Source: Aquimarina spinulae (GTDB lineage: Bacteria > Bacteroidota > Bacteroidia > Flavobacteriales > Flavobacteriaceae). Taken from it: a stretch of DNA of 64,000 bases. Every line of letters begins with the position of its first letter. Position 1 is the first letter of the stretch. Under the pieces are notes generated by a model, which saw nothing but the letters and a program-made list of their open reading frames with translations, ran no database searches and had not been told where the DNA came from. This document shows, one piece after another, positions 1-64,000 of this stretch. Made by a program: the position numbers and the translations under genes. The stretch covers positions 62,001-126,000 of the forward strand of contig NZ_CALSBP010000003.1 in NCBI RefSeq assembly GCF_943373825.1, read 5' to 3'.

Positions 1-1107
1 ATAATACTGTTCTGTATATGCCATCATTAAGTAGATGTGTATCGCATCTTTTATCCAGGCATCGTATCTGGGGTTTATAATAATAGTTCTTTCAAGATAA
101 TTTTCGGTAATTGTCTTAAGTTGTTTGATTTCAAACTGAAAACCGTCGGGAAAAGGTCTTAATATATCGGGTAATTGATTTAGTCCATATACAGGGTTAC
201 TTTTGTAATCATTTTCAGAAATTACAATCTTGTCAAAAGGATATGGGCCTAATTTCTTTTGTAAAAATTCAATAATTCTATCGGTTGCTACCGATTTCAT
301 TTCTGGCATTAAATCATTGTCATCTATATTGCTTATAAACTGAACACCATCAGAAGGGAAACTATAGAAAGAAGATGTTTTTTCTAAGTACAAGTTTGCT
401 TCATTTCTTTTGTTGCCTTCGAGTTGTATAGTTTTGGTTGTTTCATCCTTTGATAGAATGCTATTTTTTTGTTTTAGATCACTAACTATTTCATAAGCAG
501 AAGGCAAAGTGAAATGAATTTGATAATCTGCAATAGGAGCATATAGGTCATCTAGGTTTTTATGGCTATAGATATTCCACTTTGTATCATATACGGCTGG
601 AAGGATATACCAATATTTTAAGCTAAAATTTCCGTTAGGGTGATATCCGTACCTGGTAAATTTGCTGCTTGCAATTTTAATTTGATATTTTAAAAGAAAG
701 GTTTGATTTTCTCCTGGGTAAATAGGTTTAGAAGATTTTACCCATAATATATCCTGGATTCCATCGTGCCGTCCCCACTGTAGAGGTTGTGATTCTTTAT
801 CACTGACATTTTGGATTATAGTTCCTCCTCGTTCTTCGTCTTTGGCAAAGTAAAAACGTTTTATGAAATCTTCTGCAAACCTTTTACCAAGGGGAGTGGT
901 CTTATCAGAGAAGCTATTGGCCCAATCATGAAAGAATATTTGTGTAAGCGTATCTTTTGATAAATTGGTATAAGTAACTTCCTGTTCTATAGTTATTATC
1001 TTTTTTTTGGAGTCTAGATTAGCATTTATAATAATATTATGCTGTGCAGACCCTAAGGTAAGCGCAAAAAAGAAAATTATAAAACTATATATTTTTAAAA
1101 TATTCAA
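1..1107 (-). CDS. M1-family (gluzincin)-like peptidase, partial
   Basis: The reading frame stays open from a TTG at 1107 to the window edge (369 codons), so the C-terminus is missing. A stop codon lies two codons upstream, so TTG is the earliest start; it gives a good Sec signal peptide (hydrophobic residues about 3-18, ending GSAQ). The body reads like the N-terminal beta domain of Bacteroidota M1 aminopeptidase-like proteins (for example YGYHPNGNFSLKYWYILPA), followed by the start of the catalytic-like domain (KLGPYPFDKIVISE). No HExxH is present in the visible part. The stretch aligning with the usual WLNEGFATY zinc-ligand motif reads WIKDAIHIY, so the protein may be catalytically dead. 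Family call is moderately sure; activity is unknown. Confidence 0.6.
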   Translation of the reverse strand, partial: MNILKIYSFIIFFFALTLGSAQHNIIINANLDSKKKIITIEQEVTYTNLSKDTLTQIFFHDWANSFSDKTTPLGKRFAEDFIKRFYFAKDEERGGTIIQNVSDKESQPLQWGRHDGIQDILWVKSSKPIYPGENQTFLLKYQIKIASSKFTRYGYHPNGNFSLKYWYILPAVYDTKWNIYSHKNLDDLYAPIADYQIHFTLPSAYEIVSDLKQKNSILSKDETTKTIQLEGNKRNEANLYLEKTSSFYSFPSDGVQFISNIDDNDLMPEMKSVATDRIIEFLQKKLGPYPFDKIVISENDYKSNPVYGLNQLPDILRPFPDGFQFEIKQLKTITENYLERTIIINPRYDAWIKDAIHIYLMMAYTEQYY

Positions 1108-1272
1108 CTTTTATATGTAATTAAAAGGTGTTTTTTAAGATATAAATCAAAAAGGAATATTGTTACCTGTTTGGTCTTGTCTATTAAAACTTTATTAACT
1201 ATAGGCAGTGCCTTACTATGATACTCTTCAAAATCGATTTTATATTAATAATTGATTTGATAACAAAATGAA

Positions 1273-1962
1273 TTAGAAATTCGGACTTAAATTATACTGA
1301 GTATAAAATTTATCTAAAATATCTAATACTTCACCAGGGGTGTCTACAATATGTATTAGGTCTAAATCCTCGGGACTTATATTTCCGAATTTTTGGAGTA
1401 ATGTGCTTTTTACCCAATCGATTAGTCCGCCCCAAAACTCTGTACTTACCAGTATAATTGGGAATTTTGCTATTTTTTTGGTTTGTATTAATGTTATTGC
1501 TTCGAATAATTCATCCAAAGTTCCGAACCCTCCTGGCATAACTACAAATCCCTGAGAATATTTTACGAACATCACTTTACGTACAAAAAAATAGTCAAAA
1601 TCCAAGCTTTTATCACTGTCGATATATGGATTGTCATGTTGTTCAAAAGGTAAATCTATATTAAGCCCTACAGAGGTTCCTCCTCCCAGATGTGCTCCTT
1701 TATTTCCTGCTTCCATTATACCGGGACCACCGCCAGTAATAACTCCGTAACCCTGATCCACAATTTCTTTGGCAACATCTACAGCTAATTGGTAGTACTT
1801 ATCATCTGTTTTTGTACGAGCAGATCCAAAAATAGATACACAGGGCCCTATTTTACTCATTTTTTCAAACCCATTAACAAATTCTCCCATAATCTTGAAG
1901 ATTGCCCATGAATCATTTGTCTTTATTTCATTCCAGCCTTTATGGTGTTGCTCTTTTCTCAT
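1273..1962 (-). CDS. LOG-family Rossmann-fold protein (TIGR00730 type)
   Basis: The protein has 229 residues. It carries the nucleotide-binding stretch GGGPGIMEAGNKGA at about 77-90 and the diagnostic PGGFGTLDE motif at 143-151, with the conserved RK pair at 128-129. LOG proteins of this type are cytosolic phosphoribohydrolases that cleave cytokinin or nucleoside 5'-monophosphates to base and ribose 5-phosphate; some bacterial members were long annotated as lysine decarboxylases in error. It starts 24 bases downstream of the uvrA stop on the same strand, so the two may be co-transcribed. The physiological substrate here cannot be read from sequence. Confidence 0.85.
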   Translation of the reverse strand: MRKEQHHKGWNEIKTNDSWAIFKIMGEFVNGFEKMSKIGPCVSIFGSARTKTDDKYYQLAVDVAKEIVDQGYGVITGGGPGIMEAGNKGAHLGGGTSVGLNIDLPFEQHDNPYIDSDKSLDFDYFFVRKVMFVKYSQGFVVMPGGFGTLDELFEAITLIQTKKIAKFPIILVSTEFWGGLIDWVKSTLLQKFGNISPEDLDLIHIVDTPGEVLDILDKFYTQYNLSPNF

Positions 1963-1986
1963 AATTTATTTTTTAAATATTGTTGC

Positions 1987-4815
1987 TTACAGCTCATTCT
2001 TTAAAAACTGAGCGGTATAGCTTTTTTTATCTTTTATAATTTCTTCTGGTGTTCCTGTAGCTACAATTTTCCCTCCATTTTTCCCTCCTTCATATCCGAT
2101 ATCAACAATATAGTCAGCCATTTTGATTACATCCAGATTATGTTCAATAATTAAAACTGTATTTCCTTTATTTACCAATTCATTTAGTACGTCCATCAAA
2201 ACACGAATATCTTCAAAATGAAGACCCGTTGTAGGTTCGTCAAGAATATAAAAAGTGTTACCGGTATCTCTTTTTGATAGTTCTGTTGCTAGTTTGATAC
2301 GTTGTGCTTCACCACCAGATAGTGTAGTTGATTGTTGCCCAAGAGTAATATATCCTAAACCAACATTTTGAATAGTTTTCAATTTTCTTGAAATCTTGGG
2401 GATATGTTCAAAGAATACACAGGATTCATTGATTGTCATTTCTAAGACATCAGAAATGGATTTTCCTTTATATCGAATCTCTAAAGTTTCTCTATTAAAT
2501 CGTTTTCCCTGGCAGGTTTCGCATTCTACATATACATCGGGTAAGAAATTCATTTCTATTACCCTTAATCCACCACCTTTGCAGGTTTCACATCTTCCTC
2601 CTTGAACATTAAAGCTAAAACGTCCCGGTTTGTATCCACGAATCATGGCTTCGGGAGTTTTGGCAAATAAGCTTCTTATTTCAGAAAAAACACCTGTATA
2701 TGTTGCAGGGTTTGACCTAGGTGTACGACCTATAGGTGATTGATTAATATCAATTACTTTATCCGAGTGTTCGAGACCTTTGATGCTTTTATATGGCATT
2801 GGTTTTTTTACACCATTAAAATAATATGCATTTAAAATAGGGTAGAGTGTCTCGTTGATGAGTGTAGATTTTCCGCTACCCGAAACCCCGGTAACAGCAA
2901 TCATTTTGCCTAAAGGAATATCAATAGATACGTTTTTTAGGTTATTTCCTGTAGCTCCCTTTAGTGAAATGGTTTTTCCGTTTCCTTTCCTACGTTTGGC
3001 AGGAGTTTCAATTTGTCTTTTTCCACTTAAATAATCTGCTGTAAGTGTATCGTGTTGTTGTAATTCTTCTGGAGTACCTTCGCTAATAATTTCTCCACCG
3101 TGTTTCCCGGCCAAAGGGCCAATATCGATAACATGATCAGCGCGTTCTATCATATCCTTATCGTGTTCTACAACGATAACAGAATTACCGATATCCCGTA
3201 ACTGGATTAGTGAATTGATTAGTTTCTGATTATCTCTCTGATGTAAACCGATACTGGGTTCGTCGAGAATGTATAAAACTCCAACCAGTTGCGAACCGAT
3301 TTGAGTAGCTAATCGTATACGTTGTGCCTCGCCACCAGAAAGTGATTTGCTACTTCGGTTTAAAGATAAATAGGTAAGCCCTACATCTACCAAAAATTGA
3401 AGTCTGGCATTAATTTCCTTTAATATTTCTCCGGAAATCTTATTTTGTTTTTCGCTTAAATGCTCGGGAAGAGATTTAAACCATTCAGAAAGCTCACTAA
3501 TGTCCATTGCAGATAATTCGGCAATATTCTTTGTATTTACTTTGAAATATAAAGATTCTTTACGTAGTCTTGATCCTTTGCATGATGGACATTGAATATT
3601 ATCCATAAAATCTTTGGCCCATCTTCTTAATGAGGTCGAATCATTATTTTTATATGTATTATCGATAAACGAAGCTACGCCTTCAAAATCAATTTTATAG
3701 TCTCTGGTAACTCCAAGAGATTTGCTATTTACAGTAAACTTTTCTTTTCCGCCATGAAGGATAATTTGCATGGCTTCTTCTGGGATTTTTTTTATAGGAT
3801 CACTTAATTTAAAATCATAGCGTTGTGCGATTAATTCTAATTGTTTAAAAATCCAATTGTTTTTTTGAGGTCCCTGTGGAGCTAAGCCTCCATTTTTTAT
3901 CGATATAGCATCATCAGGGATGATCTTTTTTAGATTTACTTCATATAGATTTCCTATACCATTACATTTAGGGCAGGCTCCTTTTGGAGAGTTAAATGAA
4001 AAGTTATTAGGTTCTGGGTTGGGATAAGAAATACCACTAGATGGGCACATTAAATTTCGACTAAAGAAGCGAGCTTCCTGAGATTCTTGCTCAATCACCA
4101 TCAATACATCATTACCGTGGTACATTGCAGTATTGATCGTCTCCATTAGACGTTTTGAATTATCCTGGTCTTTGGTGACCTTTAATCGATCAATAACGAT
4201 TTCGATATCATGAGTTTTATAACGATCGAGCTTCATACCTTTGGTGATATCTTTAATCTCTCCATTAGTACGCACTTTTACAAAACCTTGTTTTGCAATT
4301 TGCTCAAATAGCTCTCGATAATGCCCTTTTCTAGAACGAACAATAGGAGCCAGAATGCTTATCTTTTTTTCGGTAAAATCTTTTAAAATTAGATTCTTGA
4401 TCTGCTCATCACTATAGCTTACCATTTTTTCTCCGGTATTAAAGCTATAAGCATCACTTCCTCTTGAGAATAATAATCTGAGAAAGTCATAAATTTCGGT
4501 GATGGTTCCAACCGTACTACGTGGACTTTTACTGGTTGTTTTTTGCTCGATTGCAATAACAGGAGAGAGTCCATCAATCTTATCGACATCTGGTCGCTCT
4601 AATCCTCCTAAAAATTGTCTTGCATAGGCAGAAAAAGTCTCTATATAACGTCGTTGCCCTTCTGCGTAAATGGTGTCAAAGGCCAAAGAAGATTTACCAG
4701 ATCCCGATAAACCTGTAATCACTACTAATTTTTCACGAGGTATGGTAACGTCGATATTTTTCAAGTTGTGAACACGTGCTCCTAAAACCTCAATATTTTC
4801 TTCTGATGTAACCAT
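1987..4815 (-). CDS. uvrA: Excinuclease ABC subunit A
   Basis: This is the DNA damage-recognition ATPase of nucleotide excision repair, acting with UvrB on DNA in the cytoplasm. The 942-residue length is normal. Two ABC ATPase modules are visible: Walker A GLSGSGKS at 35-42 and GVSGSGKS in the second half, with signature motifs LSGGEAQRIRL and LSGGEAQRIKL. The C-terminal zinc finger has all four cysteines (CETC...CETC). The first finger keeps CPKC but its leading pair reads CPSSG, so one of the four canonical cysteines is Ser. A 577-base gap separates it from the divergent metalloprotease gene. Confidence 0.97.
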   Translation of the reverse strand: MVTSEENIEVLGARVHNLKNIDVTIPREKLVVITGLSGSGKSSLAFDTIYAEGQRRYIETFSAYARQFLGGLERPDVDKIDGLSPVIAIEQKTTSKSPRSTVGTITEIYDFLRLLFSRGSDAYSFNTGEKMVSYSDEQIKNLILKDFTEKKISILAPIVRSRKGHYRELFEQIAKQGFVKVRTNGEIKDITKGMKLDRYKTHDIEIVIDRLKVTKDQDNSKRLMETINTAMYHGNDVLMVIEQESQEARFFSRNLMCPSSGISYPNPEPNNFSFNSPKGACPKCNGIGNLYEVNLKKIIPDDAISIKNGGLAPQGPQKNNWIFKQLELIAQRYDFKLSDPIKKIPEEAMQIILHGGKEKFTVNSKSLGVTRDYKIDFEGVASFIDNTYKNNDSTSLRRWAKDFMDNIQCPSCKGSRLRKESLYFKVNTKNIAELSAMDISELSEWFKSLPEHLSEKQNKISGEILKEINARLQFLVDVGLTYLSLNRSSKSLSGGEAQRIRLATQIGSQLVGVLYILDEPSIGLHQRDNQKLINSLIQLRDIGNSVIVVEHDKDMIERADHVIDIGPLAGKHGGEIISEGTPEELQQHDTLTADYLSGKRQIETPAKRRKGNGKTISLKGATGNNLKNVSIDIPLGKMIAVTGVSGSGKSTLINETLYPILNAYYFNGVKKPMPYKSIKGLEHSDKVIDINQSPIGRTPRSNPATYTGVFSEIRSLFAKTPEAMIRGYKPGRFSFNVQGGRCETCKGGGLRVIEMNFLPDVYVECETCQGKRFNRETLEIRYKGKSISDVLEMTINESCVFFEHIPKISRKLKTIQNVGLGYITLGQQSTTLSGGEAQRIKLATELSKRDTGNTFYILDEPTTGLHFEDIRVLMDVLNELVNKGNTVLIIEHNLDVIKMADYIVDIGYEGGKNGGKIVATGTPEEIIKDKKSYTAQFLKNEL

Positions 4816-5392
4816 AAATTTTAAACCAAGATTGCAAATGTAGTTATTTGACAGCGTTTTGTGAAATTGGAAAAGTTTCAGTCATGTTAAATCAACATTT
4901 TTGTTATAGATATACGTTTTTTATTTTGTAAAAATGCTTTTAATTAACTGAAAAACAGTATTTTAAGTAGGTGTAAAACATAAAATCAACGTATTAATTT
5001 TCTTTCAATATAAAATTCATGTAAGAATTTTGTTTTAACAAGTAAGAAGTTTTATGAAATTTTGAATACCAGCATTCTAAAAAAAAAATATTACGGATTA
5101 TTAGACATTTATTTGAATTTAAGATCAATTTTTAGAAATAAAAATATCTAACAAAATGTTCTTTTTCAATGATTTTTTTGATCAAACTGGTTTTTTTAAT
5201 GATGTTTTTTTAGTTTTTTAACTAAAACATTGAATGATTTGTATTTTTTAGAACTACCCGTGAACTTTTTTAAATCGGTATGTAGAATTAGTAACTTAAT
5301 TATTCACAAACTCTTTGAAGTTTTTACTATTGATCGTATAAATAGCCCAATGTAGTCAATAGAAGAATTCTTCAAAACTAAAACTAAACACG
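4816..5392. other. 577-base intergenic region, no gene seen
   Basis: Very AT-rich spacer between divergent uvrA and the secreted metalloprotease gene. I see no coding frame, tRNA-like sequence or clear terminator. It presumably holds both promoters, but no convincing paired -33/-7 element stands out. A short palindrome, TTTGATCAAA, lies near 5177. Confidence 0.5.
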
Positions 5393-7492
5393 ATGAAAAA
5401 CATGTTCAAAATTGCAATTACCTTTTTTATGGTAATAAATTTTATGCAGGCTCAACAGTCGCAGCATACACCTAGTGAGTTGGTAAAACAACAAAAAACA
5501 CAGGGTTCTGATTTTCAAGACGTTAAATTGTTTAGCTTAATGACAGCTAAGCAAAAATCGAATGTACAATTACCAAAAGAGGTTAAAGATTATACTTTAT
5601 TTTCTTTAGATGCTAAAAAAATGGCCTCTATGAAGTCTAATGCTCCCAAAACTATGAATTTGGAAATTCCAGGGCAAAAATCTTCTATGGTACTAGAATT
5701 GGTTAAAGTTGATATTGCTACAGATGATTTTAAAGTTGTAGAAATGCCTTCTGGTAAAGTTGTTAAATCGGATAAAACTGTTTCTCATTATAGAGGAGTA
5801 GTACGAGGTAAAACAAACTCTATTGCCGCCATTAGTTTATTAGATGGCGAAGTCTCGGGTGTTATCAGTATAAGTGGCGAAAACGGCAACCTTGTTATGG
5901 GGCGATTAGAAAACAGTTCAGAACACATTATGTATGAGGATAATAATTTACTTCATTTACAAGATTTTACTTGTAATACCGAAGCGAATTATGAAGGATA
6001 TACAGAAGAAGAACTTTCAGACAATCCTTCTGCCAGTAAAGCAGCAGAAAAGTGTGTTAAAGTATACTTTGATATAGGGAATGATGTTGTAACGGATAAA
6101 GGAGGAAGTCAACAGGCTTCTGATTATTTACAATCTATATTTAATCAGGTAGCTATATTATATTCAAATGATAATATGACTGTAAAAATATCGCAGATAA
6201 ATGCGTGGACGTCTCAAAATCCTTTTAGCGGGTTATCCGATTATTCAAGTTATAGAGAGCAAAATGGTCTTAATGGAGCAGATCTTGGACATTTTGTTAC
6301 TTATAATTTCTCTGGTGGTGTGGCATATTTAGGTACTGTTTGTCAGCCAAATTATAGATATGGAGTTTCTGGTATTAACAAAACTTTTAGTAATGTTCCT
6401 ACCTATTCATTTTCTGTAATGGTAATAGCACACGAGATGGGACATAACCTAGGTTCAAATCATACTCAGGCTTGTGTTTGGAATGGTAATAATACTGCAA
6501 TTGATGGTTGTTATAATGTAGAAGGAAGTTGTTCTAAACCAGCGATCCCATCAGATGGAGGGACTATTATGAGTTACTGTCACCTTACTAGTGCAGGAAT
6601 TAACTTCACCAAAGGATTTGGCTCACAACCGGGTAATGTTATTCGTAACAAGATAAGTTCTTCAAGCTGTCTTCAGGCATGTGGTACTACCGGGTGTAAT
6701 ACTGGTGATTCTGCAACTGTAACGTTTAACAATAATACAGATTGTACTTTAGAGTATTTTACAAATAATAGTTCTCAGTTTTCAATTAGTTCTGGTCAAA
6801 CCAGACAGGTTTCAACTACTAGAGGAGCAAGCTGGGAAGCTAAAAATTCGTCTAATGCTACTGTAGATTCTTTTACGGTTCAATGTAGCCAGGATAGTTA
6901 TGCTTCTACTGGTAACTGTACGGATGGTGGAATCACCTGCGAAGGAGTGCAACCTTATTCTAGCGGTACTGTATATTCTGTAGGAGATCGTGTAACCTAT
7001 CAAGGAAGTTTGTATGAGAGAACATCTACTGGTTGGAGAAACCTGGGGCCATGCCCAACTAATCCAAATGATCCATGTGCAGGAGTACAGCCTTATTCTA
7101 GTGGTACAACATATTCTGTAGGAGATAAGGTGACGTATCAAGGAAGTTTATACGAAAGAACATCTACTGGTTGGAGAAACCTTGGACGTTGTGGTTCTGC
7201 TACTCAAGCTTCTCTACAAAGAGGTGGAGTTTCTGGTGAGCTAAGTATTAAAGCATATCCTAATCCAGCAGATGAAGTTCTTACCATTGAAGTTAGTAAT
7301 GTATTAAATACTTCTTCTACATTATCTATTAAAGATATTAATGGTAGAGTACTAAAAGTTGTTGATTTAGATACTCCTCCTGGAGGAAAAGATCGTCATA
7401 CTATAGATATTAGTACATTCTCTCCAGGAATGTATTTTGTTCAGGTAACAGGTTTTAAAAAGACAGTTACCAAAAAAATATCTATAAAATAA
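5393..7492 (+). CDS. Secreted reprolysin-like (M12B type) metalloprotease with carbohydrate-binding repeats and T9SS sorting domain
   Basis: A 699-residue exported zinc metalloprotease. The signal peptide covers about 1-20 (ends FMQAQ). The zinc motif HEMGHNLGSNH at about 347-357 matches HExxHxxGxxH, and a Met-turn (IMSYCH) follows at about 392. Two tandem chitin-binding-like modules (each GVQPYSSGT..YSVGD..YERTSTGW) lie at about 518-555 and 564-600. The end (about 616-699) is a type A T9SS sorting domain (YPNPADEVLTIEVS ... GMYFVQVTG), so the protein is expected to cross the outer membrane and be released or surface-attached. The substrate is unknown. A terminator follows at once, so it is probably monocistronic. 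Confidence 0.9.
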   Translation: MKNMFKIAITFFMVINFMQAQQSQHTPSELVKQQKTQGSDFQDVKLFSLMTAKQKSNVQLPKEVKDYTLFSLDAKKMASMKSNAPKTMNLEIPGQKSSMVLELVKVDIATDDFKVVEMPSGKVVKSDKTVSHYRGVVRGKTNSIAAISLLDGEVSGVISISGENGNLVMGRLENSSEHIMYEDNNLLHLQDFTCNTEANYEGYTEEELSDNPSASKAAEKCVKVYFDIGNDVVTDKGGSQQASDYLQSIFNQVAILYSNDNMTVKISQINAWTSQNPFSGLSDYSSYREQNGLNGADLGHFVTYNFSGGVAYLGTVCQPNYRYGVSGINKTFSNVPTYSFSVMVIAHEMGHNLGSNHTQACVWNGNNTAIDGCYNVEGSCSKPAIPSDGGTIMSYCHLTSAGINFTKGFGSQPGNVIRNKISSSSCLQACGTTGCNTGDSATVTFNNNTDCTLEYFTNNSSQFSISSGQTRQVSTTRGASWEAKNSSNATVDSFTVQCSQDSYASTGNCTDGGITCEGVQPYSSGTVYSVGDRVTYQGSLYERTSTGWRNLGPCPTNPNDPCAGVQPYSSGTTYSVGDKVTYQGSLYERTSTGWRNLGRCGSATQASLQRGGVSGELSIKAYPNPADEVLTIEVSNVLNTSSTLSIKDINGRVLKVVDLDTPPGGKDRHTIDISTFSPGMYFVQVTGFKKTVTKKISIK
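6944..7192 (+). repeat. Two in-frame 138-base repeats encoding carbohydrate-binding modules
   Basis: Units start at 6944 (GGAGTGCAACC) and 7082 (GGAGTACAGCC), a period of 138 bases or 46 codons. The encoded modules are nearly identical over YSSGT..YSVGD, VTYQGSLYERTSTGWRNLG. The same module type, more diverged, recurs in the large secreted protein at 47758-51498. Confidence 0.85.
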
Positions 7493-7520
7493 GTAGAATA
7501 TAATATTGGGCTATAATAGA

Positions 7521-7546
7521 GTGGGGTGCAAGCCCCACTTTTTTAT
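7521..7546 (+). terminator. Intrinsic terminator after the metalloprotease gene
   Basis: Stem GTGGGG/CCCCAC with a six-base loop (TGCAAG), followed by six T. It lies 29 bases past the stop codon and just before the convergent gene end at 7552. Confidence 0.85.
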
Positions 7547-7551
7547 ACCTG

Positions 7552-8265
7552 TTAATCATTCCAGGTTTTAAGATCACTAATTGGGATTCCGAAACCAAGT
7601 AATTTATGATGTTGAGAGAGGTGCGCTCCTGTTTTTGTAGTTATCCAGTTTTCCCAGGTAGCTTCGAGCCCTCCAATCGGAATGATTGATACCCACATTT
7701 TATAACTTGTAGGTCTATAGTTCTTGTCAACTTTCCAGAGGTACGAATCTCCGGGAGTAGTTCCTCCAGATTGGTAGGTAACCAACAATCCTTTAGTGTC
7801 GTTTTCTAAGGTTACTAATTTACGAATCGTTCCTTTGTCAAAAAGCTTATGAGGAGCAATCAACCAAAAAGAGTCATTGTTAAAGTTCACCAATGCTTTT
7901 TCTATTATTTTTTTCTTTTTATGATCACCAAGATGCATTGTACTAAGTACTCGGTTTTTTTCTGGAGAATCCAAATGTAAAAGTACGGAGTGATCGTCTA
8001 TTTTTACAGTTACAGTATTAGATTTTTTATCCCAGAGATAATGGTTTTTATTTCTAAAAGTCCATTGTAAATAATCGGTATTTAGATAGTTATCATGCTT
8101 AATAGCATCTAGTATTTTTAATGCAAATTTATCAGCTTCAGGGCCAGGTTTTCCTTCAGGAAGTTTTTCATGTAAAGAAAAATATAAGGTCGCAACCGTA
8201 ATAGCTACCAATGCGAGTATGCTTAGTAGTAGTATTTTAAAAAGCTTTATAAATTTTTTTCTCAA
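7552..8265 (-). CDS. Membrane-anchored protein of unknown function
   Basis: A 237-residue protein not assigned with certainty. A single N-terminal hydrophobic segment at about 9-29 follows a basic start (MRKKFIKLFK), giving a signal anchor or uncleaved signal with the body in the periplasm. The remainder is rich in Trp, Lys and beta-prone stretches (LQWTFRNKNHYLWD, SYLWKVDKNYRPTSYKMWVSI), reminiscent of LolA-like or DUF6503-like beta sheets. No catalytic motif is visible. It is convergent with the metalloprotease gene and 162 bases downstream of aroB on the same strand. Treat as hypothetical. Confidence 0.65.
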   Translation of the reverse strand: MRKKFIKLFKILLLSILALVAITVATLYFSLHEKLPEGKPGPEADKFALKILDAIKHDNYLNTDYLQWTFRNKNHYLWDKKSNTVTVKIDDHSVLLHLDSPEKNRVLSTMHLGDHKKKKIIEKALVNFNNDSFWLIAPHKLFDKGTIRKLVTLENDTKGLLVTYQSGGTTPGDSYLWKVDKNYRPTSYKMWVSIIPIGGLEATWENWITTKTGAHLSQHHKLLGFGIPISDLKTWND

Positions 8266-8427
8266 GAAGTTGTGTTTTAGTATGTATTGTCTTTTGCTAA
8301 TGTAATGAAATACTAAGAGTGTAGCTTCTCAATATTATGAATAATAGCGTACTTTACAGAAATAGATATTACCGTTTAAATCACTTCAATCATAAAATAT
8401 AAAATCATTATTCCTTAATACTCAAAA

Positions 8428-9498
8428 TCATAAAGAAGCATAATACTCAAAAGATGTAAGAATCAATTCATCCGATACAATACAGTTGTATTTTGCTTCA
8501 CCAATAGTATTTAGTAGAACAAAGTAAATATTTCCATTCTCATTCTTTTTATCATGAATAAGAAGTTCCATAATTTTTTTATAATCTCCTGCATCAATAT
8601 CTATTTTTGGAAATGTAGCCAAAATTACAGCGCTAATATGTTCCAAATCTTCTTTGGTTAAAGAAAGTAATTCTTTAGATATATAAGCCTCCATAATCAT
8701 CCCTATTGCAATAGCTTCGCCATGAAGTAATGTAGGTTTTTCGGGATGAGTTAGATAAAAAGATTCGATAGCATGACCTAGTGTATGGCCATAATTAAGA
8801 TACTTACGAATATTTTGCTCGGTAGGGTCTTCAGAAACAATTTTGTTTTTGATCACTACAGAGTCATAAATCATTTGATCCAAATCTTCAAAATTAAGTT
8901 GAGAAAGGTCACTTATTTTTTCCCAATATCCCCGATCTTGAATGAGTCCGTGTTTTAGCATTTCGGCAAATCCGCTACACATTTGATTTACCGGTAAAGT
9001 AGCCAGATATTCTGTGTCAACAAGAACCATTTCGGATTCACTGATCACACCTACCATATTTTTTAGGTTACCTAAATCAACACCGGTTTTTCCCCCTACA
9101 GAGGCGTCTACCATTGCCAGTAGTGAAGTTGGGATATTGATATAACTAATTCCTCTTTTATAGGTACAAGCTATAAAACCACCCAGGTCTGTAATAACAC
9201 CACCTCCCAGATTAATCATTAGACTTTTTCGATCCATACCTAATTCTGAGAGCGCATTCCAGATACCGCTACATGTTTCGATATTTTTATGGATTTCACC
9301 ATTTTCTATTTCAATCACTTCGATATCATACTCTTTCTCAATCTTACTCATCAATAAAGATAAACAGTGCTCATGGGTATTATCATCCACGAGGATACAT
9401 ATTTTTGAATGGTTGGCTTTTTCGAGATATGCGTTCAATGCTGTATAGCATTCTTCACCAAAATATACAACAGAGTCTTTTGAAACTATGGGCTTCAT
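8428..9498 (-). CDS. aroB: 3-dehydroquinate synthase
   Basis: Second step of the shikimate pathway: cyclises DAHP to 3-dehydroquinate using NAD and a divalent metal. At 356 residues it has normal length. Visible family motifs are the NAD-binding GGGVITDLGGF at 98-108, SLLAMVDASVGGKTGVD at about 125-141, the metal-ligand region FAEMLKHG, and the histidine motifs YGHTLGHAIE and LLHGEAIAIG. The ATG (MKPIVSKDS) is divergent from the proline dehydrogenase gene across a 150-base spacer. Confidence 0.96.
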   Translation of the reverse strand: MKPIVSKDSVVYFGEECYTALNAYLEKANHSKICILVDDNTHEHCLSLLMSKIEKEYDIEVIEIENGEIHKNIETCSGIWNALSELGMDRKSLMINLGGGVITDLGGFIACTYKRGISYINIPTSLLAMVDASVGGKTGVDLGNLKNMVGVISESEMVLVDTEYLATLPVNQMCSGFAEMLKHGLIQDRGYWEKISDLSQLNFEDLDQMIYDSVVIKNKIVSEDPTEQNIRKYLNYGHTLGHAIESFYLTHPEKPTLLHGEAIAIGMIMEAYISKELLSLTKEDLEHISAVILATFPKIDIDAGDYKKIMELLIHDKKNENGNIYFVLLNTIGEAKYNCIVSDELILTSFEYYASL

Positions 9499-9561
9499 AT
9501 AGTATTAAATTATAGGGAGCGAAATTAAGCAGAATTTATAATAAAATAAACTCGCAAGTTC

Positions 9562-9569
9562 TATATTTG
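9562..9569 (+). promoter_or_regulatory. Candidate -7 element TATATTTG for proline dehydrogenase
   Basis: Exact match to the Bacteroidota -7 consensus TAnnTTTG, 79 bases before the ATG at 9649. No clear TTG appears at the usual -33 distance, so only the -7 half is supported. Confidence 0.45.
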
Positions 9570-9648
9570 CAGATATCTTAAAATAAGTGCAATGTATGCA
9601 TAAGAATTAATCGTATTTCTATGTGCATATTTTTAAAATTAACTTTTG

Positions 9649-10821
9649 ATGAACCAAAACAATTTGTTTGATAATACTGAGACTGCATTTACCTTGAAAA
9701 GCGACTCAGAGCTAGAAAGAGCGTACTTTCTGTTTAAAATGATTTCTAATGAACCTTTGGTTAGAATAGGAACTGCGGTTACTAATTTTGCTATAAAAGC
9801 ACATTTACCAGTTCAAGGATTAATTAGAGCTACTGTTTTTGACCATTTTTGTGGAGGAGTTAGTGAAGAAGATTGTTTATCGGTAGTAGATAATATGTAT
9901 GGCAAGAAGGTGTGTTCTGTATTAGACTATTCGGTAGAAGGAAAAGAAGAGGAGGCCCAATTTGATGCAGTGTTAGAAAAAACGATAAAACTCTTGGAGT
10001 TTGCAGATCAAAAAGACGCAATGCCTTTTGGAGTATTTAAACCTACGGGGTTTGGTCGTTTTTTAATTTGGCAAAAGAAAACCGAAGGAACTCCTTTAAA
10101 CGCAGAAGAGGAAAAAGAATGGGAGCGTATCGAAGAACGTTTTGATATGGTGTGTAAAAAAGCCCATGATTGCGATGTAGCGTTACTGATTGATGGAGAA
10201 GAGAGCTGGATGCAGGATGCTGCTGATGAATTGGTGGCAAAAATGATGAGAAAGTACAATAAAGAAAAAGCAATAGTATATAATACATTGCAACTTTATA
10301 GACACGATCGTCTGGAGTATTTACAAAAATTACACGAAGAAGCACGAGTATATGATTTTAAGATTGGTGTAAAAATTGTGCGTGGCGCATATATGGAAAA
10401 GGAAAATGAACGCGCTAAGGAAAAAGGATATCCTACTCCTATTTGTAAAGATAAACAACATACAGATCAGAATTTTGATACTACAATGAAATATATTCTT
10501 GAAAACATAGAGGATATCTCTGTTTTTATAGGAACGCATAATGAAGATAGTAGTTACCTGGCGATGAAGTTAATGGCAGAACTTAATATCGGTAAAGATG
10601 ATTTTAGAGTTTGGTTTGGTCAATTGTATGGAATGAGTGACCATATAAGTTTTAATCAGGCTGCAGAAGGATACAATGTGGCAAAATATTTGCCTTTTGG
10701 CCCTGTACGGGATGTAATGCCATATCTAATTCGTAGAGCAGAAGAAAATACTTCGGTTGCCGGACAAACCAGCAGAGAATTGAACCTACTTTCTCAAGAA
10801 AAGAAAAGAAGAAGACTATAG
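9649..10821 (+). CDS. Proline dehydrogenase
   Basis: A 390-residue stand-alone FAD-dependent PRODH-type enzyme, which oxidises proline to pyrroline-5-carboxylate. The beta/alpha barrel is recognised by VRGAYMEKE (about 245), FIGTHNEDS, WFGQLYGMSD and the C-terminal substrate-binding signature RRAEENTSVAGQ. The frame also opens at a TTG directly before the ATG (9646); the ATG at 9649 (MNQNNLFDN) is the better start. It lacks the aldehyde dehydrogenase half found in PutA, so the second step must be encoded elsewhere. Upstream aroB is divergent, and the downstream VOC gene follows after 82 bases. Confidence 0.93.
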   Translation: MNQNNLFDNTETAFTLKSDSELERAYFLFKMISNEPLVRIGTAVTNFAIKAHLPVQGLIRATVFDHFCGGVSEEDCLSVVDNMYGKKVCSVLDYSVEGKEEEAQFDAVLEKTIKLLEFADQKDAMPFGVFKPTGFGRFLIWQKKTEGTPLNAEEEKEWERIEERFDMVCKKAHDCDVALLIDGEESWMQDAADELVAKMMRKYNKEKAIVYNTLQLYRHDRLEYLQKLHEEARVYDFKIGVKIVRGAYMEKENERAKEKGYPTPICKDKQHTDQNFDTTMKYILENIEDISVFIGTHNEDSSYLAMKLMAELNIGKDDFRVWFGQLYGMSDHISFNQAAEGYNVAKYLPFGPVRDVMPYLIRRAEENTSVAGQTSRELNLLSQEKKRRRL

Positions 10822-10903
10822 GATATCCTTAGAAGTTTTGAAACATGCGATAGAATAGGAGGGTAGTATTATAGTGTAAGTTTTATAATTTAAAGAATAT
10901 GAA

Positions 10904-11281
10904 ATGAATCTAAACCAAGTTACCATACCATCTCTTGATGTTTCTACCTCTATTTCTTTTTATAAGAAACTAGGATTACATCTTATTGTTGAATCATTAC
11001 CACAGTATGCACGTTTTGAATGTGTAGATGGTGATGCTACTTTTTCTATTCACCTGGTTGATGTATTGCCCGAAAATAATGGTGTACATGTATATTTTGA
11101 AACTGAAAAATTAGACAAAGAAGTAGAACGCCTTATTAACGAAGGGCTGCAATTTGATCTATTGCCTACAGATCAACGCTGGTTATGGAGGGAAGCAAGG
11201 CTTAAAGATCCCGACGGAAACCTAATCATTTTATATTTTGCAGGAGATAATAGAAAAAATCCGCCCTGGAGAATAAACTAA
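10904..11281 (+). CDS. VOC-family (glyoxalase/bleomycin-resistance fold) protein
   Basis: A 125-residue single-domain member of the vicinal oxygen chelate superfamily. It opens with the typical LNQVTIPSLDVSTSISFYKKLG beta-alpha pattern and ends with the paired strand REARLKDPDGNLIILYF. Such proteins bind metals and act on, or sequester, small molecules; the specific substrate cannot be predicted. The pentapeptide-repeat gene starts 19 bases downstream, so the two are probably co-transcribed. Confidence 0.85.
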   Translation: MNLNQVTIPSLDVSTSISFYKKLGLHLIVESLPQYARFECVDGDATFSIHLVDVLPENNGVHVYFETEKLDKEVERLINEGLQFDLLPTDQRWLWREARLKDPDGNLIILYFAGDNRKNPPWRIN

Positions 11282-11300
11282 CGTATTGATATCTATTTTT

Positions 11301-11870
11301 ATGAGTCATCCAGTCATCGATAAAACTTTTGAAAACCAAGATTTTTCTAATCAAAAACTACCATCAAGAGAATATGATAATTGCACATTCGTAAACTGTA
11401 ATTTTTCTAAGACAGATATGTCTGTGGTTACTTTTTTAGAATGTAGATTTGATACCTGTAATTTTAGTACAGTAATGATGAAAGAGACTTCTTTTCAGGA
11501 AGTTGTTTTTGAAGCTTGTAAAATGCTGGGGTTAGATTTTAGTACATGCAACGATTTTCTATTTGAAGTAGAGTTTGATCATTGCAATCTTGATTATGTA
11601 TCTTTTTATGGCTTTTCTATGAAAAATATTACGTTTAACGATTGTAGTTTAAAAGAAGCAGATTTTACAGATGCTAATCTTACAGGTTCGGCCTTGTCTA
11701 ATTGTAATTTATCTGGAGCAATTTTTGAAAGAACTATTGCCGAGAAAGTTGATTTTAGAACTGCCAAAAACTTTATAATCGATCCAGAAATCAACAAATT
11801 AAAGAAAGCAAAGTTTAGTACATCGGGACTTATAGGGCTGTTAACAAAATATGATTTGATTATAGAATAA
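11301..11870 (+). CDS. Pentapeptide-repeat protein
   Basis: A 189-residue right-handed quadrilateral beta-helix protein. Repeats of the A(D/N)LxX type run from about residue 10 to 150 (for example CTFVNCNFSKTDMS, CSLKEADFTDANLTGS), with many Cys at repeat corners. The C-terminal DFRTAKNFIIDPEINKLKKAKFS followed by a Leu-rich tail is the dimerisation-type end seen in Qnr/McbG-like proteins. The frame opens earlier at a TTG (11286), but the ATG at 11301 (MSHPVIDK) fits the family start. Qnr-like proteins protect gyrase; whether this one does is not shown. Confidence 0.85.
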   Translation: MSHPVIDKTFENQDFSNQKLPSREYDNCTFVNCNFSKTDMSVVTFLECRFDTCNFSTVMMKETSFQEVVFEACKMLGLDFSTCNDFLFEVEFDHCNLDYVSFYGFSMKNITFNDCSLKEADFTDANLTGSALSNCNLSGAIFERTIAEKVDFRTAKNFIIDPEINKLKKAKFSTSGLIGLLTKYDLIIE

Positions 11871-11960
11871 ACATTGTTTAATTAGGTATAAGTAGTTTTT
11901 GTTTCAAAAATATTAATTTTGAATGCTAACTTGCATATATAAAAAACACCCAGAATTTCT

Positions 11961-12350
11961 ATGTTTACATTTCAAAAGAAGTACTTTTTTTTAACAATTT
12001 TTATCTTTTTGATTGAAATTCTGATTGCACTTTTTGTAGATGATAAGATTATTCGCCCATATTTGGGAGATACTATTGTTGTAATATTGATCTATTGTTT
12101 TTTTAGGAGCTTTTTAAAGGGAAAAGCAGAACTAATTGCAATAGGTACTTTGATTTTTTCATATACAATTGAAATTTTACAGTATTTTAATTTTGTAGAA
12201 GTTTTGGGATTAGGGCATTATAAACTAGCAAGAATTGTATTGGGTAATTCTTTTTCATGGCTAGATATGCTTTCTTATACTTTTGGGTTTATCATAATAG
12301 TTTGGTTAGATAAAATACAATTAAATAGACGGGAAGTAAAAGTAAGTTAA
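11961..12350 (+). CDS. DUF2809-family membrane protein
   Basis: A 129-residue integral membrane protein with four hydrophobic segments (about 8-26, 36-53, 57-75 and 99-115). The conserved IIRPYLGDTIVVILIYCFFRSF and LGNSFSWLDMLSYTFG segments match the DUF2809 family, whose function is unknown. It is convergent with the MocR gene, 10 bases away. Confidence 0.8.
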   Translation: MFTFQKKYFFLTIFIFLIEILIALFVDDKIIRPYLGDTIVVILIYCFFRSFLKGKAELIAIGTLIFSYTIEILQYFNFVEVLGLGHYKLARIVLGNSFSWLDMLSYTFGFIIIVWLDKIQLNRREVKVS

Positions 12351-12360
12351 TACTAGTTTT

Positions 12361-13857
12361 TTATTTTGTAGATTTTATAGTATCAAATATAGTTGTCAAC
12401 CTGTCAATAACTTCGCGAATCTCTTCTTCATTTAGTGAAGCAAACCCCATTCTGATTCCGTTGTGTCTCGAATTATCATTATCATAACGACGCCAATCCG
12501 GATTAAGTTCTAGATCTAGTTTTTCGGCTTCATTGCATATGATATCCCAATTATATGCTTTGTTTAGCTTTACCCATATTGCCATTCCTCCTTTTGGAAT
12601 TTCAAAATCAAAATACTTACCTAGTTTCTCTTTCAATAAAGAACAAAACAGATCTCTTCGTGTTTTGTAAATTTTAAGAACCTTGTTACAATGTCTTTGT
12701 ACATCTCCTGTACTAATCATTTGAGCTAAGGTTTGTTCTAGCAGCGTATCTCCTTGTCTATCGATAATTCTTCTTAATCTGGCAGCTTCGTCAACGAAAT
12801 CTTTCGAAGCAATTAAATATCCAATTCGAATAGCAGGGGCAATAATTTTAGTGAACCCTCCGATATAGATTACATTTCCGTGGTCATCATTGCTAGCTAA
12901 TGGTAAAATCGGAGCATTGTTATAATGAAAATCATAGTCATAATCATCTTCGATAATTGCAAAACTATAGTATTGAGCTAACTGTAGTAAATGCATACGT
13001 CGTTCTGCAGAAAGTGTTACAGTAGTTGGGTGATGATGATGAGAAGTAGTATAAACGGCATTAATCTGTTTGATTTTACAAAGCTTTTCGATAGCATTAG
13101 TGTCTAAACCCTGATCATCAACAGGTACTTGTTCTATATAAGCTCCCGCTTCTTTAAACGTATTATCTGCTGTCATATAATTAGTATTACCAACAACAAT
13201 AATCTTATTCTTTGAAGAAAGTAGTAATTGACTGTTTAAGTAAATTCCCATCTGACTCCCACGGGTAATCAAAATATTATCAATAGTAATGTGTAAGCCT
13301 CTGGTTTGATTAAGATATGTAACCAGATTTTTTCTCAATTCTAAATTTCCATATATAGAACCATAGGTGAGCAAATTTTCATGATGACTTTTTTTAGTAA
13401 TATTTCGGTATACTTTTGCAATTTCTTCTATTGGTGCTAATCTGTGATCAGGGCAACCATCATCAACAACGAGCATTTTTTTGTTGGCTTTATGCTTAGG
13501 TTTACGTACTAAATGTGATCGGGTTAGAAAAGAGAAACCACTTTTCTCTTTCATGTTGTTTTTTAGAACTGGCCGAACAAAATTTTTAGGGTTAATGATA
13601 GGTAAAGAACTGGTAACGAAAGTACCTTTTGTGGGAATGGTTTCGACCCATCCCTGGGAGATAAGTTCTTCATATGCCGAAATTACTGTTTTGCGATGAA
13701 CATTAAGAGCTTCAGCTAATTTTCGGGATCCCGGTAATTTTGTAGAAGGCGGTAGCTTTCCAGATTTTATGAAACCAATAATTTGATCACATAACTGAAG
13801 GTATAGATTACGATTACTATTTCTAACAAGAACTATGTTGTTTTTAAATGGAAACAA
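12361..13857 (-). CDS. MocR-type regulator: GntR DNA-binding domain fused to aminotransferase-like domain
   Basis: A 498-residue PLP-dependent regulator. An N-terminal winged helix-turn-helix of the GntR kind (about 15-85: LYLQLCDQIIGFIKSGKLPP, LAEALNVHRKTVISAYEEL) is joined by a linker to a fold-type I aminotransferase domain; the PLP-lysine region reads GGFTKIIAPAIRIGYLI. Homologues such as GabR and PdxR bind PLP-linked ligands and control a divergent operon. The start is a TTG at 13857; no ATG occurs near the N-terminus. Two direct repeats lie in the spacer to the divergent FMN-barrel gene, the usual arrangement for a MocR target. Confidence 0.92.
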   Translation of the reverse strand: MFPFKNNIVLVRNSNRNLYLQLCDQIIGFIKSGKLPPSTKLPGSRKLAEALNVHRKTVISAYEELISQGWVETIPTKGTFVTSSLPIINPKNFVRPVLKNNMKEKSGFSFLTRSHLVRKPKHKANKKMLVVDDGCPDHRLAPIEEIAKVYRNITKKSHHENLLTYGSIYGNLELRKNLVTYLNQTRGLHITIDNILITRGSQMGIYLNSQLLLSSKNKIIVVGNTNYMTADNTFKEAGAYIEQVPVDDQGLDTNAIEKLCKIKQINAVYTTSHHHHPTTVTLSAERRMHLLQLAQYYSFAIIEDDYDYDFHYNNAPILPLASNDDHGNVIYIGGFTKIIAPAIRIGYLIASKDFVDEAARLRRIIDRQGDTLLEQTLAQMISTGDVQRHCNKVLKIYKTRRDLFCSLLKEKLGKYFDFEIPKGGMAIWVKLNKAYNWDIICNEAEKLDLELNPDWRRYDNDNSRHNGIRMGFASLNEEEIREVIDRLTTIFDTIKSTK

Positions 13858-13920
13858 AACTGGACTACTAATTATTTATAAACTGGATTGCTTTAACACA
13901 CCATAAAACTATTATTTTTG
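13857..13920 (+). promoter_or_regulatory. Divergent promoter region with two direct repeats, candidate MocR operator
   Basis: AAACTGGACT at 13857-13866 and AAACTGGATT at 13880-13889 are direct repeats with a 23-base period, about two helical turns, as is typical of MocR sites. The second repeat abuts a TTG at 13888-13890, which with TATTTTTG at 13913-13920 (22-base spacing) forms a plausible -33/-7 promoter for the gene at 13941. The first repeat overlaps the start of the regulator gene, so it could also autoregulate. Confidence 0.6.
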
Positions 13921-13940
13921 AGTAAGAAATAAAATAAATT

Positions 13941-14603
13941 ATGGCAGAATATTCAACTTCCGCACTAAATAAAGTAGTTCGCGGACCGAAAAGAGCAAAT
14001 TACGATGTAGATGCTATTAATACCATATTAGATGATGCATTTTTGTGTCATGTTGGGTATGTGTATAAAAACCAGGCTATTGTGATTCCTATGGCATACG
14101 CTAGAAAGGATGATAAGATCTATTTACATGGATCACTAAAAAATAGAATGATGTTAAGTTTATTAGAAGCTGGAGAGGCGAGTATATCGGTAACGCATCT
14201 TGACGGATTAGTATTAGCAAGGTCGGCTTTTCATCATTCTGCGAATTATAGATCGGTAAATGTATTTGGTAAGGTAAAAAAAGTAGAAGACCCACAAGAA
14301 AAAATGGAGGCCCTGGAGTATATACTTAATCATATGGTTCCTGGTCATTGGGATAATGTAAGACAGCCAAACGAAAAAGAATTTAAAGGAACTTTAGTTC
14401 TTGAAATTAGTATAGAAACAGCTTCGGCAAAAGTAAGGGCAGAAGGGGTAAATGATGAACCTGGCGATCTTGATTTACCGATATGGGCAGGGGTAGTTCC
14501 TATTAAACAAGTAGCTTTTGATGCTATTTCGGATACTGATCTGCAAAAGGACATTAAAGTGCCAAATGCAGTATTAAATTATGTGACGAACAATAAAAAA
14601 TAA
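13941..14603 (+). CDS. FMN split-barrel protein, pyridoxamine 5'-phosphate oxidase-like (NimA-related)
   Basis: A 220-residue flavin-binding split-barrel protein. N-terminal RGPKRANYD and the following strand region (FLCHVGYVYKNQAIVIPMAY, KIYLHGSLKNRMM, LVLARSAFHHSANYRSV) match the NimA/PNPOx-like group rather than true PdxH. Members bind FMN, F420 or haem and reduce small molecules. It is first in a run divergent from a PLP-binding MocR regulator, which suggests a link to vitamin B6 or amine metabolism; that link is inference. The next gene starts 8 bases after its stop. Confidence 0.85.
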   Translation: MAEYSTSALNKVVRGPKRANYDVDAINTILDDAFLCHVGYVYKNQAIVIPMAYARKDDKIYLHGSLKNRMMLSLLEAGEASISVTHLDGLVLARSAFHHSANYRSVNVFGKVKKVEDPQEKMEALEYILNHMVPGHWDNVRQPNEKEFKGTLVLEISIETASAKVRAEGVNDEPGDLDLPIWAGVVPIKQVAFDAISDTDLQKDIKVPNAVLNYVTNNKK

Positions 14604-14611
14604 TAGTAGAA

Positions 14612-15061
14612 ATGCTTACTCTAGAAATAAAGAAGTATATTGATAAAAGTGTATTATGTTGGTTAGCCACATCTTCATTAGATAATATCCCTAATGTATC
14701 ACCCAAAGAAATTTTTACATATTATAGCGATACTGCTATTATTATTGCCAATATTGCTTCTCCGCAAACCGTAAAAAACATTAAAGAGAATGATAATGTA
14801 TGTATTAGCTTTATAGATGTTTTTGTTCAAAAAGGATTTCAATTAAAAGGAGTAGCTAAGATTGTGGCAAAAAATGATCCCGAATACACTACTATGCAAG
14901 CTCTTTTGTTGCAATTAACCGGAGGTAAGTTTCCATTTGCAACAATCACAAATATTATTGTTAAAGATGTAAAACGAATAATAGCCCCAAAATATATTTT
15001 ATACCCAGAAACGACCGAGGAGCAGCAAATACAAAGTGCACTAAAACAATACAAACCATAA
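14612..15061 (+). CDS. Small pyridoxamine 5'-phosphate oxidase-like FMN-binding protein
   Basis: A 149-residue single split-barrel domain (LTLEIKKYIDKSVLCWLATSS..NIPNVSPKEIF, TVKNIKENDNVCISFIDVF, FQLKGVAKIV). The pattern is that of the putative PNPOx family found across bacteria. It lies in a tight run with the preceding split-barrel protein and the following DUF1272 gene (13 bases away), so an operon is likely. The substrate is unknown. Confidence 0.82.
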   Translation: MLTLEIKKYIDKSVLCWLATSSLDNIPNVSPKEIFTYYSDTAIIIANIASPQTVKNIKENDNVCISFIDVFVQKGFQLKGVAKIVAKNDPEYTTMQALLLQLTGGKFPFATITNIIVKDVKRIIAPKYILYPETTEEQQIQSALKQYKP

Positions 15062-15074
15062 AAAAACAAAGGAT

Positions 15075-15380
15075 ATGCTAGAAATAAGACCTAATTGTGA
15101 ACATTGTAATAAAGCACTACCTAATGATAGTGATGAGGCAATGATTTGTTCTTATGAATGTACTTTTTGTATTAGCTGTGTAGATACTGTTTTGCATAAT
15201 GTATGTCCTAATTGCGGAGGTGGTTTTGAAAAAAGGCCAACTCGACCGGTAAATTGCCTGACAGGTAATTGTGTCGAAAAACACCCTGTAGGATCAAGAA
15301 TAGTGTACAAACCAATTGATGAAAATGCTTTTAAAGAGATTTTGAAAGAGTTTACCAATATAGAGCCAAGAAAAAGATAA
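15075..15380 (+). CDS. DUF1272-family zinc-ribbon-like protein
   Basis: A 101-residue protein with paired cysteines CEHC, CSYECTFCISC and CPNCGG in the first 55 residues, spaced as in DUF1272, a small family predicted to bind zinc. The tail after the second GG (KRPTRPV...) extends past the usual domain and has another Cys pair region (NCLTGNC). Function is unknown. It shares the apparent operon downstream of the MocR-controlled promoter. Confidence 0.82.
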   Translation: MLEIRPNCEHCNKALPNDSDEAMICSYECTFCISCVDTVLHNVCPNCGGGFEKRPTRPVNCLTGNCVEKHPVGSRIVYKPIDENAFKEILKEFTNIEPRKR

Positions 15381-15409
15381 GAGCAAAATTAAGTAACATA
15401 CTACAAAAA

Positions 15410-15862
15410 ATGAATATTGAAATTATTGAAACTACTATCGAAGAATTAGATGTTTTGACGGAATTGTTTGATCAATATATGGTTTTTTATAAGAAGCCTT
15501 CGGATATAAATAAATACAGATCTTACCTAAAAGAAAGACTTCAAAATAAAGAGGCAAATGCCTATTTAGCTATAGATGATAATACCAATAATCCTTTAGG
15601 TTTTGTATTAAATTATCACTCATTTAGTTCAGTGTCATTAGGAAGAATAGTGGTTTTAAATGATTTATTTGTTATGCCTGAGTATCGTAAAAAAGGAATT
15701 GCTGAAAGGTTAATTAATTCAGCTTTTGATCTGGCAAAGCAAGTTGGGGCTATAAGAGTAGATTTAGGAACAGGAAAAGATAATTATACAGCCCAAAGAT
15801 TGTATGAAAAGATTGGATTTGTAAAAGATGAAGATTTTTATTCATATAGTTACATTATTTGA
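15410..15862 (+). CDS. GNAT-family N-acetyltransferase (first of three)
   Basis: A 150-residue single-domain acetyltransferase. The acetyl-CoA loop is VMPEYRKKGIAERLI at about 87-101, and the C-terminal strand pair is typical (AQRLYEKIGFVKDEDFYSYSY). The acceptor substrate cannot be inferred. It follows the DUF1272 gene by 29 bases and is the first of three unrelated-looking GNAT genes in a row. Confidence 0.85.
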   Translation: MNIEIIETTIEELDVLTELFDQYMVFYKKPSDINKYRSYLKERLQNKEANAYLAIDDNTNNPLGFVLNYHSFSSVSLGRIVVLNDLFVMPEYRKKGIAERLINSAFDLAKQVGAIRVDLGTGKDNYTAQRLYEKIGFVKDEDFYSYSYII

Positions 15863-15921
15863 AATAATTAAGTTTTGTAATGGTAACTTAAATAAGTTTA
15901 CTGAAGAAAAGGAAATAAAAA

Positions 15922-16452
15922 ATGAATACAGTTGATATAAGAAGAGCAACTATAGAAGATGCAGAAAAGATTTCATCTTTGGGAAGAAAAACTTTTGACG
16001 AATCTTATGGGGAATTTTTTAATAATAAAAACAACCTGATCAATTACTTGGATTGGGCTTTTTCTATTGATAAAATCAAAAATAGTTTAGCAAAACCCGA
16101 TAACCTATATTGGATGGTTACCGATACGTATAATTCATTACCCATAGGGTATGCCAAATTAAAATTAGATTCCCCTTCAGAATTTATAGATGAAGAGCGT
16201 ATTTGTAAGCTTCAGCGTATATATTTACTACAAGGATATGAAGCAAGAGGTATAGGAGGGAAGTTGCATCAATGTATCGTAAAGGCAGCTGTTGATTACA
16301 AAAACAATTACATATGGTTGTCTAACCTAAAATTAAAAAAACAGGCTGTTACTTTTTATAAAAAGAAAGGCTACCAAATTGCCGGAGAACATAACTTTAC
16401 TATTGGCGATGAAACTTTTGAGTTTTGGGCAATGCAAACTAAACTGAAATAA
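15922..16452 (+). CDS. GNAT-family N-acetyltransferase (second of three)
   Basis: A 176-residue acetyltransferase. The acetyl-CoA loop reads YLLQGYEARGIGGKLH, and the C-terminal FYKKKGYQIAGEHNFTIGDETFEFW resembles PaiA/spermidine-type acetyltransferases; that resemblance is weak evidence for a polyamine-like acceptor. It starts 59 bases after the preceding GNAT gene, and the next starts 6 bases after its stop. Confidence 0.85.
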   Translation: MNTVDIRRATIEDAEKISSLGRKTFDESYGEFFNNKNNLINYLDWAFSIDKIKNSLAKPDNLYWMVTDTYNSLPIGYAKLKLDSPSEFIDEERICKLQRIYLLQGYEARGIGGKLHQCIVKAAVDYKNNYIWLSNLKLKKQAVTFYKKKGYQIAGEHNFTIGDETFEFWAMQTKLK

Positions 16453-16458
16453 CCCTAC

Positions 16459-16980
16459 ATGAATAAAGGTTTGAAATATAGAGAAGCTAATGCTGATGAT
16501 ATGGAAGGATTACGGCAATTAGGGAAAATTTCATACGCAGAGTTTTCAGATGTACTAAGTCCAGAGCACTGGAACAGATTAAGTGCTATTTTAGAAAGTG
16601 AAGAAAATGTATTAAATCTTATAAAAATTAGTAAAATTTTTATTTGTGAAATCAATTCAGATATAATTGGGATGATTTATTTTATTCCGAAAGGAAATCC
16701 AACAGAGTTGTACGAATCTGATTGGTGTTATATACGATTTTTAGGAGTTGATCCAAAATATCGAGGCTTTGGGATAGGAAAAGAACTGGTTAACTCTTGT
16801 TTGAGGTACGCAAAAAAGAGTGGAGAAAAAACTATTGCTCTGCATACATCAGAATTTATGAATCCTGCTCGAATTATGTATGAGAAAATAGGATTTAAAA
16901 AAATAAAAGAAATTGAACGATTAGGAAAAAAGTATTGGGTGTATACCATGAAGTTCCCTTTATTACTTAATTCAATTTAA
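16459..16980 (+). CDS. GNAT-family N-acetyltransferase (third of three)
   Basis: A 173-residue acetyltransferase with the acetyl-CoA loop VDPKYRGFGIGKELV and the closing ARIMYEKIGFKKIKEIERLGKKYWVYTMKF. The acceptor is unknown. It closes the run that begins at 13941; a 285-base gap with a hairpin follows. Confidence 0.87.
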   Translation: MNKGLKYREANADDMEGLRQLGKISYAEFSDVLSPEHWNRLSAILESEENVLNLIKISKIFICEINSDIIGMIYFIPKGNPTELYESDWCYIRFLGVDPKYRGFGIGKELVNSCLRYAKKSGEKTIALHTSEFMNPARIMYEKIGFKKIKEIERLGKKYWVYTMKFPLLLNSI

Positions 16981-17265
16981 AGATCAAAATATATATTGTT
17001 CTATTTAGTGAAAGTAAGGAGCATTAGTTATTTGAAAGCTTTTCTTTTATTCTAGGTGAATTAGCTTTTTACAACTTTTACCTTCTACATTTTTATGATT
17101 TTACTCAAAATTCGGATATAAATCTGTAAAAATTCATTTTTTCTCGGATATTTTTATCCGAATTATTTTTATACATAAACAATTAGTATATTACCACCTA
17201 ACTCATTGATTTCTTTTTTTTGAGTGTAACTACAATGTGAATAAACCTAACTTTATTTTTGTGTC
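16981..17265 (+). other. 285-base intergenic region with hairpin and repeated TTCGGATA
   Basis: No gene seen. TCGGATA (17144-17150) pairs with TATCCGA (17155-17161) over a four-base loop, and a third copy of TCGGATA sits at 17112-17118. The hairpin could be a weak terminator (followed by AATTATTTTT) or an operator. TATTTTTG at 17254-17261 is a -7-like element only 4 bases before the kinase ATG. Confidence 0.5.
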
Positions 17266-19152
17266 ATGAATTATATTCATAACCATATTCTTGCCCTAAT
17301 TTTTGCCCTTTTCGCTTTTCATGTATATAGTCAGCAGAATTCCTTTAGAACTCTTGAGAGGCAATTTGATAGTATTGAGAACGAATCATCTGATAAAGCA
17401 TTGCTACATGCTCAAGAGATGGTAAATTATAGTATAGATTCTAAAAACAAAACCTACTTAGTTAGTAGTTATGTGAAACTAGCTACTGCTTACGAAAATT
17501 TAGCGAAGTCTGATTCTGCTGTTGTATTTTATGACAAAGCTCTTGATATTAGTAGATCTGTTGATAGTGATACCTTGTTTGCTTTTGCGGTGATAAGGAT
17601 GAGTCAATTAAATAGTATACGTGGGGATCAGGAAAAAATTGTAGCATTAATTTTTGAAGCATTAAAGAAAATAGAAAATAACCCAAACCCAAAACAAAAG
17701 CATGAGTTATACTATAAGCTTTCTGAGGTACATAGAGAACTAGGGAGTTTTGAAAAAGCAGAGGATTATCTACAGCTCATTATTAAAGAAACAGAATTGG
17801 ATTATTTATTAGCGGCGGCATATAACTCTTTGGGATTGATTCAATACAGTAATAAAGAGTATGATAAAGGAAAAGCTAACCTTTTAAAAAGTATGGAGTT
17901 GTATAAGAACCAAAAAGACAACCATAATATTTGTAAGATTTTAATAAATCTAGGGGCGATGCATTACAAATTAAAAAAGCTTGAAAAATCTAAAGAATAC
18001 CTAATCGAAGCAAGTAAATTGACTAAAGAATTCGGCTATATTAATTTATATAGTATGGTTTTGATTAATCTATCTGTGATATATCATAAAGAAAAAGATT
18101 ATGAAAAGGAACTAGTTTATTTAAAAAAAGCCGAAGAATTGGCAAAAGAAACCGGTAATTATCAATCACTTTCTTCAATTGCAAATAATATGATACTTGT
18201 GTATGCCTTGCAATCCGATATTAAAATGGTTAGGAGATATATAGTTAGATATCGTAACGCAATTGATAGTTTACATAATTTTAGACGTAATCAAAAAATA
18301 TTTGAAATAGAGGCTGAATATGAAACTTCAAAAAAAGAACTAGAAATAGCACGTCAAAAAGAGTTGGTGCTTACACAGAGAACACATATTGTTATTGCTG
18401 TAGTGTTGGTTCTATTATTAAGCATAATATTATTTATGTATATACAACGTTTGAAGAGTCAAAAACTGTTATATGCGAATCAGAAAGAATTAAATGAAGA
18501 AAAGGTTAGTAATCTATTAGATACACATAAACTACAAAAAATTAAGGCTTATGTCGATGGCCAGAATAAAGAACGGGAAAGAGTTTCTAAAGACTTACAT
18601 GATGGTATTGGAGGGAATTTGGCTGCTATCAAAATGAGATTGAATCGTATAAAAAATAAATTACCATCAGAGTTAGAGCCTATAATTACTAGTGTGGATT
18701 CTACTTATAATGAGATTCGATCTATTTCTCATGATCTAATGCCAAAAAAAATTAACCACTTGTATTTTACAGATTTAATGAAAGAACTTGTGGGTTTTTC
18801 TACCAGTAAAGATATAGAGTATAAATATTATATTCATCCAGAAAAAAAAATAAATAATATATCAGAGAGTTTGCAATTAACAATTTATAGAATTATTCAA
18901 GAATTGATAACTAATATAAATAAGCACGCTCAGGCAACCGAAGTATCGATAAATATAACGATTCATGAAGAAATTAATGTCGTGAATATGATGGTAGAAG
19001 ATAATGGCAATGGTTTTAATACTAAAAAAGCCAACTCTGGAGTAGGGTTAAGAAGTATAAAACAAAGAATATCGGATAACAGCGGACTTATAAAAATAGA
19101 TTCTAACTATGGTATTGGTACAATAGTTTGTGTAGAGCTCCCAATAGGGTAA
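17266..19152 (+). CDS. TPR-containing sensor histidine kinase (NarL/DesK-type)
   Basis: A 628-residue membrane kinase. A signal peptide (about 1-22, ending VYSQ) leads to a periplasmic array of TPR-like helical repeats (about 40-330), a coiled stretch, one transmembrane helix at about 374-393, a short coiled coil, then a HisKA_3 domain with phospho-acceptor His445 (ERERVSKDLHDGIGG) and an HATPase domain (NINKHAQ, DNGNGFN, GVGLRSIKQR). TPR sensors of this layout are common in Flavobacteriaceae and normally pair with a LuxR-type response regulator. None is adjacent, so this kinase is an orphan here. The signal sensed is unknown. Confidence 0.92.
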   Translation: MNYIHNHILALIFALFAFHVYSQQNSFRTLERQFDSIENESSDKALLHAQEMVNYSIDSKNKTYLVSSYVKLATAYENLAKSDSAVVFYDKALDISRSVDSDTLFAFAVIRMSQLNSIRGDQEKIVALIFEALKKIENNPNPKQKHELYYKLSEVHRELGSFEKAEDYLQLIIKETELDYLLAAAYNSLGLIQYSNKEYDKGKANLLKSMELYKNQKDNHNICKILINLGAMHYKLKKLEKSKEYLIEASKLTKEFGYINLYSMVLINLSVIYHKEKDYEKELVYLKKAEELAKETGNYQSLSSIANNMILVYALQSDIKMVRRYIVRYRNAIDSLHNFRRNQKIFEIEAEYETSKKELEIARQKELVLTQRTHIVIAVVLVLLLSIILFMYIQRLKSQKLLYANQKELNEEKVSNLLDTHKLQKIKAYVDGQNKERERVSKDLHDGIGGNLAAIKMRLNRIKNKLPSELEPIITSVDSTYNEIRSISHDLMPKKINHLYFTDLMKELVGFSTSKDIEYKYYIHPEKKINNISESLQLTIYRIIQELITNINKHAQATEVSINITIHEEINVVNMMVEDNGNGFNTKKANSGVGLRSIKQRISDNSGLIKIDSNYGIGTIVCVELPIG

Positions 19153-19167
19153 ATAAGTATAATTAGT

Positions 19168-19542
19168 TTATTGAATAAGATTCAATGCGTTAATTTTAGC
19201 AATAGAATCACAATTTTCGATAAGCATATTAACATTTTTTTCTTTAATAGCTCCTTCAATAAAATAGGTTTTGCAAGAATCTAATTTAGTATTGCTTTTA
19301 GAAAAAATCACATCCCCATTTGTTAATAAAAAAGAAACATCTGCAGTATCTATTTCATATTTTATCATATCGCTTGACGCTTGTTCAGAAAAAGCTTTTT
19401 TCTTTATTCTAATATTTTTTAGTACCCTGGCAGAAGGGCCATAATCACAAGAAGCTTTTTTTCCGCCAAGAAAGAAAAATAAAAGAATAAGGCCGATGGC
19501 AAATCCACCTAAGTAATAAAATAATCGTTGTGCTAATTTCAT
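19168..19542 (-). CDS. Conserved membrane-anchored protein, DUF4258-like
   Basis: A 124-residue protein with an N-terminal membrane segment (about 9-27: YYLGGFAIGLILLFFFLGGKK) and a small soluble domain with three Cys (CDYGPSAR, SCKTYF, ENCDS). From memory this gene sits beside alanine dehydrogenase in many Flavobacteriaceae and is labelled DUF4258; I am not certain of the family label. It lies 100 bases downstream of ald on the same strand. No function can be assigned. Confidence 0.6.
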   Translation of the reverse strand: MKLAQRLFYYLGGFAIGLILLFFFLGGKKASCDYGPSARVLKNIRIKKKAFSEQASSDMIKYEIDTADVSFLLTNGDVIFSKSNTKLDSCKTYFIEGAIKEKNVNMLIENCDSIAKINALNLIQ

Positions 19543-19642
19543 AAACAGAATGCAATATTATGACGCCAAAAGTAAGCAAAGTTTTAAAAAATCATACGCT
19601 TAGCGTTGCAAAGTTTACTATAAAAAGAGTAATGCAATACTA

Positions 19643-20845
19643 TTATAAAATTAGTAGGTTTATATCTCTATAAGAAAGGTCAAACCAATCTGCAATAGGT
19701 TTACTAGTCAAAATCCCATGATAAAAATACAACCCATTCTTAAGTCCACGATCAAAACGTACAGCATTTTCTATTCCTCCTTCATCACCAATTTGTAATA
19801 GATAAGGCGTAAAGATATTACTTATCGATAATGAAGATGTTCTGGCATATCGAGAAGGGATGTTAGGTACACAATAATGTATAATTCCATGTTTTTCAAA
19901 AGTAGGGTGGTCGTGAGAAGTAACTTCGCTTGTTTCAAAGCATCCTCCCATATCTATACTTACATCGATAATTACTGCGCCAGATTTCATACGTTCTACC
20001 ATAGTTTCGGTAACTATAATCGGAGCACGATTTTTTCCTCTTATGGCACCAATTACTACATCACAACGACGTAGAGCTTTTAATAAATTTTTTGGCTGAA
20101 TAGTAGATGTGTATAAAGGGCGTCCCACATTGGTTTGTATACAACGAAGTTTGGTGATAGAATTGTCAAAAACCTTTACATTTGCACCTAATCCAATAGC
20201 CGAACGTGCAGCAAACTCGCCAACAGTACCAGCACCAAGAATAACAACTTCTACAGGGGGGACACCGCTAATATTACCCATCATTAATCCAGAACCCATA
20301 GTTGTAGCACTACTCATCAATTCTGAAGCAATGAGTACCGCTGCTGTTCCTGCAATCTCGCTAAGTGCTCTTACCGCAGGATAGGCACCATCCATATCTC
20401 GAATAAACTCAAAACCAAGAGCGGTAATTCTTTTTTTGGCAAGTCCCTGAAAATATTCTTTGGACTGTGTCTTAAGCTGTAGAGCAGAAATTAATACAGT
20501 TTGCGGATTTATATATTCGAGCTCCTCTAAAGAAGGTGGTTCTACTTTTAAAATAATTGGACACCCAAAAACTTTTCTCTTATCATTAGTGATTTCTGCA
20601 CCTGCCTCGCTATAATCTCTATCGGTAAAACTTGCTCCAATACCGGCATTGGTTTCTAACAAAACTCGATGACCATGCGCTGTTAATGCAGCTACGGCAT
20701 CTGGTGTAAGACATACTCGCTTTTCTTGATAATGGGTTTCTTTAGGGATACCAATAAAAAGTTTTCCTTTTTTGCGGGCTACTTCTATCATTTCTTCCTG
20801 CGGTAGCAGCTGCTCTTTGGTAAAAGGAGATTTTGGTGTACTCAT
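19643..20845 (-). CDS. ald: Alanine dehydrogenase
   Basis: NAD-dependent, reversible deamination of L-alanine to pyruvate and ammonium. The protein has 400 residues, slightly longer than the usual 370, owing to an N-terminal extension (SPFTKEQLLPQEEMIEVARKKGK). Family features are IGIPKETHYQEKRVCLTPDAV at the N-terminal domain, the Rossmann motif VVILGAGTVGEFAA, and GAVIIDVSIDMGGCFETS with the following catalytic-region histidine. Transhydrogenase alpha subunits share this fold, but the single-domain length fits Ald. It lies 95 bases downstream of tsaE on the same strand. Confidence 0.88.
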   Translation of the reverse strand: MSTPKSPFTKEQLLPQEEMIEVARKKGKLFIGIPKETHYQEKRVCLTPDAVAALTAHGHRVLLETNAGIGASFTDRDYSEAGAEITNDKRKVFGCPIILKVEPPSLEELEYINPQTVLISALQLKTQSKEYFQGLAKKRITALGFEFIRDMDGAYPAVRALSEIAGTAAVLIASELMSSATTMGSGLMMGNISGVPPVEVVILGAGTVGEFAARSAIGLGANVKVFDNSITKLRCIQTNVGRPLYTSTIQPKNLLKALRRCDVVIGAIRGKNRAPIIVTETMVERMKSGAVIIDVSIDMGGCFETSEVTSHDHPTFEKHGIIHYCVPNIPSRYARTSSLSISNIFTPYLLQIGDEGGIENAVRFDRGLKNGLYFYHGILTSKPIADWFDLSYRDINLLIL

Positions 20846-20940
20846 TTGTGTGAAATTCTGTATCTCAAATTACGAATAAAAAAGCCAAGAAAACAAATAG
20901 GATTAATTATTTGATGGTATAACTATGATTATCAGTATTT

Positions 20941-21342
20941 CTAAAATGAAAGAATACGCTTTTCATTATCAAGTAAATTAATAGTAATGCTAATACTATT
21001 TTTGGGTAATAATCCTGAAACTTTTTCGGGCCATTCTATAAATATCCATGCATCAGAGTCCAAATATTCTTCAAACCCTATTTGATATGCTTCTTCTTCT
21101 TCTTTTATTCTATAAAAATCAAAATGATATATAACTCCATCATTGCTTTCATATTCGTTTACCAAAGAATAAGTGGGGCTAGAGATGATATCTTCTACCC
21201 CCAGATATTTACATATTTCTTTTATTAATGTAGTTTTACCAACTCCCATCTCAGCATCAAAGAGAATTATTTTACTTGTTGCATTCGAGATTATTTTTTC
21301 TGCCACATCAGGAAGATCCTGTAAGGTATATTCTATTGTCAT
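20941..21342 (-). CDS. tsaE: tRNA threonylcarbamoyladenosine biosynthesis ATPase TsaE
   Basis: A 133-residue P-loop ATPase of the t6A tRNA-modification complex (TsaB-TsaD-TsaE). Visible are the Walker A MGVGKTTLIKE, the switch-like SSPTYSLVNEYE and the conserved HFDFYRIKEEEEA followed by FIEWPEK. Length is normal. It starts 48 bases after the porX stop, on the same strand, an order I recall from other Flavobacteriaceae. Confidence 0.95.
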   Translation of the reverse strand: MTIEYTLQDLPDVAEKIISNATSKIILFDAEMGVGKTTLIKEICKYLGVEDIISSPTYSLVNEYESNDGVIYHFDFYRIKEEEEAYQIGFEEYLDSDAWIFIEWPEKVSGLLPKNSISITINLLDNEKRILSF

Positions 21343-21390
21343 TTTAATAATTCTATATTTTAAAACCAGAATACTACATGATTTTTGAAG

Positions 21391-22941
21391 CTATCTAGGA
21401 TTTAATACTATAAAAGGAATGATCATTTCTTCTAAAGATACTCCACCATGTTGATATGTATTTCTGTAATAACTAACATAATGATTATAGTTATTTGGAT
21501 AGGCAAAGAAATAATCTCCTTTTGCAAAAATAAAAGAACTGCTCATATTTATTGACGGTAAATGTACCGCTTTTGGGTTTGTTGCTTCCAAAACTTCCTT
21601 TCTTTCATAAGTAAGACTTTTTCCTGTCTTATATCGTAAATTAAGACTTGTGTTTTTATCACCTATCACTTTAGAAGGATTTTTTACATTTATTGTACCG
21701 TGATCTGTAGTTAACAGTAGTTTAAACCCAAGTTGTTGTGCTTGCTGAATCATTTCTAGTAAAGGAGAATTTTTGAACCAACTTTGAGTCAATGACCTGT
21801 ATGATTTGTCATTTGAGGCAAGTTCCTTGATTACTTCCATTTCTGTTTTGCTATGAGAAAGCATATCCACAAAATTATATACTACAACTGTTAAGTCGTT
21901 GTCTTTTAGTCCTTTGAAATTTGCAGCTAAGGTTTTTCCAGATTTTTCGTTAGTGATTTTATAATATTCATGTTTGATATCCATCCCTAATCGCTTTAAT
22001 TGTGCGGTTAGAAATTCATTTTCATTCATGTTTTTCCCTCCTTCATCTGTGTCGTCTAACCAGAGATCTGGATGCATTTTTTTCATTTCAGAAGGCATAA
22101 GTCCAGAAAAAATTGAATTCCTGGCATATTGTGTTGCCGTTGGAAGAATACTACAATATGAAACTTCTTGCTCTTTTTTGTAATAGTTATTTATGATAGG
22201 TTCAAAAGCTTTCCATTGATCATATCGCAGATTATCAATTACTACTAAAAGAGTAGGTTGGTTTTTACTAATTTCAGGTACTACTTTATCTCTAAATAAA
22301 GTGTGAGACATTACCGGAGCTTCCCCATTTTTGTCAAACCAATTGGGATAATTTTTGTCGATAAATTTACAGAATTGAGAATTTGCCTCTACTTTTTGTG
22401 ATTCTAAAATCTCAAACATCCCGGTATCTTCAATATTCTCTAGTTGTAATTCCCAGTAAATTAGTCTTTGATATAAATCAGACCATTCTTCGTATGAATT
22501 TACCATAGCCATATCCATAGCTATTTTTCTAAATTCTTGTTGGTAGTTGGCTGTAGTTTTTTCTGAAACCAAACGAGAATTGTCTAAGTTTTTCTTTAAA
22601 CTTAAAAGTATTTGATTAGGATTAACAGGCTTAATTAAATAATCGGCGATCTTACTACCAATTGCTTCTTCCATGATATATTCCTCTTCACTTTTGGTAA
22701 TCATTACTACAGGAATACTATCTTCTTTTTCCTTAATTTCTGATAATGTCTCTATTCCAGAAAGACCTGGCATGTTTTCATCCAAAAAAATGATATCAAA
22801 ATTATCATCATCTATTATATCTAATGCTTCAGTTCCACTTTGACACTTGGTTACGTCATAGTTTTTTTGTTCCAAAAATAATATATGTGGTTTAAGCAAA
22901 TCAATTTCATCATCTACCCAAAGTATCTTTATTTTACTCAT
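21391..22941 (-). CDS. porX: T9SS response regulator/PglZ-domain protein PorX
   Basis: A 516-residue two-domain regulator of type IX secretion. The N-terminal CheY-like receiver (1-120) has the acidic pair DDE at 10-12, phospho-acceptor Asp54 (FLDENMPG) and Lys in YLIKPVNP. The C-terminal alkaline-phosphatase-superfamily (PglZ) domain shows VVIDNLRYDQW, metal-ligand TTDHGTI and QHGGVSLEEMIIPF. In Porphyromonas gingivalis, PorX works with the kinase PorY and contacts PorL. The frame extends one codon to a TTG, but the ATG at 22941 (MSKIKILWVDDE) is the natural start. T9SS cargo genes elsewhere in the window make its role consistent. Confidence 0.95.
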   Translation of the reverse strand: MSKIKILWVDDEIDLLKPHILFLEQKNYDVTKCQSGTEALDIIDDDNFDIIFLDENMPGLSGIETLSEIKEKEDSIPVVMITKSEEEYIMEEAIGSKIADYLIKPVNPNQILLSLKKNLDNSRLVSEKTTANYQQEFRKIAMDMAMVNSYEEWSDLYQRLIYWELQLENIEDTGMFEILESQKVEANSQFCKFIDKNYPNWFDKNGEAPVMSHTLFRDKVVPEISKNQPTLLVVIDNLRYDQWKAFEPIINNYYKKEQEVSYCSILPTATQYARNSIFSGLMPSEMKKMHPDLWLDDTDEGGKNMNENEFLTAQLKRLGMDIKHEYYKITNEKSGKTLAANFKGLKDNDLTVVVYNFVDMLSHSKTEMEVIKELASNDKSYRSLTQSWFKNSPLLEMIQQAQQLGFKLLLTTDHGTINVKNPSKVIGDKNTSLNLRYKTGKSLTYERKEVLEATNPKAVHLPSINMSSSFIFAKGDYFFAYPNNYNHYVSYYRNTYQHGGVSLEEMIIPFIVLNPR

Positions 22942-23057
22942 CAAATTTTATTTTTTTTTATTTATAAACTTAATATATAGCCTATTTATTCACTTTACTA
23001 AGAAAACTTTAATAATTTAAATTCTTTTTGAAATGTTTTATATGCCTAGCATATATG

Positions 23058-23065
23058 TATATTTG
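23058..23065 (+). promoter_or_regulatory. Candidate -7 element TATATTTG for the HD-hydrolase/lpx run
   Basis: Exact TAnnTTTG match, 16 bases before the ATG at 23082. It would place the transcript start about 10 bases before the start codon and argues for the internal ATG rather than the upstream opening of the frame. The nearest TTTG (23027-23030) is 27 bases away, too far for a normal -33. Confidence 0.5.
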
Positions 23066-23081
23066 CCTCCGTAAATGTAAG

Positions 23082-24317
23082 ATGAACTTGAAAAAAAGAA
23101 ATAAGCTTAAAATATTAAACGATCCAATTTACGGTTTTATTACGATACCTAATGAACTAATTTTCGATCTTATCGAACATAAGTATTTCCAGAGGTTGCG
23201 TCGTATATCTCAGATGGGACTCTCATATTTGGTATATCCGGGAGCACATCATACCAGATTTCACCATGCTTTAGGATGTATGCATCTTATGCAAAAAGCC
23301 GTGAGAGTTCTTAGTTTTAAAGGGATTAGCATTTCTGAAGAGGAGGAAGAAGCTCTTTATGTAGCAATCTTGTTACATGATATTGGCCATGGTCCTTTTT
23401 CTCATGCGATGGAACATAGCATCGTAAATGAGGTAAATCATGAGTCTATTTCTCTCATGTTTATGGAGAAAATTAATGAAGAATTTAACGGTAGTTTAAC
23501 GCTGGCAATTCAAATTTTTAAAGGAGAATATCATCGTAATTTTTTACATCAATTAATTTCGAGTCAATTAGATATGGATCGTTTGGACTATCTGAAACGC
23601 GATAGTTTTTATACTGGTGTGGCCGAAGGAAATATCAATAGTGAACGTCTAATTACCATGCTTACTGTTGTTAATGATGAATTGGTAGTAGAAGAAAAAG
23701 GGATTTATTCTGTAGAAAAGTTTTTACTGGCCAGGCGTTTGATGTATTGGCAGGTATATCTTCATAAAACAAGTTTGGTAGCAGAGAATTTATTGATTAG
23801 AGTATTGAAAAGAGCTAAAGAGTTGGTAGAGAAGGGGACAGGACTAAAAGCTAGTGAAGCATTAACATTTTTTCTCGAAAATAAGATAACAGCAGAAAAT
23901 TTTACTACAGAAGTTTTAGAAACATTTTCTAGATTAGACGATTATGATATTATTTCGGCAATGAAAGAATGGTCTCGTTCAGAAGATTTTGTTTTAAGCA
24001 TGCTGTCTTCGATGATTATTGATAGAGATCTTTTAAAAATAAAAATTAAAAAGAAACCTTTTCAGAGTCATAAAAAAGAAAATCATATCGAAAAATTTAA
24101 GAAACAATATAAAATTTCTGATGAAGAAGCCCGTTATTTTATTTTTGAAGGGACTATTTCTAACCAGGCCTACCACCTTAATAAGCAGAATATAAATATT
24201 TTATATAAATCAAGAAAAATTGTAGATGTAGTTAAAGCTACAGATGAGTTTAATCTTGAAGCCCTATCAAAACCGGTAACCAAATATTTTATGTGCTATC
24301 CAAAGCACAAACATTAA
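23082..24317 (+). CDS. HD-domain phosphohydrolase (dNTPase-like)
   Basis: A 411-residue HD-superfamily hydrolase. The N-terminus reads ILNDPIYGFITIPNELIFDLIEHKYFQRLRRISQMG, followed by HTRFHHALG (His ligand) and the HD pair in LLHDIGHGPFSHAMEH; a later ligand region is SQLDMDRLDYLKRDSFYTG. These match the dGTPase/SAMHD1-like branch. The frame opens 54 bases earlier, but that segment (MKCFICLAYMYICLRKCK) overlaps the -7 element, so the ATG at 23082 (MNLKKRNKLK) is chosen. Its stop is 24 bases before lpxD. Confidence 0.9.
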   Translation: MNLKKRNKLKILNDPIYGFITIPNELIFDLIEHKYFQRLRRISQMGLSYLVYPGAHHTRFHHALGCMHLMQKAVRVLSFKGISISEEEEEALYVAILLHDIGHGPFSHAMEHSIVNEVNHESISLMFMEKINEEFNGSLTLAIQIFKGEYHRNFLHQLISSQLDMDRLDYLKRDSFYTGVAEGNINSERLITMLTVVNDELVVEEKGIYSVEKFLLARRLMYWQVYLHKTSLVAENLLIRVLKRAKELVEKGTGLKASEALTFFLENKITAENFTTEVLETFSRLDDYDIISAMKEWSRSEDFVLSMLSSMIIDRDLLKIKIKKKPFQSHKKENHIEKFKKQYKISDEEARYFIFEGTISNQAYHLNKQNINILYKSRKIVDVVKATDEFNLEALSKPVTKYFMCYPKHKH

Positions 24318-24341
24318 CACATTTTTTATACTTTTGCTAGA

Positions 24342-25370
24342 ATGATTTTTACAGCCACACAAATTGCGGGTATTTTGAACGGAGAAATCGAGGGAGATGA
24401 AACCGTCGAAGTATCTAAACTAGCTAAAATTGAAGAAGGAACTAAAGGTTCATTGACCTTTTTGTCAAATCCTAAATACACCCAATATATCTATTCTACT
24501 GATGCATCAATAACTATAGTAGATAAAAACTTTGAGGCAGAGTCGACAATTAAAACAACTCTTATTAGAGTAGATGATGCATATAAAGCGTTTTCCCAAC
24601 TGCTGGAGTATTATAATATGGTAAAGATGAATAAAGCAGGGATAGAACAACCGAGTTTTATTTCTGAAACAGCATCTTTTGGAGAAAATATTTATTTCGG
24701 AGCATTTTCGTACATAGGAGATAATGTGAAAATTGGTGAAAATGCTAAGATTTTTCCTAATGTATATATAGGAGATAATGTAACTATTGGCGATAATGCA
24801 ATTGTTTTTGCCGGTGCAAAAATATATTCAGAGACCATAATCGGAAATAATTGTGTAATTCATAGTGGAGCAATAGTAGGAGCAGACGGTTTTGGATTTA
24901 CACCTAACGAAAAGGGAGAATATAGTAAAGTACCTCAGACTGGTAATGTTATAATAGAAAATAATGTTGATGTAGGAGCAGGTACAACTATTGATAGAGC
25001 TACACTAGGATCTACAATTATACGTACAGGAGTAAAACTAGATAATCAAATACAAATTGCTCATAATGTAGAAATAGGAGAGCATACAGCAATTGCAGCT
25101 CAGACAGGAATTGCAGGATCTACCAAAATTGGCAAACATTGTCTTATTGGTGGGCAAGTTGGTATTGCAGGACATCTTGTTATAGGTAATAATGTAAAAA
25201 TACAAGCACAATCAGGTATAGGAAGAAATATAAAAGACGGAGAAGCTATTCAGGGGTCACCTGCTTTAGGATACTCTGACTTTAATAAATCTTATGTGCA
25301 TTTTAAAAATCTTCCCAAAATTGTGGATAGAGTATACAAACTAGAGAAAAAGATAAACAATAATGAGTGA
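24342..25370 (+). CDS. lpxD: UDP-3-O-(3-hydroxyacyl)glucosamine N-acyltransferase
   Basis: Third step of lipid A synthesis, adding the N-linked hydroxyacyl chain. The 342-residue protein has the LpxD N-terminal uridine-binding domain ([17 protein letters not shown]) and a long left-handed beta-helix of hexapeptide repeats (about 105-320). The catalytic-region His is in [15 protein letters not shown]. Its end overlaps the lpxC/fabZ start by 8 bases, showing tight coupling. A second LpxD-like gene lies 2.8 kb downstream. Confidence 0.94.
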
Positions 25371-26766
25371 TATTGTCGTAGGAAAACAAAGAACCATTAA
25401 AAAGGAAATAAAGCTTACAGGTGTGGGCTTACATACCGGAAAAGAAGTAACGTTAACTTTTAAACCGGCACCAGAGAATCATGGCTATGCATTTTGCAGA
25501 ATTGATCTTGAAGGCAATCCTATTATTGAAGCTGATGCTAACTATGTTGTAAATACGCAACGAGGGACAAATCTAGAGAAAAACGGGGTTAGCATTCAGA
25601 CATCAGAACATGTACTTGCAGCTTGTGTTGGATTAGAAATCGATAATCTTTTGATAGAATTAAACGCATCAGAACCTCCGATTATGGATGGTTCTAGTAA
25701 GTTTTTTATCGAAGCTCTGGAGCAAGCAGGAATTGTAGAACAAGAATCAGAAAGAGAAGAATACATTGTAAAAGATGTAATTTCTTATGTAGACGAAGAA
25801 TCTGGTAGTGAAATTATTGTAATGCCATCTGATGAATATCAGGTGACTACAATGGTTGATTTTGGAACCAAAGTATTAGGAACTCAAAATGCTTCTTTAA
25901 AACGTCTTTCAGATTTTAAAAAGGAAATAGCAGATGCTAGAACCTTTAGCTTTCTACACGAATTAGAAATGCTGTTAGAACATGGCTTGATTAAAGGAGG
26001 AGATTTAAATAATGCTATAGTGTATGTGGATAAAGAATTAAGTCCAAGTACGATGGAAAAACTTAAAGTAGCATTTGGAAAAGAATCTATTGCTATAAAA
26101 CCTAATGGTATTTTGGATAATTTAACATTACATTATCCAAACGAGGCTGCACGCCATAAATTATTAGATGTTATAGGAGATATTGCATTAATAGGAACAA
26201 GGATTAGAGGAAAAATCATAGCTAATAAACCTGGACACTATGTAAATACCCAGTTTGCTAAAAAGCTTTCTAAGATTATAAAAATAGAAAAGCGTAATAA
26301 AGTTCCTCAATTTGATCTTTCTAAAGAACCTTTAATGGATATTAATAAGATTATGGGAATGCTTCCACATAGGCCTCCTTTCTTATTAATAGACAGAGTC
26401 TTAGAAATGTCTGATAAACATGTGGTTGGTCTTAAGAATGTAACTATGAATGAGCCATTTTTTGTAGGACATTTTCCGGGAGCACCGGTAATGCCAGGAG
26501 TGCTTCAGATCGAAGCGATGGCTCAGACAGGTGGGATTTTAGCATTGAGTACAGTACCCGATCCAGAGAATTACCTTACCTATTTTATGAAAATAGATAA
26601 AGTAAAATTTAAGCAGCAAGTATTACCAGGCGATACCTTGATATTTAAATTAGAATTGATAACACCCATTCGTCGTGGTATTTGTCATATGCAGGCTTTT
26701 GCCTATGCTAATGGCAAATTAGTTACCGAAGCAGAACTTATGGCGCAAATTGTAAAATCAAAATAA
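25363..26766 (+). CDS. lpxC/fabZ: Bifunctional LpxC deacetylase / FabZ dehydratase
   Basis: A 467-residue natural fusion typical of Bacteroidota. Residues about 1-310 are LpxC, the zinc deacetylase committing UDP-acyl-GlcNAc to lipid A: zinc-site regions [30 protein letters not shown] and [14 protein letters not shown]. Residues about 325-467 are FabZ, the 3-hydroxyacyl-ACP dehydratase: [14 protein letters not shown], catalytic His in [22 protein letters not shown] with its Glu. The fusion ties lipid A and fatty acid synthesis, which compete for hydroxyacyl-ACP. lpxA follows after 12 bases. Confidence 0.97.
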
Positions 26767-26778
26767 TCAATAAAATAG

Positions 26779-27561
26779 ATGAATCAACCATTAGCATACG
26801 TTCATCCAGGAGCAAAAATTGCAAAAAATGTTGTAATAGAACCTTTTACAACCATACATAATAATGTGGTGATAGGAGAAGGAACCTGGATAGGTTCTAA
26901 TGTTACTATTATGGAAGGAGCACGCATAGGAAAAAACTGTAGTATTTTTCCAGGAGCTGTTATTTCTGCCACTCCTCAGGATAAAAAATTTAATGATGAA
27001 GATACCATAACCGAAATTGGAGATAATACTACGATTCGAGAGTGTGTTACAATCAATAGAGGAACGACCGATAGAATGAAAACCAAAATAGGAAAAAATT
27101 GCTGGATTATGGCATATTGCCATATAGCCCATGATTGTATTGTAGGTGATAATTGTATATTTTCTAATAACAGTACATTGGCGGGCCATATTAATGTTGG
27201 TGATTATGTTGTTTTGGCTGGTATGGCTGCGGTACAACAGTTTTGTAGTATTGGTAATCATGCATTTGTAACAGGAGGATCATTAGTACGTAAAGATGTA
27301 CCTCCGTTTGTTAAAGCTGCCAGAGAGCCTCTATCATATGTTGGGATTAATTCTATAGGTCTGCGTCGAAGAGGATTTACAACAGAAAAAATAAGAGAAG
27401 TACAGAATATATATCGAATTTTATATCAGCAGAACTATAACAACACTCAGGCAGTTGCAATTATCGAAGCAGAAATGGAAGCAACACCAGAACGTGATGA
27501 GGTTTTAGAGTTTATTAAAAACTCTCAGAGAGGAATCATGAAGGGATATTTTTCTAATTAA
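26779..27561 (+). CDS. lpxA: Acyl-ACP--UDP-N-acetylglucosamine O-acyltransferase
   Basis: First step of lipid A synthesis. The 260-residue protein has normal length, with hexapeptide-repeat beta-helix from the N-terminus (LAYVHPGAKIAKNVVIEPF) and the catalytic-His region CHIAHDCIVGDNCIFSNN. The C-terminal helical domain (FTTEKIREVQNIYRILYQQ) is the LpxA type. It forms one unit with lpxD and lpxC/fabZ; efp begins 41 bases after its stop. Confidence 0.96.
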   Translation: MNQPLAYVHPGAKIAKNVVIEPFTTIHNNVVIGEGTWIGSNVTIMEGARIGKNCSIFPGAVISATPQDKKFNDEDTITEIGDNTTIRECVTINRGTTDRMKTKIGKNCWIMAYCHIAHDCIVGDNCIFSNNSTLAGHINVGDYVVLAGMAAVQQFCSIGNHAFVTGGSLVRKDVPPFVKAAREPLSYVGINSIGLRRRGFTTEKIREVQNIYRILYQQNYNNTQAVAIIEAEMEATPERDEVLEFIKNSQRGIMKGYFSN

Positions 27562-27602
27562 GTAATTCGATACAGATAATAATCATAAGAAATTAAAGAA
27601 TA

Positions 27603-28169
27603 ATGGCAAGTACTAGTGACATCAGAAATGGATTGTGTATCAAATACAATCACGATATCTATAAGATTATTGAATTTTTACACGTAAAACCTGGTAAAGG
27701 CCCCGCGTTTGTAAGAACAAAACTAAAAAGCGTGACTACAGGAAAAGTGATCGATAATACATTCTCTGCAGGTCATAAAATTGATGATGTACGAGTAGAA
27801 ACACATAAGTTTCAGTATTTATATGCCGAAGGTGATACTTTTCATTTTATGAATACCGAGGATTACAATCAAATTACATTACAAAAATCTAGTTTGGATG
27901 CTCCTGGTTTATTAAAAGAAGGAGAAGTGGTAACTATTATTATTAATTCTGAAGATCAAATGCCTCTTTCTGTAGAAATGCCTGCAAGCGTTATTCTTGA
28001 AGTAACAGCTACAGAACCTGGTGTTAAAGGGAATACAGCTACCAATGCTACTAAACCAGCTACTGTAGAAACCGGAGCAGAGGTAATGGTACCTCTTTTT
28101 ATCAATGAAGGAGATAAAATTAAAGTTGAAACAGAAAAAGGGACGTATAAAGAAAGAATAAAAGAATAA
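27603..28169 (+). CDS. efp: Elongation factor P
   Basis: A 188-residue three-domain EF-P, which relieves ribosome stalling at polyproline. The N-terminal KOW domain carries the loop KPGKGPAFVRTKLKS; Lys32 is at the position modified in some bacteria, though no modification enzyme lies nearby. The C-terminal OB region (GVKGNTATNATKPATVETGAEVMVPLF) is characteristic. It lies between lpxA and an LpxD-like gene. Confidence 0.97.
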   Translation: MASTSDIRNGLCIKYNHDIYKIIEFLHVKPGKGPAFVRTKLKSVTTGKVIDNTFSAGHKIDDVRVETHKFQYLYAEGDTFHFMNTEDYNQITLQKSSLDAPGLLKEGEVVTIIINSEDQMPLSVEMPASVILEVTATEPGVKGNTATNATKPATVETGAEVMVPLFINEGDKIKVETEKGTYKERIKE

Positions 28170-28193
28170 TATTTTATATCCCAAATTTTTATA

Positions 28194-29132
28194 ATGAAAT
28201 TTCCACAAACGCATACCTTACAACAAATAGCTACTATTATATCGTCAGAGTATGTAGGGGACTCTAATTTCCCGATTTTAGGGATGAATGAAATTCATGT
28301 AGTTTCTCCAGGAGATATAGTTTTTGTTGATCACCCAAAATATTACGATAAAGCATTACAAAGTGCTGCAACAGTAATTTTGATTAATAAAGAAGTAGAA
28401 TGCCCAGAAGGTAAGGCGCTCCTTATTTCTGATGATCCTTTTAGAGACTTCAACATACTTACAACATATTTCAAACCCTTCAAAAAAGCAGATTCCTTAA
28501 TTTCAGAAACCGCTAAAATTGGTAAGAATACAATTATACAACCCGGTAGTTTTGTAGGAAATAATGTGAGTATTGGTGATAATTGTATTATTCATGCCAA
28601 TGTAAGTATTTATGATAATACTAGTATTGGTAATAATGTTACTATACATGCAGGTACTATCTTAGGAACCGATGCTTTCTATTATCAGAAAAGACCTCAC
28701 GGATTTGATAAATTAATTTCTGGAGGACGTGTAGTGATAGAGGATGATGTAGATTTAGGGTCGTCATGTACAATAGATAAGGGAGTTACCGGGGATACTA
28801 TTATAAAAGAAGGGACCAAAATAGATAACCAGGTACATGTTGGTCATGATACTGTAATAGGGAAAAAATGCTTGATTGCCTCTCAAGTAGGAATTTCGGG
28901 TTGTGTTGTTATTGAAGATGAAGTAACGATCTGGGGGCAGGTAGGTATTACCAGCGCTATTACTATTGGTAGTAAAGCCATTATTTCTGCACAATCAGGA
29001 GTGAGTAAGTCATTAGAGGCTAATAAGAGTTATTTTGGTACTCCTGCAGATGAATTTAGAAAAAAATATAAGGAGATTGCGTCAATACGACAAATTCCTG
29101 ATTTGATAGATAAATTGAAAAAAAATGAGTAA
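28194..29132 (+). CDS. LpxD-like acyltransferase paralogue
   Basis: A 312-residue protein with the LpxD layout: a short N-terminal domain (THTLQQIATIISSEYVGD) and hexapeptide-repeat beta-helix (about 105-290) with the His-containing NQVHVGHDTVIGKKC at the active-site position. It differs widely from the lpxD at 24342, so it is an old paralogue. It may use another sugar nucleotide or acyl chain. Its end overlaps the next gene by 8 bases. Confidence 0.85.
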   Translation: MKFPQTHTLQQIATIISSEYVGDSNFPILGMNEIHVVSPGDIVFVDHPKYYDKALQSAATVILINKEVECPEGKALLISDDPFRDFNILTTYFKPFKKADSLISETAKIGKNTIIQPGSFVGNNVSIGDNCIIHANVSIYDNTSIGNNVTIHAGTILGTDAFYYQKRPHGFDKLISGGRVVIEDDVDLGSSCTIDKGVTGDTIIKEGTKIDNQVHVGHDTVIGKKCLIASQVGISGCVVIEDEVTIWGQVGITSAITIGSKAIISAQSGVSKSLEANKSYFGTPADEFRKKYKEIASIRQIPDLIDKLKKNE

Positions 29133-29532
29133 AACAGTTAAGGATATAGTACGGTCTTTTTATGAAACAGATCTTATTCATAATACTGAAGCCTTTTCTG
29201 AGTATTTACATCCCGAAATTGAATTATATTGGAATAGCAGTTTTGGGTTTAACAAGAAAAATTTTAATGATATTAAGACCATGTTTAATGAAATGGCATC
29301 GTCTTTTGAAACTTTGAGATGTGAAATTAGTCACCTAATAGCCGAAGGAAATACAGTGACTATACGATATACATATTTTGTTCAAACTATCGAAGCACCA
29401 GATAAAGAAGAGCCTATAGCTCATTTTATTACAATTTGGGAACTTAAGAATGATAAATTATATAGAGGATACCAAATAAGTCAGCAAGGAGATAATGCTC
29501 CAGAAAGTATAATGTCATTTATTTCAAAATAA
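29125..29532 (+). CDS. SnoaL/NTF2-like small protein
   Basis: A 135-residue alpha+beta-barrel protein. The helix-strand order (VKDIVRSFYETDLIHNTEAFSEYLHPEIELYWN, HLIAEGNTVTIRYTYF, HFITIWELKNDKLYRGYQI) is that of SnoaL-like/NTF2-like folds. Such pockets serve as isomerases, cyclases or ligand binders; no specific function is visible. It is translationally coupled to the LpxD-like gene (8-base overlap). Confidence 0.8.
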   Translation: MSKTVKDIVRSFYETDLIHNTEAFSEYLHPEIELYWNSSFGFNKKNFNDIKTMFNEMASSFETLRCEISHLIAEGNTVTIRYTYFVQTIEAPDKEEPIAHFITIWELKNDKLYRGYQISQQGDNAPESIMSFISK

Positions 29533-29606
29533 TTAGTTTTTCATTTCAACCATAATTTTCAAAAGCTTACTTTTGGAGCTCTAAAAAAATAAAAAATCAT
29601 AACGCA

Positions 29607-30479
29607 ATGAGTGTTTTAGTTAATAAAGATTCAAAAATTATTGTACAAGGGTTTACAGGTAGTGAAGGTACTTTTCATGCAGGTCAAATGATCGAGTACG
29701 GAACAAATGTTGTAGGAGGAGTAACTCCCGGAAAAGGAGGGCAAACTCATTTAGATAAACCTGTTTTTAATACCGTAGAAGATGCAGTTAGAGAAGTAGG
29801 TGCAGATACTACAATTATTTTTGTACCACCAGCTTTCGCCGCAGATGCAATTATGGAAGCTGCAGATGCAGGAATAAAAGTAATTATTACAATTACAGAA
29901 GGTATTCCCGTTGCAGATATGATTACCGCTTCAAACTATATTAGCGATAAAGGATGTAGACTTATTGGTCCAAATTGCCCAGGGGTAATTACTCCGGGAG
30001 AAGCAAAAGTTGGTATTATGCCAGGTTTTGTATTTAAAAAAGGTAATGTAGGTATTGTATCAAAATCAGGTACGTTAACCTATGAAGCAGCAGATCAAGT
30101 TGTAAAACAAGGACTCGGGATAACTACTGCTATAGGAATAGGTGGTGACCCAATTATTGGTACCACTACAAAAGAAGCAGTTGAACTATTGATCAATGAT
30201 TCGGAAACAGATTGTGTGGTTATGATTGGAGAAATTGGAGGTCAATTAGAAGCAGATGCTGCAAAATGGATAAAAGAAAGTGGAACCTCTAAGCCTGTTG
30301 TAGGTTTTATTGCTGGTGAAACAGCCCCTGCCGGACGTACTATGGGACATGCCGGAGCTATTGTTGGAGGTAGTGAAGATACTGCAGCTGCCAAAAAAGC
30401 AATTATGAGAGAATGCGGAATTCATGTAGTAGATTCTCCTGCAGAAATAGGTAAAAAAGTTGCCGAAGTACTCGGTTAG
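29607..30479 (+). CDS. sucD: Succinyl-CoA synthetase subunit alpha
   Basis: TCA-cycle enzyme subunit that carries the phosphohistidine and binds CoA. The 290-residue length is normal. Visible are the CoA site [38 protein letters not shown], and the phospho-His motif [17 protein letters not shown]. The beta subunit gene is not in the window. It stands in its own 5' context (74-base gap) and ends before strong bidirectional hairpins. Confidence 0.97.
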
Positions 30480-30490
30480 AGATTATATGA

Positions 30491-30564
30491 TTAATCTCAA
30501 AAAATGAGATTAACTTATTGCTTATAAAAAAACTTATAATGAATTTTCATTATAAGTTTTTTTT
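30491..30564. terminator. Two hairpins between convergent sucD and the anti-sigma-like gene
   Basis: TTAATCTCA/TGAGATTAA (30491-30513) is followed by a near-perfect 19-bp stem (30525-30564) whose core ACTTATAATGAA pairs with TTCATTATAAGT over a two-base TT loop, flanked by A-tract and T-tract. Symmetric A/T flanks make it a bidirectional terminator serving both converging genes. Confidence 0.88.
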
Positions 30565-31360
30565 ATAGCTTACTTAAAAGCTCTGATGCTTCTTTAAATT
30601 TATAATTACTTGAAGACTCTGTAATTTGGAGTAATATATTCTTTGCTTTTGATATGTCATTCTTTTTAAGAAATAATAAAGCTTTATACCATTTACCTTT
30701 AGGACTGTCTATAAACTTGTTTTCTATTAGTGTATTAAAACTAATTTCTGCCTTGTCAAATTGTCTTAGTTCCATTTGAGAAATTCCAGTATAAAGATAT
30801 ATGGTTGCTCTATTCTCTTGAGCATTAGAAAGTTCTTCTTCTAAAATATCCAACGATTGCTCATATTCTTTAGCTTCAAATAATTTTTGCGCTTTGATTA
30901 GTAATTTTTGTTCACTATTACCCCGATCTACTAAAGAAGGTAGTTCTGATAAATCTAAATAATATGCATATAGTTTATTAGGAGAAGTTTTAAAAGGAGA
31001 AAAAAGGGTAAGACCAATAATAACCAAAATAACTGCGATACCTGTGTATAAAAGCCAAGATTGATTTCTTTTCTTTTGTTGTAGCTGATATTCAGAATTT
31101 ACTATATGTAATGTATCTTTTAGTGTTTGGGTTGATTCACTTCTAAATAATACTTCATACTCATCAATTTCAGAATAGTTGGTATTGCTACTAATACTCC
31201 ATTCAGAATCATTCAAATTAAGAATGAGTTGTTTCTCAAAATTAACTTTTTCAAGAAAATCTTTATCACTTTCCATTCTTGACAAAACCAGATCTCTTTC
31301 TTTTTCTGTAAGTTTGTTATTTAGAAAATCCTGAATTAATATTTGTTCATCTATACTCAT
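30563..31360 (-). CDS. Membrane TPR protein, candidate anti-sigma factor
   Basis: A 265-residue protein. The first 50 residues (LIQDFLNNKLTEKERDLVLSRM...) look like the N-terminal helical domain of Bacteroidota anti-sigma proteins, without zinc-binding Cys. One membrane helix spans about 102-121. The rest is periplasmic and TPR-like (LLIKAQKLFEAKEYEQSLDIL, TIYLYTGISQMELRQFDKAE). Its ATG overlaps the stop of the sigma gene by four bases (ATGA), so the two are translationally coupled. The anti-sigma role is inferred from topology and coupling. Confidence 0.75.
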   Translation of the reverse strand: MSIDEQILIQDFLNNKLTEKERDLVLSRMESDKDFLEKVNFEKQLILNLNDSEWSISSNTNYSEIDEYEVLFRSESTQTLKDTLHIVNSEYQLQQKKRNQSWLLYTGIAVILVIIGLTLFSPFKTSPNKLYAYYLDLSELPSLVDRGNSEQKLLIKAQKLFEAKEYEQSLDILEEELSNAQENRATIYLYTGISQMELRQFDKAEISFNTLIENKFIDSPKGKWYKALLFLKKNDISKAKNILLQITESSSNYKFKEASELLSKL

Positions 31361-31920
31361 AGTTTTTTTAGAGAATTATAGCGTTCATCGTTTTTGATTA
31401 CTTCAGATAATTTTGCTTTACATTTAAAAACACGCTGTCTGGCAACGGTTTCAGAATTATACCCCATTGTTTTTACAATATCTTCATAAGAAGTATTATT
31501 AAAAAACAGGGTTAATATTTTTTTACAATTATCTGAGATTAAATTCAATTTTTCGGTGAATAATTCCCATCTTTTTTGTTCTAGAATTGATAATGCGAGA
31601 TTACGTTCGGCAGGTACTAGTTCAATAATTTCACTATTTGTTACCCTGTTTTTTGAAATTTTTAATTCTCTACGCCATAAATTTTTACAAGAGGTAAATA
31701 AATAGGCTTCAAAACTACTCTTGATTTCAAATCTTTCTTTACGGTATCGAACGGTAATCTGCAACAAAGCCTTTTGAAAAATATCTTCGGCATCCTGTTG
31801 TTGTCCTTTATTTTGTAGAATAAATTTTCTAACTCTAGGAAATACCAGGTTATAGATGTTCATGATTCCTTTAGAGTCATTATTAAGTAAACTGGTAAGG
31901 TGTTGCGTTTTTTCCGTCAT
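31357..31920 (-). CDS. ECF-type RNA polymerase sigma factor
   Basis: A 187-residue sigma-70 family protein. Region 2 is recognised by QQDAEDIFQKALLQITVRYRKE and FEAYLFTSCKNLWRREL; region 4 by ISDNCKKILTLFFNNTSYEDIVKTMGYNSETVARQRVFKCKAKL. The frame extends one codon to a TTG, but the ATG at 31920 (MTEKTQHLTS) is chosen. It is divergent from the lipoprotein/CHAT pair and coupled to a membrane TPR protein, the arrangement of a sigma/anti-sigma switch. Confidence 0.9.
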   Translation of the reverse strand: MTEKTQHLTSLLNNDSKGIMNIYNLVFPRVRKFILQNKGQQQDAEDIFQKALLQITVRYRKERFEIKSSFEAYLFTSCKNLWRRELKISKNRVTNSEIIELVPAERNLALSILEQKRWELFTEKLNLISDNCKKILTLFFNNTSYEDIVKTMGYNSETVARQRVFKCKAKLSEVIKNDERYNSLKKL

Positions 31921-31967
31921 CAAAAAATAGTGAATCTTTATATGCGAAAATAATTTTTTTATCTTCG

Positions 31968-32001
31968 TTTGGGTAACAAAATTGATGTTTTGGTAACTGA
32001 T
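31968..32001 (+). promoter_or_regulatory. Bipartite motif upstream of the lipoprotein/CHAT pair, candidate ECF promoter
   Basis: TTTGGGTAACAAAAT (31968-31982) is followed after eight bases by TGGTAAC (31991-31997). The same 15-mer with TGGTCAC at the same 20-base offset occurs at 35178-35207 before the GG-peptide gene. GTAAC-type -35 elements are common for ECF sigma factors, so the adjacent sigma factor is the natural candidate to read it. It could instead be a direct-repeat operator. Confidence 0.55.
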
Positions 32002-32036
32002 AAGGTGAAAGTAAATTAATTTATAAAATTATAGAG

Positions 32037-32429
32037 ATGAAAAGAAGTTTTTTTTTTAATATAGTATTGATTATATGTGCATTTTTGTCTGTAATAAGTT
32101 GTACATACGATACCGATATACCTTATAATGTTACTAAAGAAACAGACGTTAAGCAGGTACGTGCAGTTAGAACTATGGAAATTTTAATTGAATATAGAAA
32201 AGGAACTTCGGAATATAATAAAGAAAAAATTCGTGGCAATTACATCGGTACCGGTCTGTTATTAAGTTGGGAAGGATGTGAAATAGAGGATAATGACGAT
32301 GTTGAAGTTTGGGTAGTAGATGCTGAAATTTATGCGTCATACCGACCTGCACCACTTAATGATCCAGATAAAGAAGATATGGATAAAGTGACTTTGAATG
32401 CTAACTGTAAAGACTATAAGGAAGATTAA
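32037..32429 (+). CDS. Small lipoprotein of unknown function
   Basis: A 130-residue protein with a signal peptide and lipobox ending VISC (Cys22). The mature part (about 108 residues) has a beta-rich pattern (VRTMEILIEYRKGTSEYNKEKIRGNYIGTGLLLSWEGCE) and three further Cys-type positions near the end. I do not recognise a family. Its stop is two bases before the TTG start of the CHAT gene, so it is very likely translated in concert with it. Confidence 0.75.
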   Translation: MKRSFFFNIVLIICAFLSVISCTYDTDIPYNVTKETDVKQVRAVRTMEILIEYRKGTSEYNKEKIRGNYIGTGLLLSWEGCEIEDNDDVEVWVVDAEIYASYRPAPLNDPDKEDMDKVTLNANCKDYKED

Positions 32430-32431
32430 TA

Positions 32432-35173
32432 TTGAAATCATATATATTTCTTTGGATAGGCTTCTTGTGTATAACAATAAATGGTAATGCTCAGGATTTA
32501 TATGAATATTACGAGTCTTTATGGGATCGTAAGGATATCACTATTTCTAGTATTGAAAAAGAAGTTGATAGTATTATAGATCTTTATGAGAAAAAAGAAC
32601 AGTATTTGCATAGTATTAAAATCGCTCATGAATTTTCCAGAAAACTCTATCGAGAAGATTTGTATATAAAAGGAATTAGATATGTAGAATACGAAATATC
32701 AGTATATCGAAAGTTACATATAAGAAATAGTAAGTATGCAAAAGCTCTATATAATTTAGGGCTTTTTTATTCCTTTGTAAAGAATTTTGAAAAATCTATA
32801 ACTTGTTATCAAGAAGTAGTTGATATTAATACCGATGAATATAGTACAGCCAAAGCGTTTTGTGAATTAGGAAAGTATTATTATAAACGTGGGGATTTTT
32901 TTAAGTCAAAGGACTACTATTCTCGTGGGGTTACTGGTTTAGAAAAATTTGATAAAAAGAAACTTTTAATAAAAAAATATATAAATTATTCACGTGTTTT
33001 ATTTGAAATAGGTACTAAACACAGTTTAGATAAAATGTTGGAGATACTGGATAAGGCCAATCAACTTTTTTCTCTTATTCCGAATTATTCAGTACATGAC
33101 TATCGTACTTTGAATAACTACTATGGAATTTATTATAATACTAAAGAAAGATTAAATTTTGAAAAAGCCAGATATTATAGTTATCGAAATTTAAATAAAG
33201 CCATACAAGAGAATGATTCTACTTTTGTATATACATCGTATACCAATCTTGGGGATTTATATATGGATGCTAAAAATGAAGAACGAAAAGACAGTGTCCT
33301 CTTCTTTTTGAATAATGGATTGAAATATTCTCGAGGAAGAAAAGAGAAGTCTATAGTATATCATAATTTAAGTAATTATTATATAGAAAATAGCGAGTAT
33401 CAAGATGCACTTGATAATATTCAAAAGTCTCTAATTGAGAGCACTCATCTGGATCAGAATATCTCAACTTTACCTAGATTGAATGATTTAATAATTTCGG
33501 ATAATCAGTACTACATTTTACTAGCTTTGATTCAGAAAGCAACTATTCTTATAAAACTATATGAGAAAGAAAATAATAGTAAACATATTGAACTCGCACT
33601 TTCTAATTTGTTATCAGCAGATAAATTAGTTGATGTTTTACTCGATGTTAGCAAGGAAGAAAAATCAAGATTGAACTGGCGAAAAAAAGCTTCAGAAATT
33701 TATCTAAAGGGAATACTGATTTGTGAAATTCTTGATAAAGAAGAAAAAGCCTTTTATTTTTCAGAAAAAAAGAAAGCATTACTTTTAACTGAAGATATCC
33801 TTAAGAATACTGATAAATGGCAATTACCAGGTGAAGTATTAGAACTAGAAAATGAGCTTAAAAAGCAGATTCTAGATCTAGAAAATTTAATTTCTACTCA
33901 GAAAAATAAAGACAGTATTAAGAAATTAGAGCATAAGCGTTTCGAATTAAAACAACAATATCAGAAACAAGAAGACTCTTTACAAATAGTATTTCCAGAT
34001 TATTACAAAGAGAAAGAAACGACTAGCATAATTGATTTAAAGAAAATTCAAGAAACTTTAGATAAAGACAGTGTTATCATATCTTATGTTAGTAATATTG
34101 ATGATGATGATGATTCTTTTAGTGAATTGTATGCAGTTTTGGTTTCTAATACCAAAACAGAAATAATAAGAATAAGCGAATTAAAAGCTGTAGAAAAACT
34201 GATTAGAACATACAGAAATCAATTATCTAAACCTTTTGAGACAGAAGAAGATAGATTAAGATTTCAGGAAATAGCTTCCGAATTATATACTTTATTGATT
34301 CCAAAAGGTAAAATCTCAATGTCTTTGAATCAAAAACACCTTATTATAATTCCTGATGGTACTCTACAATATATTCCTTTTGAATCTTTAGTAATAGATA
34401 AGAATTCAAATCGATATCTTATAGAAGACAACGAAATAAGTTATGGGTATTCTATGTCTTTTTTACAGCATAATGCTACCGTAAAGAGAAAGCCATCTAT
34501 GAATTTAGTAGCCTTTGCCCCAGTAACTTTTGCACATAGCGATTTAGATGATATTACCAACAGTATCAATGAAATTAATGCTATAGATGATTATATATCC
34601 TTAAGTAGTTATATAGAAAAGGAAGCATCTAAACAAAATTTTTTATCCAAAATAGAGAACCATAAAATAATCCATCTGGCTACGCATGCTAATTTTTCGG
34701 ATAACCTTCAAATAGCATTTAATGATACTAGTTTAGAATATCATGAGTTATACACGTCCAGAAATCAAGCAGAATTAGTGGTATTAAGTGCTTGTAATAC
34801 GTCTTTAGGGAAAATAGCCAAAGGTGAGGGTGTTATGAGTTTGGCGAGAGGGTTTTTCTATGCAGGGACTAATACGGTGATTTCATCTCTATGGAGTGCT
34901 AATGATAAATCTACAGCTCAGATAATGGAAAGCTTTTATAGTAATTTAGATAAGGGGCAAACTAAATCTAAAGCTTTGCATAATGCTAAAATTGAATATA
35001 TAAACTCGACTTCTTTATCAGATGCCTCACCTCATTATTGGGCAACATTTGTATTAATTGGTGATTCAGAAACCAAATTATTTCCATCCAATAATCTCTT
35101 CTACGGGGTTATTTTATTCCTTTTTTCAGTATTGATAATCAGTGTTTTACTGTTTTTTATCAAAAAAAGATAA
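32432..35173 (+). CDS. Exported TPR-CHAT caspase-like protease with C-terminal membrane anchor
   Basis: A 913-residue protein. A signal peptide covers about 1-21 (ends GNAQ), TPR-like repeats about 60-340, a coiled coil about 465-520, and a CHAT domain about 640-890 with catalytic His752 (HLATHANF) and Cys788 (LSACNTS). One hydrophobic helix at the C-terminus (about 888-909, ending KKR) should anchor it, placing the protease in the periplasm. CHAT is a caspase-like (clan CD) domain; bacterial members cleave partner proteins such as gasdermins. The start is TTG, two bases after the lipoprotein stop; no ATG fits the signal peptide. The partner here is unknown; nearby lipoproteins and the GG peptide are candidates. 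Confidence 0.88.
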   Translation: MKSYIFLWIGFLCITINGNAQDLYEYYESLWDRKDITISSIEKEVDSIIDLYEKKEQYLHSIKIAHEFSRKLYREDLYIKGIRYVEYEISVYRKLHIRNSKYAKALYNLGLFYSFVKNFEKSITCYQEVVDINTDEYSTAKAFCELGKYYYKRGDFFKSKDYYSRGVTGLEKFDKKKLLIKKYINYSRVLFEIGTKHSLDKMLEILDKANQLFSLIPNYSVHDYRTLNNYYGIYYNTKERLNFEKARYYSYRNLNKAIQENDSTFVYTSYTNLGDLYMDAKNEERKDSVLFFLNNGLKYSRGRKEKSIVYHNLSNYYIENSEYQDALDNIQKSLIESTHLDQNISTLPRLNDLIISDNQYYILLALIQKATILIKLYEKENNSKHIELALSNLLSADKLVDVLLDVSKEEKSRLNWRKKASEIYLKGILICEILDKEEKAFYFSEKKKALLLTEDILKNTDKWQLPGEVLELENELKKQILDLENLISTQKNKDSIKKLEHKRFELKQQYQKQEDSLQIVFPDYYKEKETTSIIDLKKIQETLDKDSVIISYVSNIDDDDDSFSELYAVLVSNTKTEIIRISELKAVEKLIRTYRNQLSKPFETEEDRLRFQEIASELYTLLIPKGKISMSLNQKHLIIIPDGTLQYIPFESLVIDKNSNRYLIEDNEISYGYSMSFLQHNATVKRKPSMNLVAFAPVTFAHSDLDDITNSINEINAIDDYISLSSYIEKEASKQNFLSKIENHKIIHLATHANFSDNLQIAFNDTSLEYHELYTSRNQAELVVLSACNTSLGKIAKGEGVMSLARGFFYAGTNTVISSLWSANDKSTAQIMESFYSNLDKGQTKSKALHNAKIEYINSTSLSDASPHYWATFVLIGDSETKLFPSNNLFYGVILFLFSVLIISVLLFFIKKR

Positions 35174-35177
35174 TTTT

Positions 35178-35207
35178 TTTGGGTAACAAAATACTTATTA
35201 TGGTCAC
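35178..35207 (+). promoter_or_regulatory. Second copy of the bipartite GGGTAAC motif, upstream of the GG-peptide gene
   Basis: TTTGGGTAACAAAAT (35178-35192), then eight bases, then TGGTCAC (35201-35207). Spacing is identical to the copy at 31968-31997. It lies 4 bases after the CHAT stop and about 135 bases before the GG-peptide ATG. Confidence 0.55.
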
Positions 35208-35259
35208 AGGACAGCGTAATTATTAATAGGGAATCTTTTTTTCTTTTCTAATTATATCA

Positions 35260-35316
35260 AAAAATTCTTTCGCGAAGAATGGACATATGCTGTGAGTGTC
35301 TTTAAATGATCATAGT
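35260..35316 (+). repeat. 57-base regulatory module, copy 1 (before the GG-peptide gene)
   Basis: Copy 1 of a 57-base module that matches copy 2 (36442-36498) at 51 positions; the first 28 bases are identical. It contains the palindrome ATTCTTTCGCGAAGAAT (35264-35280; arms ATTCTT/AAGAAT) and, next to it, GACA-N11-TGTC. Both copies end shortly before a start codon (27 bases here), so an operator or leader role is likely. Confidence 0.8.
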
Positions 35317-35342
35317 AAATTTTAATTTTTAAAACATAAATC

Positions 35343-35540
35343 ATGTTAGAAAATATTTCAAGACTAGGGAAGGTCTTAAATAGAAAAGAGCAAAAAAAGG
35401 TATCGGGAGGGAGATTACTAAATATTAAAGTGATTACAGAAGTTGAAGATCAATGTCTAAATATTCTTGGGATGTCTGTGAATACAACAAGTTGTAATTG
35501 TGCAGATATTTCAGAGAATGACGAATTATGTGCGTTATAA
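35343..35540 (+). CDS. GG-leader peptide precursor (natural-product/bacteriocin-like)
   Basis: A 65-residue precursor. The leader MLENISRLGKVLNRKEQ followed by KKVSGG fits the double-glycine leaders of Bacteroidota natural-product precursors (bacteriocin-type, TIGR04149-like), with GG at 22-23. The 42-residue core holds four Cys (QCL, SCNC, LCAL) and is acidic at its end. No maturase, LanB/LanC, radical SAM enzyme or peptidase-containing ABC transporter lies nearby. Cleavage after GG is by family knowledge only. The zipper lipoprotein starts 57 bases downstream, probably in the same transcript. Confidence 0.75.
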   Translation: MLENISRLGKVLNRKEQKKVSGGRLLNIKVITEVEDQCLNILGMSVNTTSCNCADISENDELCAL

Positions 35541-35597
35541 GTTATTAGTCTACTATAAACTTTTTTTCTAACTATTATTAATATAAATCATAAAAAA

Positions 35598-36422
35598 ATG
35601 AAAACATTAAACTTTAATATACTTCAAAAATTCATCTTGATATTTTGTATATCTCTTTTCACCATAGGTTGCTCAACAGATAATATTGATAAACAAACGG
35701 TTGAGAGTTTAAATAATATTGATCAAAAACTAATTCAACAAGAAGAGTTAATGGATAATTCTGAAAATATCAGAAAACTAATAGGTTCTTTTGATTTTCT
35801 TTTAAAGAAATCTATTTCAAATCCAAAACTAAGCGATGAGGATTTAGGAAGTTTATTTATTGAAGAATCTAAAAAAAATGGATTAAGAATTGTTAAAATT
35901 CAACAAAATCAAAATAATCACCCAGTATTTTCAAAAGAGTATATCTATCTATCTAATAGTCTTCAAAAGACTAACAATTATGATACTAAAGAAGAATACA
36001 AAAATAGCTTAACTTCTTTACAAAGGGATGTCATAAATTCAAAGATGTCAGTTGAAGAAAAACAATTATTAGTAGACACTATAAGTTTTTTAGTTGAATT
36101 TACAGACTGGATGGAAACATTAAAAGATTCTAATTTAATAAAATTTAATTCTATAAATAAAAAAGACTGCGATGGATGGTGGTCGTGTTGGGGGTCATGT
36201 GTTGCGGCAACAATAGGAGGAGCATTAACAGGTGGAGTAGCTGGGTGCGCTGTTGGTGGAGCTGTTGGCGCAACTGCAGGAGCTGCAATAGCTGGCATAC
36301 CTAGTGCAGGAATAGCTACTCCTGTTGGAGCTGGAGTCGGGGCTGTTGTAGGGTGCGTTGGAGTAGGTATAGTTGGAGCAATAGGTGGTGGTTTAACTGC
36401 TGCATCTTCATCTTGTGGTTAG
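35598..36422 (+). CDS. Lipoprotein with Cys/Trp-rich glycine-zipper tail (copy A)
   Basis: A 274-residue protein. The lipobox ends TIGC at Cys25. The mature N-terminal part (about 26-190) is mostly helical and acidic (IDQKLIQQEELMDNSENIRKLIGS). From about 192 the composition changes sharply to GWWSCWGSC and then a long Gly/Ala/Val stretch with GxxxG spacing (GGALTGGVAGCAVGGAVG...) and several Cys, resembling class II bacteriocins and other glycine-zipper membrane peptides. It shares layout and short blocks with the protein at 36526. Function is unknown; a membrane-inserting tail is inferred. Confidence 0.75.
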   Translation: MKTLNFNILQKFILIFCISLFTIGCSTDNIDKQTVESLNNIDQKLIQQEELMDNSENIRKLIGSFDFLLKKSISNPKLSDEDLGSLFIEESKKNGLRIVKIQQNQNNHPVFSKEYIYLSNSLQKTNNYDTKEEYKNSLTSLQRDVINSKMSVEEKQLLVDTISFLVEFTDWMETLKDSNLIKFNSINKKDCDGWWSCWGSCVAATIGGALTGGVAGCAVGGAVGATAGAAIAGIPSAGIATPVGAGVGAVVGCVGVGIVGAIGGGLTAASSSCG

Positions 36423-36441
36423 AAAGCATAAAAATATTAAT

Positions 36442-36498
36442 AAAAATTCTTTCGCGAAGAATGGACATAAACTATAAGTGTCTTTAAATGTTTATAGT
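36442..36498 (+). repeat. 57-base regulatory module, copy 2 (before the second zipper lipoprotein)
   Basis: Copy 2 of the module described at 35260-35316, with 51 of 57 positions identical. Palindrome ATTCTTTCGCGAAGAAT at 36446-36462. It ends 27 bases before the ATG at 36526, the same distance as copy 1 from its ATG. Confidence 0.8.
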
Positions 36499-36525
36499 GT
36501 TAATACAATTAAAATTATATTAAAT

Positions 36526-37311
36526 ATGTTACACAAATCAAAAATTATAATAACGTTACTTTTAGGTTTTTTACTGTTTTCTTGTGCAGAAGACAATAAT
36601 AATGATTTACAAGAAAATCAATTAAAAACTATTTCTGATAGCTCTAAAAATGCTATTGAATATTGTACTACAATAGCTGATTCGAAAAACCCTTACAATT
36701 ATGTAGGTGAAATACATAATGAAATATTAAATGAATTTGTTCTTAATTATTCGGGAAAAAGATTGTCGGTAGATGAGATAGTTAGTATTGTTGAAGGTTT
36801 AGCAAATGAAAATCCAAGATTTTTAAGTATTAAGGATGAGGAAGCCCCTGTAGATCCATCAGATATATTGAGAGGAATTGATGATTTTGGAAATAATTTT
36901 CATAACATTATAAACGACCTGAGATTGTCATCACGTGCAAAAAATGATTTAAAAGTTTTAATTGATTATCTGTTTGATAACGCATATTCAGAGAGAGAAC
37001 CTAATTTTGATACAGTTCAAGGGGATTTAATTAGATTCGAGAATAATGCTCTTCAAAATAAAGATTATACTAGAGAGGAGAGAAAAACAATTTTATCTGC
37101 TATTTCTACGGCAAGATACTCAACATGCTATTGGTATAATTATTATAGCTCTATAAGAGTAGCTGATAATTCACTTGCAAAGAAGAGAAAATGGTGGCAA
37201 TGGCTAATAGTAGCTGCTGCAGATGTTGGTGGTACAATGGCGGGGACCATAGCTACAGGAGTGACTGCAAGCTCAACAGCTTACACCTATACAAATCCAG
37301 ACAATAAATAA
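36526..37311 (+). CDS. Lipoprotein with Trp/glycine-zipper tail (copy B)
   Basis: A 261-residue protein with lipobox LLFSC (Cys20). The frame opens 48 bases earlier at a GTG, but that lies inside the repeated regulatory module; the ATG at 36526 (MLHKSKIIITLL) gives a clean lipoprotein signal. A helical mature part precedes KKRKWWQWLIVAAADVGGTMAGTIATGV, a short Trp-rich and glycine-zipper segment near the end. Compared with copy A, blocks such as TREERKTILSAIS versus SVEEKQLLVDTIS align, so the two are diverged paralogues. Its tail is shorter and lacks Cys. Function is unknown. Confidence 0.72.
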   Translation: MLHKSKIIITLLLGFLLFSCAEDNNNDLQENQLKTISDSSKNAIEYCTTIADSKNPYNYVGEIHNEILNEFVLNYSGKRLSVDEIVSIVEGLANENPRFLSIKDEEAPVDPSDILRGIDDFGNNFHNIINDLRLSSRAKNDLKVLIDYLFDNAYSEREPNFDTVQGDLIRFENNALQNKDYTREERKTILSAISTARYSTCYWYNYYSSIRVADNSLAKKRKWWQWLIVAAADVGGTMAGTIATGVTASSTAYTYTNPDNK

Positions 37312-37342
37312 GAGATTGGTTTGTATAAATAGTATAACCCAA

Positions 37343-37418
37343 TTTTAAATAGTGTGAGTGTGAATTATGAAAGCTGTTTTAGTTTTATAATTCAAACTCA
37401 CACTCACACTATTTAAAA
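37343..37418. repeat. Long imperfect inverted repeat (possible bidirectional terminator)
   Basis: The left arm 37343-37368 (TTTTAAATAGTGTGAGTG...) pairs with the right arm 37387-37418 over 26 bases. The right arm carries a 6-base insertion, an extra ACTCAC-type unit, within a run of CACTCA repeats. An 18-base loop separates the arms. It starts 31 bases after the copy B stop. Most likely a terminator; a small mobile-element remnant is a less likely alternative. Confidence 0.7.
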
Positions 37419-37476
37419 ATACAGATTACATTTAAGTACTGGAATATAATATTTAGAATTCGTTTTATACACAATT

Positions 37477-38073
37477 ATGAAAATTTATTTAACCAAAATA
37501 ACTGCATTCTTTTTACTAACTTTTATGTTATTTAGTTGTGATAATATAAGTTATGATGGACATTTATATATAGTATCACGAAATTCAAAAAGTAAAGAAG
37601 GTAATTTAGTTTTAAAATACAATTCTACTCCTAACGATATTTCACATATTGGTATCACTTTTAGCAAAGATATTGATGCATATGTATATAATGTTAGTTA
37701 TGACAGTATTAATAGTTTTGGTTCTTCATTAATAAAAGAAAAATTAGATCTTTTTTGGTCTTCCCCAAATAAAGAAGATAATAGAATTTGGTCATTGCCA
37801 ATTAGCAAAGAAGAATATGAAAGATTGAAAGAGTATATAAAAAAACTTGAAAAAGAAAAGATTCATTTTGATTTTGACCCTAAAACCAATTTGGGGTTGT
37901 ATTGCTCAGAATTTGTTTATAATGCTTTAGTATTTGCTAACAACAAAAAATTTACAGTAAAACCTATAGGCAAAAAATTAAAAGGTTATGAAAGGTTAAT
38001 AACCAATGAAGAATACTTATCATATTATCCAGCGGATTTTTTTCTTGAATATTTAAAAATAAAAGAATTGTGA
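37477..38073 (+). CDS. YiiX-type permuted papain-like cysteine peptidase, lipoprotein
   Basis: A 198-residue protein with lipobox MLFSC (Cys21). The permuted NlpC/P60-like (YiiX/C92) layout is visible: His57 in DISHIGITF comes first and Cys142 in GLYCSEFVYNAL follows, with the closing YYPADFFLEYL. Such enzymes hydrolyse amide or ester bonds, in envelope lipids or peptides. It is last in the island, after the inverted repeat, and probably has its own promoter. Confidence 0.78.
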   Translation: MKIYLTKITAFFLLTFMLFSCDNISYDGHLYIVSRNSKSKEGNLVLKYNSTPNDISHIGITFSKDIDAYVYNVSYDSINSFGSSLIKEKLDLFWSSPNKEDNRIWSLPISKEEYERLKEYIKKLEKEKIHFDFDPKTNLGLYCSEFVYNALVFANNKKFTVKPIGKKLKGYERLITNEEYLSYYPADFFLEYLKIKEL

Positions 38074-38501
38074 AAAATCTATTTAATGTATTTAACGATT
38101 TTTCTCTTCCTTCATTACATATATCTTCAATACCAGTATTTCCTTTTTTTAAAATCCTACAATGTAAACTAATGGTATTACAGAAGTCTTTTGAAAAACT
38201 TCTCTTTTAATCTCCTACGACCCAGTTTACAATGCATTGCCTCTTATGAGGAGAAAGGTGGTTGTAGTGCCTAAGATCTTTAGTGAAAAACCTTTCTTTT
38301 ATAGAATACTTGGTATACCTGTATCAAGGTAGTTTACTATCTATAATTTGCTCTTCTTATATAATTCTATTCCTGTTAAAATATTCTTAATATTTGTAAC
38401 ATTGATAATAACTACACGTATTATAGTACATTAATTATAAACTAACTCATATAATCAACTCTGGTGTGTTACAAAACACCATAAAACAATTAAAATAACA
38501 T
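38074..38501. other. 428-base region without a recognisable gene
   Basis: Frames are broken by stops on both strands; I see no conserved protein fragment, tRNA or IS end. A short hairpin CCTC-TTAT-GAGG lies near 38250. It marks the right edge of the accessory island and may hold decayed sequence. The promoter of the M16 gene must be in its last part, where AATATTTG near 38392 is one mismatch from the -7 consensus. Confidence 0.45.
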
Positions 38502-41483
38502 ATGAAATTAATTAAAACGGTTTTGTTATTGCTGTCAGTCATTTGTCTTAGCAATTGTAAAAAATCATCATCAGAAACGAGTGTTTCGCAAGAAATTAAA
38601 GTCGAACAACATACCGACACAGCAGGTTTCAACTATGAAACTGTTACTAACGATCCAACAGGGTTAAGACTATATACCTTGGAGAATGGCTTAAAAGTAT
38701 ATTTAGCTAAAAATGAAGAAGAACCAAAAATTCAAACTTTTATAGCCGTACGAGCTGGTTCAAATTATGACCCTAAAGAAGCTACAGGGCTTGCTCATTA
38801 TTTAGAGCATATGGTTTTTAAAGGTACTGATGAGATAGGTACTCAGGATTTTGAAAAAGAAAAAGTATTACTACAACAGATTTCTGATTTATATGAACAA
38901 CATAAGGCAGAAACAGATGCAGATAAAAAGAAGGAGATATACAAGAAGATTGATGAAGTTTCTTTCGAAGCCTCAAAAATATCTATATCTAATGAATATG
39001 ATAAAATGATTAGTTCTTTAGGAGCAGAAGGAACCAATGCACATACATGGTTTGAAGAGACCGTATACAAAAACAAAATCCCAGCTAATGAATTAGATAA
39101 GTGGCTTACTGTAGAAAGTGAGCGATTTAGCCAGTTGGTATTACGTTTGTTTCATACAGAGTTAGAAGCAGTTTATGAAGAATTTAATAGAGGACAGGAT
39201 AATGATGGATGGAAATCATACGCAGCGATGCTAGAAGGTTTGTTTCCCAATCATCCATATGGGCAACAAAAAACAATAGGAACCTCTGAGCATCTTAAGA
39301 ATCCTTCAATGGTAGCGATACATAATTATTTTGACAAGTATTATGTTCCTAATAATATGGCTATGGTATTGGTTGGAGATATTGATTTTGATCAAACTAT
39401 ACAGAAAGTAAACAAAGCTTTTGGTGGTTTTGAGAAGAAAGAGGTTGTTCACCCTGTATTACCTAAAGAAGACCCAATAACCAGTCCGGTGATTAAAGAA
39501 GTATTTGGACCTACGGCAGAATCTGTCTCTGTGGCATTTCGTTCTGCTGCAATAGGTACAAAAGAAGAAAAACTACTCACATTAGCAGATATGTTACTTG
39601 CTAATGGTAATGCGGGCCTAATTGATTTGAACTTAAATCAGAAACAAGTAGTTCAAAATGCAGGTTGTTCACCTACATTTTTAAATGATTATGGGTACCA
39701 CCAATTTTATGGATCACCAAAAGCAGATCAGACTCTGGATGAAGTGAAAGACTTATTGCTCTCTCAAATCGATAAGTTAAAAAAAGGAGAGTTTGAAGAT
39801 TGGATGATCTCTGCCGTAGTTAATGATTTAAAACTTAGTCAAACAAGAGAATATGAAAATAATACTGCATTAGCTTCGGCATATTATAATGCATTTATTC
39901 ATAGAGAGGATTGGAAAGATAAAGTCGAATTCTTAAATGAACTTAAAAAAGTTTCTAAACAAGAATTAGTAGATTTTGCAAATTCTTTTTACAAGGATAA
40001 TTATGTAGTGATATATAAGCGTAAAGGAGAAGATAAAAATATTACCAAAGTAGAAAATCCCGGTATTACACCTGTAGAGTTAAATAGAGATAAACAATCA
40101 GAATTTATCAAGGCATTTGCTCAGCAAGAAACTCCTGCTTTAACACCTAAGTATATTGATTATAAATCGGCAATTAAAGAAACTAAAACCAATAGCGAAT
40201 TAAAAGTGTCTTATATTGATAATCCTAATAATGATTTATTTAATCTTAGTATCATTTTTGATATGGGAAGAGATAATGATCGTAAAGTTTCTCTGGCAAC
40301 AGGATATCTAGATTATTTAGGTACAGATAAATACTCTCCCGAAGAGTTAAAGAAAGAGTTCTATAAACTAGGAATTGATTATTATGTAAATGCAGGTTCT
40401 GATAAAACATATGTTGGTATTTCTGGATTAAAAGAAAACCTTGATGCAGGCTTGGCTTTATTAGAGCACTTATGGACTAATGCAGTTCCTAACCAGGAAA
40501 CATATGCAAAATATGTAGATCAGATCGCAAAAGGACGTCAGGATGCGAAAACACAAAAAGGAAACATTTTGTGGAATGGGTTGATGAGTTATGGTATGTA
40601 TGGTGATAATTCTCCTTTACGTAATATCTATACAATAGGAGAGTTACAGGCTGTTAATCCGCAGGAATTAGTAGATAAAATTAAAGAGCTTCGTAATTTC
40701 AAACAACGTATATTTTATTATGGTAAAGATGTAGATGCAGCAATAGCCTCTATAAACAAAAATCATAAGATTCAAGGTGAATTGTTAGACTACCCAGAAG
40801 AAGTTAAATACGTTCAAAAAGAAACCGGAGGTAATGTGTACTTTGTTGATTATGATATGGTACAGAGTGAAATGATATTTTTAGCAAAAGGATCAGAGTT
40901 TGATTCTGGTAAAATGGCAGCTTCAAGATTGTTTAATACATACTTTGGTAGTGGGTTATCGTCTATAGTGTTTCAAGAAATTAGAGAGTCAAAATCATTA
41001 GCATACTCTGCATTTTCTGCATATTCAACGGCATCAGAAAAAGGAGATTCTAATTATGTATATGCATATATAGGTACCCAGGCAAATAAAATGCCTCAGG
41101 CAGTAGATGCAATGATGGATTTAATGACTAATATGCCAGAAGCAGAAGAACAGTTTAACGCAGCAAAAGAAGCAACATTAAAGAAAATTGCTGCTCAGCG
41201 TATAACCAAATCTAATATTTTCTGGACTTATGAAGGATTAAAGAAAAGAGGAATCGATAATGATAACCGAGAAGAGATGTATAATACTATTAAAGATATG
41301 ACTCTAGATGATCTTAAATCTTTCTTTAATGAAAATATAAAAGGAGAAACCTATAACGTACTTGTAGTTGGTAATAAAAAAGATGTAAATATGGATGCGT
41401 TATCCAAATTAGGTGTAGTTAAAGAAATGGATGTTGATTATCTTTTCAATTATGAGAAGAAAAATGAAGATATAAAACTGTAA
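38502..41483 (+). CDS. M16-family zinc peptidase (pitrilysin-like), lipoprotein
   Basis: A 993-residue periplasmic peptidase with two M16 repeats. The signal ends in a lipobox (CLSNC, about residue 20). The inverted zinc motif HYLEH at 99-103 is followed by the downstream Glu region AVYEEFNRGQD, so the N-terminal half is active; the C-terminal half (from about 560) lacks HxxEH and is the usual inactive half. M16 enzymes degrade peptides within a closed chamber. It has its own terminator 26 bases after the stop. Confidence 0.93.
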   Translation: MKLIKTVLLLLSVICLSNCKKSSSETSVSQEIKVEQHTDTAGFNYETVTNDPTGLRLYTLENGLKVYLAKNEEEPKIQTFIAVRAGSNYDPKEATGLAHYLEHMVFKGTDEIGTQDFEKEKVLLQQISDLYEQHKAETDADKKKEIYKKIDEVSFEASKISISNEYDKMISSLGAEGTNAHTWFEETVYKNKIPANELDKWLTVESERFSQLVLRLFHTELEAVYEEFNRGQDNDGWKSYAAMLEGLFPNHPYGQQKTIGTSEHLKNPSMVAIHNYFDKYYVPNNMAMVLVGDIDFDQTIQKVNKAFGGFEKKEVVHPVLPKEDPITSPVIKEVFGPTAESVSVAFRSAAIGTKEEKLLTLADMLLANGNAGLIDLNLNQKQVVQNAGCSPTFLNDYGYHQFYGSPKADQTLDEVKDLLLSQIDKLKKGEFEDWMISAVVNDLKLSQTREYENNTALASAYYNAFIHREDWKDKVEFLNELKKVSKQELVDFANSFYKDNYVVIYKRKGEDKNITKVENPGITPVELNRDKQSEFIKAFAQQETPALTPKYIDYKSAIKETKTNSELKVSYIDNPNNDLFNLSIIFDMGRDNDRKVSLATGYLDYLGTDKYSPEELKKEFYKLGIDYYVNAGSDKTYVGISGLKENLDAGLALLEHLWTNAVPNQETYAKYVDQIAKGRQDAKTQKGNILWNGLMSYGMYGDNSPLRNIYTIGELQAVNPQELVDKIKELRNFKQRIFYYGKDVDAAIASINKNHKIQGELLDYPEEVKYVQKETGGNVYFVDYDMVQSEMIFLAKGSEFDSGKMAASRLFNTYFGSGLSSIVFQEIRESKSLAYSAFSAYSTASEKGDSNYVYAYIGTQANKMPQAVDAMMDLMTNMPEAEEQFNAAKEATLKKIAAQRITKSNIFWTYEGLKKRGIDNDNREEMYNTIKDMTLDDLKSFFNENIKGETYNVLVVGNKKDVNMDALSKLGVVKEMDVDYLFNYEKKNEDIKL

Positions 41484-41509
41484 AATCAGATAAACGATTA
41501 TTAATTTAT

Positions 41510-41537
41510 AAACCCTGTGAGAAATCACAGGGTTTAT
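41510..41537 (+). terminator. Intrinsic terminator after the M16 peptidase gene
   Basis: AAACCCTGTGA (41510-41520) pairs with TCACAGGGTTT (41525-41535) over a GAAA tetraloop; the T-tract is short (TTTATT). Confidence 0.85.
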
Positions 41538-41541
41538 TGCT

Positions 41542-41569
41542 GTTGACCTGTTTGTAATTCTTATATTTG
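41542..41569 (+). promoter_or_regulatory. Promoter of fabG
   Basis: GTTG at 41542-41545 and an exact TATATTTG -7 element at 41562-41569 with 16 bases between; the ATG follows at 41626. Fits the Bacteroidota TTTG/TAnnTTTG consensus with slightly short spacing. Confidence 0.6.
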
Positions 41570-41625
41570 AATTCACATTGCAAATTATAAATGGTTTAGA
41601 TACCACAAAAATTAGAACATAACGA

Positions 41626-42372
41626 ATGAATCTTTTACAAGGTAAAACAGCTATTATCACTGGAGCTACTCGTGGTATTGGCAAAGGAATAGCAGAAATT
41701 TTTGCGCAACAAGGAGCAAATATTGCTTTCACTTATAGTTCTTCTGTTGAAGCAGCTAAAACATTAGAAAAAGAATTAAACGGATTAGGAATAAAAGCTA
41801 AAGGATATCAAAGTAATGCTGCAAGTTACGATCAGGCACAGGAATTAGCTGCAGATGTATTAGAAACATTTGGTAGTATTGATATTTTAGTGAATAATGC
41901 TGGTATTACTAAAGATAACCTTTTAATGCGTATGAGTGAGGAAGACTTTGATAAAGTTATCGAGGTAAACCTGAAAAGCGTATTTAATATGACAAAAGCA
42001 GTTCAAAGAACTATGCTTAAGCAACGTAAAGGAAGTATAATAAATATGAGTTCGGTTGTTGGGGTAAAAGGTAATGCAGGTCAAGCTAATTATGCAGCTT
42101 CAAAAGCAGGAATTATTGGTTTTTCAAAATCTGTTGCGCTAGAACTTGGCTCTAGAAATATTAGAAGTAATGTAGTTGCCCCTGGTTTTATTGAAACCGA
42201 AATGACAGAAAAACTTGACGAGAAAGTTGTAGAAGGATGGCGTAATGCAATTCCACTAAAACGAGGTGGTAGTCCCGAAGATATTGCAAATACATGCCTA
42301 TTTCTGGCAAGTGATTTAAGTGCATATATTACAGGGCAAGTACTTAATGTGGATGGAGGAATGCTTACTTGA
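41626..42372 (+). CDS. fabG: 3-oxoacyl-ACP reductase
   Basis: A 248-residue short-chain dehydrogenase that reduces 3-oxoacyl-ACP with NADPH in fatty acid elongation. Features are [12 protein letters not shown] (nucleotide loop), NNAGIT, catalytic Ser in NMSSVVG, YAASK (Tyr/Lys), and [12 protein letters not shown]. The full set of FabG-specific segments ([23 protein letters not shown]) supports the name over a generic SDR. Other fab genes are not adjacent. Confidence 0.93.
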
Positions 42373-42536
42373 TTTTAGAATTACGATTAACGATTTAAGA
42401 ATCATTTTTTTGAATATTTTAATATTTTTTGATGCTAAAAGTCATTAAATTTCAACTTGTATGAAATGAGTTGCACTTAACACTCTAAAATAAATTGTAA
42501 TTCGTAACTCAACCATCGTATATCGTAATTAATAGA
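42373..42536. other. Intergenic spacer with inverted ATTACGAT-type blocks
   Basis: The left block AATTACGATTAACGAT near 42379 and the right block, complementary to AATTACGATATACGAT, near 42517-42532 face each other across the spacer. Related fragments (TTACGAATTA) appear before hisH at about 57940. No gene is seen. Confidence 0.45.
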
Positions 42537-44567
42537 ATGCAAACAGAAACAATCTTATTGATCATAGCCGCTTTTATAACAGCATTAATTGTTGCATTGT
42601 TTCAATATTGGTATAAAACAAAAAACAGGAAAAAAAACATCCTGTTTTTTGCTTTTTTACGTTTCCTTAGTGTTTTTGCACTACTATTGCTGTTAATTAA
42701 TCCTACTTTCAAACAGAATACGTATTATGTAGAGAAACCTGCTTTGGTAGTTGCAGTGGATAATTCTTCTTCAATAAAATATCTTAAACAAGATCAGAAA
42801 ATTACTCAGTTTGCAAACCAAATTGCTGATAATGAAGAACTCAATGAAAGATTTGATATTACTTATTATTCATTTTCTGATAAATTAAATGATTCTCTAC
42901 GCTTTTCTTTTGATCAAAAGCAGACTAATATATCAAAAGCGTTAGAAGAACTTGAGCAAATTCATAAAAATACAATTGCTCCTACAATTGTGATCACCGA
43001 TGGAAATCAAACTTATGGTAAAGATTATCAATTTAGTAGCATAGGGTATAAGCAAGCTGTGTATCCGATTATTTCTGGAGACACAATTAAGGTGCTGGAT
43101 ACCAAAATACAGCAACTCAATGTTAACCGTTATGCATATTTAAAAAATAAATTTCCTGTAGAGGTAATTCTTACATATTCAGGCAATGAGGAGATTACAA
43201 CTACATTTCAGGTAAGGTCGGGTAGTAGTACAATTTTTTCTCAACCCGTTTCTTTCTCAGGAACAAATAACTCTACAGTAGTTAATTTTACCCTGCCGGC
43301 TAATACGGTAGGTGTAAATCAATACGTTGCGGCATTGATACCTTTGGATATAGAAAAAAACACAATAAATAATTCGAAAACTTTTGCTGTCGAGGTAATT
43401 GATCAAAAAACCAATGTGTTGTTGATTAGTGATATAGTACATCCAGATCTTGGAGCTATAAAGAAAAGTGTCGAAAGTAATGAAAGGCGAAGTATAACGA
43501 TTAGTAAACCTAATGAGAATAAGGAATTAGATGATTATCAGTTAGTTATATTGTATCAGCCCAATACTAGATATAGGGCAGTATATGAAAAATTAAATAC
43601 CCTGAAAAAAAATTATTTTACGATTACCGGCTCAAAAACAGATTGGGTTTTTCTTAATAGGATACAAAATAAATATACCCAGGAAATTACACGACAGAAT
43701 GAATATTATGTTCCCAGGTATAACAATAATTATGGAGCATTTCTTCAAGAAGATATTGGTTTTCAAGGTTACCCTCCTTTAATAGGTACTTTTGGAGAAA
43801 TTAGAATGAATTCGAATCATGACCCTTTATTATATAGAACAATAAGTAATATTGATACAGACGAAATGTTACTTGCAACCATAGAACAAGGAGGAATAAG
43901 AGAAGCCGTTTTGTTTGGAGAAGGAATATGGAGATGGAGAGCTCAAAGTTATTTAGATACTCAAAAATTTGAAGATTTTGATGAGTTTTTTGGCAAACTG
44001 ATCCAGTATCTGGCTTCAAATAAAAGAAAGAGTAGGTTAAATACTATCTCAGAGTCATTTTATTATGGTAATGCCAGTGTTGTTATTAAAGCAGAATATT
44101 TTACAAAAAATTACGAATTTGATAGGAGAGGAAATTTAAGAATTTCAATTAAAAATAAAGAAACAGAAGCTACTCAAACTATACCTATGTTATTGAAAAA
44201 TAATTCATATGAAGTAGATTTGAGTAATCTTGATGCGGGAAATTATGACTATACAGTAACAGTATTAGGTGAAAATATAGCACGTTCTGGAAGTTTTGCA
44301 ATTCTGGAATATGATGTAGAACAACAATTTCTTAACGCAGATGTAACAAAACTGAAGCAAGTAGCTACTAATACTAATGGTAAGTCATATTATTTAAATC
44401 AAAAAGACACACTTATAAAAGAATTACTAGCAGATCAAAGATATCAAACGATACAAAAAAATAAGGAAAATGTAGTATCTTTAATAGACTGGAAATATCT
44501 TTTAGCAATAGTTATTTTGTTACTTACTATAGAATGGTTTGCACGAAAATATAACGGACTTATTTAA
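42537..44567 (+). CDS. Membrane protein with vWA-like domain
   Basis: A 676-residue protein with two N-terminal membrane helices (about 5-22 and 38-57) and one at the C-terminus (about 650-670, IDWKYLLAIVILLLTIEWFARK). Between them is a vWA-like domain beginning with the MIDAS motif VVAVDNSSSIKYL (DxSxS) and further beta domains. The layout is that of Bacteroidota BatA-like/DUF-type proteins with a large periplasmic region. No partner is known; the prohibitin-family gene follows after 21 bases. Confidence 0.75.
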   Translation: MQTETILLIIAAFITALIVALFQYWYKTKNRKKNILFFAFLRFLSVFALLLLLINPTFKQNTYYVEKPALVVAVDNSSSIKYLKQDQKITQFANQIADNEELNERFDITYYSFSDKLNDSLRFSFDQKQTNISKALEELEQIHKNTIAPTIVITDGNQTYGKDYQFSSIGYKQAVYPIISGDTIKVLDTKIQQLNVNRYAYLKNKFPVEVILTYSGNEEITTTFQVRSGSSTIFSQPVSFSGTNNSTVVNFTLPANTVGVNQYVAALIPLDIEKNTINNSKTFAVEVIDQKTNVLLISDIVHPDLGAIKKSVESNERRSITISKPNENKELDDYQLVILYQPNTRYRAVYEKLNTLKKNYFTITGSKTDWVFLNRIQNKYTQEITRQNEYYVPRYNNNYGAFLQEDIGFQGYPPLIGTFGEIRMNSNHDPLLYRTISNIDTDEMLLATIEQGGIREAVLFGEGIWRWRAQSYLDTQKFEDFDEFFGKLIQYLASNKRKSRLNTISESFYYGNASVVIKAEYFTKNYEFDRRGNLRISIKNKETEATQTIPMLLKNNSYEVDLSNLDAGNYDYTVTVLGENIARSGSFAILEYDVEQQFLNADVTKLKQVATNTNGKSYYLNQKDTLIKELLADQRYQTIQKNKENVVSLIDWKYLLAIVILLLTIEWFARKYNGLI

Positions 44568-44588
44568 AACTAAAAACTCAAAATTATT

Positions 44589-45404
44589 ATGGAAAAATTA
44601 CCAAAAATAGGATTGCCTATTCTAATTCTATTAGTATTAGTAATCGTCTTTATTTCAAAATCAACAGAAACTATTGGTTCTGGAGAAGCCGGTGTGCTTT
44701 ATAAAACATTTGGAGGAGGTGTGGTTACAGATAGTCCACCTCTGGGAGAAGGGTTTCATTTAGTTGCTCCCTGGAATAAAGTAATCGTTTATGAAGTACG
44801 ACAGCAAGAAGTTTTTGAAAAAATGCAAGTACTTTCTTCTAACGGGTTAGAAATTAAATTAGATGCTTCTGCATGGTTTCAACCAGATTATGAAAAATTA
44901 GGGTTATTACACCAACAAAAAGGAGAAAATTATGTGGCAAGAGTTTTATTGCCGACAATACGATCTGCAGCCCGTAGTGTAGTAGGAAGGTATACTCCAG
45001 AGCAATTGTATTCTAGTAAACGAGATGCGATTCAAAAAGAGATTTTTGAAGAGACAAAGAAAATTGTAAGTAATCAATACATCCAACTTAATGAAGTATT
45101 GGTACGTGATGTAACATTACCACCAACAATTAAAGAGGCAATCGAGCGTAAGCTAAAACAAGAGCAAGAATCGTTAGAATATGAATTTAGATTAGAAAAA
45201 GCCAAAAAGGAAGCTGAAAGACAAAAAATTGATGCAGAAGGTAAAGCGGTAGCTAATCAAATTTTAAGCGCTTCGTTAACAGATAAAATTCTTAAAGAAA
45301 AAGGAATAGAAGCTACATTACAACTAGCCAAATCACCTAATGCCAAGGTAGTAGTTGTAGGGTCAGGAAAAGATGGAATGCCAATAATTCTTGGTAACCA
45401 ATAG
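44589..45404 (+). CDS. Prohibitin-family (SPFH/Band 7) membrane protein
   Basis: A 271-residue protein with an N-terminal membrane anchor (about 7-23), an SPFH domain (SGEAGVLYKTFGGGV, PGEGFH-like LGEGFHLVAPWN, RSAARSVVGRYTPEQLYSSKRDAIQKEI) and a charged coiled coil (KLKQEQESLEYEFRLEKAKKE). SPFH proteins oligomerise into membrane scaffolds and often regulate proteases such as FtsH. Probably co-transcribed with the vWA-like gene; a strong terminator ends the unit. Confidence 0.93.
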   Translation: MEKLPKIGLPILILLVLVIVFISKSTETIGSGEAGVLYKTFGGGVVTDSPPLGEGFHLVAPWNKVIVYEVRQQEVFEKMQVLSSNGLEIKLDASAWFQPDYEKLGLLHQQKGENYVARVLLPTIRSAARSVVGRYTPEQLYSSKRDAIQKEIFEETKKIVSNQYIQLNEVLVRDVTLPPTIKEAIERKLKQEQESLEYEFRLEKAKKEAERQKIDAEGKAVANQILSASLTDKILKEKGIEATLQLAKSPNAKVVVVGSGKDGMPIILGNQ

Positions 45405-45430
45405 AAAAACAAGATCGTATGATTAGGTTT

Positions 45431-45459
45431 ACAGGCACTCTAGAGTGCCTGTGTTTTTT
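45431..45459 (+). terminator. Intrinsic terminator after the prohibitin-family gene
   Basis: ACAGGCACTC (45431-45440) pairs perfectly with GAGTGCCTGT (45443-45452), loop TA, then GTTTTTTA. Confidence 0.92.
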
Positions 45460-45559
45460 ATTAATTTAAATACGTGTAAAACCTCTTAGTAATCATAAAC
45501 GATAAAGAATTATAGCAGATGCTATACTATGAAGATCGTAAACACAAAAAATCATTCAA

Positions 45560-46699
45560 ATGGAGATAAAAAATAAGGAAGATTCTTCGTTTTACATAAA
45601 TAATCCGGATAATACATTTGTAGATAATGTAACTACTGCTATTCTGGAGGAATGTGATGATACGAAAGCATTTCATTCATCTTTACCAGGATATAAACCA
45701 ACACCTTTGATTCCTTTACCTAACCTTTCCAAAAAATATAATGTTGGTAATATTTATATCAAAGATGAATCATTTCGTTTTGGTTTAAATGCATTTAAAG
45801 GGTTAGGGGCTTCATATGCTATACATCAGGTCCTTAAAAAGAAACCACAGATAGACACTTTTTGTACCGCTACAGATGGTAACCACGGAAGAGCTGTGGC
45901 ATGGTCGGCTAATTTTTTTCATAAAAAAGCAGTAGTTTTTGTTCCGAAAGGAACGACAAATCAACGTATAAAAGCTATTGAAAAAGAAGGGGCTATAGTT
46001 GAACAAGTAGATGGTAATTATGATAAAACCTGTGCTTATGCTAAAGCAGTAAGTGAAAAAAATGGATGGGAGCTAGTACAGGATACTGCCTGGGAGAATT
46101 ATGAAGAAATTCCAGCATATATTATGGGAGGGTATTTAACACTCTTTCAAGAAATGGAAGATAGCCTTCATCTTGCGTCAAATCCAAAAATAGATCTTGT
46201 TTTTCTACAAGCTGGTGTAGGGAGTTTTGCAGGAACAGGAATTAGATATTACTTAGAAAGGTATGGAGCAAACCGCCCTAAGATTATCATTGTAGAACCA
46301 ACAGAAGCAGATGCAATTCTTGCTTCTTTTAAAAAAGGAAAAATAACGACTTCGTTAGGAAATAGTGAAACAATAATGGCGGGACTTAATTGCGGAACAC
46401 CTTCTCTAGGAGCATGGGATTTAATAAAAAATGGAAGTGATGTCTCAATCAAAATTAATGATAAATATTCCAGAGAAGCAATTCGGGAACTTTATTTCTC
46501 TAGTGGTTCGGATACAAAAATAATTTCTGGAGAATCTGGCGCTAGCGGTTTAGCAGGTTTTATTGCGATCATGAAAGAACAAGAATGTAAACCGATAAAA
46601 GAAACGTTACGTATAAATGAAACCACTAATATTCTTTTTATAAGTACCGAAGGTGCAACAGATATTAATATGTTTGATAGTATTATAAGTGAGGAATAA
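45560..46699 (+). CDS. dpaL: Diaminopropionate ammonia-lyase
   Basis: A 379-residue fold-type II PLP enzyme that converts 2,3-diaminopropionate to pyruvate and two ammonia. The PLP-lysine motif FGLNAFKGLGA lies at about 73-83, followed by ATDGNHGRAVAW and the phosphate loop QAGVGSFAGTGIRYY. The N-terminal FHSSLPGYKPTPLIPLPNLSKKY fits the DpaL/YgeX family. The reading is clear; why a flavobacterium needs it (diet-derived amino acid or antibiotic detoxification) is not shown. Upstream terminator isolates it; the GNAT fusion follows after 22 bases. Confidence 0.92.
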   Translation: MEIKNKEDSSFYINNPDNTFVDNVTTAILEECDDTKAFHSSLPGYKPTPLIPLPNLSKKYNVGNIYIKDESFRFGLNAFKGLGASYAIHQVLKKKPQIDTFCTATDGNHGRAVAWSANFFHKKAVVFVPKGTTNQRIKAIEKEGAIVEQVDGNYDKTCAYAKAVSEKNGWELVQDTAWENYEEIPAYIMGGYLTLFQEMEDSLHLASNPKIDLVFLQAGVGSFAGTGIRYYLERYGANRPKIIIVEPTEADAILASFKKGKITTSLGNSETIMAGLNCGTPSLGAWDLIKNGSDVSIKINDKYSREAIRELYFSSGSDTKIISGESGASGLAGFIAIMKEQECKPIKETLRINETTNILFISTEGATDINMFDSIISEE

Positions 46700-46721
46700 T
46701 GAATAGAACATTAGAATACAA

Positions 46722-47636
46722 ATGAGAAAAATATTAGAAACCGAAAGATTATCTCTTCGTGAATTTAGCCTAGAAGACTCTGATTTTGTTTTAGAATTGG
46801 TTAACTCTCCAAAGTGGTTAGAATTTATAGGAGATAGAAATGTTAGAACACAAGCTGAAGCAAAGGGATTTTTAGAAAATAATCTAATACAAAGTTATAA
46901 AGAAAATGGGTTCGGTTTATGGGTAATTGTATTAAAAGAAACCGGTACTTCTATAGGAATGTGTGGATTAGTAAATAGAGATACATTAGAAGATATTGAT
47001 ATCGGATTTGCAATGCTTCCAGAACATTTAGGATTGGGGTATGGGTATGAAGTAGCCAATGCAACAATGAACTATGCTAAAAATACCTTACATCTCGATA
47101 AAATTGTTGGCATAACAAACCCTAATAACATTGCTTCAATTAAGTTGTTAAACAAAATAGGATTACGTTTTGTGAAAACGATAGAATTATCAGAAAAGGA
47201 TACAGTCCTATTTTTTTCTACCCCTACAGATACTAAGGAAGAAAAAGAACTAAACAAACTAACAACGAGATTTTTTAGCCTGTTTACCAATGCAGAGGGG
47301 AAGACCCCTAATATTGAAGAAATTGAGAATATCTTTATTTCTAATGGCATCATAATAAGTAATACCCATGGTGTTCCAGAAATCTATGATCTTAATGAGT
47401 TTATAACTCCAAGAAAAAAAATGCTAAGCGATGGGACACTTACAGATTTTAGAGAAAGCGAAATTTTACATAAAACAGAAATATACGGTAATGTAGCACA
47501 ACGATTTAGTTTTTATGAAAAATCGGGTAAATTAAACGGAGTGTATTTTGAGTCTCGGGGAATGAAAACTATTCAGTTTATCAAAGTAGGTCTTGATTGG
47601 AAAATGTCTTCTGTTGCTTGGAGTGATGAAAAATAG
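46722..47636 (+). CDS. GNAT acetyltransferase fused to an NTF2-like domain
   Basis: A 304-residue two-domain protein. Residues about 1-165 are a RimJ/RimL-type GNAT (ETERLSLREFSLEDSDFVLELVNSP, GYGYEVANATMNYA, NIASIKLLNKIGLRF). Residues about 180-304 look like a DUF4440/SnoaL-like domain (TTRFFSLFTNAEGK..., ETEIYGNVAQRFSFYEKSG, FIKVGLDWKMSSVAWS). I do not know this fusion from memory as a named family. It is tightly placed behind dpaL (22 bases), so a role in the same pathway is possible. Confidence 0.82.
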   Translation: MRKILETERLSLREFSLEDSDFVLELVNSPKWLEFIGDRNVRTQAEAKGFLENNLIQSYKENGFGLWVIVLKETGTSIGMCGLVNRDTLEDIDIGFAMLPEHLGLGYGYEVANATMNYAKNTLHLDKIVGITNPNNIASIKLLNKIGLRFVKTIELSEKDTVLFFSTPTDTKEEKELNKLTTRFFSLFTNAEGKTPNIEEIENIFISNGIIISNTHGVPEIYDLNEFITPRKKMLSDGTLTDFRESEILHKTEIYGNVAQRFSFYEKSGKLNGVYFESRGMKTIQFIKVGLDWKMSSVAWSDEK

Positions 47637-47757
47637 AGTATAGTTAGTATTAGATGTGAGAAAGTTAAATTATGTTAAATTTAACTTCTATTGTGTTAAA
47701 TTTGGTTTTTTACCGTAATTATATTACTTTTAAACCTTAAACTCAACTAATGCTTAT

Positions 47758-50700
47758 ATGAAAAAAAGAATGATCCGCCCGGTTCTACTGGGCTTGGGAT
47801 TAGTCGCCCTATCAGTAATCGTAATTATTTCTATAAAGAAAGACAATTTAGAACAAAGTACGAACGAAACTGAAATCGATAATCTACGAGAACAACACAG
47901 TACCTATTTAAAAAACAGCCCTTACAAAGAGACTTTAAGACTTACAAAGTCTGAGCGAAAAGCCAAAGGACTTCCGCCAAATAGATATTTTGAGCAAATG
48001 TGGGAATTAACTATGAATCCTACAACTGGTAAAACAGAACCAGAGAAGATCTATGCAGTTCAAAAACAATTAGCAAATACAGCAAAAAGAGCTCCGGGAG
48101 ATGCTCAAGATAACCCTTGGATAGAAAGAGGTCCTAATGATATTGGAGGACGTACCAGAGCTATTTTATTTGACCCCAATGATGCCAACAATAGAAGAGT
48201 TTATGCCGGTGGTGTAAGTGGTGGATTATGGGTTAATAACGATATTACATCTGCCGCTTCACAATGGAGTCGAGTGCAGAATGTTCCCGGAAATCTTTCG
48301 GTAACCTCAATAACTGTAGATCCTAGAAACTCAAATACATGGTATGTAGGTACAGGAGAACAATATACCTTTGGTGCAGTGGTAGGTAATGGAGTATACC
48401 GCTCTACAGATGGTGGTAATACCTGGCAAGCTGTCAATATTCCTGCTGCTGGAGGCGGAAATATTAATTTTAGCGCTACAAACCTTTTCCTTTCAGGGAT
48501 TTATTATGTAAATGATATTGTAGCATGGAATAATACAGCACAAAATCGTACTGAATTATTCGTTGGAGTAGGAGCACATAGATATGGAGACTCTTCTGGA
48601 CCAACAAACTGGTTAGGAATCCAGTCTGCAGGAATTTACCGATCAATAGATGGTGGAGCGAACTGGAATAGAATAGAATCGGCTAATATGCAATACCAAA
48701 ATAATAATGTAAATTATTACTATATACCTAATGATTTTGAAATAGGAGCCGATAATAGATTATGGGTTGGTACTATTAATTCACCGTTAGGAAATGGAGG
48801 AGGACGTGTATTTAGCTCTAATGATGGTGCAACCTGGACAGAAGCAGCAGCTTCCCCACTTAATGATTCTAATAGAGTAGAGTTAGAAACTTCTGCAACC
48901 AATGCTAATAAAATATATGCATTAACCCAAGGTGTTGCCAGAGATGCTAATAATGATGTAATAGATCCAGTTCATGTTTATCGTAGTTTGGATGGTTTTG
49001 CAACAGCTCCGACTGCTACAACATTACCAAATGATGTAGACAATGGTATTCCTGCAAAAGATTTTACCAGAGGACAGGCGTTTTATGATTTAATGATAGA
49101 GTCAGACCCCAATAATGATAATATACTATATGTTGGAGGAATTGATCTTTTTAGATCTGCAAATAGTGGTGATGCATGGAGCCAAATTTCAAAATGGTCT
49201 AACAATAATAATTTAGCTGGATTAGGAGCTTCAATTGTTCATGCAGATCAGCATGCTATGACATTTAGACCAGGAAACTCAAATCAGGCAATTTTTGGTA
49301 ATGATGGAGGGGTATTTTATGCAAATAGCTTGTCTACGGCTGCAAATAATAATGTATTTGGAGCAAGAAATAATAATTATAATGTAACCCAATATGTAAA
49401 GGCAGGTATAGGTCCTAATGGAGCTGGCGATGTAGCAGGTATCTTTTCTGCAGGAGCTCAGGATAATGGATCTCAGGCATTTAGAAATATAGTAGCAGGA
49501 ATAAATGGATCCGAACAATTAACAGGAGGAGATGGTTTCTACACTTTTATAGATAAAGATGGTGAATATATGATTGCTACGTATGTACATAATGTAATTC
49601 ATAGATTTAATTTACCATGGGATGGACGTAGTAGAATACAAGGAGGAGCAACTACTCTTGTAAATGAAGACTCTACCGGAGATTTTGTAAACCAAATGGG
49701 ATATGATAGTAATGCTAATTACTTATTATCGAATGCCTCTTCTTATGATGCAGCTACAGAGACTTGGAACTATTTTATAAAAACTATTGATGTTGCCGGA
49801 AATAGAAATGATGATATTACAAATGCATTACTAACAAGCAAGCCTACGGCTTTTATCGCTTCTCCTTTTGCTAACAATACCTGGTATGTAGGAACTGCCT
49901 CTGGTGGTTTATTAAGATTAACAAATGTAGGTTTTGGAGCAGCTAATTGGGCGGAAATAAATACGCCTTTTGTTGGATCTGTTTCCTCTGTTAGATTAGG
50001 AGCAACAGCAAATGATATCATGGTTACGATTCATAACTATGGTGTTACTAGTGTATGGTACTCTTCTGATGCAGGAGTTAATTGGTCAAATAAAGAAGGA
50101 GATCTTCCTGATATCCCGGTTAGAGATATTTTACAAAACCCATTAGATAGAACAGAAGTTATTGTAGCAACACAACTAGGAGTATGGGTTACTACTAATT
50201 TTGATACAGCAAATCCAAATTGGGTTAGATCACAAAATGGTATGAGTGATGCTAGTGTAACCTCTTTTGATTATTGGGAAATAAATGGAGATCAAAATAA
50301 TAATACGATTATAGCTTCTACTTATGGGCGAGGTATTTTTACAGGTTCATTTACTGCTAATGGAGTGCAAGATAATGAAGCGCCAACAGCGCCAACAAAC
50401 CTTATCTCATCTAATGTTGCTGAGACTACGTTAACATTATCCTGGACTGCTTCTAATGATAATGTCGGCGTTACAGAATATGATGTATATCAAGGAAATG
50501 TTAGAATAGGATCTACAGCAGGAACAAGTACTAATATTAATTCGTTAACAGCTAATACTTCTTATCAATTTAGAATCAGAGCTAAGGATGCCGTTGGAAA
50601 CGAATCTGGATTTAGTAATACGCTTGATGTTACAACATTAGCCCCAGCACCAGTTGACCCTTGTGCAGGAGTAGCTGCGTATGTTAATGGACAGGCATAT

Positions 50701-51498
50701 CCGGTTGGAAGCAGGGTGACATTCTCGGGAGATTTGTATGAGAGAACTGCTGCAACATGGATTAATCTTGGAGCATGTGGAGTTCCAGGAGATGCTCAAG
50801 CGCCTACAGCACCAACGAATCTTGTAGCATCTAATGTTGCAGAAACTACACTAACATTATCCTGGACTGCATCTAATGATAATGTTGGCGTTACAGAATA
50901 TGATGTATATCAAGGAAATACTAGAATCGGATCTACAGCCGGAACAAGTACTAATATTAATTCGTTAACTGCTAATACTCCTTATCAATTTAGAATTAAA
51001 GCTAAGGATGCTGCAGGAAACGAATCTGGATTTAGTAATGCAGTTAATGTTAATACATTAGCTCCAGCACCAGTTGACCCTTGTGCAGGAGTGGCTGCCT
51101 ATGTTAATGGTCAGGCATATCCGGTAGGGAGTAGAGTAACATACTTAGGAAATTTATATGAGAGAGCTGCTACTATCTGGACTAATCTTGGGCCATGTGG
51201 AGTTCCTGCAGCTGTTGCAGCTGTTGCTAATTCGACCCAGAGTACTGATCTTACAGGGCCTCCTATAACTCCGATGCCACTTAGCTTTTACCCTAATCCT
51301 GTAGAAAATGATATGTATGTTGCTACAACAGATATATCAGAAATAAATTATATGATAATGAATGCTGCTGGACAAATTGTTGCTCAGGGAGTTATAAATA
51401 ATAATAAGGTGGATGTTCAAAACTTAAATAAAGGAATATACATACTGAAATTAAAATCAGAAAATGATATAATGATTAAACAATTCGTGAAAAAATAA
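47758..51498 (+). CDS. Large T9SS-secreted protein with BNR-like propeller, FN3 and carbohydrate-binding repeats
   Basis: A 1246-residue surface or secreted protein. An N-terminal membrane/signal segment (about 6-25) precedes a region of BNR/sialidase-like propeller repeats (GVYRSTDGGNTW, GIYRSIDGGANW, RVFSSNDGATW, VWYSSDAGVNW) from about 110 to 860. Two 140-residue units follow (875-1014 and 1015-1154), each a fibronectin type III domain plus a chitin-binding-like module (VNGQAYPVGSRVT, LYERTAATWINLG). The end (about 1170-1246) is a type A T9SS sorting domain (YPNPVENDMYV...GIYILKLKSEND). No enzymatic motif is recognised; polysaccharide binding or a glycosidase-like role is inferred from the domains. 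Confidence 0.9.
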   Translation: MKKRMIRPVLLGLGLVALSVIVIISIKKDNLEQSTNETEIDNLREQHSTYLKNSPYKETLRLTKSERKAKGLPPNRYFEQMWELTMNPTTGKTEPEKIYAVQKQLANTAKRAPGDAQDNPWIERGPNDIGGRTRAILFDPNDANNRRVYAGGVSGGLWVNNDITSAASQWSRVQNVPGNLSVTSITVDPRNSNTWYVGTGEQYTFGAVVGNGVYRSTDGGNTWQAVNIPAAGGGNINFSATNLFLSGIYYVNDIVAWNNTAQNRTELFVGVGAHRYGDSSGPTNWLGIQSAGIYRSIDGGANWNRIESANMQYQNNNVNYYYIPNDFEIGADNRLWVGTINSPLGNGGGRVFSSNDGATWTEAAASPLNDSNRVELETSATNANKIYALTQGVARDANNDVIDPVHVYRSLDGFATAPTATTLPNDVDNGIPAKDFTRGQAFYDLMIESDPNNDNILYVGGIDLFRSANSGDAWSQISKWSNNNNLAGLGASIVHADQHAMTFRPGNSNQAIFGNDGGVFYANSLSTAANNNVFGARNNNYNVTQYVKAGIGPNGAGDVAGIFSAGAQDNGSQAFRNIVAGINGSEQLTGGDGFYTFIDKDGEYMIATYVHNVIHRFNLPWDGRSRIQGGATTLVNEDSTGDFVNQMGYDSNANYLLSNASSYDAATETWNYFIKTIDVAGNRNDDITNALLTSKPTAFIASPFANNTWYVGTASGGLLRLTNVGFGAANWAEINTPFVGSVSSVRLGATANDIMVTIHNYGVTSVWYSSDAGVNWSNKEGDLPDIPVRDILQNPLDRTEVIVATQLGVWVTTNFDTANPNWVRSQNGMSDASVTSFDYWEINGDQNNNTIIASTYGRGIFTGSFTANGVQDNEAPTAPTNLISSNVAETTLTLSWTASNDNVGVTEYDVYQGNVRIGSTAGTSTNINSLTANTSYQFRIRAKDAVGNESGFSNTLDVTTLAPAPVDPCAGVAAYVNGQAYPVGSRVTFSGDLYERTAATWINLGACGVPGDAQAPTAPTNLVASNVAETTLTLSWTASNDNVGVTEYDVYQGNTRIGSTAGTSTNINSLTANTPYQFRIKAKDAAGNESGFSNAVNVNTLAPAPVDPCAGVAAYVNGQAYPVGSRVTYLGNLYERAATIWTNLGPCGVPAAVAAVANSTQSTDLTGPPITPMPLSFYPNPVENDMYVATTDISEINYMIMNAAGQIVAQGVINNNKVDVQNLNKGIYILKLKSENDIMIKQFVKK
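50380..51219 (+). repeat. Tandem 420-base repeat encoding FN3 plus carbohydrate-binding module
   Basis: Unit 1 starts at 50380 and unit 2 at 50800, an exact 420-base (140-codon) period. Long stretches such as AATGATAATGT.GGCGTTACAG and GGAACAAGTACTAATATTAA are shared at DNA level, and differences are mostly synonymous or conservative. A recent in-frame duplication. Confidence 0.92.
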
Positions 51499-51524
51499 TA
51501 ATTTTTATAACAGTGATTTGTTTA

Positions 51525-51559
51525 GAAGGCTGTCTGAAAGGGCAGTCTTCTTTTTTTTT
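51525..51559 (+). terminator. Intrinsic terminator after the large secreted protein gene
   Basis: GAAGGCTGTC (51525-51534) pairs with GGCAGTCTTC (51541-51550) using two G-U wobbles, followed by nine T. Confidence 0.88.
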
Positions 51560-51581
51560 ACTTCTGTTTATATTTATAAGT

Positions 51582-51615
51582 AAAAAAGCCTCCATAATAT
51601 AAATTATGAAGGCCT
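51582..51615 (-). terminator. Intrinsic terminator for the minus-strand pair
   Basis: Read on the minus strand, GCCTTCATAAT pairs with ATTATGGAGGC (one G-U wobble), followed by a six-T tract (51582-51587). It serves the genes ending at 51644. Confidence 0.85.
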
Positions 51616-51643
51616 TACTAAATAGTAAAATGGTTAGTGGTTA

Positions 51644-52153
51644 CTACTTATCTTTAAGTTTCTTAGCTTGCTTTGTCCATTTATCTCTTTCAATTCTGCC
51701 AGGAAAGAATTGAATAAGAGTAGTTACGGTATCAATATCTTCTGTGGTAAATTTACTAATTTGATCAAAAGTATAGATACCAATACTGTTTAATTTTTCT
51801 TCAATAAAAGGACCAATACCACTAATTAGCTTTAAATCATCCTTTTGAGAGGCATCTGCTTTACCAAAACTATCAAAATTTAATGTAGGCATTTCTCCGC
51901 CATTTGTAACAGCTACTCCTCCGTGATCCCGCGTCTTAACTGCTTTAATTCCATTTTCGGGATTAGAAAATGTCGAATTTGCCTTTTCGTTATTTGCATT
52001 TTTAAGCATGGCATTTTCTCTTTCACACTCATCCAATGCTTTTTTATATTTTTTTTTGAGCGCTCTTTTTGATAGGAACCTTCCTAACAAAAATGCCAGG
52101 AATAATAGCAATAATAGGCACCACCAATTTGCTTCGTTTAAAAAATCTAACAT
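51644..52153 (-). CDS. Membrane-anchored protein with helix-hairpin-helix-like domain
   Basis: A 169-residue protein with one N-terminal membrane helix (about 9-25, WWCLLLLLFLAFLLGRFLS), a basic stretch (KRALKKKYKKALDECERE), a low-complexity linker, and a C-terminal domain (about 110-165) reading DLKLISGIGPFIEEKLNSIGIYTFDQISKFTTEDID. This is the helix-hairpin-helix-like module seen fused to various proteins, possibly DNA- or protein-binding. Its start lies 13 bases downstream of the OmpA-family gene's stop. Function is not known. Confidence 0.78.
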   Translation of the reverse strand: MLDFLNEANWWCLLLLLFLAFLLGRFLSKRALKKKYKKALDECERENAMLKNANNEKANSTFSNPENGIKAVKTRDHGGVAVTNGGEMPTLNFDSFGKADASQKDDLKLISGIGPFIEEKLNSIGIYTFDQISKFTTEDIDTVTTLIQFFPGRIERDKWTKQAKKLKDK

Positions 52154-52166
52154 AGTTATAATATTT

Positions 52167-53090
52167 TTAGTTTACGGTTATTTCTATTCTTCTGTTTTTT
52201 GCTTTGTTTTCCTCGCTATCATTCGGAACGATAGGATTTGATTCTCCCTTAGATAAGGCTATAATCTTATCTTTAGCTATACCTTGCGAAATAAGATATT
52301 CTCTTACATTATTTGCTCTTTGTTGTCCAAACCAGAGATTTGCTTCTTCCTCACCAACATCATCTGTATGTCCAGTGATTACAACAGATTTATCAGGATA
52401 TTTATTAATGTAATTTTTAAGCTCTAATGCATAATTAGATAAAGTGGCATCTGGTTGAAATGTTTTTTGACCAAAATTAGAATGCAATGTTCGAGTAGTT
52501 ATACTTTTTTCAACTTCGGCTAATCTAGCTTCATTTAATGTGCTGAAATTTAATAGTATTCCACCAGGATATTCCCCATTATCAGAGTAGGTGTAATTAT
52601 TTAATTGCGTTTTGGTTACGATACGATCTGCATTAATTCCTGCTGTAACCAAGATATCTTTAATAAAGTTAGCTCTAGAACTACCTAATTGTGTGCTATC
52701 ACTATTTTCAGAAGAATTCTCATAACCATAAATGATAAGTTCCTGATCTTGGTGTTGTCCTAAGTAATCAGTTACTTGTTGGCTAAAACCTTTTAGAGAA
52801 TTGGGGATAAATACATCTCCATTGGTATTGTTAATCTTTAGATTTTCAACATATCTAAATACATCTTGCCCGTGGGGTCCTTTTGCAAATAATCCAACAC
52901 TTCTATTTGCTGCTGCGATGCTATCTTCATATGCTTTTTTTGCTAATGCTTCTAATTCGGGATCAGGTTTTTGTTCTACTACAGGTATACTTTCATTAGT
53001 GCTTTTTGTACACCAATCACAAGAGTAATACCACCATATTGCCAGCCAGGCAAAAAGTAAAAAAATAAGAAAAGAGGAGAAATTTTTCAT
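52167..53090 (-). CDS. OmpA-family protein with two OmpA-like domains
   Basis: A 307-residue protein, membrane-anchored by an N-terminal segment (about 5-22). The C-terminal domain (about 200-307) is a good OmpA peptidoglycan-binding domain (VVITGHTDDVGEEEANLWFGQQRANNVREYL, KAKNRRIEITVN). Residues about 75-190 look like a degenerate second copy (ELIIYGYENSSENSDSTQLGSSRANFIKDIL), which has lost the D/R peptidoglycan-binding pair in part. It probably ties the inner membrane or periplasm to the cell wall. Paired with the downstream helix-hairpin-helix gene. Confidence 0.87.
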   Translation of the reverse strand: MKNFSSFLIFLLFAWLAIWWYYSCDWCTKSTNESIPVVEQKPDPELEALAKKAYEDSIAAANRSVGLFAKGPHGQDVFRYVENLKINNTNGDVFIPNSLKGFSQQVTDYLGQHQDQELIIYGYENSSENSDSTQLGSSRANFIKDILVTAGINADRIVTKTQLNNYTYSDNGEYPGGILLNFSTLNEARLAEVEKSITTRTLHSNFGQKTFQPDATLSNYALELKNYINKYPDKSVVITGHTDDVGEEEANLWFGQQRANNVREYLISQGIAKDKIIALSKGESNPIVPNDSEENKAKNRRIEITVN

Positions 53091-53217
53091 GCGTTGTTGA
53101 TTAGTATTGGTTTTTTAAAGTTATAAAAATGTTTATAATCAACCTATTGCAGGCGTTAAATTCTAAGGATTTAATCATAGAAAAAAGATGAATCGCAAAA
53201 AAATAAGCTGAAATGCG

Positions 53218-53247
53218 TTTGAGTAAAAATAATTTTTTATAAATTCG
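53218..53247 (+). promoter_or_regulatory. Promoter of the his leader
   Basis: TTTG at 53218-53221 and TAAATTCG at 53240-53247 (one mismatch from TAnnTTTG) with 18 bases between; the leader-peptide ATG follows 22 bases later. A good match to the Bacteroidota promoter layout. Confidence 0.6.
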
Positions 53248-53268
53248 CAGGGTATTTAGAAAAAAACA

Positions 53269-53325
53269 ATGAATAATATATTTGTACATCATCATCATTC
53301 TTACATTTTCGCTCAGGCGTGGTAG
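53269..53325 (+). CDS. his operon leader peptide (18 residues, four consecutive His)
   Basis: The ATG at 53269 opens MNNIFVHHHHSYIFAQAW, with four CAT codons in a row at 53287-53298 and a TAG at 53323-53325. It lies between a good promoter and an intrinsic terminator, directly upstream of hisG. In enteric his operons a His-rich leader stalls the ribosome under His starvation and prevents the terminator from forming; the same logic is inferred here. Confidence 0.85.
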   Translation: MNNIFVHHHHSYIFAQAW

Positions 53326-53354
53326 GTATGATATGTGTATAACACAATAATATG

Positions 53355-53387
53355 AAAACCCGTTTGAGTAATTCAAACGGGTTTTTT
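53355..53387 (+). terminator. his attenuator (intrinsic terminator hairpin)
   Basis: AAAACCCGTTTGA (53355-53367) pairs perfectly with TCAAACGGGTTTT (53373-53385) over a five-base loop GTAAT, with six T at 53382-53387. It lies 29 bases after the leader stop and 48 bases before hisG. A clear alternative (antiterminator) fold was not found by eye. Confidence 0.93.
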
Positions 53388-53435
53388 GTTTCTGCAAAAC
53401 TCGTTTTTGAATTGCTCAAGCACAACACCAACAAA

Positions 53436-54293
53436 ATGTCAAAAATTAAAATTGCAATTCAAAAAAGCGGGCGCCTTAATGAGGATTCAGTAAAAATACT
53501 GAAAGACTGCGGTATTTCGATTGATAATGGTAAAGATCAACTAAAAGCCCAAACCCGTAATTTTCCTATGGAAGTTATGTTTTTACGAAATGGAGATATA
53601 CCTCAATATCTTAGGGATGGTATCGTTGATATCGCTATTATAGGAGAGAATGTACTTATAGAAAAGGGGAAAGATATTTCGATTACAGAACGACTTAATT
53701 TTTCAAAATGTAAAGTTTCTCTAGCAGTCCCAAAAGATTTTGAGTACAATTCGATTAAAGATCTTGACGGAAAAAGAATTGCTACTTCATACCCCAACAC
53801 AGTTAATGAATATCTAGAAAAACAGGGAATCTCGGCAGAATTGCACCAAATATCTGGATCGGTAGAGATCGCACCGAATATTGGTTTGGCAGATGCAATT
53901 TGTGATATTGTATCCAGTGGTAGTACATTATTTAAAAATAATCTTAAAGAAGTAGAAGTAATGCTCGCTTCTGAAGCCGTACTTGCGGTGTCTCCAAAAA
54001 TATCAGACGATAATAAAACACTTCTTGAAAAATTACAATTTAGAATCAAAGCAGTTTTAAAAGCTAGAAATTCTAAATATGTCCTGCTTAATGCTCCTAA
54101 CCATAAAATTGAAAATATTGTTAAAATATTGCCAGGTATGCGAAGCCCAACAGTATTGCCACTTGCAGAAGAAGGCTGGAGTTCTATTCATACTGTTGTA
54201 GAGAAAAATAAATTTTGGGATATTCTTGATGAGTTAAAAGCAGAAGGAGCAGAAGGAATTTTGGTTTGTCCAATAGAAAAGATGGTTTTATAA
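53436..54293 (+). CDS. hisG: ATP phosphoribosyltransferase
   Basis: First, feedback-controlled step of histidine synthesis: ATP plus PRPP. The 285-residue protein is the long HisG form with a C-terminal regulatory domain (ILPGMRSPTVLPLAEEGWSSIHTVVE). Also seen are IKIAIQKSGRLNEDSVKIL and the PRPP loop ADAICDIVSSGSTL. The open frame reaches back to 53352, but that ATG lies in the attenuator hairpin; the ATG at 53436 (MSKIKIAIQKSGR) is the real start. First gene of an eight-gene his operon. Confidence 0.97.
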   Translation: MSKIKIAIQKSGRLNEDSVKILKDCGISIDNGKDQLKAQTRNFPMEVMFLRNGDIPQYLRDGIVDIAIIGENVLIEKGKDISITERLNFSKCKVSLAVPKDFEYNSIKDLDGKRIATSYPNTVNEYLEKQGISAELHQISGSVEIAPNIGLADAICDIVSSGSTLFKNNLKEVEVMLASEAVLAVSPKISDDNKTLLEKLQFRIKAVLKARNSKYVLLNAPNHKIENIVKILPGMRSPTVLPLAEEGWSSIHTVVEKNKFWDILDELKAEGAEGILVCPIEKMVL

Positions 54294-54334
54294 ATAATTT
54301 AATGTGTTTCTGTTACAACAGAAATGAAGAAGAG

Positions 54335-55618
54335 ATGCAAAAAATATACAATCCAAATAAAAACAATTGGCCAGAGATATTAAAAAGACCAACACAAACT
54401 GTAGCCGATATTGAAGAAAAAGTGTTGACTGTTTTTAATGAAGTCAAAACAGAGGGTGATCGGGCGGTACAACGTTATACTAAAAAATTTGATAAGGTAG
54501 ATCTTGATGCAATTCTTGTAGATTCTGAAGAAATAGAAGAAGCAAAAAAACAGGTAAATCAGGATTTAAAAGATGCAATACAATTAGCTAAATCTAATAT
54601 TGAAAGGTTTCATGCGGCACAAAAAACGGATAAGGTTTCAGTTGAAACAACAATCGGAGTGAAATGCTGGCAGGAGAAAAGACCTATTCAAAAAGTAGGA
54701 TTATACATCCCAGGAGGAACAGCTCCTTTGTTTTCTACAATTTTGATGTTAACCGTTCCTGCTAATCTTGCAGGATGTAAAGAAATCGTATTATGCTCCC
54801 CTCCGAATAAGGAAGGGAAAATTCACCCGGCTATTTTGTATGCCGCTAATCTTTGTGGGGTAACAAAAATCTGTAAAGTAGGAGGGATTCAAGCTATTGC
54901 AGGAATGACTTTTGGAACAGAAACTATTCCGTCTGTATACAAAATATTTGGTCCGGGTAATCAATTTGTAACAGTAGCAAAACAACTGGCAACGAAGTTT
55001 GGAGTCGCTATAGATATGCCAGCGGGACCAAGTGAATTGCTTGTGGTCGCAGATGATACTGCCAATGCATCCTTTATTGCTTCTGATTTGTTAAGCCAGG
55101 CAGAACACGGTAAAGATAGCCAAGTGATTTTGGTATCTACATCTAAAAAAATGATGGATGAAGTAGAAGAAGAGGTAGTTAAACAACTAGCGGTTTTGCC
55201 AAGAAAAGAAATTGCCGAAGGAGCTATATCCAATTCAAAATTAATCTGCGTTGAAGATGATCAGCAAGCTATAGAATTAATCAATGAGTATGGCCCTGAG
55301 CATTTTATAGTATGTACAAAAAATGAGGATTTTTTTATTGATAATATAACCAATGCAGGCTCTGTGTTTATTGGTAATTATACACCAGAAAGTGCAGGGG
55401 ATTATGCCTCGGGGACTAATCATACGCTACCGACCAATGGATATGCAAAACAATATAGCGGTGTAAATCTGGATAGTTTTATGAAGTCAATGACATTTCA
55501 GAAAATATCAAAACAAGGCATCCAGAACATAGGTAAAGCAATTGAACTTATGGCCGAAGCAGAAGGTTTACAAGCGCATAAGAATGCAGTAACACTACGA
55601 TTAGAGAGTTTGAAATAG
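54335..55618 (+). CDS. hisD: Histidinol dehydrogenase
   Basis: Final two oxidations from histidinol to histidine, zinc- and NAD-dependent. The protein has 427 residues. Visible are VGLYIPGGTAPLFSTILMLTVPA, the nucleotide-binding KIFGPGNQFVTVAKQ, DMPAGPSELLVVADDTANA, LSQAEHGKDSQ (zinc Gln/His) and the C-terminal SAGDYASGTNHTLPTNGYA. The frame opens upstream inside hisG (54266), but the ATG at 54335 (MQKIYNPNKN) is the family start. Confidence 0.97.
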   Translation: MQKIYNPNKNNWPEILKRPTQTVADIEEKVLTVFNEVKTEGDRAVQRYTKKFDKVDLDAILVDSEEIEEAKKQVNQDLKDAIQLAKSNIERFHAAQKTDKVSVETTIGVKCWQEKRPIQKVGLYIPGGTAPLFSTILMLTVPANLAGCKEIVLCSPPNKEGKIHPAILYAANLCGVTKICKVGGIQAIAGMTFGTETIPSVYKIFGPGNQFVTVAKQLATKFGVAIDMPAGPSELLVVADDTANASFIASDLLSQAEHGKDSQVILVSTSKKMMDEVEEEVVKQLAVLPRKEIAEGAISNSKLICVEDDQQAIELINEYGPEHFIVCTKNEDFFIDNITNAGSVFIGNYTPESAGDYASGTNHTLPTNGYAKQYSGVNLDSFMKSMTFQKISKQGIQNIGKAIELMAEAEGLQAHKNAVTLRLESLK

Positions 55619-55687
55619 TTGTTAATTGATTGGCACAAGTAGCTAGTAATCATTAATGAGGTTTTAACCAACAGCAATACACTAAAA

Positions 55688-56746
55688 ATGAATAAAATTC
55701 AATTCAATATAAAACAATTAGTTCGTAAGAATATACAATATCTAAAACCGTATAGTTCGGCCAGAGACGAGTTTACAGATTTTGATCAGGATATGGTTTT
55801 TTTAGACGCCAATGAAAATCCTTATGAAAATGGAGTCAATCGATATCCTGATCCGCAACAGAAAAGTTTAAAAAAGATAATAGCAAATCAAAGAAAAGTT
55901 TCAGAAACCAATCTACTTCTGGGTAATGGTAGCGATGAAGTATTAGATCTGATATTTAGAGCGTTTTGCGAACCTGGTATCGACAATATTATTACAATGC
56001 CTCCTACATACGGGATGTATAAAGTATTGGCAAACATCAATAATATAGAAGAACAACAAGTATGTTTAAGAGAGGATTTTCAACCAGACGTCGAAGCTAT
56101 ACTCGCTACAGCGAATAGTTATTCTAAATTACTTTTTATTTGTTCTCCTAATAACCCTTCGGGAAATTTGATTGAACAAAAACGAATAGAAGAACTTCTT
56201 GAGCGTTTTAGAGGATTGGTGATTATTGATGAAGCGTATATTGATTTTACCGATAGAGAAAGTTGGGTAGGGAGTATAGATAGATATCCAAACCTTATAG
56301 TAACGCAGACGTTATCCAAAGCATATGGCTTGGCGGGCATACGATTAGGAGTTTGTTATGCTTCTGATAAAATAATAGCCGTTCTAAATAAAATAAAACC
56401 ACCTTATAATGTGAACGAATTAACACAACAGCGAGCTTTGAAACGTGTTATCGAAGAAGATCAAATTCTAGCTGAAGTATCAGCTATAATAAAGGAACGT
56501 ACCCATTTAGAAAAAGCTTTATCTACCATAAATTTTGTAGAGAAAATATTTAAAAGTGACGCCAATTTTATTTTGGTAAGAGTTGATGATGCTAATAAAC
56601 GATACGATCAGTTAATTAAAGAAGGTATTGTGGTTCGCAATAGAAGTACACAACCTTTATGCAAAAATACACTTCGGTTTACAGTAGGTACTAAAGAAGA
56701 AAATGAAAAACTAATACGAGTACTTACTTCAATTTCAAAATCATGA
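55688..56746 (+). CDS. hisC: Histidinol-phosphate aminotransferase
   Basis: A 352-residue fold-type I PLP enzyme that transfers an amino group to imidazole acetol phosphate. Family motifs are LDANENPYENGVNRYPDP at the N-terminus, LGNGSDEVLD, SPNNPSGNL, IDEAYIDFT and the PLP-lysine region TQTLSKAYGLAGIRLG. Third in the his operon; hisB follows 53 bases later. Confidence 0.96.
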   Translation: MNKIQFNIKQLVRKNIQYLKPYSSARDEFTDFDQDMVFLDANENPYENGVNRYPDPQQKSLKKIIANQRKVSETNLLLGNGSDEVLDLIFRAFCEPGIDNIITMPPTYGMYKVLANINNIEEQQVCLREDFQPDVEAILATANSYSKLLFICSPNNPSGNLIEQKRIEELLERFRGLVIIDEAYIDFTDRESWVGSIDRYPNLIVTQTLSKAYGLAGIRLGVCYASDKIIAVLNKIKPPYNVNELTQQRALKRVIEEDQILAEVSAIIKERTHLEKALSTINFVEKIFKSDANFILVRVDDANKRYDQLIKEGIVVRNRSTQPLCKNTLRFTVGTKEENEKLIRVLTSISKS

Positions 56747-56799
56747 ACTCATTTCAGAAATTTTTTAAATAAAAGTAAAATTAGAGACAATATTATAAT

Positions 56800-57936
56800 A
56801 TGAAAAAGAAAGTATTATTTATAGATCGTGATGGTACGATTATCAAAGAAACAGCAGATGAGCAGATAGATGCGTTCGAGAAGATGATATTCTATCCAAA
56901 GGCATTTACGTATTTAGGTAAAATTGCTCAGGAATTAAACTATGAACTGGTAATGATCACCAATCAAGATGGTTTGGGTACCGACGTATTTCCTGAGGAT
57001 ACATTTTGGCCTGTACATAATTTTATTATGAAATCTTTTGAAAATGAAGGAGTCATATTTGATAAAGTATTTCTTGATAGAACTTTTCCTCATGAAAATG
57101 CTGATACCAGAAAACCAGGAACAGGGTTGTTAACCGAATATTTTTCTGAAGAATATGATTTGATAAATTCTTTTGTGATCGGAGATCGTTTAACTGATAT
57201 GGAATTAGCTAAAAATCTAGGAGCGAAAGGGGTTTTTATTAATGATAATACCAACCTGGGAACAGGAGAGATTACAATAAAAAGGGAAGAGTTAAACAAT
57301 CATATTGCTCTGGAGAGCAATGATTGGCAAAAAATATATGAATTTCTTAAACTAAAAGATCGCGTTGCAGAAATTTCCCGAAAAACCAATGAAACTGATA
57401 TTTATATCAAACTAAATCTTGATGGCACCGGTAAAAGTAATATTAGTACAGGATTAGATTTTTTTGATCATATGTTAGACCAAATTGCTCGTCATGGTCA
57501 AATGGATTTAGATATCAAAGTAAAAGGAGATTTAGAAGTCGATGAACACCACACTATCGAGGATACTGCAATAGCATTAGGAGAAGTATTTAGTAAGGCT
57601 CTGGATGATAAATTGGGAATCGAACGTTATGGTTTTTGTTTACCAATGGATGATTGCCTGGCACAGGTAGCTATTGATTTTGGAGGACGTAATTGGTTAG
57701 TATGGGAAGCAGAATTTAACCGTGAAATGATAGGTAAAATGCCAACAGAAATGTTTTTTCACTTTTTTAAATCGTTTACAGATGGGGCTAAAGCAAATCT
57801 TAATGTAAAAGCAGAAGGCACCAACGAGCATCATAAAATTGAAGCTATTTTTAAAGCTTTTGCAAAAGCTATTAAAGTAGCCGTAAAACGTGATCCAGAT
57901 AAAATGATTTTACCTAGTACTAAAGGAGTACTATAA
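56800..57936 (+). CDS. hisB: Bifunctional histidinol-phosphatase / imidazoleglycerol-phosphate dehydratase
   Basis: A 378-residue fusion of the enterobacterial type. Residues about 1-165 are a HAD phosphatase ([11 protein letters not shown] nucleophile loop, [24 protein letters not shown]). Residues about 185-378 are the dehydratase, with metal-site motifs [29 protein letters not shown] and the closing [18 protein letters not shown]. It carries out steps 7 and 9 of the pathway. Confidence 0.96.
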
Positions 57937-57995
57937 TTAGTTACGAATTAAGATTGAAGAATTGTAAATCTAAAATCATAAACCTAAAAGATAAA

Positions 57996-58577
57996 GTGAA
58001 AATTGTAATTATCAATTACGGAGCAGGAAATATCCAATCTATAAAATTTGCAATACAAAGACTGGGATACGAAGCGATATTAAGTAACGATCCCGAAGAA
58101 ATCAAAGCAGCAGATAAAATTATTTTTCCTGGAGTAGGCGAAGCGAGTAGCGCAATGCATAAGCTTAGAGATTCTGGATTAGATGGCTTGATCCCAGAAT
58201 TAGAACAACCGGTTTTGGGAATTTGTCTGGGGATGCAATTAATGTGTAACTATACCGAAGAAGGAAATACCAGGGGATTAGGAATTTTTGATGTCGATGT
58301 CATACGATTCGACAATCAGGTAAAAGTACCACAGATAGGCTGGAACCAGATAGAATCTCTTGATTCGCCTTTGTTTGATGGGATCTTAGAAAAAGAGCAT
58401 ATCTATTTAGTACACAGTTACTATGCACCAGTTATCAAAGACACTGTCGCAAAGACTCGTTATGGAGTTACATATAGTACAGCACTGCAGAAAGGTAATT
58501 TTTATGCAACTCAGTTTCATCCTGAAAAAAGTAGCGTTGTGGGTGAGAAGATATTAAAGAATTTTTTGAAATTATAA
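57996..58577 (+). CDS. hisH: Imidazole glycerol phosphate synthase, glutaminase subunit
   Basis: A 193-residue class I glutaminase that supplies ammonia to HisF. The catalytic Cys is in LGICLGMQLM, with FPGVGEASS before it and the His/Glu pair in FYATQFHPEKSS near the end. The frame opens earlier at a TTG (57954); GTG at 57996 (MKIVIINYGAGN) is chosen because it gives the standard N-terminus and length. The preceding spacer carries a TTACGAATTA fragment. Confidence 0.94.
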   Translation: MKIVIINYGAGNIQSIKFAIQRLGYEAILSNDPEEIKAADKIIFPGVGEASSAMHKLRDSGLDGLIPELEQPVLGICLGMQLMCNYTEEGNTRGLGIFDVDVIRFDNQVKVPQIGWNQIESLDSPLFDGILEKEHIYLVHSYYAPVIKDTVAKTRYGVTYSTALQKGNFYATQFHPEKSSVVGEKILKNFLKL

Positions 58578-58603
58578 AAAGAAAGTAATAATACAGTAAA
58601 ACT

Positions 58604-59356
58604 ATGAGAATAATACCAGCTATAGATATTATTGAAGGGAAATGTGTTCGTCTTTCGAAAGGAGATTATAACACAAAAAAGATATATAATGAAAACCCAT
58701 TAGAAGTAGCTAAGGAATTTGAAGCCCATGGAATAGAATATCTGCATTTAGTAGATTTAGATGGGGCAAAATCTAAACATATAGTCAATCATAGAGTGTT
58801 AGAGCAAATCGCATCAAAAACAAACTTGAAAATTGATTTCGGAGGAGGTCTTAAGACCGATGATGACCTTAGAATCGCTTTTGAAAGTGGAGCAAATCAA
58901 ATTACAGGAGGAAGTATCGCCGTAAAAGATCCGAAAACTTTTATATCGTGGCTACAAAAATTTGGAGCAGATAAAATTATTTTGGGGGCAGATGCGCATC
59001 ATGAAAAGATAGCAGTAAGTGGATGGCAGGAAGAAAGTGATAAAGAATTGATCCCATTTATTAAAGAATATATGAAACAAGGAATAACCTATGTCATTTG
59101 TACTGATATTAGTAAAGACGGAATGTTACAGGGACCTTCATTTGATTTGTATAAAAAAATATTGGATCAAGGAACAGTAATTACTAATGATAAGGAGGTA
59201 ACAAGAACAATAAAACTAATAGCATCAGGAGGAATATCTACCTTTGATGAATTACCAAAACTGGCAGAACTCGGTTGTGAAGGAACTATCATTGGAAAAG
59301 CGATTTATGAAAACAGAATTAGCCTGAAACAATTAGAAGAATATATCCTGTCATAA
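58604..59356 (+). CDS. hisA: ProFAR isomerase (phosphoribosylformimino-AICAR-P isomerase)
   Basis: A 250-residue beta/alpha barrel, converting ProFAR to PRFAR. Features are [30 protein letters not shown] (catalytic Asp), [12 protein letters not shown], and [12 protein letters not shown] with a phosphate-binding IASGGIS. Sixth in the his operon; hisF is separated by a 124-base spacer holding a tiny frame. Confidence 0.96.
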
Positions 59357-59376
59357 GCTTAAAAAAAAATCAAGAG

Positions 59377-59442
59377 ATGGCTAAAGAGTTTACTGAAAAG
59401 CAACTTTTCGAAAAATTAAAGTCTATAGTAAAGAAGGGATAG
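59377..59442 (+). CDS. Micro-ORF between hisA and hisF
   Basis: The ATG at 59377 opens 21 codons ending at a TAG (59440-59442). The product is Lys/Glu-rich (MAKEFTEKQLFEKLK then SIVKKG) with helical character. It starts 20 bases after hisA and ends 38 bases before hisF. It may be a small protein, a translational-coupling frame, or chance. Confidence 0.3.
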   Translation: MAKEFTEKQLFEKLKSIVKKG

Positions 59443-59480
59443 TAGCGTACAAAACTCGTATTTGAGTAAAAAAAATGATT

Positions 59481-60236
59481 ATGTTAACAAAGAGAATTAT
59501 ACCATGTTTAGATATCAAAAACGGCCGAACCGTAAAAGGAGTCAATTTTGTAGATCTGCGAGATGCGGGTGATCCTGTAGAACTTGCTGATGCATATTCA
59601 AAAGCAGGTGCAGATGAATTAGTGTTCTTGGATATCTCTGCAACAGAAGAACGTCGTAAAACATTAGCAGAATTGGTGCTTAAAGTAGCAGAAAAAATAA
59701 ATATCCCTTTTACTGTAGGTGGAGGAATTTCATCTATTGAAGATGTAGATGTTTTATTGCAAAATGGAGCCGATAAAGTATCTATAAATTCTTCTGCAGT
59801 AAAGAACCCGCAATTGGTTAATGATCTGGCAGGAAAATTTGGATCACAATGTATTACCGTAGCTATAGATGCAAAACAAATCGATGGTAAATGGATAGTA
59901 CACTTAGTAGGAGGCAAAGTACCTACAGAATTGGATTTGTTTGACTGGGCGAAAGAAGTAGAAAAACGAGGGGCTGGAGAGATATTGTTTACATCTATGG
60001 ATCATGATGGTACCAAAGACGGGTTTGCGAATGAAGCATTGTCTATATTGTCAGAAGAGCTAAATATACCCATAATTGCTTCTGGTGGAGCAGGAAATAT
60101 TCAACATTTTGTAGATACATTTAATGAAGGTAGAGCAGATGCTGCACTAGCAGCAAGTGTTTTTCACTTTAAAGAAATAGAAATTAAAGATTTAAAAAAG
60201 AAATTACAGGATAATAAAATTCTTGTACGATTATAA
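59481..60236 (+). CDS. hisF: Imidazole glycerol phosphate synthase, cyclase subunit
   Basis: A 251-residue barrel that uses ammonia from HisH to make imidazole glycerol phosphate and AICAR. Features are [19 protein letters not shown] (catalytic Asp11-type), [10 protein letters not shown], and [15 protein letters not shown] (catalytic second Asp). Two ATGs lie two codons apart (59475 and 59481); the second gives the family's usual length of 251. Confidence 0.95.
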
Positions 60237-60314
60237 AAAAAAGAATCTTCGATGAGCAAAAACAAATGATATAAATTTTAATATCATAGTAAACTTTTCG
60301 AAGTGTTTTAAATT

Positions 60315-60911
60315 ATGGAAATAAATTTCAATAAAAATAATGACGGACTTGTTCCTGCTATTATACAGGATGCAATAACTAAGAATGTATTAATGCTTGG
60401 ATACATGAATCAAGAGGCATATCATACTACTGTAGAAACAAAAAAAGTAACTTTTTTTAGCCGTACCAAAAATAGATTATGGACAAAAGGAGAAGAAAGT
60501 GGTAACATTTTGAATCTAGTAGACATAAAGAATGATTGCGATAATGATTCTCTTTTGATTACAGTGAATCCAGTAGGCCCAACTTGTCATAAAGGATCAG
60601 ATACATGTTGGAACGAAGATAATAAACAATCTTATGGATTTTTGTCAGAACTTGAAGATGTGATTAGAAATCGAAAAGAAAATCAGAATGATTCAACATC
60701 ATATGTAGCATCGTTATTTAGAAAAGGAATTAATAAAGTAGCGCAAAAGGTAGGGGAGGAAGCTGTAGAAGTAGTTATAGAAGCTAAGGATGATAATGAA
60801 AAGTTATTTTTAAACGAAAGTGCAGACTTATTATTTCATTATTTGATACTTTTACAAGCAAAAGGATATGAGTTAAAAGATATTGTAAAGGTTTTAAAAT
60901 CTAGAAGTTAA
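60315..60911 (+). CDS. hisI: Bifunctional phosphoribosyl-AMP cyclohydrolase / phosphoribosyl-ATP pyrophosphatase
   Basis: A 198-residue HisIE fusion covering steps 2 and 3. The N-terminal cyclohydrolase shows MNQEAYHTTVETKKVTFFSRTK and the zinc/Cys motif GPTCHKGSDTCW; the C-terminal pyrophosphatase shows SYVASLFRKGINKVAQKVGEEAVEVVIEAKD. Last gene of the operon. The following 157 bases hold only a weak T-rich hairpin. Confidence 0.96.
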   Translation: MEINFNKNNDGLVPAIIQDAITKNVLMLGYMNQEAYHTTVETKKVTFFSRTKNRLWTKGEESGNILNLVDIKNDCDNDSLLITVNPVGPTCHKGSDTCWNEDNKQSYGFLSELEDVIRNRKENQNDSTSYVASLFRKGINKVAQKVGEEAVEVVIEAKDDNEKLFLNESADLLFHYLILLQAKGYELKDIVKVLKSRS

Positions 60912-61068
60912 TTTATAATAAAAAATATCACTGAAAACAGGGAGTGTTTTTCTTTCTTTTTTTTGATAAAATTGCAAAATATTATTGTATTGAGATTTCT
61001 TTGATTAATAGCCTTTTAAAACCTTATGTTTCTTGCTGTTGCATATATAAACATTATTATTATTACTT

Positions 61069-63825
61069 ATGATTGAAAAACTACTCTTCTACGCATTTCT
61101 CTTTTTGGTGTCTTTTTCTTCATATTCTCAATGTAATTTGGGTCTTATCACTATAGAAAAGTGTGGTATGGAAAATATAGACTTCGACGGGGTCAACGGC
61201 CCCGATGGGATTATCAATTTATATAATGAAACTGGTACTACATTAGCAGATGGTACATGGCGTATAGATCCAAGATTTAAATCGGCTTTTGATGAAGTAA
61301 CCGGTAATTTATCTACATGGGCATTAAAAAGAGCAACTACAGCAGTAACTCAAAATAATTATTTTTTCGAATTAATGAATGCTGCCACCTGTGGTACAGA
61401 TCCAGTTAGAACCGCTCGGTTAATTTTAGGTCCATTTTCTGGAGTTGCATTACCTCCATCTGGTCCAAATAATGTAAATGCTCAAGGTTGTGATCTTATT
61501 GGTTTTGATTTGTTTAGTGCGTTTGCATTAGATAGTAACACACCCTCTCCGCATTTGAACGGGGAATGGACATACAATGGTTCTAGTAGTAGCTTTATAA
61601 GTGTTGGCAATGATGGTTTTCTTATGGTTGAAATACCTTATCAGCCTGGGTTGCCTTTAGTAGACCAAGAAGTTTTCGAATTGACTTATACTGTTTCTGG
61701 TATTGCGGGATGTTCTCCTCCACAACAAACTACCGTTCGGGTAGCAATGGTTAGACAAGTAGATTCGGGAGAATCTGAGCCCACTCATATTTGTGAAGAC
61801 GATCTTTTGGCCGGAGTATACGATGCTGATATAGATTTAACTAACGACCTATATTTATTAGGAGAAGATATCGAAGGAGTCTGGTTACCAGAACCTACAG
61901 GACAAATTGATAACTCTCAGGATTCTATGGTTAATTTGAGAGCGATTTATGACAATCTTATTAGCGGTAATAACTTACGATTTGGAAGAGAGCAATTTGA
62001 TTTCGTTTATGGTGTAGAGCAACGTTCTGCAGTGTGTGATGATAAAACCACAAAAGTCAGTTTTGTGTTCTATGAACAACTAAGGCCATTTAACCAAAAG
62101 GACCCCCCTTTTCAAATATGTACTAATATTCCTGGAACAATAGATTTATATGATTTGTTAGAATTTACTACAGAAAACGGTATACCATTCGAATATTTTA
62201 GTGATAAAAGCACGAATTGGCGCTTGGTTTCGGGCCCCTCTGATTTAGGGCTAATTGTTTTATCACCTAATCCCGATCCATTAAAGCCTTATACACACAG
62301 AGGAACTGTAAATACTTTTGGAGCAGATCCTGGTACTTATATTTTTGAATATGCGGTGAGCCCTAATATTAATAGTGATCCTGGTGGTTTTTGTGATCCC
62401 TATGAGACTGATATAATGGCAGATTTTTATTGTGAACACCCTTGTAATATTATGACTGCCAGAGTAGAAGTTCAAATATTTGGATTTGACTATGCGGGAG
62501 AAGATACAAAAGATATTAACCTATGCGAATCTCAAGGACAAGTAGACCTTAGAAGCTTATTAAAAACTAATGGTAATACAATAGCAACTACAGGAGTATG
62601 GACAAACGCAGCAGGAGATGTAATTGATAATACGTTTGTTTTTCCAAATAGTAACAGTTCTCAAACATTTACATTTACCTACTCAACAAACACAGTAAAT
62701 GGATGTGTTGATAGTGCGAATTTAACATTTACAATTAACAAATTATCTAATGCAGGGGAAGATGAAAGCGCAACACTCTGCTCAGATGATTTAACGATAA
62801 CCCTTTTTGATCTTTTAGGAGGCAATCCAAGTACAACAGGAACCTGGGCAGGCCCTTTTGGGTATACATCACCAGATCATTTAGGTGTTTTTGATTCTAG
62901 TAATGTTTTGTTACCGGTTTTGGGAGCAGGAGATTATATATATGTAGTGCCGGGTAATGCAGGGTGTTCTGCATCAGATCAATCTACAGTAACTATTACC
63001 ATTGTAGAACCAGTAGAAATTGGTAATGATCGAAGTGAGACTTTTTGTAAAATAGATGGTAGGGTTAGCTTATATTCACTTTTAGATAGAGATACTCCAC
63101 GTACTGGAGTTTTTGAAGATACCGATAATACAGGTGCGTTAAGTGTGGATGGGGTTGTAGAGTTTGAGACATTAACAAACAATATTTATAATTTTAGATA
63201 TGTAATAGCAAATACACTGCCTTGTGATCAATCTTCTTTAAATGTAGCCATACAAATTGTGGATTTACCAATCCCTAACGTACCCCCTCAGGAATTTTGT
63301 ATTCTTGATGCTGTCAGATTAGAAGATATTGAAGTTGATGTTCTAAACTATAACTGGTACACTACTTTAGAAAGTGAAATTCCTATTATTGATAATCCTT
63401 TACTTTTTGATAACCAGGTATATTATATTGCTACAATTGATGCAAATAATTGTGAATCCGAACGTCTTGAAGTTCCGATAAATATACTAAATACAGGAGA
63501 GAGATTTGCCAAAGGAGAATTATGTACTCTTGATTTTCAGGATGGAGTATCGCCAAACGGTGATAGTCAGAATGATACTTTTGATTTGTTGATAGAAGAG
63601 GTGTATAATATCCCAGAAGCATTTCCTGATTTTGATTTGAAAATATATAATAGATATGGTAGTCTTGTCTATGAAGGAAATATTAATACAGAAGAATTTA
63701 GAGGAGAAAGCAATGTATCAGTACAGTTAGGAGATGATCTTCCTTCGGGAACATACTTTTATGTTTTTGTTCCAAATTTTGAAAATAATTTACCAATACA
63801 AGGAAGTTTTTACCTAAGCAGATAA
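61069..63825 (+). CDS. Large T9SS type B cargo protein (gliding-motility-associated C-terminal domain)
   Basis: A 918-residue exported protein with a signal peptide (about 1-21, ending SYSQ), several beta-sandwich repeats with Cys (ICEDDL, QICTN, NLCESQG, TLCSDD, TFCKIDG, EFCIL) and a CHU_C/type B sorting domain from about 820 (FQDGVSPNGDSQNDTFDL, LKIYNRYGSLVYEG, GTYFYVF). Type B cargo is normally partnered by a PorP/SprF protein encoded next to it, and one starts 5 bases after this stop. Likely a cell-surface adhesin or gliding-related protein. Confidence 0.92.
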   Translation: MIEKLLFYAFLFLVSFSSYSQCNLGLITIEKCGMENIDFDGVNGPDGIINLYNETGTTLADGTWRIDPRFKSAFDEVTGNLSTWALKRATTAVTQNNYFFELMNAATCGTDPVRTARLILGPFSGVALPPSGPNNVNAQGCDLIGFDLFSAFALDSNTPSPHLNGEWTYNGSSSSFISVGNDGFLMVEIPYQPGLPLVDQEVFELTYTVSGIAGCSPPQQTTVRVAMVRQVDSGESEPTHICEDDLLAGVYDADIDLTNDLYLLGEDIEGVWLPEPTGQIDNSQDSMVNLRAIYDNLISGNNLRFGREQFDFVYGVEQRSAVCDDKTTKVSFVFYEQLRPFNQKDPPFQICTNIPGTIDLYDLLEFTTENGIPFEYFSDKSTNWRLVSGPSDLGLIVLSPNPDPLKPYTHRGTVNTFGADPGTYIFEYAVSPNINSDPGGFCDPYETDIMADFYCEHPCNIMTARVEVQIFGFDYAGEDTKDINLCESQGQVDLRSLLKTNGNTIATTGVWTNAAGDVIDNTFVFPNSNSSQTFTFTYSTNTVNGCVDSANLTFTINKLSNAGEDESATLCSDDLTITLFDLLGGNPSTTGTWAGPFGYTSPDHLGVFDSSNVLLPVLGAGDYIYVVPGNAGCSASDQSTVTITIVEPVEIGNDRSETFCKIDGRVSLYSLLDRDTPRTGVFEDTDNTGALSVDGVVEFETLTNNIYNFRYVIANTLPCDQSSLNVAIQIVDLPIPNVPPQEFCILDAVRLEDIEVDVLNYNWYTTLESEIPIIDNPLLFDNQVYYIATIDANNCESERLEVPINILNTGERFAKGELCTLDFQDGVSPNGDSQNDTFDLLIEEVYNIPEAFPDFDLKIYNRYGSLVYEGNINTEEFRGESNVSVQLGDDLPSGTYFYVFVPNFENNLPIQGSFYLSR

Positions 63826-63829
63826 ACCA

Positions 63830-64000
63830 ATGAAATTGAAGTTAGTTTTTATAATGTCAATAATTTTCTGCTCGATGATCTATGCCCAGCAGGAACCACA
63901 ATATTCTCAATATATGTATAATATGAGCACGGTTAATCCCGCATATGCTACAGGTCAAAGTGGTTTGATTTCGACCGGGTTATTATACAGAAGGCAATGG
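63830..64000 (+). CDS. PorP/SprF-family type IX secretion membrane protein, partial
   Basis: 57 codons are visible to the window end. MKLKLVFIMSIIFCSMIYAQ is a signal peptide, followed by QEPQYSQYMYNMSTVNPAYA, the signature N-terminus of PorP/SprF proteins. These outer-membrane partners help retain or export type B cargo. It starts 5 bases after the stop of the preceding type B protein, so the pair is co-expressed. The C-terminus lies outside the window. Confidence 0.92.
   Translation, partial: MKLKLVFIMSIIFCSMIYAQQEPQYSQYMYNMSTVNPAYATGQSGLISTGLLYRRQW

Follow-up and report, generated by a model that had tools for sequence, protein, structure and literature searches.

CHAT proteases are intracellular executioners, and those of bacteria include the enzymes that activate gasdermins. 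Csx29 acts in the cytoplasm. Among small RNA elements, the preQ1 riboswitch is a compact H-type pseudoknot. In the Csx29-Csx30-CASP-sigma system of type III-E CRISPR, the TPR-CHAT protease Csx29 is described as cutting an inhibitor of a sigma factor (PMC10028731).

The locus described here is from the 6.24-Mb genome of the marine bacterium Aquimarina spinulae (assembly GCF_943373825.1) and lies in a window of 64,000 nt, covering positions 62,001 to 126,000 of the forward strand of contig NZ_CALSBP010000003.1; all coordinates are positions of this window. The island (approximately 30563 to 38073) contains genes for an ECF sigma factor (SIG) and an anti-sigma-like protein (ANTI) that are divergent from those for a lipoprotein (LIP0) and for a TPR-CHAT protease that is exported and anchored by its C terminus, and it is the sole site of its CHAT subfamily in the genome (Table 1). 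Reading of the sequence and its open reading frames recovered all of the genes named in the original prediction, including a GG-leader peptide (GGP), two lipoboxed proteins with Trp/Gly-rich ends (ZIP1 and ZIP2), and a papain-like lipoprotein (PAP). Two repeats were absent from that prediction: a direct repeat of 57 nt at 35260 and 36442 and a promoter-like repeat of 30 nt at 31968 and 35178. PADLOC returned only weak, scattered matches, none of them useful.

Table 1. Features of the island, in window coordinates, with the basis of each assignment.
Feature	Position	Strand	Basis
ANTI, anti-sigma-like, 265 aa	30563..31360	-	topology, neighbourhood homologues
SIG, ECF sigma factor, 188 aa	31357..31923	-	PF04542, TIGR02937
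Promoter-like motif GGGTAACA-N-GGTAAC 5' of LIP0-CHAT	31968..31997	+	repeat and genome pattern scan
LIP0, lipoprotein, 130 aa	32037..32429	+	AlphaFold model, profile comparison
Exported TPR-CHAT protease, 913 aa, C-terminal TM, His752, Cys788	32432..35173	+	PF12770, residues, topology
Promoter-like motif 5' of cargo	35178..35207	+	repeat and genome pattern scan
Small hairpin TTCTT..AAGAA 5' of pseudoknot copy 1	35264..35280	+	folding
H-type pseudoknot RNA copy 1	35282..35316	+	covariation, G-U versus C-A
GGP, GG-leader peptide, 65 aa, KKVSGG, 4 Cys	35343..35540	+	sequence
ZIP1, lipoprotein, 274 aa, helical domain and Trp/Cys/Gly-zipper tail (~188-274)	35598..36422	+	homologue alignment, model
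H-type pseudoknot RNA copy 2	36464..36498	+	repeat, covariation
ZIP2, lipoprotein, 261 aa, Trp/Gly tail	36526..37311	+	sequence; seen with PAP in L053, L054
Strong terminator-like hairpin in the ZIP2-PAP intergenic region	37343..37418	.	24-nt arms 96%; z -9.0
PAP, YiiX-type papain-like lipoprotein, 198 aa	37477..38073	+	invariant His/Cys

The CHAT protein, read from a TTG start codon at 32432, matched PF12770 with an E value of 2e-56, and its TPRs also scored over the Pfam cut-off. The catalytic His and Cys were intact in all 76 of the 76 CHATs compared; by simple hydropathy and pattern, a C-terminal membrane anchor was found in 75 of 76, and a signal-peptide-like start, with Q after a small residue, was found in 69 of 76. 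The enzyme is predicted to be exported and membrane anchored, hence not of the cytoplasmic type, as an envelope CHAT had been proposed to be. A sequence search against solved structures gave 32 matches, all to TPR proteins or fusions, and Csx29 was not recovered. Among the 45 CHAT genes of the genus, 38 have a lipoprotein-type gene directly 5' (by a loose pattern; one is really a tandem CHAT), 38 have SIG nearby, and 40 have a divergent ANTI homologue within 6 kb; the corresponding counts for 31 further CHAT loci are 27, 26, and 28. The core of SIG, ANTI, LIP0, and CHAT recurs across the Flavobacteriaceae. Since it recurs in many genomes, this neighbourhood is not due to chance. The conservation of a core in related genomes is among the parts of the original interpretation that found support.

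SIG exceeded the cut-offs of both PF04542 (29.7 bits; cut-off, 24) and TIGR02937 (49.3 bits; cut-off, 42.9). By eye, ANTI contains a single hydrophobic segment at residues ~104 to 122, and its C terminus is weakly TPR-like, under the Pfam cut-offs. Its predicted layout is a cytoplasmic N-terminal part, one transmembrane segment, and a periplasmic TPR-like part; position and topology are what make the protein anti-sigma-like. The two-part promoter-like motif has two matches in the genome, both in the island, 5' of LIP0-CHAT and 5' of the cargo, and the reversed motif used as a control has none. GGTAAC was present in 28 of 38 LIP0 upstream regions, versus 0.6 in shuffles and 23 of 373 for other genes. 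In relatives, the pattern also matched outside the island (G002, G003, G004, G012, and one of G015's matches), and the reversed control matched in G008, G009, and G018. The pattern scan gave no match 5' of PAP, which is preceded by the strong hairpin. A third exact genome copy of TTTGGGTAACAAAA (C2:3748838) is without the second half, and we therefore claim no wider sigma regulon. The shared motif supports the sigma link in the proposed sigma-controlled island; dependence of the island on SIG is predicted from sequence.

The AlphaFold model of LIP0 contains a ferredoxin-like domain, with pLDDT values of approximately 90 or more for residues 51 to 100. A profile of this domain alone matched the region that precedes S8 (subtilisin) domains in lipoproteins with a probability of 90%, versus 0.2% for two controls. 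Profile comparison relates LIP0 to the domain at the N terminus of these S8 lipoproteins, which occupy the LIP0 slot in 24 other CHAT loci; all 24 long LIP0s scanned carry S8. (L047 was counted as S8, its S8 lipoprotein lying one small open reading frame further upstream; L043, L048, and L060 have short lipoprotein genes, and L049 and two of L068 lie behind another long frame.) A fully supported branch of the unrooted CHAT tree has 49 of the 50 short-LIP0 CHATs on the same side; with a root placed among the S8 rows, the short-LIP0 branch would have lost the S8 domain.

The constant CHAT partners are SIG, ANTI, and LIP0, and these are therefore better candidate substrates than the exchangeable cargo. 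As the key substrate we tentatively favor the anti-sigma, at somewhat short of an even chance; LIP0 is a possible candidate held with still more reserve, and the cargo is an improbable one. In one alternative, LIP0, and not ANTI, is the direct partner, with CHAT either removing or being held by a pro-like domain: the subtilisin lipoprotein would be activated at S8-type loci, and at short-LIP0 loci the domain would serve as a CHAT inhibitor, folding helper, or sensor. The place of LIP0, mostly directly upstream of CHAT, would suit this model, as would the S8 relationship and the low conservation of LIP0, whose mean identity among six orthologues is the lowest in the core (60.5% versus 78.2% for CHAT). 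However, LIP0 had no Pfam propeptide match at an E value of ≤1, the Foldseek/VIA matches are to a generic ferredoxin-like fold, which cannot prove I9, and a higher score between LIP0 and S8-lipoprotein profiles takes in the secretion signal. We consider the model rather unlikely.

The genes behind CHAT are largely exchanged among eight orthologous islands, the exchanged cargo including GG-leader peptides, glycine-zipper lipoproteins, a YiiX-like lipoprotein, and Rhs-like proteins. A grasp-with-spasm RiPP cluster takes this place in another genus; at locus L215, a C39 exporter, two GG peptides led by the pseudoknot, and grasp-with-spasm enzymes that exceed the cut-off come after the CHAT core. 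Such cargo could consist of passengers at an insertion hotspot. The leaders of GGP and ZIP2 each contain an H-type pseudoknot of ~36 nt with strong covariation (copy 1 helices: P1, 35282-86/35296-300; P2, 35289-95/35310-16). The genome has 26 copies of it, 21 of which precede GG-leader genes. Within 5 kb of CHAT, the pseudoknot RNA was found at 32 of 50 short-LIP0 loci versus 0 of 24 S8 loci (L047 taken as S8), or at 28 of 44 versus 0 of 23 when seven CHATs for which no LIP0 was read at tree labelling are left out. The RNA and CHAT are coupled only partly, because no pseudoknot RNA was found within 5 kb at 18 of the 50 short-LIP0 loci and 24 of the 26 copies in the A. spinulae genome lie outside the island.

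That partial coupling, and the S8-type loci that keep the core with no pseudoknot RNA within 5 kb, would agree with the CHAT core acting on its own as a switch for envelope stress or defence, with unrelated genes gathered beside it. Against this, the promoter-like motif precedes the cargo in orthologous islands too, several times in one of them, and CHAT and the RNA occur together in 11 of 199 genomes versus 4.2 expected (P = 5e-4, from genome lists compared by hand and uncorrected for kinship). We regard a self-contained core as distinctly unlikely.

GGP has a short leader ending in GG followed by a Cys-bearing core; it matched no Pfam or NCBIfam family over the cut-off and did not reach curated leader profiles. 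The genome contains three C39 exporter domains over the cut-off, none of them in the island. ZIP1, which carries a lipobox and not a GG leader, had 32 database matches at E values of ≤0.01, and W194, W195, W198, C201, and C273 were invariant in 31 aligned rows; in its model the helical domain is confident and the tail is of low confidence. The tail had no match to PF10439 (class IIc bacteriocin). Homology between ZIP1 and the L055 Rhs-like protein was rejected, as only a Gly-rich stretch is shared. For ZIP2, an ATG start at 36526 is more likely than a GTG start at 36478. In PAP, H57 and C143-S-E were invariant in 10 aligned rows, with the His first and the Cys later in the chain; no Pfam family was reached, and 1 of 23 database matches is named YiiX-type by its source.

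It had been proposed that CHAT, in the periplasm, releases membrane-inserting tails by cleaving the zipper lipoproteins, or that it is the processing enzyme of the GG peptide. The predicted export of the ZIPs and the peptide, their common promoter-like motif, the invariant Trp/Cys/Gly tail of ZIP1, and a weak, low-complexity resemblance between the end of ZIP1 and that of a class IIc-like peptide with a GG leader, encoded at another place in the genome, would all be compatible with such cutting. Yet ZIP1 is present in only two and ZIP2 in three of the eight orthologous islands, and ZIP1 in 2 of 199 family genomes versus 26 of 199 for CHAT. A ZIP1 homologue in another genus (G250) lies immediately 3' of a GG peptide, away from the CHAT places listed there, and cleavage at GG is already explained by C39 exporters. 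Because the zipper lipoproteins are inconstant CHAT partners, their cutting by CHAT is without support here, and either form of the proposal is very unlikely. The original observation holds; its interpretation is partly supported and needs revision.

In alignment A1 of the pseudoknot, G-U exceeded C-A pairs by 36 to 0 in P1, by 39 to 14 in the whole of P2, and by 33 to 4 in P2 without its unsupported outermost pair; such an excess is what a strand acting as RNA would be expected to show. There are compensatory changes, and the distance to the start codon is nearly constant at ~25 nt. The close likeness of the leader copies and the unremarkable folding z scores of -0.4 and -1.0, from a program blind to pseudoknots, might recall a DNA element (a binding site or mobile repeat), a reading made scarcely credible by the pairing bias, compensatory changes, and near-constant spacing. 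By a loose pattern, a hairpin like TTCTT..AAGAA lies ahead of 21 of 55 pseudoknot copies in the genus. The island leaders and five other copies had no match at E values up to 1 among 4,227 Rfam models. Flavo-1 (Rfam RF01705), a known flavobacterial RNA that is named in PMC9723704 and PMC2864571, did not match the pseudoknot leader, and in the open-access PMC literature no title or abstract describing a CHAT core with LIP0, or the pseudoknot RNA, was found.

The reading that we prefer, at about an even chance, is that in this island a proteolytic switch that senses the envelope is coupled to bacteriocin-like cargo of variable content. An envelope signal, sensed via LIP0 and the TPRs, would activate CHAT, which would cleave the periplasmic part of ANTI or would first cut LIP0 off itself. 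The released SIG would then transcribe LIP0-CHAT and the cargo, and the pseudoknot would set cargo translation as a second, locus-independent control. The GG peptides would be exported via C39 exporters, and the cargo would act on competitors as toxins, immunity partners, or both. On a wider scale, the pseudoknot may be a compact leader RNA class of the Flavobacteriaceae by which a genome-wide regulon of bacteriocin/RiPP-like double-glycine peptides and companion lipoproteins is marked, with the S8-less branch of the periplasmic sigma-CHAT switch recruited to drive such cargo, the caspase circuit controlling transcription and the pseudoknot translation; we hold this combined proposal to be evenly balanced. 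New here are the pseudoknot leader RNA and the apparent kinship of LIP0 to the N-terminal domain of S8 lipoproteins. Of more general use is the pseudoknot: backed by covariation, it serves as a handle for finding the genes of secreted peptides throughout a large marine family and opens their control to testing.

Like preQ1-type riboswitches, the element is a small pseudoknot in a 5' leader near the start codon, but it has no Rfam match and is linked to secreted peptides, not metabolism. The long LIP0s resemble S8 subtilases with an I9-type propeptide in that a domain akin to short LIP0 precedes S8; unlike in those enzymes, S8 is absent from the present island, and the domain is only a candidate I9. 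GG-leader Cys peptides, C39 exporters, and maturases beside some CHAT loci recall the double-glycine bacteriocin and RiPP loci of Bacteroidota (grasp-with-spasm; class I lanthipeptide-like), whereas here such features are combined with a sigma-CHAT core and a common pseudoknot leader. As in CHAT-gasdermin systems, CHAT adjoins candidate membrane-acting proteins, although none of the eight island proteins had a gasdermin match in Pfam and the zipper lipoproteins are inconstant. EACC2-type caspase conflict systems similarly combine a constant caspase domain, nearby ECF sigma and TPR genes, and variable domains; however, the main text of their description uses neither the word "lipoprotein" nor "periplasm," and no RNA leader was found in passages of it (PMC8195603). 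With CASP/Craspase the island shares a TPR-CHAT protease with His and Cys, a linked ECF sigma factor and inhibitor (the latter by position and topology), and, in the promoter-like motif, putative sigma sites ahead of genes of the same locus (PMC10028731). It differs in its exported and anchored CHAT, the transmembrane segment of ANTI, the additional LIP0, and the bacteriocin-like cargo; Pfam gave no Cas7-11 match for the eight island proteins. We read the core as a putative periplasmic CHAT/sigma switch analogous to Csx29-Csx30-CASP-sigma, which, if true, would mean that caspase-like signalling also governs what Gram-negative cells send out.

The island is flanked by sucD on one side and by a gene for an M16 peptidase on the other, both named from sequence. 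Genes for an anti-sigma-like protein (ANTI) and an ECF sigma factor (SIG) diverge from those for a lipoprotein (LIP0) and the TPR-CHAT protease (CHAT), which is followed by genes for a GG-leader peptide (GGP), two Trp/glycine-zipper lipoproteins (ZIP1 and ZIP2), and a YiiX-type papain-like lipoprotein (PAP). CHAT opens with a signal-peptide-like stretch, continues through TPRs to a CHAT domain bearing His752 and Cys788, and carries a transmembrane segment at its C-terminus. In an alignment of 76 CHATs, including the window's own, His748, His752, and Cys788 are kept in all. The C-terminal segment is found in 75, and in 69 the hydrophobic start leads into a small residue and then Q, as in the Bacteroidetes Q-rule (PMC5837995). 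The nearest protein to PAP (93%) is labelled A. macrocephali, and ZIP1 has a 69% match in a locus from Aquimarina sp. 2201CG14-23. A hairpin separates ZIP2 from PAP (see table), so PAP may form its own transcription unit.

The core around CHAT (SIG, ANTI, and LIP0) recurs in relatives. Among 45 CHAT genes in 42 loci, most picked among the best CHAT matches listed, SIG lies divergently within 6 kb of 38 and ANTI of 40. A gene with a lipobox-like pattern lies directly upstream of 38, one of which (for L068_6827) is a tandem CHAT picked up by the loose pattern; upstream of CHAT, five of the set had no gene found and two have an extended start. The CHAT subfamily (E ≤ 1e-70) is present in 26 of 199 Flavobacteriaceae genomes. 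At 31 of the 33 family CHAT places (all except the window's own and G134:C225), a lipoprotein precedes CHAT in 27, with two more added by eye (L217 and L225), and SIG and ANTI occur within 6.5 kb on either strand in 26 and 28, respectively.

LIP0 takes two forms. In 24 loci its slot is occupied by a lipoprotein of 412 to 553 aa with a Peptidase_S8 domain (PF00082 over cut-off in all 24); L047 has a 55-aa open reading frame between this protein and CHAT. The short form is a ferredoxin-like domain (predicted model, pLDDT about 90 or more for residues 51 to 100). A profile of 23 short LIP0s matched the pre-S8 region of six long ones with a probability of 97.5% when signal sequences were included; the domain by itself reached 90% (E 1.6e-6), and the controls ANTI and SIG 0.2%. 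Mean identity across six orthologues is lowest for LIP0 (60.5%), followed by ANTI (75.7%), CHAT (78.2%), and SIG (89.6%). A tree was built from 76 CHATs (24 S8, counting L047; 50 short; 2 unlabelled). One fully supported branch has 49 of the 50 CHATs with a short LIP0 on the same side, and the other, L219, is placed among the S8 rows; because the tree was built by a quick method and midpoint rooted, the direction of change is only inferred. The S8-type locus L067 encodes a tailed lipoprotein that has no sequence match to ZIP2 at E ≤ 0.01.

Cargo of eight orthologous islands and positions of other features
Locus	Position	Feature
Window	31971	Promoter-like motif before LIP0
Window	35181	Promoter-like motif before GGP
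Window	37343-37418	Very stable 76-nt intergenic hairpin (z -9)
Window		Cargo: GGP, ZIP1, ZIP2, PAP
L052		Cargo: GG peptide, 547-aa lipoprotein, GG peptide
L053		Cargo: ZIP2, PAP
L054		Cargo: ZIP2, PAP
L055		Cargo: Rhs-like protein, 1741 aa (PF20041, PF05593)
L056		Cargo: four GG peptides, the first by eye
L057		Cargo: two GG peptides
L257/L031		Cargo: two giant proteins, one ZIP1, one ZIP1-like lipoprotein, two GG peptides
L215 (another genus)	5921-17494	CHAT core, then grasp-with-spasm RiPP cluster
L067	5436-6975	S8-type CHAT locus with two lipoproteins, one with a ZIP2-like Trp/Gly-rich tail
L120 (own genome)	C2:622451-622492	Pseudoknot, then ORF with GG-leader-like beginning MLSNILNFTNGKT directly into lipoprotein signal
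L093 (own genome)	C1:57000-72000 (7726-9657)	Four arrayed GG-leader peptide genes, one pseudoknot leader each
L263 (own genome)	C3:688000-702000	Two adjoining 70-74-aa Gly-zipper peptides beside C39 exporter

Behind this core the cargo varies. Across the eight orthologous islands, GG peptides occur in five, ZIP2 and PAP in three each, and ZIP1 and Rhs-like proteins in two each. The original prediction had CHAT cutting the lipoproteins to free membrane-inserting tails, or processing the peptide; the co-occurrence of CHAT with zipper lipoproteins is not constant (ZIP1 in 2/8, ZIP2 in 3/8). The second giant protein of L257/L031 matches RHS repeats and the first has no match in Pfam; in L257 (Aquimarina sp. 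2201CG14-23) a small gene follows the Rhs-like giant, resembling polymorphic toxin loci. L215 encodes maturases over cut-off (ATP-grasp, 336 versus 230; SPASM, 320 versus 175), a C39 exporter after the core (PF03412 over cut-off), an HlyD-type adaptor matching under cut-off, and two GG peptides, each with a pseudoknot match in front (E 9e-6 and 0.003). In L037 and L064 a LANC_like gene neighbors a peptide whose leader is lanthipeptide-like (in L037, NF038153 below cut-off), and L068 and L069 look similar by eye.

A promoter-like motif, GGGTAACA followed after 11 to 17 nt by GGTMAC and then A within 3 nt, occurs only twice in the 6.24-Mb assembly containing the window (own genome), and its reversed control gave no match there. 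In all seven islands compared, GGGTAACA lies both upstream of LIP0, with an exact GGTAAC in six (GGGAAC in L057), and ahead of the gene that comes next after CHAT, where five islands have an exact GGTMAC (AGTCAC in L054, TGTAAC in L056); both halves precede the three cargo genes checked in L031. The pattern was matched in 8 of 32 genomes, the matches of G002, G003, G004, and G012 and one in G015 lying outside the CHAT places read; G008, G009, and G018 gave matches to the reversed control. Of 38 LIP0 genes, 28 have GGTAAC in the 160 nt ahead of them (shuffles: mean 0.58, maximum 4), as do 23 of 373 other genes of those loci.

The island carries a 57-nt repeat in two of its leaders. When five seeds were run with nhmmer against 52 sequences, 57 hits were obtained (E ≤ 0.5 in the last round); the 55 that are distinct make up alignment A1. 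The repeat contains a predicted pseudoknot in which P1 is GACAY/RTGTC and the P1 loop pairs, as P2, with TTCAG-like bases past an A-rich stretch. In A1, 91.2% of cells pair (80.5% when shuffled), with 83 double changes (25.7) and a covariation of 0.389 (0.164); pair 15-37 shows six standard pair types with one break in 55. Alignment A3 comprises 42 rows: the own genome supplied the first copy in the window plus 17 more, and the remaining 24 come from other genomes (one of the same genus). It omits nine own copies already in A1 and, as weak by eye, L128-L131, L154, and L156-L159; it gave 89.4% (78.4%), 62 (19.3), and 0.399 (0.179). Shifting the partner by one to three columns removed most of the signal in both. 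In A1, G-U versus C-A pairs number 36:0 in P1, 39:14 in P2, and 33:4 in P2 minus its outermost pair, which is without support, being unpaired in 32 of 55 rows. An Rfam search gave no match.

With model R1, the own genome holds 26 copies at E ≤ 0.1 and 33 at E ≤ 10. Taking as start the first ATG opening 38 or more codons, the ATG lies a median of 65 nt from the element start over the 26 copies (L102-L127), and 21 precede a GG-leader short ORF. In L103, L111, and L125 the first ATG lies within the element at 28 to 29 nt and a second at 64 to 65 nt; with starts taken at 55 to 80 nt, the distance is 60 to 78 nt for all 21. Of the other five, one precedes ZIP2, one a GG-like peptide that lacks GG, one an unclear stretch, one an ORF that opens like a GG leader and continues into a lipoprotein, and one a 260-aa lipoprotein. 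No CHAT gene was seen within the 15-kb stretch of the L093 array. Among the 199 family genomes, 32 have a match (E ≤ 0.1), and a GG ORF lies behind 19 of the 29 best non-own hits fetched, or 17 of 22 with E ≤ 0.007 (starts preferred at 55 to 80 nt). A class-wide sample of 395 genomes, scored with model R2 and stricter filters, gave four with a match at E ≤ 0.001, and these four belong to the same family. The pseudoknot lies within 5 kb of 32/50 short-LIP0 CHATs versus 0/24 S8 CHATs (32/51 versus 0/23 with L047 as short, Fisher P 7e-8; 28/44 versus 0/23 for directly read LIP0s, P 1e-7), with nhmmer scoring in genus loci and R2 elsewhere, and with few independent events owing to kinship.

ZIP1 has 32 database matches; W-W-x-x-W-G-x-C is invariant in 31 aligned rows, and the tail is Gly-rich. 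Its predicted model is good for the helical domain and poor for the tail. ZIP1 is present in 2/199 family and 3/52 genus genomes, with a GG peptide immediately ahead in the window, L031, and G250 (L259), the last outside the CHAT places listed; a more distant homologue in G017 has no GG peptide right before it on the same strand. These counts and neighbors suggest that ZIP1, as a toxin component or an immunity lipoprotein, belongs with GG peptides more than with CHAT. A further, partial match in the own genome is to a 74-aa peptide with a GG leader, close to a C39 exporter (PF10439, 25.6 bits, under the cut-off of 27.1); the resemblance of this peptide to the ZIP1 tail is low-complexity. At L263, one peptide is GG-led and matches a class IIc bacteriocin family near the cut-off, HlyD-like and LanC-like genes lie alongside (by eye), and a simple-pattern search found no pseudoknot upstream of the peptides.

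Neither the S8/short LIP0 split, nor the pseudoknot RNA, nor the envelope combination of CHAT-sigma, GG peptides, and pseudoknot was found in the open-access literature searched. CHAT-sigma coupling is a known kind, as are GG peptides and cis-acting pseudoknots. CHAT would act toward the sigma factor through cleavage, a protease-to-sigma direction predicted by analogy with the Csx29-Csx30-CASP-sigma system (PMC10028731) and with the caspase/ECF/TPR conflict systems (PMC8195603).
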